A stretch of DNA of 64,000 bases, taken from Asterias amurensis (lineage: Eukaryota; Echinodermata; Asteroidea; Forcipulatida; Asteriidae). Under the pieces are notes generated by a model that saw only the letters and a program-made list of their open reading frames with translations, did no database searches and was not told where the DNA came from. A program made the translations under genes and the position numbers. Position 1 is the first letter of the stretch. Each line of letters begins with the position of its first letter. The stretch covers positions 8,246,001 through 8,310,000 of the forward strand of contig NC_092650.1 in assembly GCF_032118995.1 (NCBI RefSeq), written 5' to 3'. Below are positions 1-64,000 of the stretch, one piece after another.

Positions 1-221
1 AATACTGTAATAAGGATATAAGGTTACAATAATAATCATGATAATAATAAGATAAATAAAGAAATATGAATTAAACCCCAGTTATTTGTAACAAAAAGGG
101 GAGGGGGATTTAGCAAGCTGCTCGCATTGCATGACAAGCAACTTGTTTGGTGGTTTGTAAAAACTGACTTAAATTATGATAACATATAAATAATTAGCTT
201 TAATTCATAGTTTCTTTCAGG

Positions 222-453
222 TAGATTCCTAAGAGAAATGCTTCGGCAGACGCTCGGAGCAGGTGATGTATTATGTATACATGTGTACTTATAACAAGAG
301 ACAAGAATTAAGGTGTCAGCCATTAAATCTCATGTGCATGCTTGTTTTTATTGCCAGGTCCCTTTGGCTTCACCGGTAATAGACACCGTGTGGTGGAGTC
401 AGTGCTTTGGAATAGACACTTCCAAACCCGTTTATTGGGATGCAATGTGTATT
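222..453 (+). CDS. Tentative exon pair of an unrecognised gene
   Basis: Two short stretches look like exons: 222-272 after a pyrimidine-rich acceptor, ending at a GTGATG donor, and 358-453 after TTGCCAG, ending at GTAAGT. Both start and end in phase 1 (51 and 96 bases), so they join in frame to give about 49 residues, including RFLREMLRQTLGAG and GPFGFTGNRHRVVESV. If the second donor is not used, the frame runs on to a stop at 555-557. I do not recognise the product. The intron would be only 85 bases. Agreement of phases is weak evidence, and this may be chance. Confidence 0.25.
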
Positions 454-1430
454 GTAAGTCCGCGGCGAACTTATTTGAATTGAATAATTCTTTGATTCCT
501 GGTAGACATCAGGAAGTTCCTCAAGTATTATCACTGGAGGAAAAGAATTGTGTGTAGTGGCATTTTGTCCACTTTTGTTTTAACCTTTTGAGTTGGCTGC
601 CTCCTTTCATTGTTGAAATGTTTTCTGTTGAACGAAATAGTAAAATTGAGAGAAATAAATTTTGACCCTGTCCGTGCTAGACAGCGAACAACAAATACCT
701 TGTGTCATTATTTGTCCGGGATAAGAGAGACGTATGGGGGTTTCAAAAGAATGTTAAATTATAGAAAACTTATGACTTACTTGTTTCAGAGTAGGTGTTT
801 ATGTCACCATCAATGGCCCTGCTCGCCTGGCCATAATAAGTGCTGCTCTGTGACGCAGACTTTCCAATGACGGAGACACCTAGCAAAAAAGAAAAGACAA
901 CATCATTTGGAGAAAGTTTGTCGAAATCACAGTGGCAAACAACCCATCTTATATTAAGTAAAGATGAATCTTAGTGCTTTGTCAAATCTTACACTGATGG
1001 CCCTTCTTTTTCTCCGATGCTTATTCTTTGTCGGTCCCATGCCTGTTTTCCAGTTTCGCGCGGGTCTTGCAGGTGGTTCTTTCCCACCTAACATACATAC
1101 GTGTGGCCAACGTCGGCGAACTTCGGAAAGATCGGCACCAAAAACAAACCTTGAACAGACGTTGGGAAGGTCGGAGTAAAGTGTGTAAACGTTTTACGAA
1201 CTTTGGTACACAGTACGAACAAAAAGTTACAATAACAACGTTGTCATAGCTTGGTCATACTAGGGACAACCCGAAGTCGGCTAATAAAGGTTGTGCCAAC
1301 GTCGGGAAATGTTGGGAGTAAAACAGGTATACTTCCAAGGATGACATTGTGTCAACGTCGGTCCAGCGTCACTTGCCAACAGTTGCCCAACCAAAAATAT
1401 CCCGTTCAATTTGTATTGTTAAGTTTTCTC
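454..1430. other. No supported gene; degenerate short repeat
   Basis: Short open frames here have no family resemblance. From about 1080 to 1400 a degenerate motif around CAACGTCGG recurs at irregular spacing, which looks like an old minisatellite. Confidence 0.4.
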
Positions 1431-1433
1431 GGT

Positions 1434-1765
1434 CAATTTCGGCAAATGAGCTGCCAATTTTAACCACCACATTACTCGCGAAATCGAATGCTACCGAAAA
1501 GGGTCATTTGATTTCGTTTTAAGACCAGTCAAATTTACTGTTGCATCATTTGATTTAACAAAATATTCATTCAATTTAACAATTCATCGAAGCTGCATTC
1601 AAATTCGCAGGAGTTTTTTTAAGGCGTGTGTTTAGCCATCCAGTTTAATTTATTTTTGTAGTCATTTCTGGAACTCGTGCAATCTAAAAAACGCTTGGTT
1701 ACCTTTTTGTTTCCTTACAAATTGTTGAAGGCATGCGGTTCACCTTTTGGCACTTGAACATAATA
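1434..1765 (-). repeat. Y-family repeat, left arm (first part)
   Basis: This stretch is the reverse complement of 4486-4874 and 4880-5268 over several hundred bases. Shared landmarks are CTCGGTCAATTTCGG near 1437, AATTCATCGAAGCTGCATTC near 1580, and the CGCTTGGTTA block near 1692. The arm is interrupted by element X at 1766 and resumes at 2389. Confidence 0.75.
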
Positions 1766-2388
1766 GGGAGGTTTAGCTGCACGTTTCATGAGCAAATACG
1801 TAAACGTGAACGTCAAAAAATTGTGTTGTTTCTAGATGACGTCACCACTTTGGGCTTATTGCATGCTCACGTATGACGCCTGCGCGCAAGTACATACTTG
1901 ACGTAAAAAATGGTAACTTCACGTAAATATGCTGAAAACGTTACATTTAAACGACTGAGTTTCTGATATTCACGTTCCCGTTGCTCGCGCAACGTGCAGC
2001 TTAAAGGAACACGTTGCCTTGGATCAGACGAGTTGGTCGATAAAAAAGCGTTTTTAACCGTTTTTTATAAAATGATATGGTTAGAAAGATTATTTAACAG
2101 TAGAATATAATGATCCACACAAATTGCCCCGAAATAGCGTGGTTTTCCTTTTACTGTGCGAACTAACACGGTCGGCCATTTATGGGAGTCAAAAATTTGA
2201 CTCCCATAAAAGGCCGACTGGTTTGTCGACAAAAGGAAAACCGTGAAATTTCGAGGCATGTTTGTGTGGATCATTGTATTCTACTTTTACAACATCTTTT
2301 TACCCACATGCATTTTTTAACAAACGGTTAAACACGTTCCAAAGACCAACTCGACCGATCTAAGGCAACGTGTTCCGTTAACCTCCCC
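1766..2388. mobile_element. Foldback element X, host of an M1 insertion
   Basis: Ends are GGGAGGTTTAGCTGCACG on the left and CGTGCAGCTTAACCTCCC on the right once the M1 element at 2005-2377 is taken out. AATA flanks it on both sides (1762-1765 and 2389-2392). Removing it restores the uninterrupted Y-family sequence seen at 4546-4560, so this is a real insertion with a 4-bp target duplication. Confidence 0.7.
2005..2377. mobile_element. M1 inverted-repeat element, copy a
   Basis: 373 bases with ends AGGAACACGTTGCC and GGCAACGTGTTCC. TTAA lies on both sides (2001-2004 and 2378-2381). The centre is a hairpin around GGCCATTTATGGGAGTC. It sits in the right end of element X. There is no transposase frame, so this is a non-autonomous MITE, piggyBac-like by its TTAA site. 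Confidence 0.8.
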
Positions 2389-2440
2389 AATATGCCAAGA
2401 TGTCTGGCACGCCTACAGATTGACGGGTGGCGAATATTTA
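2389..2440 (-). repeat. Y-family repeat, left arm (second part)
   Basis: Continuation of the left arm after element X. It reads TATGCCAAGATGTCTGGC, the reverse complement of the start of the right arm near 4525-4550. Confidence 0.65.
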
Positions 2441-3285
2441 CCCCCAAAAAGCAGCAAAAACACAATAATATCAGGTCTTGGTCAGTTAACCATTGAAGGT
2501 CCCCCTGGGAAAAAAAAGAAGAAGAAAAAACCTCATATGGGGCCCCAGGTAAAGTCTGCTGGAAACATACATGAAGACTAAAAGAGTTCGCTTGATTTAA
2601 AAGTGAAGGTACAAAACAGTTGCTTATTACAATTTATCTGTTTGTTTGTATTTCTTTTTTCGTACTTATTTTGAATCCTCGTTTAGCGAAATTGATTGCC
2701 TCTTTACGAAATTGAAATTAATGAAATCAGCAGATACTCTAATCGAACCAGCTTTGCAAACAATTCAAACACAATACAACATTATATGTTGGTCAGTTTT
2801 AACCAATATAGATCCCCCCAAAAAGTTAGTTAACCAATAAAGATCCCCAAAAGGTCAGTTAACCAATAAAGATCCACCATGAAAATAAAATGTAAAGTCT
2901 ACCGGAAACATAAACAAAGATAACATGGTTTGACTTATTGGTGAAGGCACGAAAAAGGTTGCCGAGTACAGTTAATCCGTTTGTTCGTTTTTCTTTAGTC
3001 GTGCTTATACTCCTTTTGAATATTGAATGCTGATTCAACGGAGCATTCGATTTCAAACAAAATCGAATGAGTCGGGAGTTAAAATTAATGGATTTTTGTT
3101 TAATTGGGCGGGAAAACCTAAAGTAAAACGAACAATTAAAACAAACTGAAGATTGAAAAAGAAACATCACAAGCTTGGTACTCACCCGATAAACAACTAA
3201 AAGGCCATATCCAACAACCCAACATCACAATCGTCAAAATGATATTAAAAGTAAACCATCTACTCGAGTTCATCTTGTGACCGTT
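2441..3285. other. No supported gene; short direct repeats
   Basis: AT-rich spacer between the Y-family left arm and the satellite. A unit around AGTTAACCAATAAAGATCC recurs near 2805-2878. Open frames on both strands are short and unlike any known family. Confidence 0.4.
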
Positions 3286-3289
3286 CTGT

Positions 3290-4350
3290 AGCTGGCCAAG
3301 GACTGGCGACTTCAGCGATAATTATAGTAGTTGTCTAATGTCTGGCGACTTCAGCGAGATTAGAGTAGCTGACCAAGGACTGGCGACTCCAGCGAGTATT
3401 AGGGAAGTTGTCTAATGTCTGGCGACTCCAGCGAGTATTAGAGAAGTTGTCTAATGTCTGGTGACTCCAGCGAGTATTAGAGTAGTTGTCTAATGTCTGG
3501 CAACTCCAGCGAGTATTAGAGTAGTTGTCTAATGTCTGGCAACTCCAGCGAGTATTAGAGTAGTTGTCTAATGTCTGGCGACTCCAGCGAGTATTAGAGT
3601 AGTTGTCAGATGTATGGCGACTCCAGCGAGTATTAGAGTAGTTGTCTAATGTCTGGCGACTTCAGCGAGTATTAGAGTAGTTGTCTATGGTCTGGCGACT
3701 CCAGCGAGTATTAGAGTAGTTGTCTAATGTCTGGTGACTCCAGCGAGTATTGGAGTAGTTGCCTAATGTCTGGTGACTCCAGTGAGTATTGGAGTAGTTG
3801 CCTAATGTCTGGTGACTCCACCGAGTATTAGAGTAGTTGCCTAATGTCTGGTGACTCCAGTGAGTATTAGAGTAGTTGTCTAATGTCTGGCGACTCGAGC
3901 GAGTATTAGAGTAGTTGTCTAATGTCTGGCGACTTCAGCGAGTATTAGAGTAGTTGACTAATGTCTGGTGACTCCAGCGAGTATTGGAGTAGTTGCCTAA
4001 TGTCTGGTGACTCCACCGAGTATTAGAGTAGTTGCCTAATGTCTGGTGACTCCAGTGAGTATTAGAGTAGTTGTCTAATGTCTGGCGACTCGAGCGAGTA
4101 TTAGAATAGTTGTCTAATGTCTCGCGACTCCAGGGAGTATAAGAGTAGTTGTCTAATGTCTGGCGACTCCAGCGAGTATTAGAGTAGCTGGCCAAGGACT
4201 GACGACTCCAGCGAGTAATAGAGTAGTTGTCTAATGTCTGGCGACTCCAGCGAGTATTAGAGTAGCTGGCCAAGGACTGGCGACTTCAGCGAGTATTATA
4301 GAGTAGTTGCCTACTGTCTTGCGACTCCAGCGAGTATAACAGTAGTAGTC
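3290..4350. repeat. 39-bp tandem satellite, about 27 units
   Basis: A unit of 39 bases containing GTCTAATGTCTGGCGACTCC and GAGTATTAGAGTAG repeats head to tail for about 1.06 kb, with point changes between units and a few longer or shorter ones at the edges. Because 39 is thirteen codons, the minus strand stays open from 4273 to 3935 and would encode a 13-residue repeat. That is a consequence of unit length and not evidence of a protein. Confidence 0.9.
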
Positions 4351-4485
4351 CAATCAGTTGGATTGTTATTCTTGCTAGCGCCTACGTATCCATCTCCATA
4401 GCAACTACGCATGGTGAAATAATGGTCTGTAAAAATAATGGTCTGTTGTTGTTTGTGTTTTTTTTAAATGTTTTTCCAGTTGTTG

Positions 4486-4874
4486 GTTTTTGTAAATATT
4501 CACCAACCATCTGTTGGCGGGCCAGACATCTTGGCATATTATGTTCAAGAGTGCAAACAAATTAACCGCATGCCTTTAACATTCGTATAAGGAAACAACA
4601 AGTTAACCAAGCGTTTTTAAGACTGCACAAATATCAGAATTGACTGCCTCAAAATGGAATTGAATGACTGAACACACGCCTCAAAAACACGCGAATTTGA
4701 ATGCAGCTTCGATGAATTGTTAAATTGAATGATTATTTTGTTAAATCGAATGACGTAAAAGTAGATTTTACTAGTCTTAAAATGAAATCGAATGACCCTT
4801 TTTTAGTAGAGTTCGATTTCGTGCGAAATATTGGTTAAATTGGCTGCTCATTTTCCGAAATTGACCGAGAAAAA
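4486..4874 (+). repeat. Y-family repeat, right arm copy 1
   Basis: About 390 bases from AATATTCACCAACCATC to TTGACCGAGAAAA, an inverted copy of the left arm at 1434-1765 plus 2389-2440. With that arm it brackets the satellite. Confidence 0.75.
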
Positions 4875-4879
4875 TCTAT

Positions 4880-5268
4880 ATTTGCCAACCATCAATCTGT
4901 TGGTGTGCCAGACATCTTGGCATATTATGTTCAAGAGTGCCGGAAAATGTACCGCATGCCTTTAACACTCGTAAGGAAACAAAAAATTAACCAAGCGTTT
5001 TTAAGATTGCACAAATTCCAGAATTGATTGCCCCAAAATTAAACTGAATGACTATTAAACGCACGCCTCAAAAAAAATATCCTGCGAATTTGAATGCAGC
5101 TTCGATGAATTGTTAAATTGAATGATTATTTTGTTAAATCGAATGACGTAAAAGTCTAGTCTTAAAAAGAAATCGAATGACCCTTTTCAGTAGCATTCGA
5201 TTTCGTGCGAAATAGGATGGGCTGATGGTTAAATTGGCCGCTCATTTTCCGAAATTGACCGAGAAAAC
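4880..5268 (+). repeat. Y-family repeat, right arm copy 2
   Basis: A direct tandem copy of 4486-4874 with scattered differences, from GCCAACCATCAATCTG to GACCGAGAAAACC. The duplication is outside the bracketed satellite. Confidence 0.75.
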
Positions 5269-5441
5269 CTATAGTAAAATATTAGAATCGTGGTTTTAAT
5301 TTCAAAACATAGCCGATGCTAATTATGTATAGTTTGAGTCCTTTTCGGTAATATTTGTTCAAAAGCAATCAATCTAAAGGGAACAATAATGACCTCTCGT
5401 TAACGGCTACCGGTAACATTTATGGCGATTACCGTTTTTAA

Positions 5442-7433
5442 AGGGACACACCGGCCGAATTGGGCTATTTGGGCTACAAAATAGATTAAGATATAACTTC
5501 AACGGTCTTCCAGGAATGAAGAAGAACGGTCCTTAAAAAAAATCATCAAATTTAGCCGTTTTTGAGCATTTTAAGACAAAAACGCAGGTCGCGTGATTGT
5601 TCTAACCAAAAAGTGGTACAAACAATCACGTGACCTTCCGGGCTAGTTTTACTTCCAGCCGTCTAAAAGTAACTTACTTAACCAAATTTAAATCTTTTTC
5701 ACAAGATTTTTAACGAATAACTGACGAAAAAGATCATGTATTTAAATTATCGCTACAAAATGTAAATAATGGTGAAAAATCTAACGTAAGATTCGCATTA
5801 AAAGAGTCCGTGTAACGGAAGCTTGTTATATGGCCCCACGGCGTGAAGCAATCAGAACGTAAGCCTCGGGCATTATACTATACCGCGCATGCCGTGTCTC
5901 GTGGGGGCTGGAGGTGTAATCCCAGGCGCTATGAACTCCAAGCGTGCGGGTCTCGCCGTTAGCTTGGGAGGGGTTGGTAGCCAGACACCAATGTACATGT
6001 TTGTCATCGTGGGTTTGTCAGTCGGTACACCTCGTGTCGATTCCGTTATTTTTTTATGATCGCATAATGCTCTGTTTTGTTTCATGGCTCCTAGTTTCTT
6101 TTTGTTATGAGTTTCAGGTAATTAAAAAAGATTGATTATGTCAAAACGTAGGAATACCGCATTTTGTTATATTGACAGTGTTATTGTGTGAGTAGCTTAA
6201 AAAATGTTTTACAAAGAAGACAAAAGGATTTTTAAAAAACGGTTTTCGATCGTAAAATAGGACAGGTGAATAAGAATTTTGTAAAAGGTTGAAACAAAAA
6301 TAATGATAAAAAAAAATTCATCACAGAATTTTTTTTGTCAAAAAAATAATTTTTTTTAATTCTGTGAATGAAGTGTTATTTTTGAGATTGTTGAGGTATT
6401 GTTTGGTTATATTCCAAGCTATGCAGATACTCAGCTACGCTTACGTTCCTCCAAGATATGCTTACCATCCAAAAGATAAGGCTACGTTCTAAGCTACACA
6501 GCTACTCAGCTATAGCTTACATTCCAAGTTTTGCTTACGTTCCTTCAAGTTACGCTATAATAACAAAAGGTACGCTTTGAATCCTAAGTCAAGTTACGCT
6601 TACGTTCCATACGCAGCTACGTTTACGTTCCAAAATACCCAGCTACGCTTACGTTCCAAGATATGCTTACGTTCCAAAAAATTATGGTTACGTTCCAAAA
6701 GATATGGTTACGTTCCAAGCTACACAGCTTCTCAGCTACGCTTAATCCAAGATACAATAAATTCCAGTAACGCTATAACCAAAAGGTCTGCTTTCAATCC
6801 CGAGTCAAGCTAGGCTTACGTTTCATACGCAGCTACACGTTTACGTTCCAAAATACCCAGCTACGCTTACGTACCAAGATATGCTTACGTTCTAAAAATT
6901 ATGGTTACGTTCCAAAAGAAATGGTTACGTTTCAAGCTACGCAGCTACTCAGCTACGCTTATACAATCCAAGATGTTTAGGTTCCAGTTCCTGTGTACAG
7001 AGAAAGAGTCCTATATTGGGCTAGGGCCAGGTATGCTTTATTTACTTGTCCCTGTCCCATCATATTCTGGGTTAGTTTCTTTGTGTTCTTCGTGACGATC
7101 TTTGGATGTACGTCGAAGCACGAAGGTCTACCTCCATCGTGGAAGGATTTCCCTGATCCGTTTAAGACTGGATCCTGATGCTGCGTCATAGTAAAACGTT
7201 GCTATAAACAAAGCACCAGTCTACTTACAACATTGTGCGACAATGTCACGAAGATTTGACAATTGCAACGGCTGGAAACACGTTTACGCTGGCCTTTTAC
7301 CGCTTTGGTTTTTTTAAATCATTTTTCGCTAAATACGTGACATTTTGATGATTTTTTACAGCAACCGTCTATAAAAACATTATTTATGATTCTACACCCC
7401 TAAATTGCGTAAACGGTGAGCCGGTGTGTCCCT
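5442..7433. mobile_element. P element, short copy (TTAA-flanked, 2.0 kb)
   Basis: Ends are AGGGACACACCGGC and GCCGGTGTGTCCCT with TTAA on each side (5438-5441 and 7434-7437). Subterminal sequence matches the inverted 4.9-kb copy at 38896-43782. The interior holds a minisatellite and an AT-rich stem near 6320-6365. No transposase frame is visible, so it is non-autonomous. Confidence 0.75.
6413..6975. repeat. Minisatellite inside the short P element
   Basis: Irregular tandem units built on CAGCTACGCTTACGTTCCAA and ATATGCTTACGTTCC. The reverse-complement array is at 39905-40415 in the long P copy. Open frames across it are by-products of the unit. Confidence 0.8.
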
Positions 7434-7437
7434 TTAA

Positions 7438-7837
7438 AGGTTAAAATGAACACAATAGCTTGCTACGTTCTTTATCTGGCTCATCACTCATAGTGATTAA
7501 TTGCTTAGGCATAAGTTTTCGACAATTATTATCAACATGATGAAAGACAATAAATTAATGTTCACTTGTTGGGAATGAACCAAAAATTGTCATGATCATT
7601 AGCGTCGGGATTAACAATGATCTATAACAAGAAGTAGATGAATTGGCCAATCGAGTTTTATTTTGACATTCCCCTTTTTACAAACTCAAGCTAGCGAGGT
7701 TTCCTGCTGACGCATATTACAGTGTAGCTTTAGGCGGCTTGGCGGTTTGCACTGGCTATAATGATTAAACAAGCAAAGTAAAACTGGCTAGGAATTGTTG
7801 TTTTTCCCATTAATATCGCAAAATTTGACAACTTTGT
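7438..7837. other. Unassigned spacer
   Basis: I see no gene, tandem repeat or inverted-repeat element in this stretch. Confidence 0.3.
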
Positions 7838-7841
7838 TTAA

Positions 7842-8220
7842 AGACACTGGACACTATTAGTAATTATCAAATACCAGTCTTCTCACTTGCTATATCTCAA
7901 CATTATCGATATAAAAACAAACCTGTGGAAATTTGAGCTCAATCAGTCATCGACGTTGCGAGATAGTAATGAAAGAAAAAACACCCTTGTCAAACGAAGT
8001 TGTGTGCTTTCAGATGCTTGATTTCGAGACCTCAAATTCTAAATCTGAGGTCTCGAAATCAAATTCGTGGAAAATTACTTCTTTCTCAAAAACTATGTTA
8101 CTTCAGAAGGAGCCGTTTCTCACAATGCTTTATACTATCAACAACTCCCCATTCCTCGTAACCGAGTAGGTTTTTATGCTAATATTGTTTTGAGTAATTA
8201 CCAATTGTGTCCACTACCTT
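7842..8220. mobile_element. M2 inverted-repeat element, copy a
   Basis: Begins after TTAA (7838-7841) with the GACACTGGACACTATTAG terminus and ends at GTGTCCACTACC. The centre is the M2 hairpin GATTTCGAGACCTCAAATTC folding on its complement. Confidence 0.75.
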
Positions 8221-8367
8221 GTTGTTTTGTAATGGTACATTTATTTTTCCAGTGAAGGAAGACTTGTAGTCAGGTCGTTAAATTCCGGCTATCTCCAATG
8301 TTCTCGCGGGACCGCTGGTCATCAAGCCAGAGCTATACTGAGTGTAATACACTATCACGTAATTTAA

Positions 8368-8745
8368 AGGAACACGTTGCCTTGGATCGGTCGAGTTGGT
8401 CTTTGAAAAGCGTTTGTAACCGTTTTTATAAAATGCATATGGGTAGAAAGATGTAAAAGTAGAATACAATGATCCACACAAACATGCCTCGAAATTGCGT
8501 GGTTTTCCTTTTACCTTGTCGACTAACACGTCGGCCATTTATGGGGGTCAAAATTTTGACTCCCATAAATGGCCGACCATGTTAGTTCGCACAGTAGAAG
8601 GAAAACCACGCAATTTCGAGGCAAACTTGTGTGGATCATTGTATTCTACTTTTACAACATCTTTCCAACCATATACATTTTATAAAAAACGGTTACAAAC
8701 GCTTTTGTTTTGACCGACTCGTCCGATCCAAGGCAACGTGTTCCT
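8368..8745. mobile_element. M1 element, copy b
   Basis: Ends AGGAACACGTTGCC and GGCAACGTGTTCC, with TTAA at 8364-8367 and 8746-8749. The centre pairs GGCCATTTATGGGGGTC with its complement. Confidence 0.8.
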
Positions 8746-8749
8746 TTAA

Positions 8750-9342
8750 GTCGTGCAATAAGGGTGCAAGACTGTGTACAGGTTGTTGTTGTTGTTGTCG
8801 TTTTTTGTGGCGTTTTTTAAACAAAAATACCTCCTCTCCTTATCGCAGTTTGTGCCAAGATTCAGCTATGATGAAGGTTTTCGATTATTACAGGTTTTAC
8901 TACACATTGCTTGTTGAAATACTGAACTGTGAAAAGCAATTCGAATTCTGGTTAAATCGTCTCTAATTACAATATGATTTTGATAAATAGAGCACTGTCT
9001 AAACAAGTTAAAATTCAATTCCTCACAGTAACGCCAGACTTTGGTACGGGAATGTGCCATCCCTATTCGATTGCCCCCGTTCGTGCGACAATGTTGAAAG
9101 AATTAATGTTGGGAGAAATGAAGTGTCTTAACCGGTGCATATGCTTTGCCGACACATGTATTGTTAAAAAGTAAAATCCTCATCAAGGCGCTAGAAACTA
9201 GCGTGCAACCAAATTTAAGAATCAAATGCCTCAAACGTCTCTTGGACGATTTTGTTTCTCGCTCGGGTGAGCACACCCTATGCACCATGGGTTTGGTGTT
9301 ACTGACTGCCTCTGATCATATTTAGAATACTCCCTTTAATTC
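8750..9342. other. Upstream region of the U1 gene
   Basis: No protein gene is supported. The proximal promoter of the U1 gene should lie in the last 100 bases or so, but I cannot place a proximal sequence element with confidence because its echinoderm consensus is variable. Confidence 0.35.
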
Positions 9343-9508
9343 ATACTTACCTGGCTCAGGAGATACCGTGATCACTCAGGCGGTTCCCCCAAGGCGAGGC
9401 CCTGCCATTGCACACCTCGGCCTGGGTTGACCCTTGCAATTCCCCCTAATGTGGGGAACTCGGGAGTACAATTTCTGATAGTGGGGACTGCGTTCGCGCT
9501 CTCCCTCG
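9343..9508 (+). ncRNA. U1: U1 spliceosomal snRNA
   Basis: This is the RNA of the U1 snRNP, which pairs with 5' splice sites in the nucleus. The 5' end ATACTTACCTGG is the invariant splice-site recognition sequence. Stem-loop I follows with GATACCGTGATCAC (U1-70K side), then the stem-loop II loop ATTGCAC bound by U1A, the CCCCTAATGTGGGG hairpin of stem-loop III, a Sm-like site AATTTCTGA near 9471, and a terminal stem-loop ACTGCGTTCGCGCT. The length of about 166 bases is close to the 164 of human U1. Every diagnostic block is in order without gaps, and a 3' box follows at the right distance, so it looks intact. The Sm site differs from the vertebrate AATTTGTGG, which is tolerated in invertebrates. 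Confidence 0.93.
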
Positions 9509-9515
9509 CAATAAT

Positions 9516-9526
9516 CGAAAGACAGA
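9516..9526 (+). promoter_or_regulatory. snRNA 3' box (3'-end formation signal)
   Basis: CGAAAGACAGA lies about 8 bases past the end of U1 and fits the AAAG-N-N-AGA core of the 3' box that directs Integrator-dependent 3' processing of Pol II snRNAs. Confidence 0.6.
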
Positions 9527-9638
9527 TTCATTGCAGAGCAGAATGGTCGCGCGGCAGGCTCAAAGTTTTGGAGCACCATTTCAATAAAACCCGCCCATCA
9601 AGCCCATCCAGAAAGTGCCACACAGTTTGTAAAAAATG

Positions 9639-10170
9639 TATACCCCGTTCACACAGCACTACGGCCTTACGAAGATCATGCCATTCTATAACACCCCGTT
9701 CTATAACAAATTATGAAGTCGGGGTATTATGATTCGTCCAAATCCAGCAATTTGACCATTCAAGACTTCGCCAAACTTTACTGCTTCAAATTCTACGAAA
9801 AAGTGTTTCTGACTCGCTGCCACTACAATAACTGACTACTACACCACGACCAAAGCCGACCAAATGGTTTTCTATTTCGAAGTGGTTGCTGATGCTACCA
9901 CGCTGCTCATACGATATTGAATGGCGTTCCCACCAAGACTTTGCCCGCTTTGTTGGCCGCGACCCGGCCACGCTTATTTTGAGCATGTTCAAAAATAAGC
10001 GTGTGGATATCATGCAGCTTCCCGACCTAGGAGGTCCCACCCCGATCAGACCACGCTCATGGAGAACCTCCGACGTTTGGCCAACGATTGGTCCGCGATT
10101 GGTCACGCTCTCGGCCACTTTTCCATCGTCGTAGAAGCGGCGTGTGTGTGTGAGCGGGGTTATTAATCCC
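9639..10170. repeat. R2 dispersed repeat, copy 1
   Basis: Contains ACCCCGTTCACACAGCACTA with CTTACGAAGATCATGCC, and later CTTCCCGACCTAGGAGGTCC and ACGTTTGGCCAACGATTGG. The same blocks recur at 36930-37720, and the first block recurs inverted near 47050-47110. The repeat class is unknown. Confidence 0.6.
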
Positions 10171-10224
10171 GCGTTCGGCTACATGTTTTGGAAAGTGGTG
10201 AGAAGTTGTTCGGAGTGATAGAGT

Positions 10225-10574
10225 ATTCATAAGTACCTCAGACAATTTCGCTATTCCTATTGGTGGAGAGCGCGTCACGTGGGTGTGTATAAACCTTTGT
10301 TTATGACCAGTCGAAAGTGTTGAAACATGGGCGTGACACGCGAGCTTGCACCTGTTGTTATTCATATTGGTCGAGGGCATGCAACGGCTGAAACAGTTGT
10401 GCCACATCACGCGATGCGCACAGCATTCCAAAATAAAAAGGGGTTGTTTACGCAAGGGCGGCGGAGGGTTTTGAAAGGCTGTTGTTGAAAGAAATCATTG
10501 AAGAATATAATTTTTGCATTTTATTTTTTGACCAAAGTTGTTGATGTTTTTTGACCGAAAAGGTATTTATGAAT
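10225..10574. mobile_element. M4 inverted-repeat element, copy a
   Basis: Ends ATTCATAAGTACCT and AGGTATTTATGAAT. The interior block CTATTCCTATTGGTGGAGAG is shared with 17505-17851. Confidence 0.65.
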
Positions 10575-10578
10575 GGGA

Positions 10579-10856
10579 ATCAAAGTGTGTTGAATCGGTT
10601 TTCAACTAGTGGTTTAAACCCGCCGAGGCCTGGTTCTTGATTATTTACCTTGACTTCGTCTCGGTAAATTATCAGGAACCTGGGGTGTATTTCACAAAGA
10701 GTTAGGACTAGTCTTATCTCCAAGTTAGGACTAGCCATTCATTTTGTATATCTCCTAGGACTAGTCCTAAGTTAGAACTCTTTGTGAAGTCGACCCCAGG
10801 CCTCGTTTGGAATTAAACCACTACTTGATGAAAACCTCTGCACCACACATTGATTC
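10579..10856. mobile_element. M5 foldback element, copy a, split by M6
   Basis: Ends AATCAAAGTGTG and CACACATTGATT. The arms carry ACTAGTGGTTTAAACCC and GAGGCCTGGTTCTTGAT as in the intact copy at 35818-36007. An M6 element interrupts the right arm. Confidence 0.65.
10680..10799. mobile_element. M6 palindrome, copy a, nested in M5
   Basis: A roughly 120-base hairpin: TTTCACAAAGAGTTAGGAC pairs with the right arm, and AGGACTAGTCCTAA lies near the centre. It matches 44000-44120 and 63622-63765. Confidence 0.65.
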
Positions 10857-10901
10857 CCTTATTAAGCAGATTCATATACGAATAAAGAAGCTCGCTATTA
10901 A

Positions 10902-11135
10902 AGGAACACGTTGCCTTGGACCGGTCGAGTTGGTTTTTGGAAAGCGTTTGTAACCGTTTTAATAAAATGCATATGGGTAAAAAGATGTTGTAAAAAGTAG
11001 AATACAATGACCCACACACGCCTCGAAATTGCACGGTTTTTCCTTTTAGCTCGTCGAGGCTACCACAGTCGGCCAATTATTGGAATCAAATTTTTGACTC
11101 CCATAAATGGCCGACCGTGGTTCGCAAAAAGAAAT
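10902..11135. mobile_element. M1 element, copy c, 3' truncated
   Basis: Starts with TTAA (10898-10901) and AGGAACACGTTGCC. Homology ends after the central GGCCGACCGTGGTTCGC block, so most of the right arm is missing. Confidence 0.7.
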
Positions 11136-11686
11136 TGTTTACAGGACGGCCTATGACTTCTTTGTCTGAACTTACTGAAAATATCATTGTAGGTATACGA
11201 GAAATAAAGAAATAACCGTATTTGTTTTATTGTACTGTCAATATAATGTACCAATTAAATTTTAAAAGGGACTTTAAGGTCAAATTATGTTATGTGTTAT
11301 TTTATACATTTTCCAATAGATAGAGTCATTGAAGGGAACAAATTACTAGAATCTTTTCCTCGTGTTAAAAAATGTGTAAAATGTCACTGCGTTTGATATA
11401 ATTCAAGTGCATTTTTTGCCAAAATCCCAAAGGTTCGATGATGTCACATTTCAAATATGGTTATCTGATTATTTTACATGTACATCCATGACGCTTGACT
11501 TTAGGCATGGATATCCTGATAACTTTATGAAATTTAGCCTTGGTGGAACGCTCTCTCGGGAAATGAGAGTTGTGACATGGAGAGAGAAGTTTTCTTTGGA
11601 AAACATGGTTGCTGGACGCAGTTGCAATCCAAATGTACCACGACTAAAAGTGCAGCCTATAATCTGGCACCTTGTGTGCGCATGTG
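11136..11686. other. Unassigned spacer
   Basis: Overlapping open frames near 11407-11765 on both strands show no recognisable family. Nothing else is seen. Confidence 0.3.
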
Positions 11687-11868
11687 ATAAAAACAGGATT
11701 ACCAACCAAATTTCCATGTGATACTCAGGATAAGCAAGCAACAGCTGAATACGAGTAACAAGCAATATGCAACAAATATAAATTTGGTTGGTGATCCTGT
11801 TTTTATAAAAGAAGAAATTTCATGCTAAGCAAATTGTTGTGCTTAGCAGCTCTATGAAATTGGGCCCT
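11687..11868. mobile_element. M7 foldback element, copy a (partial)
   Basis: Shares AACAGGATTACCAACCAAAT, TTCATGCTAAGC and GAAATTGGGCC with the complete copy at 52529-52770. The left terminus is not found. Confidence 0.55.
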
Positions 11869-12774
11869 GTTGTATTTGGTCACGTGGTGCCATTTACAGT
11901 AAAAAAAGAAATGTAGCACAACTCAATTCGTCTGGGAGCCTGTGTATACACATTTTTTTATTTTTTTTTTTTACTGAAAATGGCTTATAATGTCAGTTGT
12001 CGCAGTTTCAAAAAGGGTAATTCACATGATCGCATACAATGACAAATATTGAAACATGTTTAAAAGAGTAAGGGTGTTTCACAATTACACAAAAAAATAA
12101 AATAACTATCAATACACAGACCCGAGTTATTCCATATACATGAAGGCCTACACTTTCTGCTCTGTCATCTAAAACGTCAACAAAAGTGTGCCGTTAGTGC
12201 AACTTATTCATTATTATTATTATTATTAGTTAATTAAAAATCAAACTTAGCAGCCAAAAAGCTGAAAAGTTTTACAATATTAAAACTTATTTAAACATCA
12301 AAGAGTAAAAATAAGCAAATATAAAATAAGACATTATAAAAATAGAGAAGATTTGAATATAAAATTTCAAAACTGGATGAAGATATACAATAGAAAATAT
12401 TTACACATTGAAAACAAGTTTCTACAGGCCAGTAAAATTGTTGGTGATTGAGCACCCTACACCTCAACTAGGGAGGACCTTCCGGTCCACATCCTTGTTA
12501 TAGAATCTAATGTGCCTCTTAAAGGTTAATGTTTAGAGTAGTCGATTCGTGACACACATTCATAGATAAAAATCATTTTGTAAAAAAAAAAAAAAAAAAA
12601 AAACTATTCATAAAAATAATATTCAAAAAAGTACCATTCAATGTGTAAATGCTAACGGGCAAAGACAATTTAATAAACCCAAGTCTATTTTTAAAGGTTG
12701 TATCCTTGAAGTTTGACAAAAGAACTTACATATTCTAATCCATTCCAATAGGCCTAAGTAAAAAATATAAGTAA
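11869..12774. other. Downstream region / possible 3' UTR of the SLCO gene
   Basis: AT-rich with an A-run at about 12581-12603 and ATT runs near 12211. On the minus strand it would hold the transporter's 3' UTR. A TTTATT (AATAAA on the minus strand) near 11955 is one possible poly(A) signal, among several AT-rich candidates. Confidence 0.35.
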
Positions 12775-13004
12775 TTAAACTTTGTCTTCTGGCTGTGGAG
12801 GCTGTGGAGGCTTGTACGTCTTATAGGCGAGCGAAACAAAAACAAGTGTCAGGAGTTTAACAGATACACCCAGTATGACGACTTTAAGGGAAAGATCTGT
12901 ACGATCATGAAACCAACACTGCCCTCTCTCGCCGTTCTCCTCGTGCCAGAGCGTGCAGGTCGAGTCGATGAGTGAACCGAAGATGATCGGTCCGGGAAGA
13001 GATC
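12775..13004 (-). CDS. SLCO: SLCO exon 9: TM11-12 and C-terminus
   Basis: 230 coding bases, acceptor CCGTTTTAG. Encodes SLPGPIIFGSLIDSTC, the conserved proline-glycine motif and acidic cap, a loop, TM12 (VVILGVSVKLLTLVFVSLAY), and a short tail KTYKPPQPPQPEDKV before TAA. The tail ends in -DKV, a possible but weak PDZ ligand. Confidence 0.93.
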
Positions 13005-16000
13005 CTAAAACGGAGGTCAGATAAAATTACGTTTATTGGCAATCATCATACCTGACATTATATTTTGAGTCAAAATAGTTTTGCACGTTTCCAAATAGAC
13101 CAACGAGATTGCCCGGTAGCTAGAGGCAGTTCGAATCCTATGTTTCGGCAGCGGGTACCGCAACGATATAAGAGATGTTAAATTTGCATATAGGGGATAA
13201 AGAATATTAATTTTGGTTTTTACCCAAACACCGAAGTGTTTTAGCACATGCTCTAGAATGGTAAGACACTGCTCTAGATTTGCAAGGGTCTTGGGTTCGA
13301 ATCCCACCCGAGTTATATGCCTGTGATATTTTTGTTCACGGCACTCGGGAAAGTACTGAAAAATACAGTGCTATCACACACATCGGGTAAAACGAAAATT
13401 AATATTCTTTATCCCCGATGCAAATATAATGACGTGTTGGCATGGTCTTTATTGCAAACGTTGTACAGTGTAATTGCAGATGCTTCGTCTAATTGTGTTT
13501 CTCAGGAGCTGATTTTACAAAGAGCTAAAAGATGGCGATTGTGATATGATTACCTATAAACTGCTAAGCACAGGTCACAATGCAGATCAATATAGAGATA
13601 TTGCAACTCGTTTTATGATTGATCTTGGAGTTTTGTGAAATCGCCCCTGGTTTATTTTCGAGACAAATTGTTCCATTTGTTATTGGAAACTGAGTTGCCA
13701 TGTTTTGTTTGCGCTGCACTCAAAAACCTCCCGATGCATTCTAAAACCTCCCGATCAGAATTGACGTGGATTCCACGTCCCAGACGAGTAACCCGTCCTA
13801 ACTTAGGGTGGGTTTAATGCGTCCTACGTCTTTGGATAGTTAGGAAGAGTTTGGTGAAATCGACGGCAGGGTGCCTGGCACGTTTCCAAATCAGCATATT
13901 ATGCACATTGGGTTTTAAAGCCATTGGACACTTTCGGAACAGGAAAAAAAATAAAAGTTCACAGATTTACAAATAACTTACAGGGTTTACAGAAGGTAAT
14001 AGTGAAAGACTTGTCTTGAAATATTATTCCATGAAATGTTTTAAATTTTGAGAAAACTTTAAAGCAATATCAATTCTCGATATCGAGAATTACGGATTTA
14101 TTTTAAACACATGTCATGACACGGCGAAACGTGCGGAAACGAGGGTGGGTGTTCCCGTTATCTTCTCCCGACTCCGATGACCGATTGAGCCTAAATTTTC
14201 ACAGGTTTGTATATAAGTTGTATATATAAGTTGTGATACACGAAGTGTGGGCCTTTGGACAATACTGTTTACCGAAAGTGTCCAATGGCTTTAACCCAGA
14301 TTTTGCGTCATTTATACTTATTTATGGGTCATTTTGACCTAGAATCTGGGTCACACTTACAAAGAAATAGGTCAGGCCCCATGATACCTAGATCTGGGTT
14401 AAACAATGACCCGTAAGGTTTGAGAGTGTGCTTCGGGTTAGTTCTATTAATACTCATTTCTGATTAATGTATTGGCTTTGGTGTATTTTTCATAATTTGT
14501 GTATAAAATGAACACGTTGCCTTGGATCGGACGAGTTGGTCTATAAAAAGCGTTTGAAACCGTTTGTTGTGAAATGCATATGGTTAGAAAGATGTTTTAA
14601 AAGTAGAATATAATGATCCACACAAGTATCACTCACAATTGCACGGTTTTCCTTTTACGTCGCGAACAAACACGGTCGGCCATTTATGGGAGTCAAATCA
14701 TTAATGGCCGACCGTGTTAGTCGACGAGGTAAAAAGAAAACCACGCAATTTCGAGGCATATTTGTGTAGATCATTGTATCCTACTTTTACCACTTTTTTC
14801 TACCCATATGCATTTTATAACAAACGGTTACAGAACATTTTTCGAAGACCAACTCGACCGATCCAAAGCAACGTGTTTCTTTAAATTATGTGTGTATACA
14901 CGGCGCGTAAAGTGTTGGTCTTGTTTATTAATGACAGATTGTGTGCACGATTTATTGGTTGAGTATAAGCTTCTGCGAACCTCGTGCCTTACGATGGTTC
15001 TAATCTACCCTTGACCGGCAGCACTTACCAAATACTCGTGTCATTAATCCGTATACACCAAGAGCAAATGACTGCTGACCATCAGGGACGCATCTTAAAA
15101 CAATGACATATGATAATGCATAAGTTATTCGAAATTAATTAAAACCAAGGATGCCTTGTAAATTAACTAAATTACTATAGCTCACAAGGCTGTGGAAACA
15201 TGTCGATAAGAATGATCGCTATTTAATGTGAACCGGAAACATATGGGAAAGGATAAGTGTTCTGGGTTATTCTGCGTCACGGGACCAACAGATTTATGTC
15301 TCATCCGAAGGACAATGCAGTGGCAGGTTTTGTAAAGTATCTTGCTCAATGACACATGTGCTACTACCGGGACTCGAACTTTCACACTGCTTGGGCGTGA
15401 GATCTTTTCTTCCACGGTAAAAAAAAAAAAACGCCCTCGGTATCCGACCTGGGTGTCTTAAAACCAGGTGAGCATCTGGGTGTACTGGCCCTGCTTCAAG
15501 AAAAATTACCTGCAAGCAATTTACATTGAGTTGGCAGGTAATGTTTGCCTAGTGAGAAACAGTAAACGGAGATATAATCATGTTTTGCGCTTAGTGGATT
15601 TGGATACTTTTTGTAACACAAAACACAATGTCCACAGATTTACATTAAACTTACACCGTTTGAAGATAGTGATAGTTGAAAGCATACCTTAAAATATGAG
15701 TTGCTGAGGTGCTGTAGTTTTTGAGAAATGTGTAAAACAATGTCATGAAAATACGGTTTCACATGCTAATATAATTTTCATCTCATGATCACTGAGACGA
15801 AAATTATTTTCATGACATTGTTTTACTCATTTCTCAAAAACTACAGCACCTCAGCAAGTAATATTTTCGGGGAAGCTTTCTACTATCATTATCTTCAAAC
15901 TGTGCAAGTTTAATGCAAAACTGTGGACATTGTGTTTTTTGACCTACAAAAAGTACATACACCTTTTAAAGAAATATCTATGCACTTGTGTTTTGCGAAG

Positions 16001-19000
16001 GTGTGACCAGAGTCGCTCTCACATATCAATCCTTTTATCGTGACGGTAGTTTAATTTTCAGCAACGTTTTCAACTTGATTCAGAACCGTCACATTCAAGT
16101 TTACAGGTGGGGGAAATGATCCAACATTGAATCAATCAATTAGACATGATGTTTAGGGTATCCAGTCATAGCGTGTGGGGCATTTGAAGTTTGCCATTAC
16201 CTGAGAATCGTGTTTGTTGCTGCCACTTTGTCGATGAACAACGAAACCAGAATAAGGAAAAGGAAGGCAATGAATATGTACATCTCTGAGCAGTACGAAC
16301 CACATCGACCTGGCACTGCAGTCGCTGATACCAGGGACGAATCATTCATCATACTGTAATGCGTTAGGCATGTACAGTTACTGTACATGACACTATCCTA
16401 CAAATACAATGGATAGAGATTGTGGAAGATTATAACAAGCATCATCAAATCAAAGTATTACATCGCTTTAAGTTTGATTATCACTCTCAAAATATTTAAT
16501 TACAAATTTAATTATAAAAGTACAAACTTTGGGTCAGAAGCCTACAGGAGATTTCGATAGTATAACACATTTTGAGAATTATTTCTCTATGAAGAATGTC
16601 CTGTGTGCATATTATTCGTTCCGTATTTTCGATGATATCTCAAAAAAGCGACCTTTGGAAATGACATTTTCACATGTTTGTTTTATTGTATCCTCTACAA
16701 CGGTCCTAAAACCAAAGGTATATTTTGTCTTATACAGTCACGTGTGCAGATGTCTCTCTCTTGATATTTTTTAAAAGCAGTTTTACTGTCAATGTTGCCT
16801 TTAACTGGGTTTCGTTACCGCCCTTGGCTGTTTCGATGTTGTCCTTTTATAAGTAATTTTGTTTTGGCCGTTGAATAGATTTGACAATTTCTGGATAGGC
16901 CTACTTAATATATAATATAAGAACTTGTCCCGCCGTATATCGGCTCCGGAGTGAGATAGTATTGACTCTCAATATTAATTACACAAACCACCAAAAACAA
17001 TTCCGCTGAACAACTAAAACCCATACTTTTACAAAGTTTGAGGGGAAAGCGGATGAGGGGTTACAGGCTCGAGTGACTATTGATTAAGTCTATAATGGCA
17101 ATGTCTTTCACATAAAGCAGACCTGATTGCTTCGTATTTTGAAAGGGCAAGGGCACCAAGGTATGTTCTCCTTGGTGAAGGAGCATTTCAAGGGCACCAA
17201 GGCAATGACCAGGGGGCATGGATACAATCGCCTTCGTTGTCTCTGAGAAGTATAAGAACTATAAAGTACTATTTCTCGTAATGTTTACCTCATCCTCCTG
17301 ACTTTGACAGCCTGCAAAACACGGTGAAAAATACATGACCTCATTACTGCCACACACTGGAGAGTACTCCGCAGTCGAACAATGACAACCCGTATTGCAT
17401 GTGTCGTTCAGAACCACACTTGACGAAGCACTGATGAAAAATAATTGATAACAAGCGTTTTAAAACGTATTAGCTACAGAAAGTAGTAGTATAACTATAT
17501 GTATATTCATAAATACCTCAGACCGTTTCGCTATTCCTATTGGTGGAGAGCGCATCACATGGGGTGTTTAAACGGTTGATAACGACCAGCTGGAGCTGTT
17601 TATCGTGTGTTGGTTTCGGATATGTTTGTGAGGGTTAGCCCCCAACCTCGTTCCCAGGGGGATCGATCTCGCCGTGTCAGTTTAGCCCATGAATACAAAG
17701 ATGCATTCTACGCGCATGAATGCATATCCGAAAACTGTCTCAGTCCAAACAAAATGTAACACATACAGAGCTCAAGGACGTCGGAAACGGATAAGTTTTA
17801 AAAAGCTTCTTATACATTGTTACGCCTTTAACCAAAAAGGCATTTATGAATTGGAATAAAAGAGTAGTGGCTCGTTCTTATAAACTGCCTTTAAAAACCT
17901 GTCAGTGTCGTGGCCGTGCGATAAAGTCCCTTGCCTTCGGTTCGGGCCTTTATCGCACGGCCACGACCATGCCGGTCAACTTCTATGTCAAGCGTGAATA
18001 CATATAGACGAATGGGCATCAGGCACCCTGATCTACCTGAAGCCGTCTTTTGATGTTGGAACCGACTCATGGGGTTGAAGCTGGGGGAGGACAGAGATGT
18101 TATGTCGGTGTCTTGAGGAGAGATCCTGGGGCAGAGACCACGACAGAATTGGCTGTCTGCAGGGAAGACTGGACTCGCCGCCGGGGGTCCCGCATGCGGG
18201 CAACATGATTTGAATACGGCTTTGACAAGAAGTGTGTAATTTAAATGATGATTGTGATAGTTACAATCCTTGTCCACATCCAAATGAATGGACAGCTACG
18301 GCTCTGGACGTTGTATGCGTCGACACTAATCGGAGAGTAGGGTTTGGGAGATCAATTTGGGCTCGGCCTTTTTTATATCAAGCGTAAATGAAGATTACAG
18401 CCTTATGACAATCACAACAAAGCTGGTGCATGCATTGCGTAATCTACAAATGTTGCTGTAAATATTGAAGCCGTACTTTATTCTGAACCTTAGTTGCAAG
18501 TACAGAAGACAGAGACAAATATACATGTTGACTCACCTTCAACTAGAATGTGAATGACGGCAAAACCTGTAGTACGCCACCAACGGTGTGTCAGCTGATT
18601 TGAGTGTGAATTGAGCATGATTTACCACGGTACCATTTTAATATCATAACTTTGAAAAGACGACTGGAATGTCTAACCTTTCATCAGCGTATTGCTGATA
18701 CACTCCGGCCAGCGGAATCTCAGGACATCTCAAAAAGCCGGAACATAGTGAGAGTCCATTGATGATGTTGGCCACAATGATGAACTTTAGCATCCCCGGT
18801 ACCTTGAGGTTTAATCGCTTCACTAACCAACCTCCAACTAACAAAGCTCCTCCTCCGGCAACACACACCAAGATACCTTCATTAAAAATGAATGAGTATC
18901 TCAATTAATCCCTGGCTAAACGGCAGTTAACGGTTGTATGGCTTGTAATGGCAACCCGAACAAAGATATTGACAAAATAAAGACACCGCCCGCATAGGGC

Positions 19001-22000
19001 TAGATAGCTCAGTTGGTAGATCGTTTGTTCGAATCACACTCTATAGTCAATTCTTTGTTCAACCCCAAGAATCAATTTAAAAATAAACATAGTCAGTTTC
19101 CCTTGTGATTTACATTGATATTTCAATTAATGCAAGTACAAAGCTCCATGGAGGCTCACTTTAAGGAAAATATTAAAAAAAACTGCCTGTCAAAGGTTGT
19201 TCTCTTAGACAAATTGGATGTCTTAACTGTATTTTTCTTATTTAGAGAATGACACAAGCAAGGAATAATTTCTCCTGTTCAACTTGTATTCCTTGAATCA
19301 ATGTCTAATGATTTAAAATAAATTAAAGACAACAGAAACACTTTGCACGGTGTCAACATGATGTAGCCTTAATTGGCGACGCGAATACTGTTTTGGTTTT
19401 ATTAGTCACTGGTAGAGGTCGCAACTTCAACTCATTCGGAGAGACTAGGCGTGCTTACCAATCGGGTTCGTTTGGTGCAGATGTTTTTGCGATACATAAG
19501 TGCCCCCCGGTAACTCAGCGGTTGGGAACGCCAAGCGTATGATTGGAAACCATCGTGGTGAGAAAATCGCTTTTTAAAAACATGTCAAACAGAGGTCAAC
19601 TTTTAGCCTGTATGAAACCGATGAGGGTGCGGGAACCTTTTATTTTATTGTTCATGGTACACGTCTGCTTCACGTCTCAACCTCTTACAGTGTAAACCCG
19701 TTTTTGTCAACACGGAAGTGACAGGGTCATGTCAGTATTTGATCAGCATCAAATCTATTGAAGTAGATGTGACTACTTTGTCATTCTTTTTAACATGGCC
19801 GTAGTTGTTATACAATGCATGTAAGAAGGATGTTTTAAAAGTAGAATAAATTATCCACACAAACATACCTCACAGTTGCGTGGTTTTCTGATTACTTTCG
19901 AACTAACACGGTCGGCCATTTTATGGAGTCAAAAACTTGAATCCATAAAATGGCCGACCGTATAGTTCACGACGTATAAGGAAAACCATGCCTTTTCGAG
20001 GTATGTTTGTTTAGATCATAATGTTGTACTTTTAAAGTATCTTTCTAACCATAATATTTATGCACTTTATAACAAACGGCTTCAAACACTTTTCATGGAC
20101 CATGCAACGTGTCCCTTTTAAACGTTGTGTCCTATACGGTTAATGCACACATAAATTAATTCGACTTTGGGCAGTTTACAAACGATGTCAGATGTACTCA
20201 CCTGAAGACGATCAGAGCATACTGATCGAAACGTCAACTTTTAAAATTAAGGTTCATCCAAGAAAGACTACAACTACTTACTGAGAGAGTTTATGCACAT
20301 AATGTTCCCGCAAACCTCACAGTAAAGAGTTAATTATTATATTGGTGATACAAATTCCATGTACAGAGAAATCTAAAAACTTGAGTTTGAGCACAGATTG
20401 TAATATCTTACCAACAATTATATTAGCATTTCCGGAACTAAGCCCAAACTGGTTCTCCAGGTATATAGGTAAAAATACTTCAGCTCCCGTGGCAAATATG
20501 TTATCAGCCGCGATGCCGAGTGTCAGGAGTACGAAGGTGGGGTTCCGGAACAGAATCTTGGTAGCGGAGGGGAAGTCTCGCCAGGAGCTACCGAATCCAT
20601 CCCGGTCTGCCTTCAACTTGATGTCTGAGCTCGCGTGGGCTTGAGACTCGCGTTCCTTTCGGATCGCTTGTGTTCCTAGCAGTCCAAGATTGGAGGAAAA
20701 GAACAGCAAATGATTAGAGATTTATTATCCTCGTAGTCAATGTCAAAATTAAACTTGTCAAGGTTAAACATGTCAAAATGAAATTAATTTTTGTCGTAAA
20801 AGGAAGATGTAGTTTACGTTTGATAATCACTCTTAAAACAAATGTCAAAAAGTGAGAAATTACCCCTTTCTCAAAAACAACGTTACCTCAGAGGGAGCAG
20901 TTTCTCACAATATTTTATACTATCAACAGTTCTCCGTTCACCGGTGCTCCGTACACGTTACCAAGGAAGGTTTTATGCTAACAATTATTTTGAGTAATTA
21001 CCAAGGTGTCCAGTGCCTTTAATATGATAACACTGTCAGTAAAAAAAAACATTTTGTCTGGTTATTAACCTTTCTAAAAAATGTTAAGCACCCAATAAAT
21101 TCCTAATAATAGCGATCACTAATTTTGTCAATGGAAAGAAGGGATATAATGGTATACAATATGGCATGATTGAGATCAAAGCTACCACAAAACCAGACGT
21201 GCTCCAACCAAGGTTGAATGACGGAACACGGTCTGGTCTATTAAACAAACCCTGAACTTCCTTTTAAAGTTACACTCGGACATTTTCTTGAGATATGATT
21301 CTTTTTGTCGGTGCTATGTTTCGAGGAAATATCATTTCAAATAGCAATGTAAACTGTAACTTGGGTAAGGTTTGCTGTAGCAACATGTGTAAATCTTACT
21401 ACCATGGCTTGGTGTTGATGTCTATGTCCATGTAATTAGTATCTTTTCACAAAGGACCTCAAACCTTTTCAGATTCATCACCTTCAAGTAAAAATTTAAT
21501 TTCAAGTCCGGAAATGATCTTACCGGGTAACTCTGGTAGTAAACATGTCAGTGGTAACGCAATCATAAAGAAAACGATCTTTTCAAAGAGTAAACTGTAA
21601 CTCGGGGGAGGTTTGCTGAGCACCATGATGTGTTAAAGGCAGTGGACAATATTTGTAATTACTCAAAATAATTGTCAGCATAAAACCTTTCTTGATTACG
21701 AGTAATGGGGAGAGGTTGAAAGTATAAAACAGTGTGAGAAACAGCTCCCTCTGAAGTGATGTAGTTTTTGAGAAAGAAGTAATTTTCCACGAATTTGATT
21801 TCGAGACCTCAAGTTTAGAATTTGAGGTCTCGAAATCAAGCATCAGAAAGCACACAACTTCGTGTGACAAGGGTGTTTTTTTCTTTCATTATTATCTCGC
21901 AAATTTGACGACCGATTGAGCTCAAATTTTCACAGGTTTGTTATTTTATGCATATGTTGAGATACACGAACTGTGAAGACTATGTCTGTGACAATTACCA

Positions 22001-25000
22001 ATAGTGTCCACTGTCTATAAATCGCTTTTTATAAGTGTTACTCTTGAAAAAAACATGTCTTGGTGTTGATGTCTTTGACCATGCAGTATCTGTTCACAAA
22101 GGACCTTATCAGTTTCATCAGCATCAAGTAACACGTTTCAAGTCCTAACATGATCTTACCAGCTAACTCTTGTGGAAAACATGTCAGAGGTAACGCGATC
22201 ATAAAAGAAATGATTGCACATACAACGAAGCCCAACCACCAGGCACCAACCCATTGAACATCGGAGCTGTCTACTGTGGGGCTAAGAATAAAACACAAAC
22301 ATTTACAGAGCTTGTAAGAAGAAGAAAAAACTTTTCTAAGGTCGCAGATTTACAAAAGTTACGCGGTCTAATGATGATGAATAGTAGAAAACAACCCTTG
22401 AAATATTTCTGTCTAAAGTTGATGAGAACTAAATAAATCGTTCAGCGTGTTATTCTGTTTTTAATCGATGTCATACAAAATGTCGAATCATTTTTTTACT
22501 TTTTTCTCGTAACCAGATGGCCAATCACAAATCTCAACCTTCTGCAGGTTTGTCAGTTCGAGTATAATATGCTGGATTACATAAAGCGCTTACACTGTAA
22601 CTGTTTAATTAGCAGAAACCAATTACATATTATGTTCCTTTAAAGTTCCTTTAACTGCGTAATCGTCGTTTTATCTCTAAGAGGGCGGTATGTTGACGTC
22701 AATGCCTTTGCTTAAAGGGAAGATAAACGTTTGGTAATTACTCAAAACAAATATGAACTTAAAAACTGACTTGGTAACGAGCATTGGAGAGCTGTTGATG
22801 GTATAAAACATTGTGGGAAAAGACTTCCTCTAAAGTAATGTAGTTTTTGAGAAAGAGGTAATTTCTCACTAAAATAATAAAAGACTTCCAGCTAGAAGTA
22901 TTTTATTCTTATCTGAAAGCACACAAATTCATCCAACAAGGGTGTTTTTACTTTTACCCTTTTCTCGCAACTTCAATGACCAATTTAGCCTAAATTTTCA
23001 CAGGCTTGTTTTTTATGGTTATGATGGGATACACGAAGTGAGAAGACTGGTCTTTGACAATTACCAAACATGTACATTCCCTTTAACATCATGTGTTGTC
23101 ACATGTCAGTCTACTTGCTTCGAATTGGCTTTCCTTTACGAACTTGATGCACCAAATGTGAAAACTGTGCAGTCATTTTGTATTTGCAAATCTGCAGGAC
23201 CATAATATGCATGCAAACCAATTAGCCCTAAATTAGCCGATATACCCTTTTTCTGTATCGCTAAACAAAACAGCACGCAGTTGACTATTAAAGAGCAGAC
23301 AGTATCAATAGATTAACAAGCGCCCAAATAAAAGATATGTGCGTAGATGTGTGCAAAGAAAATAAAAAAATTAAAGACACTATTGGTAATTGTCAAAAAC
23401 CAGTCGTCTCACTTGGTAAGTTTCTACGTATGAATAAAATAACAAACCTGTGAAAAATTAAGCTCACTGATCCGCTAACTGCGAGATAATAATGAAAGAA
23501 AAAACACCCTTGTCACACGAAGTTGGTGCTTTCAGATGCTAGATTTCGAGACCTCAAAATGAAGTAATGATGTCTCGCAATCGAATTCGTGGAAAATTAC
23601 TTTTTTCTCGAAAACTACGTTATTTCAGAGGCCGAGGGAGCCGTTTCTCACAATGTTTTATACTACCAACAGCTCCCATTAATCGTTACCAAGTAAGGAG
23701 CCCACTCACGGCAGGTGCGGTCCCGGAAGACCCACCAAGACCATGCTCTAGACCCAGATCGAGGATGCAGGAGAGAATTGTGTGGCGCGTCAGACATCGA
23801 GCCGGACTCAAACATGCGGCAACGCGACAACTTGGGTCGACTGAGTGAGTGAGTGAGTGAGTGAAGTAAGGTTTTATGCAATTAATTACTTTGAGTAATT
23901 AACCAATAGTGTCCACTACCTTTAATGTTCATTATTACCTTAGTGAAGAAGAGTAGAAGTCTGTATTTAAACTCAGGAGTACACCACCAACGACAAACCC
24001 TACTGCTGGTCCAAGTGTGACAAAGGTAATCAGAATTCCTGTCAGATAATGCACAACAAATTGGTCAGTAATGCTACCCTCAAATCTTGTAAAGTTTGTC
24101 TTTTTGAGATTGTTTTCTTCGCTTGAATGCGACACTTCATTATCAAATCGTGTAACCAAAAAGATACCCCACCACTAAATGACCCCTCATTATTGGTACT
24201 CGATAGGGGAAATGTAACACCCCCACCCCTGACCCCCCCCCCCCGTCCCCCCCCCCTCCACCTCCCAAGCCATCGTTTCTTCATTTTCTGTTTGAAATCT
24301 CAGGAAATCGTTGTAATTCTGCGCCAGAAGAACATTATTGTTATGTAGTAGTGAACATTTGGTGCATTTGGAGGGGGGCGGGGCAGGAGCCCCGCTCAGC
24401 ACCAGTTGCCCACCTCTTGCCCCCCAAATATGCATATCCCCCAACATATTGGGGGTTACTTCTGCGCCAGAAGAACATTATCGTTATGCAGTAGTGAACA
24501 TTGGGTGCACCGGAGGGTGCGGGACATGAGCCCGGCTCAGAACCTTTCCCCACCTCTTGCCCCCCCCCCAATATACCTAGCCCCCCCCCCCCCCCAATAT
24601 ATGTGTTTACCCCAGCTCAGAGCTCCACTAACGAGAGCTGGATTCTCCTGTCTGAATGTCAAACAGTTCATTGATCAAATTAATTACGATACACATCGAT
24701 TACGGTTCGATCAACTTGATTCAAATAATACATCTGGACATACCTAGGTAAACACCCGCGTCTTTACTTCTCACACTCTCATCGATGAAGGCAAATCCCA
24801 GGGAATACACTGGTGCCCCGCCTAGTGCGAATACCATCTGAGACAATATGAAGACGTACAGGTACCCGGAGAGGGAAGCAATCGTCGTCTTTTCAGCATC
24901 ATGAACCATTGTTGTGTGTTCAGCAGAAGGTGAGCATACATCACTGGCGTTATTGTCAGAGTATGTGTAAACTCCAGTAGTGAAATGAGGAAGAGCAAAC

Positions 25001-25403
25001 ACCAAACTTCCCAGAGCAATGCAGATTATCCCCACACTAAGAATCCTGGTTTTGTTTGCACTATTTCCGAGATACCCTACGAAGACGATCAACACAGCAG
25101 CCGTTACATCGTAGATAGACGGCAGGAGACCTGTCTGGAATGAGGAGAACTCAAAGCGGCGCTGGAGGCTCGCGAGAGACCCGTTCACAAGTCCATTGAC
25201 GGTCATACTCTGGAAGAAAGCATACGCACACAAGATACAGAGCAGCCATTTTGGATTTGCGAAGCGCTGCAGGAACTTTGGACGCCATGAGAACCACCCG
25301 CACTCCGTGATGACCCGGCGTTCTTAGTCTCTTGCCTATTTCCAGCTTGGTCCCTCAGAGTTTGCAGATCAGACAACTTAATCTCATGATCATTTGTTAT
25401 AGC
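12775..25403 (-). CDS. SLCO: Organic anion transporter family (SLCO/OATP), 9 visible exons
   Basis: A twelve-helix plasma-membrane carrier of the OATP family, which takes up amphipathic organic anions. Exons in coding order are 25403-24744, 24038-23939, 22281-22160, 20675-20412, 18876-18678, 17430-17289, 16397-16201, 15093-15029 and 13004-12775. All junctions are GT-AG and every phase agrees. The OATP signature is clear as DVQWVGAWWLGF in exon 3, and a Kazal-type extracellular loop with ten cysteines spans exons 6 and 7. The total of about 1.98 kb (roughly 660 residues) is normal for the family, and the stop TAA is at 12777-12775. No start codon is visible; it should lie in an exon beyond 25403. 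The first exon needs a frame change upstream of ECGWFSW. The introns are full of M1-M4 elements and SINEs. The subfamily is not assigned. Confidence 0.93.
13160..13432. repeat. tRNA-related SINE, inverted pair
   Basis: Two copies point away from each other. The left is on the minus strand (GGGGATAAAGAATATTAATT near 13192). The right is on the plus strand, with a B-box GGTTCGAATCCC near 13300, then ATGCCTGTGATATTTTTG, CTCGGGAAAGTACTG and a tail AATATTCTTTATCCCCGATG. It lies in the last SLCO intron. Confidence 0.75.
13433..13918. other. Unassigned intron sequence
   Basis: Part of the last SLCO intron. CAAAAACCTCCCGATGCATT and a following CCTCCCGATC form a short direct repeat near 13720-13757; otherwise nothing is recognised. 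Confidence 0.3.
13919..14290. mobile_element. M3 inverted-repeat element, copy a
   Basis: TTAA on both sides (13915-13918 and 14291-14294). Ends AGCCATTGGACACTTTCGG and CCGAAAGTGTCCAATGGCT, with a central CTCGATATCGAG palindrome. Other copies are at 38293 and 45257. Confidence 0.8.
14507..14880. mobile_element. M1 element, copy d
   Basis: GAACACGTTGCCTTGGATCG start and AAGCAACGTGTTTCT end, followed by TTAA at 14881. The left TTAA has decayed. Confidence 0.75.
15029..15093 (-). CDS. SLCO: SLCO exon 8: 65-base exon before TM11
   Basis: Too short to show as an open frame on its own. Acceptor TTTTAAG and donor TTTG/GTAAGT. Encodes CVPDGQQSFALGVYGLMTRV, matching the family motif of proline, serine and SFALG-type residues that precedes LPGPI. 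Phases 2 in and 1 out fit both neighbours exactly. Confidence 0.9.
15190..15440 (-). repeat. tRNA-derived SINE with conserved central core
   Basis: On the minus strand, a B-box GTTCGAGTCCCGG is followed by CACATGTGTCATTGAGCAAG and CCTTCGGATGAGAC, then TCTGTTGGTCCCGTG. This string resembles the core of deuterostome tRNA-derived SINEs. It lies in the SLCO intron between exons 7 and 8. Confidence 0.7.
15609..15955. mobile_element. M14 foldback element
   Basis: Long inverted repeat: ACACAATGTCCACAG and its complement near 15935, and CTCAAAAACTACAGCACCTC near 15833 pairing with the left arm near 15705. The centre is a stem around AAAATTATTTTCATGACATT. Confidence 0.7.
16201..16397 (-). CDS. SLCO: SLCO exon 7: end of Kazal-like loop and TM10
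   Basis: 197 bases, acceptor TTTGTAG and donor CAG/GTAATG. Four more loop cysteines (SNCTC, RCGSYC), then TM10 (MYIFIAFLFLILVSLF). Phase 0 to phase 2. NCT and NDS are possible glycosylation sites. Confidence 0.92.
16400..17288. other. SLCO intron, no element identified
   Basis: Unique-looking AT-rich intron. Two short imperfect direct repeats of AAGGGCACCAAGG occur near 17150 and 17192. Confidence 0.3.
17289..17430 (-). CDS. SLCO: SLCO exon 6: Kazal-like loop, first part
   Basis: 142 bases, acceptor TTCATCAG and donor GAG/GTAAAC. Six cysteines in the typical spacing CNTGCHC, YSPVCGSN, FSPCFAGC. NDT is a possible N-glycosylation site. Phase 2 to phase 0. Confidence 0.92.
17505..17851. mobile_element. 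M4 inverted-repeat element, copy b
   Basis: Ends ATTCATAAATACCT and GGCATTTATGAAT; shares CTATTCCTATTGGTGGAGAG with 10225-10574. Confidence 0.65.
17907..17968. repeat. Strong GC hairpin
   Basis: GTCGTGGCCGTGCGATAAAG pairs with CTTTATCGCACGGCCACGAC, with a loop of about 20 bases. The stem is near-perfect, so it may be a young foldback. It lies in an SLCO intron. Confidence 0.7.
18000..18677. other. SLCO intron between exons 5 and 6
   Basis: A 130-codon open frame on the minus strand covers part of it but lacks any family features. Nothing else is recognised. Confidence 0.3.
18678..18876 (-). CDS. SLCO: SLCO exon 5: TM8-9
   Basis: 199 bases, acceptor AATGAAG and donor AAAG/GTTAGA. Encodes GILVCVAGGGALLVGGWLVK, then LKVPGMLKFIIVANIINGL and the cysteines of CSGFLRC that open the large outer loop, then PLAGVYQQY. 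Phase 1 to phase 2. Confidence 0.9.
19000..19060 (+). repeat. tRNA-like SINE head fragment
   Basis: TAGCTCAGTTGGTAGA matches a tRNA A-box, with GTTCGAATCACAC as a B-box about 15 bases later. The anticodon arm is missing, so this is a SINE fragment and not a tRNA gene. Confidence 0.5.
19061..19811. other. Unassigned intron sequence
   Basis: Part of the SLCO intron between exons 4 and 5. Near 19505, GTAACTCAGCGGTTGGGA weakly resembles another A-box; nothing else is seen. Confidence 0.25.
19812..20117. mobile_element. M1 element, copy e, 5' truncated
   Basis: Central hairpin GGTCGGCCATTTTATGGAGTC with its complement, and the right end GCAACGTGTCCCTT followed by TTAA. The left arm begins inside the family consensus. 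Confidence 0.65.
20412..20675 (-). CDS. SLCO: SLCO exon 4: central loop and TM7
   Basis: 264 bases, acceptor CTGCTAG and donor TTG/GTAAGA. Begins with a charged cytoplasmic loop (TQAIRKERESQAH), then FPSATKILFRNPTFVLLTLG and the helix ending FLPIYLENQFGL. Phase 1 to phase 1. Confidence 0.92.
20849..21018. mobile_element. M2 element, copy b, right half only
   Basis: AAAAACAACGTTACCTCAGAG to GTGTCCAGTGCC with TTAA at 21019. The left half is missing. Confidence 0.65.
21180..21240 (-). pseudogene. Decayed SLCO exon 3 copy (N-terminal half)
   Basis: On the minus strand TTGGTTGGAGCACGTCTGGT and TTTTGTGGTAGC align with the WVGAWWLGFVV part of exon 3, with a one-base deletion in the GAWW codons. 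No usable splice sites are seen. The match is short and imperfect. Confidence 0.4.
21526..21577 (-). pseudogene. Decayed SLCO exon 3 copy (C-terminal half)
   Basis: Encodes FMIALPLTCLLPELPG, against FMIALPLTCFPQELAG in exon 3, and keeps the donor GTAAGATCAT. Homology continues downstream through the intron (ACATCAACACCAAG near 21415), so a genomic segment was duplicated. The 5' half and acceptor are absent. Confidence 0.75.
21637..22016. mobile_element. M2 element, copy c
   Basis: TTAA at 21633-21636, end AGGCAGTGGACAATATTTG, central palindrome around GAATTTGAGGTCTCGAAATC, and right end GTGTCCACTGTCT. It splits the exon 3 duplication. Confidence 0.8.
22160..22281 (-). CDS. SLCO: SLCO exon 3: OATP signature and TM6
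   Basis: 122 bases, acceptor TTCTTAG and donor CTG/GTAAGA. Encodes PTVDSSDVQWVGAWWLGF, which carries the family signature (D-x-x-W-V-G-A-W-W-x-G-F), then TM6 and LPLTCFPQELAG. Enters in phase 2 and leaves in phase 1. Partial decayed copies lie downstream at 21526-21577 and 21180-21240. Confidence 0.93.
22716..23082. mobile_element. M2-variant element, copy d
   Basis: TTAA at 22712-22715 and 23083-23086. The ends AGGGAAGATAAACGTTTGG and TGTACATTCCCT mark a sub-family distinct from typical M2, with centre AAAGACTTCCAGCTAGAAG. Confidence 0.75.
23375..23921. mobile_element. M2 element, copy e, carrying a LINE fragment
   Basis: TTAA at 23371-23374 and 23922-23925, ends AGACACTATTGGTAATTG and CAATAGTGTCCACTACC. 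Its right arm is broken by the insertion at 23699-23863. Confidence 0.8.
23699..23863 (+). mobile_element. 5'-truncated LINE 3' end with 8-bp target duplication
   Basis: 165 bases flanked by AAGTAAGG on both sides (23691-23698 and 23864-23871), inside M2 copy e. One frame reads CGPGRPTKTM, like the GRPxKTW motif near the C-terminus of several non-LTR retrotransposon polymerases. It ends in a GAGT microsatellite tail. The duplication and the tail support target-primed insertion; the exact clade is not assigned. Confidence 0.65.
23939..24038 (-). CDS. SLCO: SLCO exon 2: TM5
   Basis: 100 bases, acceptor CTGACAG and donor AAG/GTAATA. Encodes GILITFVTLGPAVGFVVGG, the conserved fifth helix, then SLNTDFYSSS. 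Enters in phase 1 and leaves in phase 2. Confidence 0.9.
24230..24612. repeat. 145-bp tandem duplication in C-rich sequence
   Basis: The unit from TTCTGCGCCAGAAGAACATT (24318) recurs at 24462, and each ends in CCTCTTGCCCCCC. Long C-runs at about 24233-24257 and 24580-24594 may be unreliable in length. It lies in SLCO intron 1, about 135 bases downstream of exon 1. Confidence 0.7.
24744..25403 (-). CDS. SLCO: SLCO exon 1 (first visible): N-terminus and TM1-4
   Basis: The acceptor is CATTTATGAAACCAG before 25403 and the donor is CTAG/GTATGT. From about 25317 down, the frame reads ECGWFSWRPKFLQRF, then TM1 (WLLCILCAYAFFQSMTV), VNGLVNGSL, TM2, TM3 and TM4, ending DAGVYLG in phase 1. Upstream of ECGW this frame hits TAA at 25326-25324. 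The 5' part of the exon is open in another frame, with a plausible polar N-terminus (NDHEIKLSDLQTLRDQAGN). So either one base is missing (or two added) near 25310-25330, or an unannotated splice joins here. Confidence 0.88.
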
Positions 25404-26379
25404 CTGGTTTCATAAATCGGAGAAGACAAATAAGATGTTAAATTAAACAAGATATAACAAAAAAAATCACACACAAATTGTAAAGAAGTATAAACATAAA
25501 GTGGCTATAGTTTCAAAGATGTAAAAGAAAATTAGTAATAAAAGGAACGTTACAGAATTGGTAGGAAAACAAATCGTGAAGATCGCATATTTACATCAAA
25601 CTTACACTGTCTAATGAGGATGTCAGAAGTCAACATCCCTTGAAATATTTCTGCCTGAAATGCCATTTGATGAAAAATTAATAATTTTACTTTGCGTTTG
25701 GAGTTTATCGCTAAGTGAGCGTTTTCTTCGTTTTCTCCACTACTTTAGAAGGGTGGGAGACACATTATCAAATGCCCCCACCCCCAATCTTTTTGACCAT
25801 CTTTATAATAAAGCCCAAGTGGTGCACTGTTTATAGACCAAACCATGTGTCCCGCCATAAACATTACTCATGAGGGCAAAGGATGACACAACTTTTTGAT
25901 GGATGGGGCTATATAAAATGTCTTCCCTCAAAATTGGCCCAAGATTGCACCACAGATCATCTAAACCGCGGTAAAAGGCTCAATTTCCCCATGTCTTTGA
26001 CCACCTTATCATGAAACTCAATTGTTGCACTGTTTGGACCAAAGTGTCCCAAGCCTCTTTTTTTGGGGGGGGGGGGGGGTGGGGGGCAATGTTCCCACAC
26101 TCGTGTGTCTTATAGGGGCACGTACGTGCGTGTCCTCTCTTACTTTTTAGTTCTATGTTCTCTTGTAGCTGTATGTTTACTTTATATACGGTGACGCGCT
26201 GTCTCTGTCTGCCATTGCTGTTTTGCGGCCTCTCTAGTTCGAGTGATTTTGGTCATGTTTCACCAAGGTAACTCCGCACCCAGGTGACACCATATCCAAT
26301 TGAGACGTTTCTGAGATTGTTTTCTTTTTTTCCCCAAACCTTGCGTAAACATTGCAAACAATGCGTTTGGAGTTTATCG
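25404..26379. other. Upstream of the visible SLCO exons
   Basis: Expected to hold further SLCO intron or a 5' exon with the start codon, but I could not identify one. A G-run occurs near 26066-26085. Confidence 0.3.
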
Positions 26380-26645
26380 CTCAGTTGATCATTAAATTCA
26401 AAAAATCATCAATATGGATATAACGAAGCCTAATTGGGTTGCTGTTTTAGGTACAATAACCCATATTAGCAAGAATAGGTGCATCATAGCTTGAAAAGGG
26501 CATTATATTCCAACATCTGAGAGGGGGAACATCACCCCTCAGACTCCCTAGATCGCACCAGAGAGCATATATACGGCCTTAATTGTTCCCGGGCCCTAAA
26601 GCGGGCCCCGGACCCCACGCCACGTAAATGTTACGACTAACGATG
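26380..26645. repeat. R1 dispersed repeat, copy 1
   Basis: Contains CCAACATCTGAGAGGGGGAA, CCCTCAGACTCCCTAGAT and GGGCCCTAAAGCGGGCCCCG. The same blocks in the same order recur at 53340-53480 and 54190-54320. Confidence 0.6.
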
Positions 26646-26970
26646 CCCCCCCCCCCATCTTTCAAGACAGATTGACGCCCATTATGTTTGATTCCTTTGA
26701 CTGACAACCCCATCCGCAGGCATTCGACACCGACATAAAATAGTGGATAGAAAACGGCGTGCAGTTGGGGAAAGTCGTTATGTTGTCCCAATAAATAAAG
26801 AGTATTATTCATCCGAACAGGGTGACCGCTCACTTGATGGACTCAGACTTGTTTCATTGTCTGTCTATGGTCGATAGTAAAGCGAAACGACTCTCTCGCG
26901 GCTCTGTGTTCTGTATGTGAGGGCGGATCTAACAGAGCTAAAAAGCGGTCACGCGGTATTTAGTCGCTAT
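26646..26970. other. Unassigned spacer
   Basis: Open frames here are short and unlike known families. Confidence 0.25.
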
Positions 26971-28309
26971 GGGTATGTTCAGACAGCGTACTAACTTAGA
27001 CCCCGAACCGGTCTAACTTTTACGAGCAGCGGGGGGTGGTCGTAAAAATAAAACCCCCTTGCGTTCAGACAGCACAGAGTTAACCCGATCCGGTTATCTT
27101 CGGTTTTAAGAGGTCAAAGTAGACGCGACCCCGTTGCTCTAACATCCGGTTTTATTCATCAGATTCACGCACCGAGTATGCCGAGATGCCGAGTGCCCCA
27201 TGCCCTGGATGATCATCAGGGCATAATTATTGGATACAAATGGCTCAATCGAACGCGGCAACAGTTTTACGGTTGGAGTACACGGGCACTTAAAACAAAC
27301 ATGAACACGACTCGAATTTTTTTTTTAAACAAACAAAATATTGATACAAACCGTCGAGAAAACTCACCAAAATATTGTCCATATTCCATGAAACAGAACA
27401 CGTTTCATTTTTGTGTTTTGTTTTATACCACTGTTTCCGATTTAAATACTTTTAGTTTGTACTTCAATCGATTGGAAGTTGCGATCTCTCAAAAGCTGTG
27501 CCGCGATTTTTATTCGATTCGTTCATAAACACAACTACACACGTGCAAGTTACGTAAATACATGTACTTTGCAGTATTTTCCCAACTTCCCAACAACAAC
27601 GTGGTGATATTGCTGGCGTAGGGAATTTCCCCTACACACAGCCTCGGGCCCACTGCAGTTCATTCTCCTAGATTGAAAGTACAGCACGCTAGTAACGGTG
27701 ACGGCAATAGAAAGGCACATCCACGGGATCGGTGATGGATAACTATGGGATATCAGAGAGTGATCACTAGGGGATGGCAGCGCTGTACATGTGAGAAGCA
27801 TTACAAAATATGTTTCTTCTCTGCGCTCGTAGTATACGCATGAAAAACAGTTTAAATTTATTATAGGACACTCAACAAAAAAAGCTTGAAAAATATCATT
27901 TTGTTTCAGAATTTAATAAATCATGGGCGTGGGCCTGTGTTAAACTGCATACACCGATCAAGAGGGTTTCGCCAACTCGGTAAGCGGCAAGAAAGTAATA
28001 TAAATACTCGGTGCTTTTCAGCATCAGAGGCAACAGAAACCGTATACAAGCATTCCGGGTCCCGGGCGTGTGCATTGAACCACACAATGGGTCGTCCGTT
28101 GTGAGTTAAAACCGGATGTCATTCTGTCCACACGCAGTGTTAAAAGATAAACCCGAACCGGTTTAGACTTAGACCGCCTCGCTGGACGGTTTAAGTTTTG
28201 GGGTTTAAACCCGATCCGGTCTAACTTTATTTGCGTTCACACGCACAAAAGTTGAACCCGAACCGGTCTAAGTGGACTTAGACCAACTTTAGTACGGCGT
28301 GTGAACGAC
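26971..28309. mobile_element. Candidate 1.3-kb inverted-repeat element
   Basis: The left end carries TTCAGACAGCGTACTAAC with CCGAACCGGTCTAACTTT; the right end carries GAACCGGTCTAAGTGG and TAGTACGGCGTGTGAACG, roughly its complement. Further copies of the AACCCGATCCGGT motif lie inside both ends. The middle has short open frames but no transposase motif. Confidence 0.5.
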
Positions 28310-30831
28310 CTCTATCACCGCGACTTTAACGACTTGTCCAAAAGTCTAGACTTCTGCGGCAATATCCGATCTGACTACCAACTACATGTACATTCGAGGC
28401 GGGTCAACAATGAGGCTAACTCATGCAGATCACACAGTCTAGTCATCTTTAGAACGCTGACACCACAAGTTCCCCGCACTTTGGGCCTACTTGTGTCCTT
28501 TTGACAATTTTTTACATGACAGAAACACTCAAGTCAATATACTATTCTACACACTCACCCCATTGGCAGATACGGTTTGTGTATCCATTGGATGCTGGGT
28601 TATACCCGTTCAGGAACTGATTGGTAGACTTGATTCATACGGTCACTGTGGGAAGAACCAAAGAGTAAGGCCAGAGAGCAAGGAGAACACTATATACACA
28701 GGACGTGTGTTTGTGGTTCTCTTAATCTTTTACCGTTATTCAGAATGGCGGAGGAGGTAAACAAAGGTTGTACAATAACGCAGACCTGTGGACCCAATAA
28801 TCTATTTGACGGTGCCTTGACCTCTGACCTTTTGAATGTAAACACGTGCAAACTTAGCAGTCCCAGCACACCCGGGGTTATTGGAAAAGTGTTCACATCA
28901 CGCCACTGCTTTTTCATTCGATATGAAATAATTGAGTATCTCATTTACCTCAATGAGATATCCATTTTTATAAAAAATAAGTGAGGTGGCGTGATACGCG
29001 GATCCAACCTAATGGTAGCGAATGTCATCATGTACCAACTGTCGCTGAGCACGGTACTTTTTTGATAGAATGGCGTCCAACCGACGAAGAAAACAGTTTG
29101 GTTGGGAAATGAAGAATTGGGACTTTTTACGTTTGGTATAAATGACTCTGAACTGGAATTATGCTTGGTATAATTGCACTTTAATAAAGTTTTCACTTCA
29201 AAATACTGCGGTTGTGGATGACACTTTTTAACCCCGGAGAATTCGAATATAATAAATAACCGTATTTCAGATTGTGTATTATGTAATTGCAGATTGATCT
29301 TGAGTCATGTGTGGACGGGCGCTCCCAGATCGATTTTCGGCAATATCTCAAAAACGCTCAAACTTCCAATTGCCAAATGTATTACACTACCGGTATTGAC
29401 AAAACTTCTGTAAGGATTACCCCCAACTGTTTACGGAATTCTCATTCATAATATCAAATCATCATGCATGCCTATTTGAAACCTACATACCTGTATGTAT
29501 GCAACTCATCCCAGGAAATTGACATGTATTCGAGAAAGCAACGAAAAAACTGACTGTTTTGTCACTAAGGTAATGTGACCACGTCTACTAGATTAAGGTG
29601 CTGTGGTTGTACTTTCTCGATTCCCGATAATCTTTCCCGATAATGACCCGACTTTAATAATTTGGGAACGCTGAAGCCCATTGTGAACCAAAATTTCATT
29701 GTGACTCTTGAAACGTCATAGAAGACCTCTCTCCAAAACAGCTATGCTGCTTTCCGATAATCGTTTCTCTATTGTTGTAAATCAACGGGCCGTTTCACAA
29801 TTTGCGACAGGTCATATGATTGACTGCTGGGAAACCATGACTGTGCATAACCTTGCCTAGGATACAATTGCCCAAGTTTTTCTCGTCGGATATGAAACGA
29901 CCAATGTTGGCCCTAATCACAACCAAATGGAAACTTACTGAGACCCCTTGCAAGTTGACATTTTGGGGTGCAAATTTATATATAGGGTAGAAATTTCCAT
30001 TTTGCAAGTTCTAAAAACATCAAGTAATGCATGATGCGAAAATAGCACAAGGGGGAATTTTTAAGCAATTAATTTTGTTTTTCTCAAGGAAGGCCAAGAA
30101 TGATACTGTGTAGTAATTCTGCATTTTGTTGGGGTGAAGTAGTAAATGTGAGCTAAAACAGTTTTTCAGACCCCCCATAATCGGCCTCAAATGGCCACAA
30201 AAAAAAGAGCTGTAACAATATTAACGGGCTATATATTGAATTGAAAATGCAATTTTGTTTATTGCACCCCAAGGCCCTTCCACCCACAAAGTATTTTGTT
30301 GTGTGACCGTGATCACAATAGAAGATTTTACTCAAACGCAGTTCACGCTGAAGTGACTCCCTTCTTGCATGCGGAAATGTGATGTTCAGGATAAATCATT
30401 TGTTCTTGATTAATCATTGTTTTATCTTCTTTTATTGTTGGGGCACAAGAAACAAATCCCTTATATTCATTCTAAGTACACAATTATTTAAACGGTCGGT
30501 CTTGAAATTTATTCCCGCAGATACAACCGAATAACAATACTAAAAAGGGCCGGGCGTTACAGTTATATCCAACCACGTTACCATGGACGATTTTTCCCTA
30601 TGAAAATTTGAAATAAACATTGAGGTGAGTTTTGTCAGATATGATTTCAAATCATACTTACCGAGATGTATTCAGAATGAACGCCTGGTGACTGCTATAA
30701 CAGTTGTGGTTCACTTTCACGTCCTCGGTGCAATTCTCATTAGACACTGTTATACAATGTGACATGTGATTGAACTTCTTTAATATGCTACGAGGACTAA
30801 CAATTCCATGACTTGCATAGAGTGCGTTCGT
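28310..30831. other. 2.5 kb without a supported gene
   Basis: At 28745, ATGGCGGAGGAG followed by GTAAAC would make a very short first exon with a good donor, but no partner exon is seen. The rest has no recognised element. Confidence 0.3.
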
Positions 30832-30969
30832 TTTGCTTCCCTGGGTCGACCCCGGTGTGTGGTGGGTTTTTGTTCCAGGACGAACGTGGGTAATTATCTG
30901 CACATGTTTGTCCTAGAAAAAAAACGCCACACACCGGGGTCGACCCAGGGAAGCTATAAACGAACGCAC
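30832..30969. mobile_element. M11 foldback element
   Basis: GTGCGTTCGTTTTGCTTCCC and TGGGTCGACCCCGGTGTGTG pair with the right arm ending near 30969; the loop is about 50 bases. The arms are nearly identical. Confidence 0.75.
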
Positions 30970-32274
30970 CCATTATATAGCAAGTGTTATATTAAATTTT
31001 GTACAGCGAAGTCATTGGACCATGCAGGGTAAATAACTCCAAGGTGACCTTCATTGTTACTCTGGTTGCACCGTAATTCACGGGAGGGTGTCATTGTATG
31101 TACACGTGAGCTATGGTCGATACCGTGGTGCTCGTTCTGTTTAGCCCCTTGGGCTGACAAGAGCTAACTGACTCTCTCGTGGTGACGTCATGCACCTCGG
31201 GCCAGCCCCAAGTGACCCACTCCACAAGCAGGCCACTTGAGGCCGACCCGCCCCTCGAATGACGTCAAAGTTTTGCGAACGTACCGGCGTCATAACTAGC
31301 GACGTTTATTCAGCTGCAGAGGGCGCACTTTTTTTCACGGAGGAAATTATTTTTTCAATCTTAAAACAACTCCTTACTTTACAAATGTGCTGAAAATCCA
31401 CAACAGCAAAACAAAGTTAACCCTGAACAAAGAGAGGCCCATTTTGTGGCAATTAACAGTGGAATCATTGATGATGGATATACGTTTATCCAAAGTATAA
31501 TACAGCTTTAAATCCAGTTTCAATCATGCAAGAGAGGGTCTATTCTCATTCATCTTCATTTTATATGTAAGCGACAGAAAAAAAGGGATCAGATTAAGAA
31601 AATCCAATATTTCTTAGTTATACCAAATATGATAGCCTCATTGTCTAAACGAATGTTAAAAACCATTTGTCTTTTAGACTTTGAAAACAAACTTTTAGTA
31701 GCTTAGCCTATGAGCCTTAGCCATAGCCATAGGTTCATCCATAATGAAAAGTATTAACAAGTAGCCATATATACTGTAAGGACTCCATCTTGAAAAATTA
31801 ACCGTACAGTTTGAGCAAATAAAAGCCAGTTTTTAAGCGTTGTTGTGATTATTTTGAAAGTAATTTGTGTCCCTGTGCATGTGGTAAAGGGACACAAATT
31901 ATAATTTTGAAAATTGTTCAACTATTCATATAAAACCATGACCTTCAAATCTTTGATTTAAAGAAAAAGTAGTTGGTTGCAATAATTTATTCACAATGCT
32001 CGGTGTAAGAATTTCTCTCTATTAAGTAAAATATAGACATATACATTAAATACCTGTTTGTGCACGTATGGGTTTATCCATGATAAGAAAACAATGGAAA
32101 CACTTTATTTTGAGCGGGTGCAAATGGTTGTTTTGTAACTTCATGTGTTTTGTACGTAACAAGCTTCATCGCTTCATCAATTAGTTTGTCATGAGAAACA
32201 TCATCCCTAACCCCCTAACAATTGCACTTTTTAGGAGAAGGGCGTTGTTTGCATTCTAACACCATCAACAACTT
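30970..32274. other. Unassigned spacer with two CRE-like sites
   Basis: Around 31183 and 31260 the palindrome TGACGTCA or a near copy occurs within a GC-rich patch, which could be regulatory. No gene is supported. Confidence 0.3.
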
Positions 32275-32455
32275 AATGACGTTAAATTTGCATTGGGGAT
32301 AAAGATAGGTTCGAGTCTCACCCGAGTAATATGCCTGTGATATTTTTTTCACAGAACTCGGGAAAGTACTGAGTATACAGTGCTGACACACACTGGTGTA
32401 TGGGTAAAATAAAATTAATATTCTTTATCCTCAATGCAAATTTAACATTTATTCT
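32275..32455 (+). repeat. tRNA-related SINE copy
   Basis: GGTTCGAGTCTCACCCGAGT, then ATGCCTGTGATATTTTT, CTCGGGAAAGTACTGAGTAT and a tail AATATTCTTTATCCTCAATG, as in the 13.2-kb pair. Confidence 0.7.
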
Positions 32456-32479
32456 ATCGTTGCGATACCCACTGCCAAT

Positions 32480-32680
32480 ACATAGGATTCGAACTGAATC
32501 TAGCTGCCGGGCAGTCTCGGTGTTCTAGTTGGTAATACACTGCTCTAAATAAATGCAAGGGGTCATGGGTTCAAATTCCACTCGAGTAATGCCTGTGTTT
32601 TTTGTTGTACGGGACTCGGGAAAGTACTGGTTAAAACAGTGCTGACACTCATCGGTGTATGAATTCAAAAAAACTTTCAA
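32480..32680 (+). repeat. tRNA-related SINE, second copy
   Basis: Head CGGTGTTCTAGTTGGTAATACAC with B-box GGTTCAAATTCCACTCGAGT, then ACGGGACTCGGGAAAGTACT. It follows the previous copy directly. Confidence 0.65.
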
Positions 32681-32694
32681 AAACATTATAGTAT

Positions 32695-33080
32695 AGGTTT
32701 TCTCGATCAAATTCGGCAAGCTGTTCTATTTCGCGCGAAATCAAATGCTACTAAAAGGGTCATTCGATTTCATTGTATGATTAGTCAAATGTAATGTTGC
32801 GTCATTCGCTTTAACAAAATAATCATTCTATTTAACAATTCATCAAAGCAGTATTCAAATTCGCAACGCTTCTTGAGGCGTGTGTGTCTCGAAAAAGAAT
32901 GACGCTACGCTAAATTGAACTAAAGCGCTAAAGGAATTTGAATCGACTTAAAACGAAATTGAATGGCCGAACTCTGAATTTGAAACGCAGTAACAACTGG
33001 AGAGGCAAAACAGCTTTAACTCGAACGCATGAAAGTCAAATTGGCTGTTCATTTTCTGAATATGACCGAGTAAACCTTAA
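32695..33080. mobile_element. Y-family foldback, complete-looking copy
   Basis: Left end AGGTTTTCTCGATCAAATTC, right end GAATATGACCGAGTAAACCTT, pairing imperfectly. The left arm contains the CATTCGATTTCATTG block of the Y arms at 1.4-5.3 kb, which suggests these arms derive from this element. Confidence 0.6.
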
Positions 33081-33088
33081 CTAACCAT

Positions 33089-33203
33089 TATATTTGGTTT
33101 GCGGTAACACCATGTGTGTTTGCCAGATAAAGTTTACTCTTTAAAAACTGTATTGCGTTACCTGGAAAGTAGATACACATGGAGTTATCGCAATCCAAAT
33201 ATA
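33089..33203. repeat. Short hairpin element
   Basis: ATATTTGGTTTGCGGTAACA pairs with TGGAGTTATCGCAATCCAAA; CCATGTGTG and CACATGG lie inside the stem. Confidence 0.6.
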
Positions 33204-33209
33204 ATATAT

Positions 33210-35156
33210 TGATACCTCGACATTTAATGCCTGAAATCCTATAACCATAATGTTGTTTACTAATTATAATATGTCATTATTAACTCTGTTTCAGTTGGCT
33301 CCTCTAATGAAAGCTTTTAAAGCTGATAATTGGTTAACGGTCAGTAATAACCAATATACAATCTCCCAGTTTAATGCATCAACTTCACTAAAAGCCCGTC
33401 CTGACATAATTCATGCGAACCCCCATTAGTGTCATCGCTGTTTTACCTTTTAAGAGTAGTTAATACATATTTTGTTAGAGCAATAATATTGTTTGTTATG
33501 TAGGAGCAACTTTTTAGAGAACAGTCTAATTTGATCTTCATTAAATTATAAGGGAGAGCATGCTGCAGTGGGTGAAAATTCACCAAAAGCTGATGATTGG
33601 AGGGGCGTAACAAGGGGGCACCGCGGGAATGCCCCCCCCCCCCCCCCCCCGTTGATGTCTGTGATTCCAATGTGCCCCGAAAACAAATTGGAAAATCTAG
33701 ACTTCCAACCTTGAGAGCTATTCATAAACGCTGTTACTTAGAAATGAATTGTTTGTAGTTTTAGAGAAAAGGGTAAAATCTTACCAGCAATTCTGAACTT
33801 CGAAAGGCCTCACGTAAACGAACCCTTTCGCAGGCATCTAAAAGTGCAAATTTGTTTCGTTCATTATCAGCTTGCATTTTCGATGACCAATAAAGGTACT
33901 AGCCCCGCCTTTAAAATCGTCAGAGCATTAATTTTTGTACGATAGGAAAGCCCTTGAACATGGCAATCCGGTGGTGGTAAAATTTGGAAGATTGAGCATG
34001 ATACTGGGATCGAAATTACCCGTTGTGAATTTTGCTTTCCTCTCCGACAGCTCTGTGCGAAAAACTCCCAAAGTGGAGATTGTTGAAATCGTGTCTGAGC
34101 AACCCCGCTTACTTGAGCTTTTTGCTATCAAGAAGTGTGCCAGTCGCCCTAAACCTTTAAAGAATGGATGCAGGGACATGCCAGGATGACTAAGGTACAA
34201 ACTGCATCTCTCTAGCGTTTTTAGTTCCAGGGTTATTATGCTAACCACCTAAATGTTTTTTGAGTAACTACAAATTGTTTCCAGTGCCTTAAATTGTAGT
34301 TCGGCAGTATTATCATAGAGATTTGAACTGTGAATAATAATTATACACTTCACTTTTAATTAAGATTGATTCGCAATTATATATCATTTTTAGCTCTTTG
34401 TGGATTCAAGTACTTGGTCCATCCCTCTAAATACAGACATTACCGGTAATATAGTCCCTATATTAAGTGACAACTTGTGCAGATGATGGATTGGTTTATT
34501 AGGATGCATGAGCTGCACAGTGCGCTGTAAATAAATTAACAGGGACAGTGAGTAAACAGATGGTGGCCCCGAATGGACATCGTATACGTCTGCAAAAATC
34601 GCATACGTCTGCAAAAATTTCGCGAATAATTTCACGACATCTCGATTAGTTTCATGAATTTTTTTTTATGCGCACACGTTTGCGAAAATATGCGATGTCC
34701 ATTTAGGACCACCAGGATAATACTTTCGCCTTAACAGTGAAATAAAACTTTTTTTCGGGGGGGGGTCTGTTTTGTTTTTGTGCGGGCCATAGGCCTATAC
34801 TTCAATGTTTGTCTTTGTCCGCGCATTTTTTTATTTTTTTTTACTGTGTTTAAAGTACTTCATTTGCCTAAAACATATTGGCTGCAATGAAACCTAAATT
34901 GAAATATGCTGATGCGGCTTGCGATGTTTGCTAAGTGTCGCATTATTACACAGTTTGATGGGTGGAGCAAGCAACAAGCCCTATTAATGTAGCTAGGCTG
35001 CCCGGCCGGCTTGAAGCATTTTATTCCTCAAACAACGCAAGGTGTGTCAACCTGACCAACATCAAATGCTCGAAATCGCCAGGTTTTTCGAATCATCAAA
35101 CTTTTCGTCGTTTTTGAGTTTCTTATTCTTGAGACGTCGCACTTCCAATAACCACA
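33210..35156. other. Upstream region of the HYR receptor gene
   Basis: Holds a C-run at 33633-33653, an M2-like right end near 34225-34300, and a pair of overlapping open frames at 33928-34248 that I do not recognise. I see no convincing TATA box before 35157. Confidence 0.3.
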
Positions 35157-35217
35157 ATGAAATTTACTCTACTTATTACAGTGATTATGTTTCCAATCCT
35201 CGTAACTGCAGGTACCG
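35157..35217 (+). CDS. HYR receptor exon 1: signal peptide
   Basis: Starts ATG at 35157 (context CCACAATGA) and encodes MKFTLLITVIMFPILVTAG, a hydrophobic leader with an A-G cleavage context, then TG at a strong donor GTAAGT. Phase 1 out matches exon 2. Confidence 0.82.
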
Positions 35218-38200
35218 GTAAGTTTTAACCAAAAACATTTTTGTATATTATATATAACGGCTTTTCCTACTGCCCTTTCATGTTCATTGTTGTTGCTCTT
35301 TGTAAATGTAAACAAATACAAGCACTTGTATTAGTCTGTGTGAAACGTTTCTGAATATACAGCCCCATACAGTGCTGAATAGTCAACATTATAAATTTCA
35401 CTCACATTTCACTAGACAAGTTTATAAATTCCATATTCCATTTAGTCGTACAGGCCTGGCCCAAATTACTGTTAAATATTACGGGGGCCTATGCTCTGAA
35501 ACTCGCTCTCCAACTTCAAGCGTCGTCTAATTTTTACATTTTCAAGCGATCATAGTTATAAATCTACTGTAATCCAAACTTATAATTTGATTTAACTTTA
35601 AATGTAACTTATTTAGTAAATGTATATCCTAGTTTTATTTGCTGATGCCGTCTGTCTTTGATATGTTTTACTGGAACAAGCTCCTTCTACACATCCGAGA
35701 CTCTTCCTCGATCAGCTCATTCAAGACTCAACTAAAAACACATCTTTTCAGACAATGTTAAAGCGCTTTGAAACGCTTTTTTGTGGGAAGGCGCTATACA
35801 AATGTTATTTATTAAGGTAATCAATGTGTGCCAAAGAGGTTTTTAACTAGTGGTTTAAACCCAACGAGGCCTGGTTCTTGATAATTTTACCGAGACGAAG
35901 TGGAGGTAAATTATCAAGAACCAGGCCCGTCTCGGTAAAACTATCAAGAACCAGGCTTCGTTGGGTTTAAACCACTAGTTGAAAACCTCTTCACCACACA
36001 TTGATTACCCAACTGGCTGAACTGTATTATTTTGGAGAATGTTTATATTATTGGTAAAATTTGGTAAATAATACATTGAAGTACGAATCAAATTCAATCG
36101 CAAATGGGACGGTTTTAACGAAGGGAAGCCATAAGTTGGTCACGTAATAACTGAAGGCCGATATCAGATGCAACTGTGTCCGTCATGCAATACTGTCCGG
36201 GGCTATGCAAAAACCGTCCGGCGGACATGTACAAGACTGTACATGTATGTGCGCGCGTAAGAGAGCGTGCATGCACTAAACCTATGTATATGCAGCGTGA
36301 ATATTCACGTATTGATTGAAGCGTATACCCATGTCATTCCTTTTCCCATGTCATTCATGACATGCACTTAGCTTTAAAAAAAAATGGCGAACGTGTTCCG
36401 TAGACCAAGGGCGTTTAACTTACTGCAAGGACGGTTTTGCACGAGGGCGGACACAGATGCATATGCAAATGTGTCCGGGCGGCACAATTGCATTATTCAG
36501 AAGCGTCCGGACGGACACAATTGCATATGCAAAACCGTCCGGCGGACGTTATTGCAAATGCAATATTGTCCTCCATCGCATAGAGTACAACTGAAACAAT
36601 CTCTGAATCGGCAATTAGTACTGTACACACCATAAACCACACCACAACAGTTTCAACAAAGTCGTTAAAATTTTAGTTTTTAATTCGGGATTATTTGTGA
36701 CGTTCATAGGTGCTTATTCATTAAGGCAAACCAAAATTTGAAAATTTCAACTTTGATTTGATCCCTCTGGCTAATCGTCAGTTTGAACGGCTTCACTGTC
36801 ACCTATAACCTTGCTCAAGGCAGTTGAATTATTCACTCCGGAAAAAAAACCACCGCTGAAAACCCCCACCCCTATACACTGTGCGTACAATGTGTGTACC
36901 GGTAACCACATCGCACGACACGACGCCCCCGTACGCTATCCGCATGCGTCGGCCACTATATCCCATTCTCACAGCACCTTACGAAGATCATGCCGATCAC
37001 CCCGATCTGAAAAAAAAAAATCAAATCGGGGCACAATCGCCGTCAAAATCCACAAATTTTGCAAATTACAGACTAAATCACGACTGTACTGCGATGCGTC
37101 TGCGTCCAAAGCGTTGCTGACTCGATGTCACTACGGTTACACTTAGACCAATGCCGACCAAGCAGTCGTTTCTACTTCGTTGCCGCTGCGACGTACGGGA
37201 TCATACTATGCTGTTACACAAACCTAGGAGACTGTAAGACGATACCACACGTGGTGCTGACCATATTACGCTTCTAGTATGCTTCTAGTACGACTTGTGG
37301 CGATGTCTAATACCCCAATGACACAGCACTATGACCTTAAGAAGATCGTGCCAATCACCCCGATCTCAAAAAAATATCAAGTCGGGGTGTGATAGCCGTC
37401 AAAATCAAGCAAATTTGGGGGAGCTTGTAGCTTCCCGACCTAGGAGATCCCAACCCGACCCGACCACGCTCATGGAGATCCTCCGACGTTTGGCCCACGA
37501 TTGGTCCGCGATTGGTCACGCTCTCGGCCCTTTTTCCAGCGTGTAGAAGCGACGTCTATGTGTAAACATGTTCAAAATAAGTGTTGGGGCAGCTTGCAGC
37601 TTCCCGACTTAGGAGATCCCACCCTGTCCATAATGATCCCCCAACGTTTGGCCAACGATTGGTCCGCGATTGACCACCCTCTCGGCCATTTTTCCACCGC
37701 AGTAGAAGCGGCGTCTATGTGTGACCGAGGTCCCCTTTCTCGACAACGTTTTATTACCAGAGACCACACCAATGACATGTGCTTTCTTATTTGAACCCCC
37801 CCCCCCCCCACGTTGTTACCGGGTTTGGTTTCGAAATGCTCGCCTCGGGGTTATTTTGAACGTTTTCAGTTCGTCCCGCTTGACTATTTTTCTGTGCTTG
37901 TCTTCTAAAAAAAATCATATGATGCACATAATGTTTTTTACCGTCGAAACGTTTTTTACGGGGTCACATGGTTCTCAATTTCTGGTCTGTTTGCACAGGG
38001 CTACATGTATAATTTCACTTCCCTCTTACACACAAAAACAAAAAATGAAAAGGCGACGTGGAAAAAATGAAAACGAGACGGAAAAATTAAAACGCGACGG
38101 AAACAATGAAAAGGCGACCGGAACAAAAATTAAAACGCGACGATTTATTTTTTTTCAAAAGAGTGGCACATGCGGAACACCATACCAACCCCTTCCACTT

Positions 38201-41200
38201 TTATACTCCCAGCTGTAGTTGTAGTTCTTGAATGTAAGAGGAACTTGTCAATGTTTGGCGAAACCTTTATTTGATTTCACTTTCTTTCTTAAACAGCTCA
38301 TTGGACACTTTCGGTATTAAGTATTCTCCAAAGGCCCACACTGCGTATATCACAACTGATATTAAAAAATAACAAACCTGTGAAAATTTAGGCTCAATCG
38401 GTCATCGGAGTCGGGAGAAAATAATGGGGAAAACCCATCCTTGTTTCCGCACGTCGACAACGAGAATTGATAATTGTTGTAATGTTTTTCTCGAAAAGTA
38501 AAGCGTTTCATGGAAGTATATTTCAAGAGAAGGCTTTCACTATTACCTTCTGTAAATCCTGTAAGTTATTTGTAAGTCTGTGAACTTTTATTTTCTGTGC
38601 CGAAAGTGTATAATGGCTTTAATTGTAAAGCTCCCTTCAGGTGTTCGGGTGTAGCCCAATCGTTTCAGACAGGCGCTCCGCCGAACCAAATTCTGAATTA
38701 AGTACATACAAATTTCGAAGTCTGAAACAGATTTGAGTGACTTGGCGCGCTTGAAGTCGAAAGATCGACTGTTGCAGTTGATCGGAACGACTCTGGAGCG
38801 CCCTATAGTTTCAAACCTCGATCTATGATGAGACGTGAACCAATGTAAACCAACATGATAGTTATTTGGGTCGAACACCGAGTGGCTTTATTTAAGGGAC
38901 ACACCGGCTCACCGTTTACGCAACTTAGGGCTGTAGAATTATAAATAATGTTTTTATAGATGGTTGCTGTAAAAAAAACATCAAAATGTCACGTAATTAG
39001 CGAAAAATGATTAAAAAAACCAAAAGCGGTGAAAGGCCTGCGTGTACGTGTTTCCAGCCGTTGCAACTGTCAAATCTTCATGACATCGTCGCACAATGAT
39101 GTAATGAGACTGGTGCTTTGTTTATAGCAACGTAATACTACGACGCAGCATAAGGATCCAGTCTATCCATAAATTATAAACAACCAGCATATACGGATCA
39201 GGCAAATCCTTCGACGATGGAGGTATTCGTGCTTCGACGTACATCCAAAGACCGTCACGAAGAACACAAAAAACTAACCCAGAATATGATGGAACAGTGA
39301 CAAGTAAATAAAGCCTTCCTGGCACAAACTAGGCCTACTACTGCATAGCCATGATGCAGTTTGGACTGCAATCGTGACGTACATGCTCCCGACGCGCTAC
39401 TCCTAGAGAACTGTTTCGGTCTCGTCCGGCTATCGTCTCCCACAACGGGAGACGATAGTCGGACGAAACCGAAATAGTTCTAGGAGTACCGACGTGCCAG
39501 GACCCAATTTCATAATGCCTGTAGGCCTATAGAGCCACAGAAATGTGCTGAGCACAAAATAGTACTGCATAGCAGAAACTGATCCAGCCAAATTTTAACT
39601 AAGTTTGAAATACTTTCCCGAGTTACTGAGTATACAGTGCTACACACATCGGTGTATATGGGTAAAAACCAAAAATTAATATTCTTTATCCCCGATGCAA
39701 ATTTACCATCTATTAAGTTTGAAATGTTGTGAACTTGTGGCTGGTGCACGACTAAATTTTTGAATAGTAAAGAAATTTTATTAGCAGTATTTTCTGCTAC
39801 ACAGATGAAACTGATCAATGGGCCCTGTTATTCAAAGTGAAACATTTTTTAATCTCCGGGGGTGGGGGAGGGAATCGTGAAGGATTCAAAAGCGTCCTTG
39901 TGAGAATGTGTTTTGAAACGTAAGCGTAGCTGCAAATTTGAAACGTAAGCCTAGCTTGACTCGGGATTGAAAGCGTATTTTTTTATTATAGATTAACGAA
40001 CCTAAACGATGTATATGGATTGTATAAGCGTAGCTGAGTAGCTGAGTAGCTTGGAACGTAACCATATCTTTTGGAGCGTAAGCATATCTTGGAACGCAGG
40101 CGTAGCTGGGTATCTTCGAACGTAAACGCAGCTGCGTATGGAACGTAAGCGTAACTTGACTCAGGATTGAAAGCGTACCTTTTGTTATTATAGCGTAACT
40201 TGAGAAGGAATGTAAGCAAAACTTGGAATATAAGCTTAGCTTGGAACGTCATATATTGGAAGGTAAGCGTAGCTTGGTATATTGGAACGTACACGTAGCT
40301 GCATGTGGAACATAAGCGTAGCTTGACTCGGGCTTGAAACGTACCTTTTGATAATATAGCGTAACTTGAAGGAACGTAAGCGTAGCTGAGTAGCTGCGTA
40401 GCTTGGAACGTAACCAAATAATACCTCAACAATCTCAAAAATAACACTACCCTTCATTCACAGAATTAAAACATATTTTTTTGACAAAATTATGCTTTGA
40501 GGGAATTTGTTTAAATCGTTTTTTTATTCAACCTTTTATTCAAAATTATTATTCACCTGTTCTTTTTCCGATCGGGAGCTCCGTTTTCTTTTAATCGTTT
40601 TTTTCTTCTTCATAAAACATTTTTTAACCTACTCACACAATAACACAGTCAACATAACAAAATGCGGTATTCCTACATTTTGACATCATCAATCTTGTTT
40701 ATTGTTACCTGAAAACTCCTAGCAAAAAGAAATTAGGAGCCATGAAACAAAACAGAGCATAATATTGGAACGTTGCCATCATAAACTAGACATTAAGTGT
40801 TTGTGAACAAACACGAAGCTGTTCCGTGTTGTTTTGCTTGGATTATGTGCTTCATTGCCCAAGGAATGTATAACTGAAAAAAGGTTTCAAAAAAGTTGTT
40901 TAGCTCTTGTTATAAGGTCTTACTTCCCGATTGACCCGTTAGTAAAGGTCAACATGGGCCCACAGCTACCAAAGATTAATCTGCAATGCCAAAGAGTCTA
41001 TAAAAAATCGGTTGGGTAGATCTTGATATATAGTCCCACTTCCGGCTGACCCAGAAGTAGAAGTCAACTTAGGGTCACAGTTTTCCCAAAGCTAATATTT
41101 ATTGCCTAAGAGTCTATAACTGAAGTTTGAACATTAGCTTTGTACTTTTCTAGATATGGGCTCACTTCCGGTTGACCTTTACTTCCTTGAATGCCCAAGG

Positions 41201-44200
41201 AGTCTATAACTAAATAAAAATTGAAAATCTGTTGTATAGTTCTTGAGATATGGTCCTACTTCCGGTTGACCAGGAAGTCGGGGTCAACTTGAGGTCACGG
41301 TTTTTCAAAGTTAATATTTTATGCCTAAGGAATTTATAACTGAAAAAAATTTGAAAATCTGCTGTATAGTTCTTGAGATATGGTCCCACTTCCGGTTGAC
41401 GCGGAAGTAGACGTCAACTTGAGGTCATAGGTTTTTTTCAAATTAATCTCCAACCCCCAAGGAGTCTTTAAGAACAAACAGTTGAAAAGTCGACCGTGAA
41501 GTTCTTGAGATATGATTCTGCAAAGATTTCCTAATTAATATGCAAATGAGGGTCACTGGTGGTTAATTAATAAAGAATTTTAATATGTTTTATGATAGGA
41601 ATTAAGCTAAACATCCTAAAGCTTCAATTTGATATTATTTTACGTGTTTAAAAACACATAATTAATCTGTAGGATACTCCTTTATTTTCCTATACTCCTG
41701 TCGATAGGGGGCGCTCTTATGAGACATTTCAACTGCACGATTTCTGCACCGTAATGTCTGTATTTGACTCTGTATTTGTATGTGTACGTCGCAGAGACCA
41801 AAACTGTCATAAAATGTCAAGCTATAACTTCCCCTATAGAACACGGCCCAGTTTTATGGCTCTGTCTGCTTCAACCAAACTCTGCCCATTTACTGTACCG
41901 ACAACCATTCTCTGCTTACTGTGCAAGCGCTGAAATATCTGTGCTAGTTCAAAGCAAAAATTACATATGTGGGTTTCCCTGCCCACAAGCAAAAATATTC
42001 CTGCTTTGCTGTGAAATATGCTTTATAAAAGCGATAATATCTGCGCTTCTGATCTGTCAATTCTTTGTTTACGCAGTCAAGCAGAGTCAAATTGGACCAG
42101 TTGCACAAGATTTCCCCTCATGTACTAACAATCTTTTTTGACTTTACATGTTTGAAGTGTAGGCCTTAACAAACCTACTTACAGGGCAAAATTACGTGGT
42201 ACTCATTACCACCAAAGTCTGCGCTTACGATCACCATTTTCCGCTTACTGTGATGTGCAAGCTTGGAAAATAATATGCGAGCTTGGAAGCACACAAACAA
42301 AAGAAATCCCTGCTATAAGCAGTCTTTTTGCTTTACGTAAGCGCAGAATTCACTGCTTCTGCAGAGCACTGAATCTTTTTCATTAAGCGAGTTCCCATCA
42401 TGCCTCGACTAGTCGCACGTCAAACCTAACTACGACACTTGTCGAGATAAAATGCAGATTCTCAAGATTTGTGCCGCTATGTGACGCAAAGGCAATATTA
42501 ATTTTGTTGCGAATGGGTGACTAGTGAATTTTACTACTCAACTAGTCGAACCTCAAACCTAACTACGACACTTGTCGAGGTAAAATACGGATTCTCAAGA
42601 TTTGTACCGCTATGTGCCGCAAGGGCAATATTAATTATGTTGCGAATAGTAGTAAGCAACACAACTGGTTCACCAAACAGGTAGTCGGACAAATTTTGTA
42701 GGCAATGTGTGGCAGGATTAAAACGGAGTAGAGAAAAACAGTAGTCACGACTCGAACTAGAGAGGTTTCGCAGAGTCACCGATACTCTTACGTGAACGGA
42801 TACGTCATAATACGTCATCACTTTTGAGGTCCATGTGACGTTTAACCATTGTATACAAGTTAGAAAAATTGCGCAAAACGGGAATCTGTTGCCATACACG
42901 TAAGTAAACAACGAGTATTTTGTTCATGTTTGTGTAGCGGAGTGTTATTTTTTAATGTACCAGGTTTTCACCATATCTATTAGAGGTATCATACATGAAT
43001 GTAGTTGGACATTTGTTGACCACCATGCTTCAGAAAAAGAGAAATGGCGATTGTTCATGGGTGCAACCCATAATAGCGCCCTCTTGAGCGAAACAAAACT
43101 ACACATCACTTGAGGCGAACGCGTACGGTTCGATATCTGTATGCGAATTCGTATCCGCGACTAAGCGAAACCTCTCTAATAATTTGTAGTTGCGACTTTA
43201 ACACTAAAGCACACTAGTCGCCCCGGCCTACTTTTGTAGTAAAGCAAAGCATGTAAAGCATGATTCCTGCGAATGCAAATCAAATTTTTAAGTCACTGTT
43301 TTCGCAGTGAAATTTTCGCAGAAGTTGAGCACAATGGGCAATTCCCTTTGTGACGCAATGAAATTCGCATCGCACGAAGCATTCGCAGTAAGCATGAACC
43401 GGGCTTTACACGGACTCTTTGAATGCGAATCTTACGTTAGATTTTTACCATTATTTACATTTTGTAGCGATAATTTGAAACCATGATCTTTTTCGTCAAG
43501 AACTCGTTAATAATTTTGTTTAAAAAAAAATTTAAATTTGGTTTGGTAAGTTACTTTTAGACGGCTAGAGAAGTAAAACTAGCCCGGAACTAGCACGTGA
43601 TTGATTGTACCACTTTTTGGTTAGAACAATCACGTGACCTTCGTTTTTGTTTTAAAATGGTCAAAAACGGCATAATTTGATGTTTTTTTAGGGACTGTTC
43701 TTCTTCATTCCTTGAAGACCGTTGAATTCATTTTTTAGTCTATTTCGTAGCCCAAATAGCCCAATTCAGCCGGTGTGTCCCTTTAAGACTGGTTTATCAA
43801 GATGGACTCTGTCATAAAGTAATCTTATCGATGTCAAGCTTCCATCAAATTGAAACTTGACATGCGTATACTTAGAATATAAATAGCAGATGCTGAGTAA
43901 CCAAAAATTCAGCTAATGGGAAAGTTGTCACAAAAATTACGTTGTTATTAGTGCAGAGTTATAAGTGGAGATCTAGTCAACTGGAACGTACATGACTGAA
44001 GTCGCACTAATCGTCCTAAGTTAGGATGAGTTACTGGTCTTAACTAAGGGTCAGTCCTATCTCTTTGCATTGCCCAGGACTAGTCCTTAGTCAGGACTAC
44101 CTGTGTGAAATCCACCCCTGGCCTAGATCACTTCTCCAGTATAGCATGAGTAATGATTGGTGTTTTTTATAAACTTAACTTCTTCTCTTTTTTTCAGTGG

Positions 44201-47200
44201 ATACCATACCTCCTACTATCAACTGTCCAGAAGCCATAACTCAGTCAATGCCTTTTGGACAATCATTTGCTCCTGTTTCGTGGACAATTCCAACTGCTTC
44301 GGACAATTCTGGGGTGGCTCCTACTGTGACTGCAAATCCATCGTCAACCCCTGGCCAACAGTTTCAACTAGGGACAACCACTATCACCTACACAGCAACA
44401 GGTGCAGCCTCCAATAGTGCTTCCTGTACATTCACGGTTACCCTTACACAAGAAGGTAAAAGACAGGTCATAGTTCAAACTAAGAAACCATATCGCAAAT
44501 AATACAACTGAGAGTTTGGTTTATGTGTGTATATTGCAAAATGTCAGTCCATTGCATTTAAATATTGACTGGTTTGAGTGCTTCGAATCCCGAGGTGATC
44601 TTTGGCAGATTCTGTTAACCCCTGCACGAGATAAATTCCGCTAAGTCTCACCTGCCTCGCAGATACCGACTTCCTTGGTGCGTGCCGTAACGTCTGCGAG
44701 CGTCTTGCCCGATCCATGCCCAATGTAACCTTGATTCAAGCCCCGTTCACGTGCGAGAGGTACCCCCAAGCAAATCGCGCCAACTAGCAAACAAGTCGTA
44801 GAGTGCACGCTCACAGTCAAAATGTGGTCTCGCGTGCGGAACAGGTTGGGGCGATGCAGAGCATCACAAAACAATAGTTTTCTGGCGATGGAACGGGATT
44901 GGGGCTTCAGTCAGTCTATGCAAACCTATATCGTGCCACTTTTTTCCTGTCTGTCCCCGGGCCCTAGCCTGGGTCTGGCTCAAGGCTACTGCAATGAGCC
45001 TCATGGCCAGCCTTTTTGACATTATGCCTTGCATCAGACCGCCGACTACAAATAATTGCAGCTCCTTCTATAGCGACACTCATCTGGTGTCGGCCATGCC
45101 TTGGCTGGGTCCACACACCTTCGTTGGTGGATGGGCCAATCTAACCTTTCAGCCAGCCCTGACCATGATTGTGTGTGCCCCCCCGTTGAGCTCTATTGCT
45201 TGTCAAAGTTGCTAGTCTGGTCCCCTGACCAAAGATTCCTTGACGTCGCTTGTTAAAGCCATTGGACCCTTTCGGTTCAGTAAAAAAATAAAAGTTCACA
45301 GATTTACAAATAACTTACAGGGTTTACAGAAGGCAATGGTGAAAGACTTCTCTTGAAATATTATTCCATGAAATGCTTTACTTTTTGAGATAACAGCAAA
45401 ACAATATAAATTCTCGTTAACGAGAATTACGGATTTATTTTAAACACATGTCATGACACGGCGAAACGCGCGGAAACAAGGGTGGGTTTTTCCGTTGTTT
45501 TCTCCCGACTCCGATGACCGATTGAGCCTAAATTTTCACTGGTTTGTTATTTGATATAGAAGTTGTGGTACACAAAGTGTAGGCCTTGGACAACACTGTT
45601 TACCGAAAGGGTCCAATGGCTTTAAGAATCTTAGGTCAGGTATCACCCACGGTTAAAAATAGAGCATGACGCAATTTTTCAAGGTCGGGGGTCATCTCCA
45701 GGGAAACCATGTCTGCACTAGTTGCGATAACGGAACCCTCCTCCCGACGGCCGCCAGGCCGGAGGGTTACGAGATTATTTTGATCGGCAAAATGACAATC
45801 TGGTTTAACACGTTTAATTTCGACAGCTAGTCACCAGATTTGCCCCACTTTCAAAAACCATGACACTTAATCCTCAATGTCTTATGAACACTCAAGTCAA
45901 AAGATACAAAACACCTTTGAGAAAATATTGTTGAAGAAAAAGGACAAAAACTTACCAGATGTCGGAGCGATTTCCCAGATTTATATTTTGAACTTGTCGC
46001 ATCGCTTTGCAAACGCTTTATTTAGGCACAACGCCTGCATTGGCTTTAAATAATAATAGCTGGCATAAAAACTCCTGGATCTACGGCCGACAGGACTGAC
46101 ATTATAATTCCATACCGAACATCAACGATACTGTCCGAATATTGACGACAACACGTTCGGAACATTTCAGATAACTTCGAAAAAGGAGGAATTTCCTCCT
46201 TTTTGGTCACGTGATTTTGGGTGATACCGGACCCTAAATTCGACAGAGCCTAGTCGGAGATTTTTGGGTCTGGGAACCAGACTACGAAGTTGCGAGATAA
46301 CATTGGAAGAAAAAACACCCTTGTCACACAAAAATTACTTCTTTCTCGAAAACTACGTTACTTCAGAGGGAGCCGTTTCTCACAAAGTTTTATACTAATC
46401 AACAGCTCTCCATTACTCGTTACCAAGTAAGTTTTTACGCTAACAGTTAGTTTTAGTAATTACAAATAGTGCACTTAAGCTAAGTGCATTCAAGCTAAAA
46501 ACATCCTTGCTTAGTTAAACCAGAATACCGGCCAAGACTCCACTCAAATATTTTGCTAAGTAAAGAACAGTAAAATGGCCCCCGATGTGATACTGTAACA
46601 TACGCACTAACAGCAGAAGTGCAAGATGTTGAGACTGCATGCATCATATTAAAAGGGTACCGACGAGTTCTTTAACGGTCGTTTAAAACCGGCAGGGTCG
46701 TTGCCGAGTGATAAAGAACCACACTTCCTTTGTGGGGGTAATCTGTGAAAGAATGACAGTAGCAAGTTCTTTATAATTTACCGAGCTAGCCTTTACCTTA
46801 AACTGGTCAAAATGAATATTAAGATGAGTTTTTGTTTGAAGTCAGCTAGTCACAATCTATGATTTATAATTTCCACCTAGAGAGAAGACCTACATCATTT
46901 CACCCAGACAAACTGGCGGCATGACAAAAAGAGTGTCAGAAACGCTTTTTACGTAGAAGCAGTAAAGTTGGGCAGAGTCTTCAATATTATGCCAAATTGT
47001 TGGATTTTGACGGCAATCATATCCCAACTTGATAACTTTTTTTAAGATCGGGGTGATTGGCATGCTCTTCGTAAGGTCGTAGTGCTGTGTGAACGGGGTA
47101 TTGTTGATAGCATTAGGAATTTGTATAATGTAATCGTCTTGCCAGTATAGGTGACAGGTGTCGAACCCGTAAGTTTAATTGTTGCAAGAATGTGGTAAAC

Positions 47201-50157
47201 TCAACCCTCAAAAATATCCCCGTTGCTTTCAAAAGCACTGGACACTATTGGTAATTACTCGAAATATTTGCTTGCATAAAACCTTACTTCGTAACAAGTA
47301 ATGGGGAGCTGTTGATATAAAACATTATGAGAAACGGCTCCCTCTCGAGTAAATGTAGTTTTCGAGAAAAAAGGTAGTTTTCAACGAATTTGATTTCGTG
47401 ACCTCAGAATTAGATTTTTAGGTCTCGAAATAAAGCATCTGAAACCACACAACTTCGTGTGACAATGGTGTTTTTCTTCCATTATTTTCTCGCAACTTCG
47501 AAAACCAACAATAATATTGAGTTCAAATGTTCACAGGTTTGTTATTTTGTGCACATTATGTTGAAATACACCAAGTGAGAAGACTGGTCTTCGACAATTA
47601 CCAATAGTGTCCAGTGCATGTAAACATCCGAGTACCAGTCGACTGGTTGTTTCTCAACGACTGCAGTCGTTGTGTGTACAAGATATGTGGAGCAGAAAGA
47701 CCGCGTTAAATCTGCAATTCATTATGCATTCAATCAATATCTTTTAAGAAGAACATTTTTAAAATAGTAACTTTAGTTTTACGACGGCCTCTTGTCGTGG
47801 GAAAAAAAAGTCGGGACACAAAACTGCCGAATATCCTTCAGAATTTTTTTGAACTATATAGCCCGGTTCATACTTCATGCGAACGCGAATTTGACGTGAG
47901 TTTGACATCACACCCTCCTTTCGCAGCGATTATTCGCAAGGGAGTAGAGCAGAGGGCAACTGCTGCGAATCGTTCGTTGCGAATTTGTGACGTCAAGATT
48001 CGCTTCGCATTCGCATTCGCAGGAAGTATGAACCGGGCTTACAGTGAATTATAGAAAATAAATCTGCCAAAGGAACAACCAAAGTGAACTACACAGCAAC
48101 AGATGGAGCTGGCAATGTGGCCAATTGTTCATTCAATGTCACTATTACACAAGAAGGTAGGAGAAGGTTCAGAGATCAATTGAAGGAAAGTCTTGAAGAT
48201 CAAAATAATTTACTCGATTACCCGTGATAGTATATCCATTACAAGATAAAATGTAAATAATAGACAATAATAGTCCTTTGTTTGTTTCTGTATTCAGGGC
48301 TGAAACACGGTCACATGGGGTGAACTTGTCAAGTGATCGCGGGCGCAAGTGTTGCGTGAACTAGTGCCCGAGCGGGCATTAGTCTCTAAATGTTTGACTA
48401 GTTATAGTGCCTTCTGTTGACGTGAACCGTGAACGGCAACTCAAAAACTTCCTCTCTTTTCCAAGTGTCTTTTTCTGATTTGGCCTCTGAGTGACCAGAA
48501 GAGGGATCCATTTCTCTCGGTCCTCTTTTGGTCACTCAAAGTCCATTGGGGAATATAGTATATAAATGTTGACTGCTACGGGGGTACCATTACTATTTAT
48601 CGGCCCAAGGTGATGTCAAAACCATGACTATGCCCGAAACTGTGCCTCAATTATTTAGCAGTAAATTCTTCTTTTTTATACGGAATAAAGATTATTCGAA
48701 TCAACATTGACACGGAACGCTAGTCGTACATTAAACATACTGCACGCACGAGCGACCTAAGTTTCGACCGTTTTTTTCAAGGTGGGCACATCGATTGACT
48801 ATGCCCCGGGCTTAGTTAACTATGACGTCATCTTGACAAAAAAGAGGGGAACCGCTATGTCAATGGCTCCATTTTTAACCAGTCAGATTAGAGGATTCTA
48901 TATTATGAGGTATAGCCTCAAATATGTGTATAATATTAAACCGGCTTTTGATGGTAGGTTTGGGTTTCCGATAAGTAACTGATAAACTTCCACTCTTCTC
49001 CAAATCACAGACAAACCCCAAGATACCAACGTACTAATTTGCAATACCACGGACAATAGATGTTTGGTGTACGCATCCATGTCACTAGGCCTACTGGTTG
49101 TGACTTTGCTGGCAATCGTATTCTGCGTTCTGTACATAAGGTAAAGTGTGATATCAACATTTATAACACACCTCCTGCTTGTTCTGTATAATGGTTGGCT
49201 AAAACACAGTCACATGGGATGAACTAATAAAGTCTAGTGATCGCGCGCGCGTGTTTGCGGGAACTTGTTCCCGAGCGGGCACTAGTCTTTAAAAATAGTG
49301 CCCGGTCACAGCGCCCTCTCTTGACTTGAACCGTGAACAACAACTACAAAACTTCGTTTCTTTTCCAGAATTCTGTTCTCATTTCACATTTAAGATAAAA
49401 CACATATTGACTGGCATAATTCGGTAACTAGTGTACGTCTATTCCCCCTCGGGCCTGTGAGTGACCAAAAGAGGGGCCTATTTCCCTCGGCCTTTGGCCT
49501 ATGGAAATAGGTCGCTCTTCTGGCAAATCAAAGTCCCTCGGGGGAATAGACGGACTAGTTACCCCATTGCCAGTCAATATGTGTATATGATTTGTCCTCC
49601 ATGAGCCTCTGGTAAAAAACACAAAGCTGAATTATATAAGACTTTATAGAATAACTGGTATCATTCAGCATTTCCGTCGTATCGGAAAACAGGTTGGTTT
49701 AGTTGTTATTAAAACCAGAGAATTTAAATTTAAAACGGCTCATCCCAAACCGTAGAGAAAACAGGTTAGTTTTATTAATAACACCAGAGAGTTTAAAATG
49801 AAAACTGCATATCCCCAAAACAAGAGGCGTTGATCATTAAATGATTCTTGTGAATATCTCCCCCAACACAGGGCAAGAAGGATGTTGCATGATGGTGCCA
49901 GTCGTTCAATGATTTCACTTCATCCTGTGCACCAATGCAACTCTATCGCAGCCAATGACAGCGGAATCTCGAAAGGTAACCCGAAGATTGGCACTGCGCA
50001 GAAACAGTTGCCCCCTGAGACCGAGTATCTCACCCCATCTACGCCGCAACCACCAATTCCACCTCCAAAGCCTGATTATCTCCAAGACCACGCCATGGAA
50101 AACGCGTACGACTACATAGACAACTACGGCTACATGTGCTTTGAGGTTAAGAATTAA
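35157..50157 (+). CDS. HYR-domain type I transmembrane receptor-like protein, 5 exons
   Basis: Exons are 35157-35217, 44198-44455, 48055-48156, 49011-49140 and 49872-50157, summing to 837 bases (278 residues). All junctions are GT-AG with phases 1,1,1,2. Residues 1-18 or so are a signal peptide. About 22-105 form a HYR (hyalin repeat) domain, an immunoglobulin-like fold used in adhesion. About 107-140 are only the second half of another HYR domain. A short juxtamembrane stretch with NTT follows, then a helix at about 159-183. The 95-residue tail has PPIPPPKP and tyrosines in YLTP, DYL and YGYM (a YxxM form). I infer a cell-surface adhesion or immune-type receptor; the ligand is unknown. Exon 3 is symmetric and could be skipped. 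Intron 1 is 9 kb, over half of it one TTAA element. Confidence 0.85.
35818..36007. mobile_element. M5 foldback element, intact copy
   Basis: TAATCAATGTGTG to CACACATTGATTA, with long arms carrying ACTAGTGGTTTAAACCCAAC. The centre holds several GAGACGAAG and GAACCAGGC repeats. Lies in HYR receptor intron 1. Confidence 0.75.
36176..36575. repeat. CCGGACGGAC-type palindromic minisatellite
   Basis: The motifs AAAACCGTCCGGCGGAC and TTGCATATGCAA alternate several times (near 36210, 36420 and 36510-36550) with spacer sequence. Each motif is itself nearly palindromic. Confidence 0.65.
36576..36929. other. Unassigned intron sequence
   Basis: Part of HYR receptor intron 1; nothing recognised. Confidence 0.25.
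36930..37790. repeat. R2 dispersed repeat, copies in tandem
   Basis: CAGCACCTTACGAAGATCAT near 36972 and CAGCACTATGACCTTAAGAA near 37324 repeat, as do CTTCCCGACCTAGGAGATCC near 37431 and GCTTCCCGACTTAGGAGATC near 37599, each followed by a GATTGGTCCGCGATTG block. The same blocks occur at 9639-10170. Confidence 0.65.
38035..38145. repeat. About 22-bp minisatellite
   Basis: Units of AAAATGAAAAGGCGACG type with AACGCGACGG variants, roughly five copies. The open frame over it is a by-product. Confidence 0.65.
38293..38618. mobile_element. M3 element, copy b
   Basis: TTAA at 38289-38292 and 38619-38622. Ends CTCATTGGACACTTTCGG and CCGAAAGTGTATAATGGC. The interior is the reverse orientation of copy a. 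Confidence 0.75.
39391..39497. repeat. Near-perfect hairpin
   Basis: CTACTCCTAGAGAACTGTTT and CGTCCGGCTATCGTCTCCC pair with the right arm across the 4-base loop near CACAACG; only a few mismatches. Confidence 0.75.
39608..39712 (+). repeat. tRNA-related SINE, 3' part
   Basis: ATACTTTCCCGAGTTACTGA to TATTCTTTATCCCCGATGC; the head is missing. Confidence 0.6.
39905..40415. repeat. Minisatellite inside the long P element
   Basis: The reverse complement of the 6.4-7.0 kb array: GGAACGTAAGCGTAGCTG and CTTGGAACGTAACCATA recur many times. It stays open on the minus strand over about 150 codons only because of the unit sequence. Confidence 0.8.
40850..41530. repeat. Roughly 130-bp tandem repeat, about 6 units
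   Basis: Units contain CACTTCCGGTTGACC, GGTCAACTTGAGGTCA, CCAAGGAGTCTATAACTGAA and GTATAGTTCTTGAGATATGG. Landmarks recur near 40858, 40987, 41103, 41192, 41323 and 41453. Confidence 0.8.
41700..42400. other. Low-information part of the P element
   Basis: Repeated short motifs such as CTGCTTACTGTG and AAGCGCAGA suggest an old inverted repeat. The 125-codon open frame at 41764 has no family features. Confidence 0.3.
42405..42655. repeat. 130-bp direct duplication
   Basis: The block TCAAACCTAACTACGACACT to GCAATATTAATT occurs at 42420-42505 and again at 42550-42637 with few changes. Confidence 0.7.
42760..43176. mobile_element. M13 inverted-repeat element with TA duplication
   Basis: Ends GAGAGGTTTCGC and GCGAAACCTCTC, TA on each side (42758-42759 and 43177-43178), about 417 bases. 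The TA site is Tc1/mariner-like. Nested in the long P element. Confidence 0.65.
43240..43407. mobile_element. M8-like element, divergent copy
   Basis: The right end GCATTCGCAGTAAGCATGAA with CCGGGCTT matches the M8 hairpin at 47860-48039; the left end is unclear. Confidence 0.5.
44000..44120. mobile_element. M6 palindrome, copy b
   Basis: CGTCCTAAGTTAGGATGAG with CCCAGGACTAGTCCTTAGTC and the right end GTGAAATCCACCCCTG. Lies just upstream of the HYR exon. Confidence 0.6.
44198..44455 (+). CDS. HYR receptor exon 2: complete HYR domain
   Basis: 258 bases after the acceptor CTCTTTTTTTCAG, donor GAAG/GTAAAA. Reads DTIPPTINCPEAI, then VSWTIPTASDNSG, PGQQFQLGTTTITYTATG and CTFTVTL, the hallmark order of the HYR family (PP-I-x-C-P, W-x-x-P-x-A-x-D-N-S, F-x-x-G-x-T-x-x-Y-x-A, C-x-F-x-V). 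Two cysteines in the expected places. Phase 1 to 1. Confidence 0.95.
44640..45240. other. GC-rich block, unassigned
   Basis: Base composition differs from the neighbours. On the minus strand a frame reads TTCLLVGAICLGVPLARERG and ends at a possible donor GCAG/GTGAGA near 44650, which resembles a leader exon but lacks an ATG. On the plus strand a 73-codon frame runs 44994-45215. I recognise neither. Confidence 0.3.
45257..45621. mobile_element. M3 element, copy c
   Basis: TTAA at 45253-45256 and 45622-45625, ends AGCCATTGGACCCTTTCGG and CCGAAAGGGTCCAATGGCT, central CTCGTTAACGAG palindrome. Confidence 0.8.
45631..46237. mobile_element. M12 inverted-repeat element
   Basis: Ends TTAGGTCAGGTATCACCCA and TGGGTGATACCGGACCCTAA. 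About 607 bases, and no other copy in the window. It lies directly next to M3 copy c. Confidence 0.65.
46292..46477. mobile_element. M2 element, copy f, internally deleted
   Basis: GAAGTTGCGAGATAACATTG joins directly to AAAAATTACTTCTTTCTCG, so the central hairpin is lost. Confidence 0.6.
46478..47228. other. Unassigned intron sequence with an R2 fragment
   Basis: Near 47043-47105, GATCGGGGTGATTGGCATGC and GTAGTGCTGTGTGAACGGGG are an inverted piece of the R2 repeat. Otherwise nothing is recognised. Confidence 0.4.
47229..47620. mobile_element. M2 element, copy g
   Basis: AAAGCACTGGACACTATTGG to CCAATAGTGTCCAGTGC; the flanking TTAA has decayed. Confidence 0.75.
47860..48039. mobile_element. 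M8 hairpin element abutting an exon
   Basis: AGCCCGGTTCATACTTC at the left and GAAGTATGAACCGGGCT at the right. The inner arms repeat TTCGCATTCGCA and complements. It ends 15 bases before the half-HYR exon. Confidence 0.8.
48055..48156 (+). CDS. HYR receptor exon 3: half HYR domain
   Basis: 102 bases encoding ENKSAKGTTKVNYTATDGAG and NVANCSFNVTITQE, the C-terminal half of a HYR domain with an NCS sequon. The donor GAAG/GTAGGA is good. The acceptor is uncertain: AATTATAG is weak and follows within 16 bases of an M8 hairpin element at 47860-48039. The N-terminal half of the domain is not found upstream. The frame is open and in phase 1, so the exon may be used, or it may be a remnant that splicing skips. 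Confidence 0.7.
48290..48545. repeat. Intron repeat after exon 3 (paired with 49185)
   Basis: AAACACGGTCACATGGGGTGAA, TGCCCGAGCGGGCATTAGTC, TGACGTGAACCGTGAAC and GAGTGACCAGAAGAGG appear in the same order as at 49200-49470. Confidence 0.7.
49011..49140 (+). CDS. HYR receptor exon 4: transmembrane segment
   Basis: 130 bases, acceptor CCAAATCACAG and donor AAG/GTAAAG. Encodes DKPQDTNVLICNTTDNRC, then a hydrophobic run MSLGLLVVTLLAIVFCVLY and an arginine stop-transfer. Phase 1 to phase 2. Confidence 0.88.
49185..49565. repeat. Intron repeat after exon 4 (paired with 48290)
   Basis: AAACACAGTCACATGGGATGAA, CCCGAGCGGGCACTAGTC, TTGAACCGTGAACAAC, then GAGTGACCAAAAGAGGGG and a CCTCGGCCTTTGG stem. 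It is a diverged copy of the block after exon 3. Confidence 0.7.
49872..50157 (+). CDS. HYR receptor exon 5: cytoplasmic tail
   Basis: 286 bases after CCCCAACACAG, ending TAA. Starts RARRML, a basic stop-transfer, and carries TEYLTP, a proline run QPPIPPPKP (SH3-type), DYLQDH, AYDYIDNYGYMCF and the end EVKN. No kinase or phosphatase domain. Confidence 0.88.
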
Positions 50158-50178
50158 TAATGATGTGAGATGAAAATG

Positions 50179-50235
50179 TGGGTAAAAACCAAAATTAATA
50201 TTCTTTATCCTCGATGCAAATTTGACATCTCTTAG
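50179..50235 (+). repeat. tRNA-related SINE tail
   Basis: GGGTAAAAACCAAAATTAAT to TCCTCGATGCAAATTTGACA only; in the HYR receptor 3' UTR. Confidence 0.6.
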
Positions 50236-50527
50236 GCCTAGATGTGAGATGGGTTGCCGATTTACAAAGGTTAAATGTAAGCGAATTGGTATTGGTGACA
50301 ACTCGAAATAATTCATCTTACCCATCTACTTTAGAGAGTCAAGAGCGGCTACTCAAATAGACCTTTATCATGATGCGGCCATTTTGAATTTCTCCATTCC
50401 AAATCATTGTAACCAAACCGAGGTTGCAAGAAAAAAATAGACTGGTTCCTTTTGTGTGGAACTGTGACTAGCATTCACTGCAGCGTTATTGGATAAAGGG
50501 AACATGACTACTATTGTTGCAGCACAA

Positions 50528-51270
50528 TAGACCGATTGTTGCGCGACCATTGTGATCACGTGACCTGAGATGGGTGTTGAAACTCAATCCACTTTAATTT
50601 CAGTAAATAATACTTCTAACTCAAAACAAATCCCTGTTGAATAAAATGTATACTGTGACATTGATTTGAATCACATTTTACAGCTTCATAAGAACAATAT
50701 CATTCTTTTGAGCTTTAAATGGTTTGAGTAGAGTACGTTAATTAGCGACACTCGCAACGGACAGCTCTCAGTGCGTCCGCGGTGGTTTTTGCACAGTGTA
50801 CGGCCTTAAATCAAAGCGAAGTGAGGCTGTAGCTGTGCCATGCCAAGGAGATTGAAGCTGTAAGACTCGAGCCGGTATAGCTACTCTTTCTTATTAACTA
50901 ATGTTAGGGTGAAAATAAGAGAATTTGCAGCTCATTCAGTGCATTTTCATTTCTCAGCAAAATCATTTTGGGGGCAGTTCATAGAAAATCCGTGCAGTAA
51001 AATGTATAATGGTTTGATAATCTCAGATATTTTCCTTGTTGCTGAAACTGTCTTTACCAATTACTTGGACCGATAAGGTCTAGGGTTCAAACTCCGGAAT
51101 AAACTATAGAGTATTCTTTAGAGGTTTCGAGAAAAGAAATCTATTAAACACTCAAATGTAATAAAAATCATGTACTTTTAACGCACTTTGATTAGGAGGA
51201 CGCCGTGTTTGTTGATGTTCAACAGTCACCCATCCCAGGTCACATGACCGAGCTTGCGCAATCGGTCTTT
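50528..51270. mobile_element. Candidate inverted-repeat element, about 740 bp
   Basis: The left end AGACCGATTGTTGCGC with CACGTGACCTGAGATGGGTG pairs with the right end around CACCCATCCCAGGTCACATG and GCGCAATCGGTCTT. Confidence 0.55.
50640..50645 (+). terminator. Candidate poly(A) signal for the HYR receptor
   Basis: AATAAA 483 bases past the stop codon, the first clear one on this strand. It falls inside the inverted-repeat element above. Confidence 0.35.
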
Positions 51271-52482
51271 TCATACACCAGAAACGAATAAGTAATACAA
51301 ATAAAACTACCTTTTAGGTCTAGATGTAAACTTTTGAGAGGTTGTTGCTGACCTCTGCATTTTTGACGATCATGGCGTATGCACAACCGTACTCTTTAGG
51401 AAATTTCATTTCAGTTCTTTACCTTCAGACCTTTCTGTAGAATGTGTTGCCAAGTTTGTATCGCATACCAAATTAAGATATATTACAGCTCACTTTAGTA
51501 ATTGTCAGTCCCTTTCTTGTATGTAAAAGCTACTCGCTAGGTCAATTTACGGACAATATTTATTTGAGTGTTTAGTGGCGGAATATCCGACTAATTCGCG
51601 TTTTAACTTTTGCAGTCTCTTTGTAGGTATTTGCTCTCACATAAATAGCAGGCTTTATTTACTCATTGTTCTTAATAATGTTCTACAAAGATTCAAAGAA
51701 GTCACAAAAATACCTCAGGTCAAATTGAAGTCTTTGTGTTACCTATAATTACATAACATGTACAGAAAATAATATTCTACTTTGTTGTATGCTGTTTGTA
51801 AATGTAATCCTATGCCTATCTGCATAATTGTTTTGCAACTTGTATCTTTTGTATGCGGTCTAAACTCAAACTGATACGTGTAGAGTAAGATCGGGAGATT
51901 TACCATGAGTAATGATATCCACTCTGGCTTTGTTTTTTGGGTCAATGAAATGTAATACAACAAAACAAAGGTAACAAAAGAGCAGATCATTCCGTTTATG
52001 TGATATTTTTACTTTTCTGTTTGGGGTCATGCGGCTTAGCCTATCAGCTTCAACCCTAGCCATGGCGGCCTTACACTTTCGTATTATACTACAGTGACGT
52101 AGGACTCTGTATCTGTGTACAGCCCAGAGGAATAGTCATATACCTCAACCCGAGAGTCAAGCAAAAAGAAAGCAACAAGTTATGGGGAAAAAACTGGGAA
52201 TCGGGGGGGGACTCCCATTGAACAGGCATTATTATTATTTGTTTACACCGCAGCGAGAGGTTTTGCACTGCAACCTTGTCAATTCCTGTCTTTAGATGAG
52301 ACTATAGGCTATTAATAACGCCGTTATGAACGTGTTCCTATATTGGGGATAATTTCAAAGGGTGAAAAAAAGCCCGAATTCTATAATAATAACGCCGTTA
52401 TGCTCACCTCCATTGGATTTTCGTGACCCCTCGACCATCAGAATTGATAAACTGTCCCGGGTATTTATGAATGATAAATTAA
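51271..52482. other. Unassigned spacer
   Basis: No gene or element found. AATAACGCCGTTATG occurs twice, near 52315 and 52387. Confidence 0.3.
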
Positions 52483-53030
52483 AGGCATTGGACTATTGGT
52501 AGTTGCCAAAGACCAGTCTTCTCACCTGGGCCCAATTTCAAAGAGCTGCTAAGCACAACAAATTGCTTAGTATGAAATTTCTCCCTTGATAAAAACAGGT
52601 ATGCCAACCAAATTTCCACGTGACTTTATCAGGAGAAGAATACACCAGCTAAATACCAGTAAGAAGTAACATAAAACAAATGGAATCTTGGTTGGTAATC
52701 TTGTTTTTATCATGAAATAAATTTCATGCTAAGCATATTTTTGTGCTTAGCAGCTCTATGAAATTGGGCCCTGGTGTATCTCAACATAATATGCAACAAA
52801 CCTGTGAAAATTTGAGCTCAATTGGTCGTCGAAGTTGCGAAAAAATAATGGAAGAAAAACGCCCTTGTAACACAAAGGTGTGTGCTTTCAGATGCTTGAT
52901 TTCTCGACCTCAACATTTATTTTGAAGGTATCGAAATCAAATTCATTGAAATTTAGTTCTTACTCGAAAATTACGTAACTTCAGAAGGGAGCCGTTTCTC
53001 ACAATGTTTTATACTATCAACAGCTCTACA
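52483..53030. mobile_element. M2 element, copy h, with M7 nested and right end lost
   Basis: TTAA at 52479-52482, AGGCATTGGACTATTGG start. Homology runs to about 53030 (ACAGCTCTACATT) and stops before the terminus. M7 interrupts the left arm. Confidence 0.7.
52529..52770. mobile_element. M7 foldback element, complete copy
   Basis: GGCCCAATTTCAAAGAGCTG to CAGCTCTATGAAATTGGGCC, flanked by CTG on both sides (52526-52528 and 52771-52773). Removing it restores the M2 sequence TCTCACCTGGTGTATCTC. Confidence 0.75.
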
Positions 53031-53079
53031 TTTCTTTTGCTGCAGAGATTTTAAAGACTTCACGTTCTGTTTCATTCAT

Positions 53080-53500
53080 TATGCCTGTTATTGGCCGAAG
53101 ATTGCACCACAGAGCGGGCCCGGACCCCACGCCATATAACGCTTCGCGTTCGCGCATGCTCTTAAACTTAAAAAGATTTACCACCCCCCCCCCCCCCTTA
53201 AAGTTTCTTGTCTGGATCCATCCTTGACGATGACGATGCTTGTGATGATTGGGATAAAACGCCGTCTGAGCATTAAGTATGCAAAAATAGTATGGATACG
53301 AAGCTACGAGTTTTTTTTAATACAATTACCAACAGCAAGAATGTGGTGCATCATAATTTGAAATAGGTCTTAAATTCCAACATCTGAGAGTGAGCACATT
53401 GCCCTTCAGACTCCCTAGATTGCACCAGAGAGCATCTATGGCCTAAAACAAATCTGGGTCCTAAAGCGGGCGCGGACCCACGCCGCAAGGGCTTCTCACT
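53080..53500. repeat. R1 dispersed repeat, copy 2
   Basis: GGCCGAAGATTGCACCACAG, GGGCCCGGACCCCACGCC, AACGCCGTCTGAGCATTAAG and CCTTCAGACTCCCTAGATTG in order, with a C-run at 53185-53199. Confidence 0.6.
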
Positions 53501-53653
53501 CGTATGTTCACTCTTTGCCAGATTTGCCCATCACTTGTTTGTATCATACAGCCGCACTTGAAGATGCTGTTAACACAAAGGGTATAGGCTACTGCTGCTC
53601 ACATGAAAGGGCTTATTGTTGTTCTGTTTCGTTCATTATGCGTGTTATAAGAG

Positions 53654-53925
53654 GTGTTAGAATTTGCATCGGGGATAAAGAATATTAATTTTGGTTGTTA
53701 CCCATACACCGATGTGTGTTAGCACTGTATACTCAGTACTTTCCCGAGTCCTGCGAAAAAAATTATCACAGGCATGTAACTCGGGTGGAATTCGAACCCA
53801 CGACCCTTGCTACATCCCACCCGAAGTAACATGCCTGTGATTTTTGTTCACAGGACTCGGGAAAGTACTGAGTATACAGTGCTAACACATATCGGTATAT
53901 GGGTAAAAAAACAAAATTAATGTAA
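53654..53925. repeat. tRNA-related SINE, head-to-head pair
   Basis: A minus-strand copy (GCATCGGGGATAAAGAATAT to GGGTGGAATTCGAACCCACG) meets a plus-strand copy from ATCCCACCCGAAGTAACATG to the tail near 53920. The heads face each other near 53805. Confidence 0.75.
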
Positions 53926-54335
53926 TATGCCTGTTATTGGCCTAAGATTACACCACAGAGCATGTAAAATGCTAAGTTTTCCCAGGCCCTTCAGCGGGCC
54001 GAGACCCCACGCCGCAGCAGATACCCCTAAAACTTATTGTCTGGATCCATAACACTTGACGATGCTGGTGATGATTAGGATGAAACGCCGTCTGAGCATT
54101 AATTATGCAGAAATGAAAAGGATACGACGCAATAATTGTGTGTGTTTTTTAGATACCATAGCCAGTAGCCAAAAAATGGTGCATCAAAACTTGAAATTGC
54201 CTTAAATTCCAACATCTCAGAGGGGGCACATCACCCCTCAGACTCCCTAGATTGCACAAGAGAGCACTATTTTAAGGCCTAAAAGAATTCCGGGCCCCTA
54301 CAGCGGGCCCCGGATCCGCAATTATGACTTACGAT
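53926..54335. repeat. R1 dispersed repeat, copy 3
   Basis: Same block order as copy 2: GCGGGCCGAGACCCCACGCC, AACGCCGTCTGAGCATTAAT, CCAACATCTCAGAGGGGGCA and ACAGCGGGCCCCGGATCC. It lies next to the SINE pair that separates it from copy 2. Confidence 0.6.
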
Positions 54336-54372
54336 GCCAGTACAGTTATCCATGCAAGGTAATTATTATTAT

Positions 54373-54378
54373 TTTATT
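54373..54378 (-). terminator. Candidate poly(A) signal for the cofilin gene
   Basis: TTTATT on the plus strand is AATAAA on the minus strand, about 430 bases past the cofilin stop. Confidence 0.35.
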
Positions 54379-54387
54379 CCCTCTACC

Positions 54388-54500
54388 GACAATCTTAACA
54401 ACCTACAGCTAAACAAAAGTACAAAAACAGAAGTTTTACCGAAAACCTTAACAACCGACAGCTAAACAAAAGTACACAAAAACAGAAGTTAAAAAAATTA
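54388..54500. repeat. Short direct duplication
   Basis: CTTAACAACCTACAGCTAAA and CTTAACAACCGACAGCTAAA head two units of about 50 bases ending AAAACAGAAGTT. Confidence 0.6.
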
Positions 54501-54805
54501 AAGCAAAGATAAAACAATGATTTTAAAAAAAATTATAAAACAAAAACAAAAACATAACGTAAAATCTCAATCTAAATATTCAGTCAGTTTCAAAGTAGAC
54601 GAGTTCATACAATATGCTGGCCCAAAGAACTCTATGGGTTCATCCTCTGAAAAGATGTGAAATTCCGTGAAATTCCTTGAAATTAGAGTGATGCGGTGAT
54701 GTAACAATTAGTGTTTTTTTACGGCTGGAGCTGTAATGTACGATCTATACATGTAGTTCCCCGGATCTTGTGCCTGTCTAACGTCGGGTATACTGACTTA
54801 AGATT

Positions 54806-54971
54806 TTAAGCCATGTACTCAAGTTTGGCCTGGAATGTGTCGTAGTCCAATTCGTGTTTTTCATCAGCTACGAACTCCAGACCAATTCCAGCAAATTCTT
54901 TTTTAATTGTTTCTTTGGCTGATGAGTATATCATCTTGTTTCTGCTTCCGGCATAATCATCATCATTAGAC
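54806..54971 (-). CDS. CFL: Cofilin exon 3: C-terminus
   Basis: 166 bases after GTTTTTGCAG, ending TAA at 54808-54806. Encodes SNDDDYAGSRNKMIYSSAKE, the long actin-binding helix, IKKEFAGIGLEF, and the closing helix TFQAKLEYMA. Confidence 0.9.
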
Positions 54972-55440
54972 CTGCAAAAACAAAAGTTTGGTTATCGCAT
55001 CATATTATTTGCCAGTGATCGACCTTTTACATGGTTGCATTGAACACTTAGTATGAAGAGAAAGTGGTTTTAACAATGTCGGGATTTAATTGAGTTTTTT
55101 TTTTAAATCGGGAAATAAATTTCCTATCAATTATTTTGTAAAAATTGTAATATTAGTGTACGTACCAGAAAATGAAAGCAACTTTCTGTATCTCACGACC
55201 TATCCTGTCCATGAAATGAAAGTTAAAGAGAACATATCGCGGTTCAGAGGGTAGTGAGTCCTTGATCTCATTGAATTGATCTTGATCTGCACCTAGTCCT
55301 CTTGGGCGACCACTTCTTATATCCACCACAATCTCCTCGTTATTCTCTAGTTTGAAAGTAACCCACTTGATGGTCTTCCAGTGTTTCATGTCATTAAATA
55401 CAACACCAACTTCAGGATTCACTTCGACTCCAGACAAGTC
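54806..55440 (-). CDS. CFL: ADF/cofilin family protein, 2 visible exons
   Basis: Cytoplasmic actin-binding protein that severs and depolymerises actin filaments. Exons 55440-55166 and 54971-54806 join TG/G to rebuild the W of AFIFW (phase 2), giving 146 residues, the usual ADF domain length. It reads SGVEVNPEV, FNDMK, RYVLFNFHF, KVAFIFW, KMIYSSAKETIKKEF and FQAKLEYMA. The serine in DLSGV matches the LIM-kinase site of cofilins. No ATG is in the exon: in animals the start ATG is normally alone in a separate first exon joined in phase 0, and this exon is also phase 0 at its start. That first exon is not identified; the candidate upstream leader exon is at 57354-57541. Confidence 0.9.
55166..55440 (-). 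CDS. CFL: Cofilin exon 2: ADF domain core
   Basis: 275 bases, acceptor CTGATTTCAG and donor TG/GTACGT. Begins DLSGVEVNPEVGVVFNDMK and ends AFIF plus two bases of W. Confidence 0.9.
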
Positions 55441-55773
55441 CTGAAATCAGAAGAAGAAGAAAAGGGTAAGGACAAAGCTTTGTTCTTTGCTCACATCCTT
55501 AGTATTGAGCCTCACTGTTTTCCTGGCATTCATTAAACAAACACTGATTAGCTGTTTGAAGTGTGGTTTTACATCGATTGTCACAAATCAAATAGTATCA
55601 CCGGTTGTCATGACAATTTTTAATTTGTTTTAGTATTTAACTGGGGTTTTCAAGTGGTCAAATTCTAAATCGACAATGAAATACTCAAATGTCGAAATTA
55701 GAAGAAAAAAACATTAACTTAATATCTCTCAGAAAATCATAGGGCTACGGCCTTGTCGTATGCGGGGACTTAA

Positions 55774-56150
55774 AAGGCAGTGGACACTATTGGTAATTAC
55801 TCAAAATATTATCAGCATAAAACCTTACTTGGTAACAAGTAATGGGGGGAGGTTGATAGTATACAACATTGACAGAAACGGCTCCCTCTGAAGTGACGTA
55901 GTTTTCGAAAAAGAAGTAATTTTCCACGAATTTGATTTCGAGACCTCAAGTTTAGAATTTGAGGTCTTGAAATCAAGCATCTGAAAGCACCAACGTCGTT
56001 GGACAAGGGTGTTTTTTATTTCATTCATATCTCGCAACTTCGACGACCAATTGAGCTCAAATATTCACAGGTTTGTTATTTTATGCTGATGTTGAGATAC
56101 ACCAAGTAAGAAGACTTGTCTTTGACATTTACCAATAGGGTCCACTGTCT
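55774..56150. mobile_element. M2 element, copy i
   Basis: TTAA at 55770-55773 and 56151-56154. AAGGCAGTGGACACTATTGG to GGGTCCACTGTCT, with the usual central hairpin. Confidence 0.8.
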
Positions 56151-56154
56151 TTAA

Positions 56155-56520
56155 AGCGATGGACACTATTGGTAATTACTCAAAATAATAATTAGCATAA
56201 AACCTTTCTTGGTGACGAGTAATGGGGAGAGGTTGACGGTATAAAACATTGTGGGAAACGGCTCCCTCTGAAGTGCCATAGTTTTCGAGAAAGAAGTAAT
56301 TTTCCACGAGTTTGATTTCGAGACCTCAGATATCTCGAAATCAACCATCTAAACGCACACAACTTGGTGTGACAAGGGTATTTTTTTCGTTCATAATTAT
56401 CTCACAAGTTCGATGACCGATTGAACTCAAATTTTTACAGGTTTGTTATTTTATGCATATGTTGAGATACACCAACTGTGAAGGCTAGTCTTTGACAATT
56501 ACCAATAGTGTTCACGGCCA
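56155..56520. mobile_element. M2 element, copy j
   Basis: Starts immediately after the TTAA that ends copy i (56151-56154) and finishes at TTAA 56521-56524. The two elements share one TTAA. Confidence 0.8.
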
Positions 56521-56589
56521 TTAAGTATTATAGGGTTTTCAAGTGTCATATTCTACATCGACAATGAATAACTCATATTTTTTAAGTTA

Positions 56590-56810
56590 GGAAAAACACG
56601 GGGCGCGTTGCCTTGGGTCGGGCGAGTTGGTCTATGCAAATCGTATGAAACGTTTGTTATAAAAATACATTTGGTTAGAAAGATGTTTTAAAAGCAGAAC
56701 TTGTGAACTACGGCACACCATTTCATTAAGTCAACAAATGGTCGACCACGCATAATTTCGAGGCATATTTGTGTGGATTATTATATTCTACTTTTTAATA
56801 ATCTATGTGA
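56590..56810. mobile_element. M1 element, copy f, internally deleted
   Basis: GCGCGTTGCCTTGGGTCG, then GTTAGAAAGATGTTTTAAAA and GAGGCATATTTGTGTGGATT; the middle and right end are missing. Confidence 0.55.
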
Positions 56811-56872
56811 AATACCTTGTAAACTGTGAAGAAGAAAAGTAAATCGTTGCAATTCTGTAAATGTGCCTTATA

Positions 56873-57321
56873 AAGGCATTGGACTTAAAAGACATTGTGA
56901 GAATTGGCTCCCTCGTAAATTTCCACGAACTTTATTTCGATACTTCACAGTTAGATTTTGAGGTCCCGAAATCAAGCATCATTCTGGAAGCACATAACTT
57001 CGTGTGACAGGGGTGTTTTTTCTTTCAATATTATCTCGCAACTTCGACGACCAGTTGAGCTCAAATTTTCACAGGTTTTTTTTTAAAAGAAGTTAATTCT
57101 CACTATATAAGAGACCTAAGCAATTCAAGGCATCTGAAAGCACATGTACTTGATGAGCGTCATGGATGATTTTTTCCATTCTTCTCTCGCAACGCAACTT
57201 CGACGAACATGAGTTCAATTTCTCACAGGTTTGTTATTTTATGCAAAGGCGCCTACTGTTGAGATACACAAAGTGAGAAGACTGGTCTTTTACAATTATC
57301 GAATGTGTCCAGTGCTTTTAA
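56873..57321. mobile_element. M2 elements, rearranged remnant
   Basis: Parts of at least two M2 copies: AAAGGCATTGGACTTAAAAG on the left and AATGTGTCCAGTGCTTTTAA on the right, with two GCTCAAATTTTCACAGG or GTTCAATTTCTCACAGG blocks between them. Confidence 0.6.
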
Positions 57322-57353
57322 CTATTTCCAACCCAACAGCACTCTGGACCTAC

Positions 57354-57541
57354 CCGTGTTTAAAAAAGGTCCTGGGGCTCATTGCGGCCTCGTTCTTCAT
57401 CTTCAAGAAGCTCCTGAAGGCGCTTGAGGAGGACTTCTAACTCTCCATCCACGTTTCTTTCCTCCTGGTATCCATTCACCAAGACATTGACCATCAATGA
57501 AAGAACAAACACAGCTCTGATTCCAAGCATGATGCTCCTTT
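57354..57541 (-). CDS. Signal-peptide exon; small secreted peptide or leader exon upstream of cofilin
   Basis: On the minus strand, after ACTTTTTTTAAAG (a plausible acceptor), GAGCATGATG opens a frame of 57 residues: a hydrophobic leader MMLGIRAVFVLSLMVNVLV, then NGYQEERNVDGELEVLLKRL, QELLEDEERGR and the end DLF before TAA. The body is an acidic amphipathic helix with no cysteines. Eleven bases past the F codon, CACGG/GTAGGT is a good donor. The frame TAA-ACA-CGG then enters cofilin exon 2 (GAC) in phase 0. It may be a secreted peptide gene of its own, or a leader exon of a cofilin transcript with a nonsense codon. I do not recognise the peptide. Confidence 0.5.
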
Positions 57542-59673
57542 AAAAAAAGTTATTATGACAAACAAAAGCACTTGTTTTATAAGTCATTGGTAAGTTTTGG
57601 TCCCAACGCTCCAGTTGTGTAGTCACAAACGCGTAGTCACGTAAATATGGCGCGGTTTTCTTGCGACTCTTCTTGATTACACTACTATTATTTGTATATT
57701 ATTATTTATTTGGCAACTTACATACAAATTCAAAATTCAAAATAATTTTTACGAAAAGGATAAAGCCCTTAAAAACATTAATTATAGTCTCGGAACAAGA
57801 ACTACTCATTGGTAATAAACAAAACGGGTCATAAATACTCCTTTTGACGCGTTGTAAATCATACCTTGTTAACCGCTGCTTATTTCATGTGGTCAAATTG
57901 TTCCATAAAGTGTCTGTTGTTTATTCAAACCCAATACATGCACACATTCATATCACGCACGTAAATCAGAGGAAGATGCTCGGTGATCCAATCATTGTTA
58001 AACTAACCACCTTAATATTTGACCGATTGCGCTGCCGACGTCACATGACCTTGTACACATCAACTTCTACTAATTCTCCTTCTACTTTACTTGGCAAAGT
58101 CCCATGACGGGATACCACGCCAAGATTACGCACGCGTTTGACCGATGAAGCAACTAGGGGTAGATTAAGCAAACGATCTAAAACGTTGCGCGCAGCTTCT
58201 TTACGTGCTTAATCTCTTCCCCGACCACCACACTAGCATTAGTCAATAACAAAAGTGCCTGTCTACTGTGAGTAGACAGATAGTAACGAAAAACAGCAAG
58301 CTGCCATATCGTCAGCCAATCACCGTGCAGGAAAATCATCCTGTTTAATGGTTGATTTTTTCGTAACGTGCGTTTTGGACTACCGGTGGAAATCGCTGTA
58401 TCCTGACTGGACTAGGTACTATCCGGTCTTGCTTTTAATATTTCCAGGAAGAATATTAAATAATCTATCCAAATAAGCTAATTTTGGACTGTTGCTGACA
58501 TTCATAACGGGACAATCTGTCGTGTTTTTGTGACTTGTTTTCAAAGCCTTTTATTTTACGTACAAATTTCTCTTTTTAAAATTTGAGTTGCACCGGTTTT
58601 GTTCATACAAAACGACAGATTCGTCTTCATCTCAATGTACTGCTACATTATTTTTGTCAATACTATTCAGGTAAGGCTGAAAAAGACTGAATTTCAGAAG
58701 CCCTTTGGACTAATTATATATTCACACAGAGGTCACGCAAGAAAAAGGATGAATAATTATTTGCAGATAAAAGAAAACGAAATTTGGTGACATGTGGGTA
58801 GACTGGAGTGGGTTTGTTGCCACAGCCGAAGGCAACAAGTTCACGTGGGCGGGTGTGATCGATAAGGATCAGCAGCAGAATCGAGTAGAAATACTAAGAC
58901 TGAAATCACCCATTTCTAAGACAGCTTTCCCTCTTTTGTTATCTTATCCATGGTAGACTAAAAAAACTTGTTAAAGTTGTCTTACGAGGTACCAGGAGCC
59001 CTGTAGACATTTCATATAATAAGATTACCAGCTTTGTCACGCTGAATTTCAATGAAAAAGTGACTCAATGTCATCATCCGTGTTTCCATGGAGGTTCACG
59101 AATATAATCCGAAATTTCAGCGAGTTCTAACGAATGAATAACAATGCAAAGTAACACAATGATGAACAGGAAGCAAAACAATGCATTATAACATAGCAAG
59201 GCAAAACAAAACATTAATAGCCGCACAAAAATTTGGGAATGGCTTGAAAGATGTACTAATTTTATTATTTATTTACCTCCCCCCCCCCCCCCCGCCTCCC
59301 CCTGCCCAACTTGGTTGGAAGACATGATAACTATGGAGGGCGCCCTTCATGCTTATTTTTATTTAGCTCTTGTCTACTCCGATCCTCTGCGTCTACACCA
59401 CCTGCCGCTGCAAAAGTAATTCCTTCAAAAACGGACTCAGTTGAACATTTCGAATGAAATTGTGTAGGTGAGTTAAAAGAATACCATTGTATAACCATTA
59501 ACATTGGTGGAAATGATAAGTTTTGTAAGGGGTCACCAAGGCCCCAGGGCAATGGATGAGTTAACTTAATCAAGTTAAATAATGGGGATAATTTTATCAT
59601 AAGTCTGAAAAGAGTCACTCAACGCTTAGCGCTACTAGCTAACTCCATGCTCAACGACTAGAATTGACAATGA
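57542..59673. other. 2.1 kb without a supported gene
   Basis: Could contain a cofilin first exon or a promoter. At about 58638 an ATG opens a 12-codon frame ending ATTCAG/GTAAGG, a good donor, which could be a first exon of the gene at the right edge; this is only a hint. A C-run lies near 59279-59293. Confidence 0.25.
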
Positions 59674-59820
59674 TAAAGGGAAGGTACACGTTTGGTAACT
59701 GTCAAAGGTCTTCTCACTTTGTGTATTCCCATCATAACCATAAAATAACAAGCCTGTGAAAATTTGGGTTCAATCGGTCATCGAGAAAAAGTTGCGAGAA
59801 AACGATGAAAGAAAAAGCAC
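59674..59820. mobile_element. M2-variant, left part only
   Basis: AAAGGGAAGGTACACGTTTGG start, then TGAAAATTTGGGTTCAATCG; stops before the centre. Confidence 0.6.
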
Positions 59821-59837
59821 TACCGGTAATGATAATG

Positions 59838-60541
59838 TAATTAATACCGACAACTCACGACCCCTCACGACAACTCATGACAACAATTTTTAAATGCACT
59901 TAAACAAAACATCTGAACCTAAGTCAACCGTTAAATATATATGCACAAGAGTCATATGCATCAAAATCACTTTCAAACTGATGAAAAATTTGTATTTTTA
60001 ACTGTAAAAAGGTGTTTTTTACCCCAAATTTATTAGCAAACGGAAATACTTGCCATGTTCTCTTTCGACGTACTTTGACGATTCTATGGGTAATTTGAGA
60101 GGGCCGAGTTGTATTTTTCCGTTTTGGTTTTAGCTGACTGTTTTTTTTTCTTTCTTGTTAGTAACTAAGCCGACACTCTGCAATTCGAAGTTAAAAGGGG
60201 AGGTTTAAATATAATATTTTTAAAAACTCTATATGAGGACTATGAGAGGCACATAAAATGGTATCTTGCATATGTATCACCCCTGCGATGTAATGAAATC
60301 GTCAAAAGACATCGAAAGACAACATGGCAGATATTTTGCGTTCGTTACTAAATTCAGGGTAAAAAACACTTTTTGTACACTTAAAAAAAAATTTTTTTCA
60401 CCAGTTTGAAAGTGATTTGGGTGCATTGACTCTTGTGCATATATTTAAAGGTTGAATTATGTTCAAATGTTCTGTTAAAGTGCATTTAAAAATTGTTGTC
60501 GTGAGGGGGTCGTGAGGGGTCTTGAGGTGTCGGTATTTAGT
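59838..60541. mobile_element. M9 inverted-repeat element, copy 1
   Basis: ACCGACAACTCACGACCCCT at the left and GGTCTTGAGGTGTCGGTATT at the right. The arms pair over about 250 bases, including the GGTGTTTTTTACCCC and GGTAAAAAACAC blocks. Confidence 0.7.
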
Positions 60542-60584
60542 GCGACCCCCCTAATTGGGGACTAGACTAGACTAGACCCGGTCA

Positions 60585-61323
60585 CACTAAATACCGACAA
60601 CTCACAACCCCTTACAACAACTCACCACAACAATTTTTAAATGCACATTACCAGAACATTTGAACATAATTCAACCGTTAAATATGAGTCATAGAGTCAT
60701 ATGCATCTAGATCACATTCAAACTTTTGAAAAAGTTGTATTTTTAACTGTAAAAAAGGTGTTTGTTCCCCGAATTTAGTAACGAACGGAAATATTCGCCA
60801 TGTTGACTTTCGACGTACTTGGACTCTTCCATTACACCGCATGGGGCGAGGTAATTTCTGAGGGCTGAGTAGTATTTTTTCTTTTTTGGTTTTAGCTGCT
60901 GGTTTTTTCTTTCTTGTTAGTAACTAATCCGCCACTCTGGAATTCGAAGTTAAAAGGGGAGACTTAAATATAATATTTTTTTAAACTCCACGAATGGAGA
61001 GGCACATAAAATGGTGAATAATCATCTTGTATTGTATCATGATTGTATCACCCCTGCGGTATAAATAGAATCGTCCAGGTGCGTCGAAAGACAACATGGC
61101 GGATGTTACCGTTCGTTACTAAATTCGGGTAAAACAAAAAACAAAATTTCAATTAAAAATACAATTTTTTTCAACAGTTTGAAAATTATTTTGGTGCACA
61201 ATATATGACTCTTGTGCATATTTAACGGTTGAGTTGTGTTCAAATGTTCTGGTAAAGTGCATTTAAAAATTGTTACCGTGAGTTGTCGTGAAGGGGTATA
61301 GTGGTATAGTCGGTATTTAGTGC
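60585..61323. mobile_element. M9 inverted-repeat element, copy 2
   Basis: CACTAAATACCGACAACTCA to GTCGGTATTTAGTG. It is a diverged direct copy of 59838-60541, 40 or so bases away, with a GACTAGACTAGACTAGACC spacer between. Confidence 0.7.
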
Positions 61324-61369
61324 AACATGACTAGACCCAGTAACTGGGACGCTGTACTCCTTTTTTTCC

Positions 61370-62020
61370 GAATTTTCTATTATTGGACGAATTTGTGTGC
61401 TTTCAGATAAAAAGAAAAGACTTCTAATAAGTTCTAGCTAGTACTAGTAGTAGTAGTAGTAGTAGAAGTCTTTTATTATTATAGTGAGAAATTACCCCTT
61501 TCTCAAAAACTATGTTGCTTCAGCATGTTCAGAGGTGGTTGTTTCCCAACATGTTTTATACTATTAAAGGCAGTGGACACTGTTGGTAATTGTCAAAGAC
61601 TAGGCTTTACAGTTGGTGTATTTCAACATTGTATGCATAAAATAACAAACCTGTGAAAATTTGAGCTCAATTGGTCATCAAAGCTGCGAGATAATAATGA
61701 AAGAAAAAACACTCGTGTCACACGAAGTTGTGTGCGTTGAGATTGTTGATTACGAGACCTCAAGTTCTAGATCTGAGGTCTCGAAATCAAGTTCATGGAA
61801 AATAACTTCTTTCTCAAAAACCATGGCACTTCAGTGGGAGCCTTTCTCACAATGTTTTATACCATCAACCTCTCCCCATTACTTGTCACCAAGAAAGGTT
61901 TTATGCTAATAATTATTTTGAGTAATTACCAATAGTGTCCACTGCCTTTAAATGCTCGTTACCAAGTCAGTTTTTAAGTTAATATTTGCTTTGAGTAACT
62001 ACCAAACGTGTACCTTCCCT
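61370..62020. mobile_element. M2-variant element split by M2 copy m
   Basis: The centre AAAGACTTCTAATAAGTTCT and the right end AACGTGTACCTTCCC match the variant at 22716-23082. Its right arm breaks after ATGTTTTATACTA and resumes after 61951. A TAG trinucleotide run lies near 61447. Confidence 0.6.
61568..61947. mobile_element. M2 element, copy m, nested
   Basis: TTAA at 61564-61567 and 61948-61951, AGGCAGTGGACACTGTTGG to GTGTCCACTGCCT. It sits inside an older variant element. Confidence 0.8.
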
Positions 62021-62039
62021 TTAAAGTATTAATTACTTG

Positions 62040-62405
62040 AAATAATTAATACTTACCACAGAACCTTTCTTGGTAACGAGTAATGGGGAGAGGTTTTTAG
62101 TACAGTTTAAAACAATGTGAGAAACGGCTTACTCTGAAGTGACGTAGTTTTGGAGAAAGTTGTAAGTTCCCGCGAATTTGATTTCGATTCGAGACCTCAG
62201 ATTTAGAATTTGAGGTCTCGAAGAAAGCATCTGAAGTGATCGTAAAGCACACACTTTCGTGTGACATTATTGTTTCGCAACTTCAACAACCAATTGAGCT
62301 CAAATTGTTCACAGGTTTGTTATTTTATGCATGTGTCACAGTTGGTACACCAAGTGAGAAGACTGGTCTTTGTTTGACAATTACCAAACAGTGCCAGGGT
62401 CTTTA
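62040..62405. mobile_element. M2 element, copy n
   Basis: AATAATTAATACTTACCACA left side, central hairpin around TTAGAATTTGAGGTCTCG, right side GACAATTACCAAACAGTGCC. Confidence 0.65.
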
Positions 62406-62419
62406 TATTATAATGGAGT

Positions 62420-62570
62420 GTATGTAAAAACGAAACGGACACTGGGGCGCTGTATTATCCTGGTGTCTACACCCAGTAACTGGTGCGCTGTATTTTTATT
62501 TCATTTTTGAATGTCAAAATTTCGAAGGAAAAAAAAGGAATACAGCGCACAAGGTACTTGGTCTACCTGG
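62420..62570. repeat. Short inverted repeat
   Basis: GTAACTGGTGCGCTGTATTT and AATACAGCGCACAAGG form a stem; GGCGCTGTATTATCC precedes it and a related motif lies at 61350. Confidence 0.45.
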
Positions 62571-62702
62571 TGTCATGGGTTTTTCAGTAGGATCATGGGA
62601 AAATTGTTCACATGTAATCAAAAACTAAATGATTTTTTTAAAAATCATCTACTCTTCCTTTTAACAATGACAGTTGCACTTCGTTGTGAGTTGAAATCTT
62701 AA

Positions 62703-63030
62703 AGGCAGTGGACACTATTGGTAACTGTCAAAGACTAGCCTTCACAGTGGGTGTATAGATCTCCACATATGCATAAAATAACAAACCTGTGAAAATTTGA
62801 GCTCAATCGGTCATCGAACTTGCAAGATAATAATGAAAGAAAAAAACACCCTAGTCACACCAAGTTGTGTGCGTGTAGATGGTTGATTTCGAGACCTCAA
62901 GTTCTAAACTTGAGGTCTCGAAATCAAATTCGTGGAAAATTACTTCTTTCTCAAATGCTATGGCACTCCATTACTCGTTACCAGGTAAGGTTTTATGCTA
63001 ATAATTATTTTGAGTAATTACCGATAGTTT
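62703..63030. mobile_element. M2 element, copy o, right end lost
   Basis: TTAA at 62699-62702, AGGCAGTGGACACTATTGG start, perfect centre GAGACCTCAAGTTCTAAACT; the end breaks off after GAGTAATTACCGATAG. Confidence 0.75.
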
Positions 63031-63504
63031 TGGTTTTCGTTGCGAGAGATAGTCCGCTATTAACAGTGCTAAATGCATTGAGGCACGGTCATATGTTTTC
63101 AAACCTGTCATTGGTTGGTATTTTATTTAATATTCAGAAGCTAGTATGGCGTGCAAAATAAATAAAAAATGTCATTCAATTACTATTGAACAAATTTAAT
63201 TACATTTTTGTCCTAAGACATTTTTATGGCTTACTCTAGATTAAAATCCAGAGATATCACAAGGCATGACAGTAAAACATCCCACCACCCTTGAAGCACA
63301 AACACTTCATAACAACCGTTTTCCCCATTTCAGACCAGAAATGTTCGGCCAATGTTGGATTTGGGACGCAGGATATTTTCCATATGCCACTCGCGCTTGT
63401 GTGATAACTTATAATGACATAATGTACCACAATGTGTTGTACACTGAGATTGTGAAAAGACTCAATACAACCTAATTTTGCTTGCACACACACACTGCAT
63501 GCAG
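63031..63504. other. Unassigned; intron or upstream of the edge gene
   Basis: Opposed open frames at 63257-63520 are not recognised. If the edge gene starts further left, this is its intron. Confidence 0.25.
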
Positions 63505-64000
63505 ATGATCGACAACTCAAGCTGACAAACTACACCACCTTGGACCAATCACCAGACATGCCAGATATGGAAAACTTATCACAGTACACATTACAACTTG
63601 AAATCATTGGGCCTGTAAGACCAGGGGTAGATTTCACAAAGAGTAAAGACTAGTCCTAACTTAGGATTAGTCCTAGGAGATATACAAATTGCATGGATAG
63701 TCCTAAGTTAGGATGAGTAACTTGAGATAAGACTAGTCCTAACTTTTTGTGAAATCCACCCCTGTGCCTGTCTTTGACCGATTTTTAAATTTCCAAATTG
63801 GTGTAATTTTCTTTGCACTGGTCTTTCCTTTGTAGCCTCCTGTGTCTCTCTCTCCTGCACCGTCGAAGAAGGACATCATGAATTCATTGAATGACAAACA
63901 AACCAACAAGATCAACAACCCTGCTAGCTTATCTTACCCCTGTGGCATGTCTATGGAAGAAACAGAGGAAGTGACTGGTCAAAGCTCATTAGAAAATACA
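63505..64000 (+). CDS. 3' part of an unrecognised gene, two exons, runs off the window
   Basis: Exon 63505-63614 follows CACACTGCATGCAG and ends CCT/GTAAGA. Exon 63836 onward follows TTTCCTTTGTAG and stays open for 55 codons to the end. The first enters in phase 1 and leaves in phase 0, and the join reads LEIIGP then PPVSLSPAPSKK. The peptide is polar, with no helix: NYTTLDQSPDMPDME, QYTLQLEIIG, KKDIMNSLNDKQTNK and MEETEEVTGQSS. It looks like a receptor tail or a disordered linker, with YTTL a possible phosphotyrosine site. No homolog is recognised. Neither start nor end is in view. Confidence 0.6.
63622..63765. mobile_element. M6 palindrome, copy c, in the edge-gene intron
   Basis: CAGGGGTAGATTTCACAAAG pairs with TTTTGTGAAATCCACCCCTG, and GACTAGTCCTAACTTAGG recurs in both arms. 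It fills most of the 221-base intron. Confidence 0.75.

Follow-up and report, generated by a model that had tools for sequence, protein, structure and literature searches.

Does a single locus of the starfish Asterias amurensis encode a compact membrane receptor built on HYR domains? The question arises from a 64,000-nucleotide stretch of contig NC_092650.1 (the window; all positions are counted from its first letter). In an initial annotation, five exon-like stretches of the forward strand had been read as a signal peptide, one full HYR domain, half a HYR domain, one membrane helix and a 95-residue tail. Our best reading of this DNA is a compact, membrane-anchored HYR protein, a candidate receptor or docking protein of type I with one HYR domain.

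Exon structure of the locus

The features of the locus and its surroundings are collected in Table 1. All five stretches were found and formed, when joined, one open frame of 278 residues. The phases agreed at every junction and GT/AG borders were present in all four introns, in line with what had been proposed.

Table 1. Features of the HYR locus and its neighbours in the 64-kb window. Acceptor and donor columns give percentile ranks; lengths are in bases.
Feature	Position	Strand	Length	Acceptor	Donor	Description
Exon 1	35157-35217	+	61		99.85	Carries the start codon and encodes the signal peptide MKFTLLITVIMFPILVTAG; phase 1 at its end; donor CCG/GTAAGT
Exon 2	44198-44455	+	258	99.9	96.4	One complete HYR domain, phase 1-1; Pfam HYR, AlphaFold2 model
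'Exon 3'	48055-48156	+	102	55.7	99.0	3' part of a second HYR domain, Pfam HYR 57-81; probably a relic or a rarely used cassette
Exon 4	49011-49140	+	130	98.0	97.9	Short stalk (two Cys, one N-glycosylation sequon), then membrane helix; phase 1 to 2
Exon 5	49872-50157	+	286	95.1		Tail with PPIPPPKP, YLTP, YLQD, YDYI and YGYM; stop codon
Possible polyadenylation signal	50640-50645	+				First AATAAA 3' of the stop codon; six-base match only
MITE-like palindromic element	47860-48039	.	180			Both ends carry a perfect 17-bp inverted repeat; 70.9% over 189 columns when compared with itself
OATP/SLCO transporter gene	12778-25323	-				Five exon-like frames; Pfam, four above cut-off, 23938-24174 below
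Cofilin_ADF	54809-55446	-				Two exon-like frames; Pfam profile positions 5-78 and 82-125 of 125

Rounded weights were used to score the splice sites, and each site was given a percentile rank among all 7895 GTs or all 6765 AGs of both strands. First exons of the exon 1 type (phase 1, signal-peptide-like, with a donor as good) occurred once on the forward and once on the reverse strand, and were absent from each of 10 simulated 64-kb strands. When phase 1-2 membrane exons of 60-300 bases with splice sites at least equal to the weakest accepted ones were counted, exon 4 was the only one on the forward strand and none was present on the reverse strand. Since the thresholds were drawn from the exons themselves after these had been seen, the uniqueness of exons 1 and 4 is somewhat favoured. 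Apart from a shorter form of exon 2, the region between exons 1 and 4 contained no additional phase 1-1 exon (60-600 bases) whose splice sites were as good. Terminal exons that stay open over at least 90 residues were present five times on the two strands (two forward, three reverse, exon 5 included), and exon 5 by itself is therefore not remarkable. It is supported by its place after exon 4 and by the exon 4/exon 5 junction, which creates the basic stop-transfer run IRARR after the helix.

The coding potential was analysed with a codon-usage test trained on 506 codons from two neighbour genes. Open stretches scoring as high amounted to 10.9% for exon 4, 32.7% for exon 5 and 52.7% for exon 2. 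Because exon 2, a sure HYR exon and hence the positive control, scored at background, the test had no power.

Exons 1, 2, 4 and 5 follow each other in matching phase, and their products are ordered along the locus as signal peptide, domain, helix, basic run and tail. These four exons give good support to a compact single-pass membrane protein with a HYR domain. The link to exon 1 crosses a repeat-rich intron of about 9 kb and depends on the splice and signal-peptide scores. We consider it moderately likely that the gene consists of exons 1, 2, 4 and 5 and encodes a type I membrane protein of 244 residues. With the same confidence, one Ig-like HYR domain would follow the signal peptide, and a stalk of some 24 residues, which holds a Cys pair and a single glycosylation site, would complete the ectodomain; one helix would then lead into a tail about 95 residues long. 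This estimate applies to the four-exon gene model alone.

The HYR domain of exon 2

The joined protein was compared with the Pfam families. It matched HYR (PF02494) with 102.4 bits and an E value of 1.8e-29 (cut-off 21.7), and the best stretch, residues 21-102, covered profile positions 1-80 of 81, so the full HYR domain assigned to exon 2 was confirmed. HYR was the sole family above the cut-off; eight families were returned up to E 10, with filters that drop most weak matches.

When exon 2 was modelled by AlphaFold2 with 35 sequences, the predicted fold was a complete Ig-like beta sandwich filling the exon, with a mean pLDDT of 93.1. The model thus has the Ig-like beta-sandwich fold by which a HYR domain is recognised. 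Folding from the single sequence was poor (pLDDT 57.5), and the value of 93.1 was reached when 34 of 57 bacterial loci were added. These loci came from a comparison of exon 2 with genome contigs that gave at least 592 pattern matches at at least 57 loci, all bacterial, and they served the HYR alignment only. Strongly conserved positions of the bacterial HYR set were C22 (118 of 135), C37 (131 of 135), D68 (131 of 135) and G71 (115 of 135); exon 2 has none of these four residues. Among the 50 matches listed for each fold comparison, no HYR-named chain was found, from which its absence does not follow. The three sequence matches in the PDB (best E 0.49) were dopamine and serotonin receptor fusions with cytochrome b562 and were rejected as chance.

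Further HYR exons in the 64-kb window were not detected by tblastn, where the remaining matches of the HYR region had E values of 3 or higher. The reading frame of exon 2 stays open for 15 codons beyond the donor up to a stop codon (44198-44502, forward strand; GKRQVIVQTKKPYRK). Retention of this intron would therefore yield a soluble HYR protein.

The truncated HYR stretch next to a mobile element

The initial annotation had placed half a HYR domain in a third exon. Tested alone, this stretch matched Pfam HYR with 29.8 bits (cut-off 21.7) at profile positions 57-81 of 81 only. It lacks the first strands of the HYR fold and holds just the last strands of the exon 2 model. The sequence of the half domain is real, whereas its status as an exon is put in doubt by the acceptor, which ranks at the 55.7th percentile of the 6765 AGs, is of random grade and has no pyrimidine tract. 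An alternative in-phase acceptor at 48073 scored worse (23.4th percentile). The donor is good, at the 99.0th percentile.

Exon 3 and exon 2 are identical at 62 of 86 coding bases and, in the intron past the donor, at 16 of 23 bases. Of 28 codons in the alignment, 12 were the same, 5 differed silently and 11 changed the residue. The likeness of both the exon and the flanking intron suggests a tandem duplication of the exon together with its flank. Upstream of the exon 3 stretch the likeness ends, and 15 bases separate exon 3 from the MITE-like palindromic element. Both ends of the element fit exactly a 17-bp pattern that was taken from one end, and a third copy of this end, with 2 mismatches, is located at 43389-43405. 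The first half of the second HYR domain was not found within the 64-kb window.

From its sequence, exon 3 is probably a relic beside a mobile element. The half domain may be the stump of a second, formerly tandem HYR exon that was shortened at the insertion of the element, and it would mostly be skipped in splicing. Since exons 2 and 3 are both phase 1-1, skipping preserves the frame and gives 244 instead of 278 residues. The ectodomain has four cysteines without exon 3, two in exon 2 and two in the stalk, whereas its inclusion would raise the number to five and leave an odd cysteine. Exon 3 carries four sequons. It also retains D68, G71 and N72 of the consensus; among these three, exon 2 has N72 only. 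If exon 3 is dead, it therefore died recently, or it is perhaps used at times; these kept residues and the good donor argue somewhat against a long-dead exon. Because exon 3 resembles the remnant of a second HYR exon adjoining a mobile element, an ectodomain with a single HYR domain is likelier than one with one and a half. Such a half exon would provide a clear case, at this locus, of a repeat-domain exon cut beside a mobile element.

The membrane helix and the cytoplasmic tail

The single membrane helix that had been assigned to exon 4 was recovered as a hydrophobic stretch with a mean of 2.76 over 19 residues. The tail of 95 residues was found as described, with 94 residues lying wholly in exon 5 and one arginine split by the intron, and with PPIPPPKP and YGYM present. 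No recognised enzyme domain occurs in the tail. Pfam gave no kinase family for the 278-residue protein, and the stop codon follows the 95-residue tail.

The tail contains six tyrosines, five of them within 20 residues; among 20000 shuffles, 2.3% reach such a clustering. A single class II SH3 pattern was found (chance 11.3% of shuffled tails), together with one YxxM (23.7%) and three Yxx[LIVMF] sites (7.8% of the shuffles reach three). The double YxY[ILMV] occurred in 0.08% of the shuffles, for a pattern that was named after the sequence had been seen. The pattern scan of the tail gave no ITAM, ITIM, NPxY, PPxY, YxN or class I SH3 site. Since the SH3, YxxM and Yxx[LIVMF] sites are within reach of chance, we infer the signalling role rather than read it directly. 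The description of the tail as signalling-type is accordingly reasonable but weak, as about 11% of shuffled tails have the SH3 and about 24% the YxxM pattern.

Two families were tried for the helix and tail and rejected. The LAT family gave 12.0 bits with exons 4 and 5 (E 0.18, cut-off 27), and its ectodomain has just a few residues, while the ectodomain here has about 110 even without exon 3 (86 from exon 2 plus the 24-residue stalk). WBP-1 family members carry a PPxY motif. The match of exons 4 and 5 to WBP-1 (18.3 bits, E 0.0037; E 0.016 with the joined protein) was rejected because the score is under the cut-off of 28.1 and PPxY is missing. A comparison of the tail from exons 4 and 5 with viral contigs gave 12 pattern matches and no relative.

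Relation to known HYR proteins

HYR domains had been described in the initial annotation as known mostly from large extracellular proteins. This is a fair statement. SVEP1/polydom is described as a large multidomain secreted protein with HYR (PMC12549020), and EBR1 as a large multidomain protein with HYR repeats and no predicted membrane helix (PMC8403831). Both have the HYR domain in common with the present protein and differ in being large and multidomain (PMC8403831, PMC12549020). However, membrane-anchored HYR proteins are also in print. The putative egg receptor EBR1_5 of strongylocentrotid sea urchins is a protein of 1243 residues with seven HYR domains, three of which are under positive selection, together with a SEA domain and a membrane helix (PMC5521101). 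HYR domains and a transmembrane domain are common to both proteins, but the starfish locus has a single complete HYR domain in place of seven, no SEA, and Tyr/Pro motifs in its tail (PMC5521101). No SEA domain was among the Pfam matches up to E 10, and the several HYR domains that mark EBR1_5-like proteins were not found in the window.

Choanoflagellate receptor tyrosine kinases are a further comparison. RTKC8 has about 1487 residues with a Cys-rich region, four HYR domains, a kinase domain and C-terminal tail tyrosines (PMC10263333), and in RTKB2 HYR is accompanied by Cys-rich, SCR and EGF modules as well as by a kinase domain (PMC3584944). The HYR domain and one membrane helix are shared with both, and the tail tyrosines with RTKC8; in contrast to their multidomain ectodomains and kinases, the protein described here has no kinase domain (PMC3584944, PMC10263333). 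Given EBR1_5 and the choanoflagellate kinases, the present protein appears as a compact variant of membrane-anchored HYR proteins.

Among the literature matches listed, comprising titles and the beginnings of abstracts and covering few subscription papers, a compact receptor that combines HYR with a docking tail did not appear. The parts of the protein are familiar; their combination, as read from the exons, is probably new. If made as read, it would be the smallest membrane-anchored HYR architecture known to us, in a small published sample. A matrix-type domain would then stand by itself on a receptor that has a docking tail, and the protein would offer a simple system for asking what a single HYR domain binds.

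CD28-like and LAT-like Ig-type receptors and adaptors have a short ectodomain, one helix and a non-enzymatic tail with tyrosine and SH3 motifs. Their working principle is alike, but no sequence relation was found and a HYR domain takes the place of IgV.

Proposed working and alternative readings

We propose that the HYR domain would have its binding partner on another cell or within the extracellular matrix. Clustering might then allow a cytoplasmic tyrosine kinase to phosphorylate the clustered tail tyrosines YDYIDNYGYM, on which SH2 proteins would dock, and PPIPPPKP may recruit an SH3 protein. The docking role of the tail, for which the five of six tyrosines within 20 residues and the double YxY[ILMV] were counted, is quite possible, though we put it a little below an even chance. 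The same gene model also allows an adhesion or cargo receptor, in which YDYI and YGYM would be YxxPhi signals for endocytic sorting and the proline run a cytoskeletal or endocytic SH3 site. The three Yxx[LIVMF] sites and the lack of ITAM and ITIM are consistent with this, but YxxPhi is a loose motif and the tail residues fit docking equally well, so that the data do not separate the two. We hold the adhesion or cargo function to be somewhat unlikely, in an estimate that overlaps with that of the four-exon gene model.

The gene model itself has two competitors. With exon 3 spliced in, a protein of 278 residues would carry, next to the full HYR domain, a glycosylated spacer of 34 residues supplied by the half domain, and the odd cysteine could pair between two molecules to form a disulphide-linked dimer. 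The fitting phases, the GT/AG borders, the open frame with its 29.8-bit match above the cut-off, D68/G71/N72, the four sequons and the 99.0th-percentile donor agree with such a protein. It is nevertheless unlikely in our view, as the 55.7th-percentile acceptor without a pyrimidine tract, the adjoining MITE-like element and the restriction to the last strands of the modelled fold speak against it. It is less probable still that there is not one gene, either because exon 1, exon 2 and exons 4-5 are parts of separate transcripts or because a larger HYR gene has decayed and left a fragment here. The truncated second HYR exon, the 9-kb repeat-rich intron 1, the uninformative codon test with its exon 2 control at background and the divergence of exon 2 at strongly conserved positions would fit this. 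It is opposed by the four phase-matched exons with high splice ranks, whose products run from the signal peptide through the domain, the helix and the basic run to the tail, and by the lack of another HYR exon in 64 kb.

Taken together, we prefer the compact membrane protein encoded by exons 1, 2, 4 and 5; of the compact HYR receptor proposed initially, the ectodomain with one and a half HYR domains gives way to one with a single domain. A wider view would place the protein in a family of minimal receptors for signalling that belongs to this animal lineage. One HYR domain would be used there in place of the vertebrate IgV, and the non-enzymatic tail would combine an SH3 site with a tandem YxYPhi box. 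Such a family would be an independently assembled counterpart of CD28/LAT-type docking, derived from an EBR1_5-like adhesion receptor that was shortened by the loss of HYR exons, partly via the insertion of a mobile element. We regard this view as speculative and doubtful.

Neighbouring genes and repeats

Ten open frames of the surroundings were submitted to Pfam, of which three gave no match. The OATP and cofilin/ADF neighbours lie on the opposite strand, so neither is a likely source of exons 1 to 5. A full-length match to the U1 spliceosomal RNA (135 bits) was present at 9343-9507 on the forward strand and may be a gene or a dispersed copy.

Several repeats were observed in the window. A dispersed repeat of about 390 bases at 47225-47626 has full or partial copies near 8.0, 21.8, 23.5, 52.9, 55.9, 56.3, 61.8 and 62.8 kb, which are about 78-81% alike and of mixed orientation. 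The introns flanking exon 4 contain a 170-base repeat (48298-48463 and 49197-49367) in the same orientation, 78% alike. Palindromic elements with 78-84% self-complementarity are located in the introns of the gene at 35816-36009, 39395-39491 and 49400-49584. The region 39908-40419 is rich in repeats with units like GGAACGTAAGCGTAGCT and has an inverted counterpart at about 6.1-7.0 kb.
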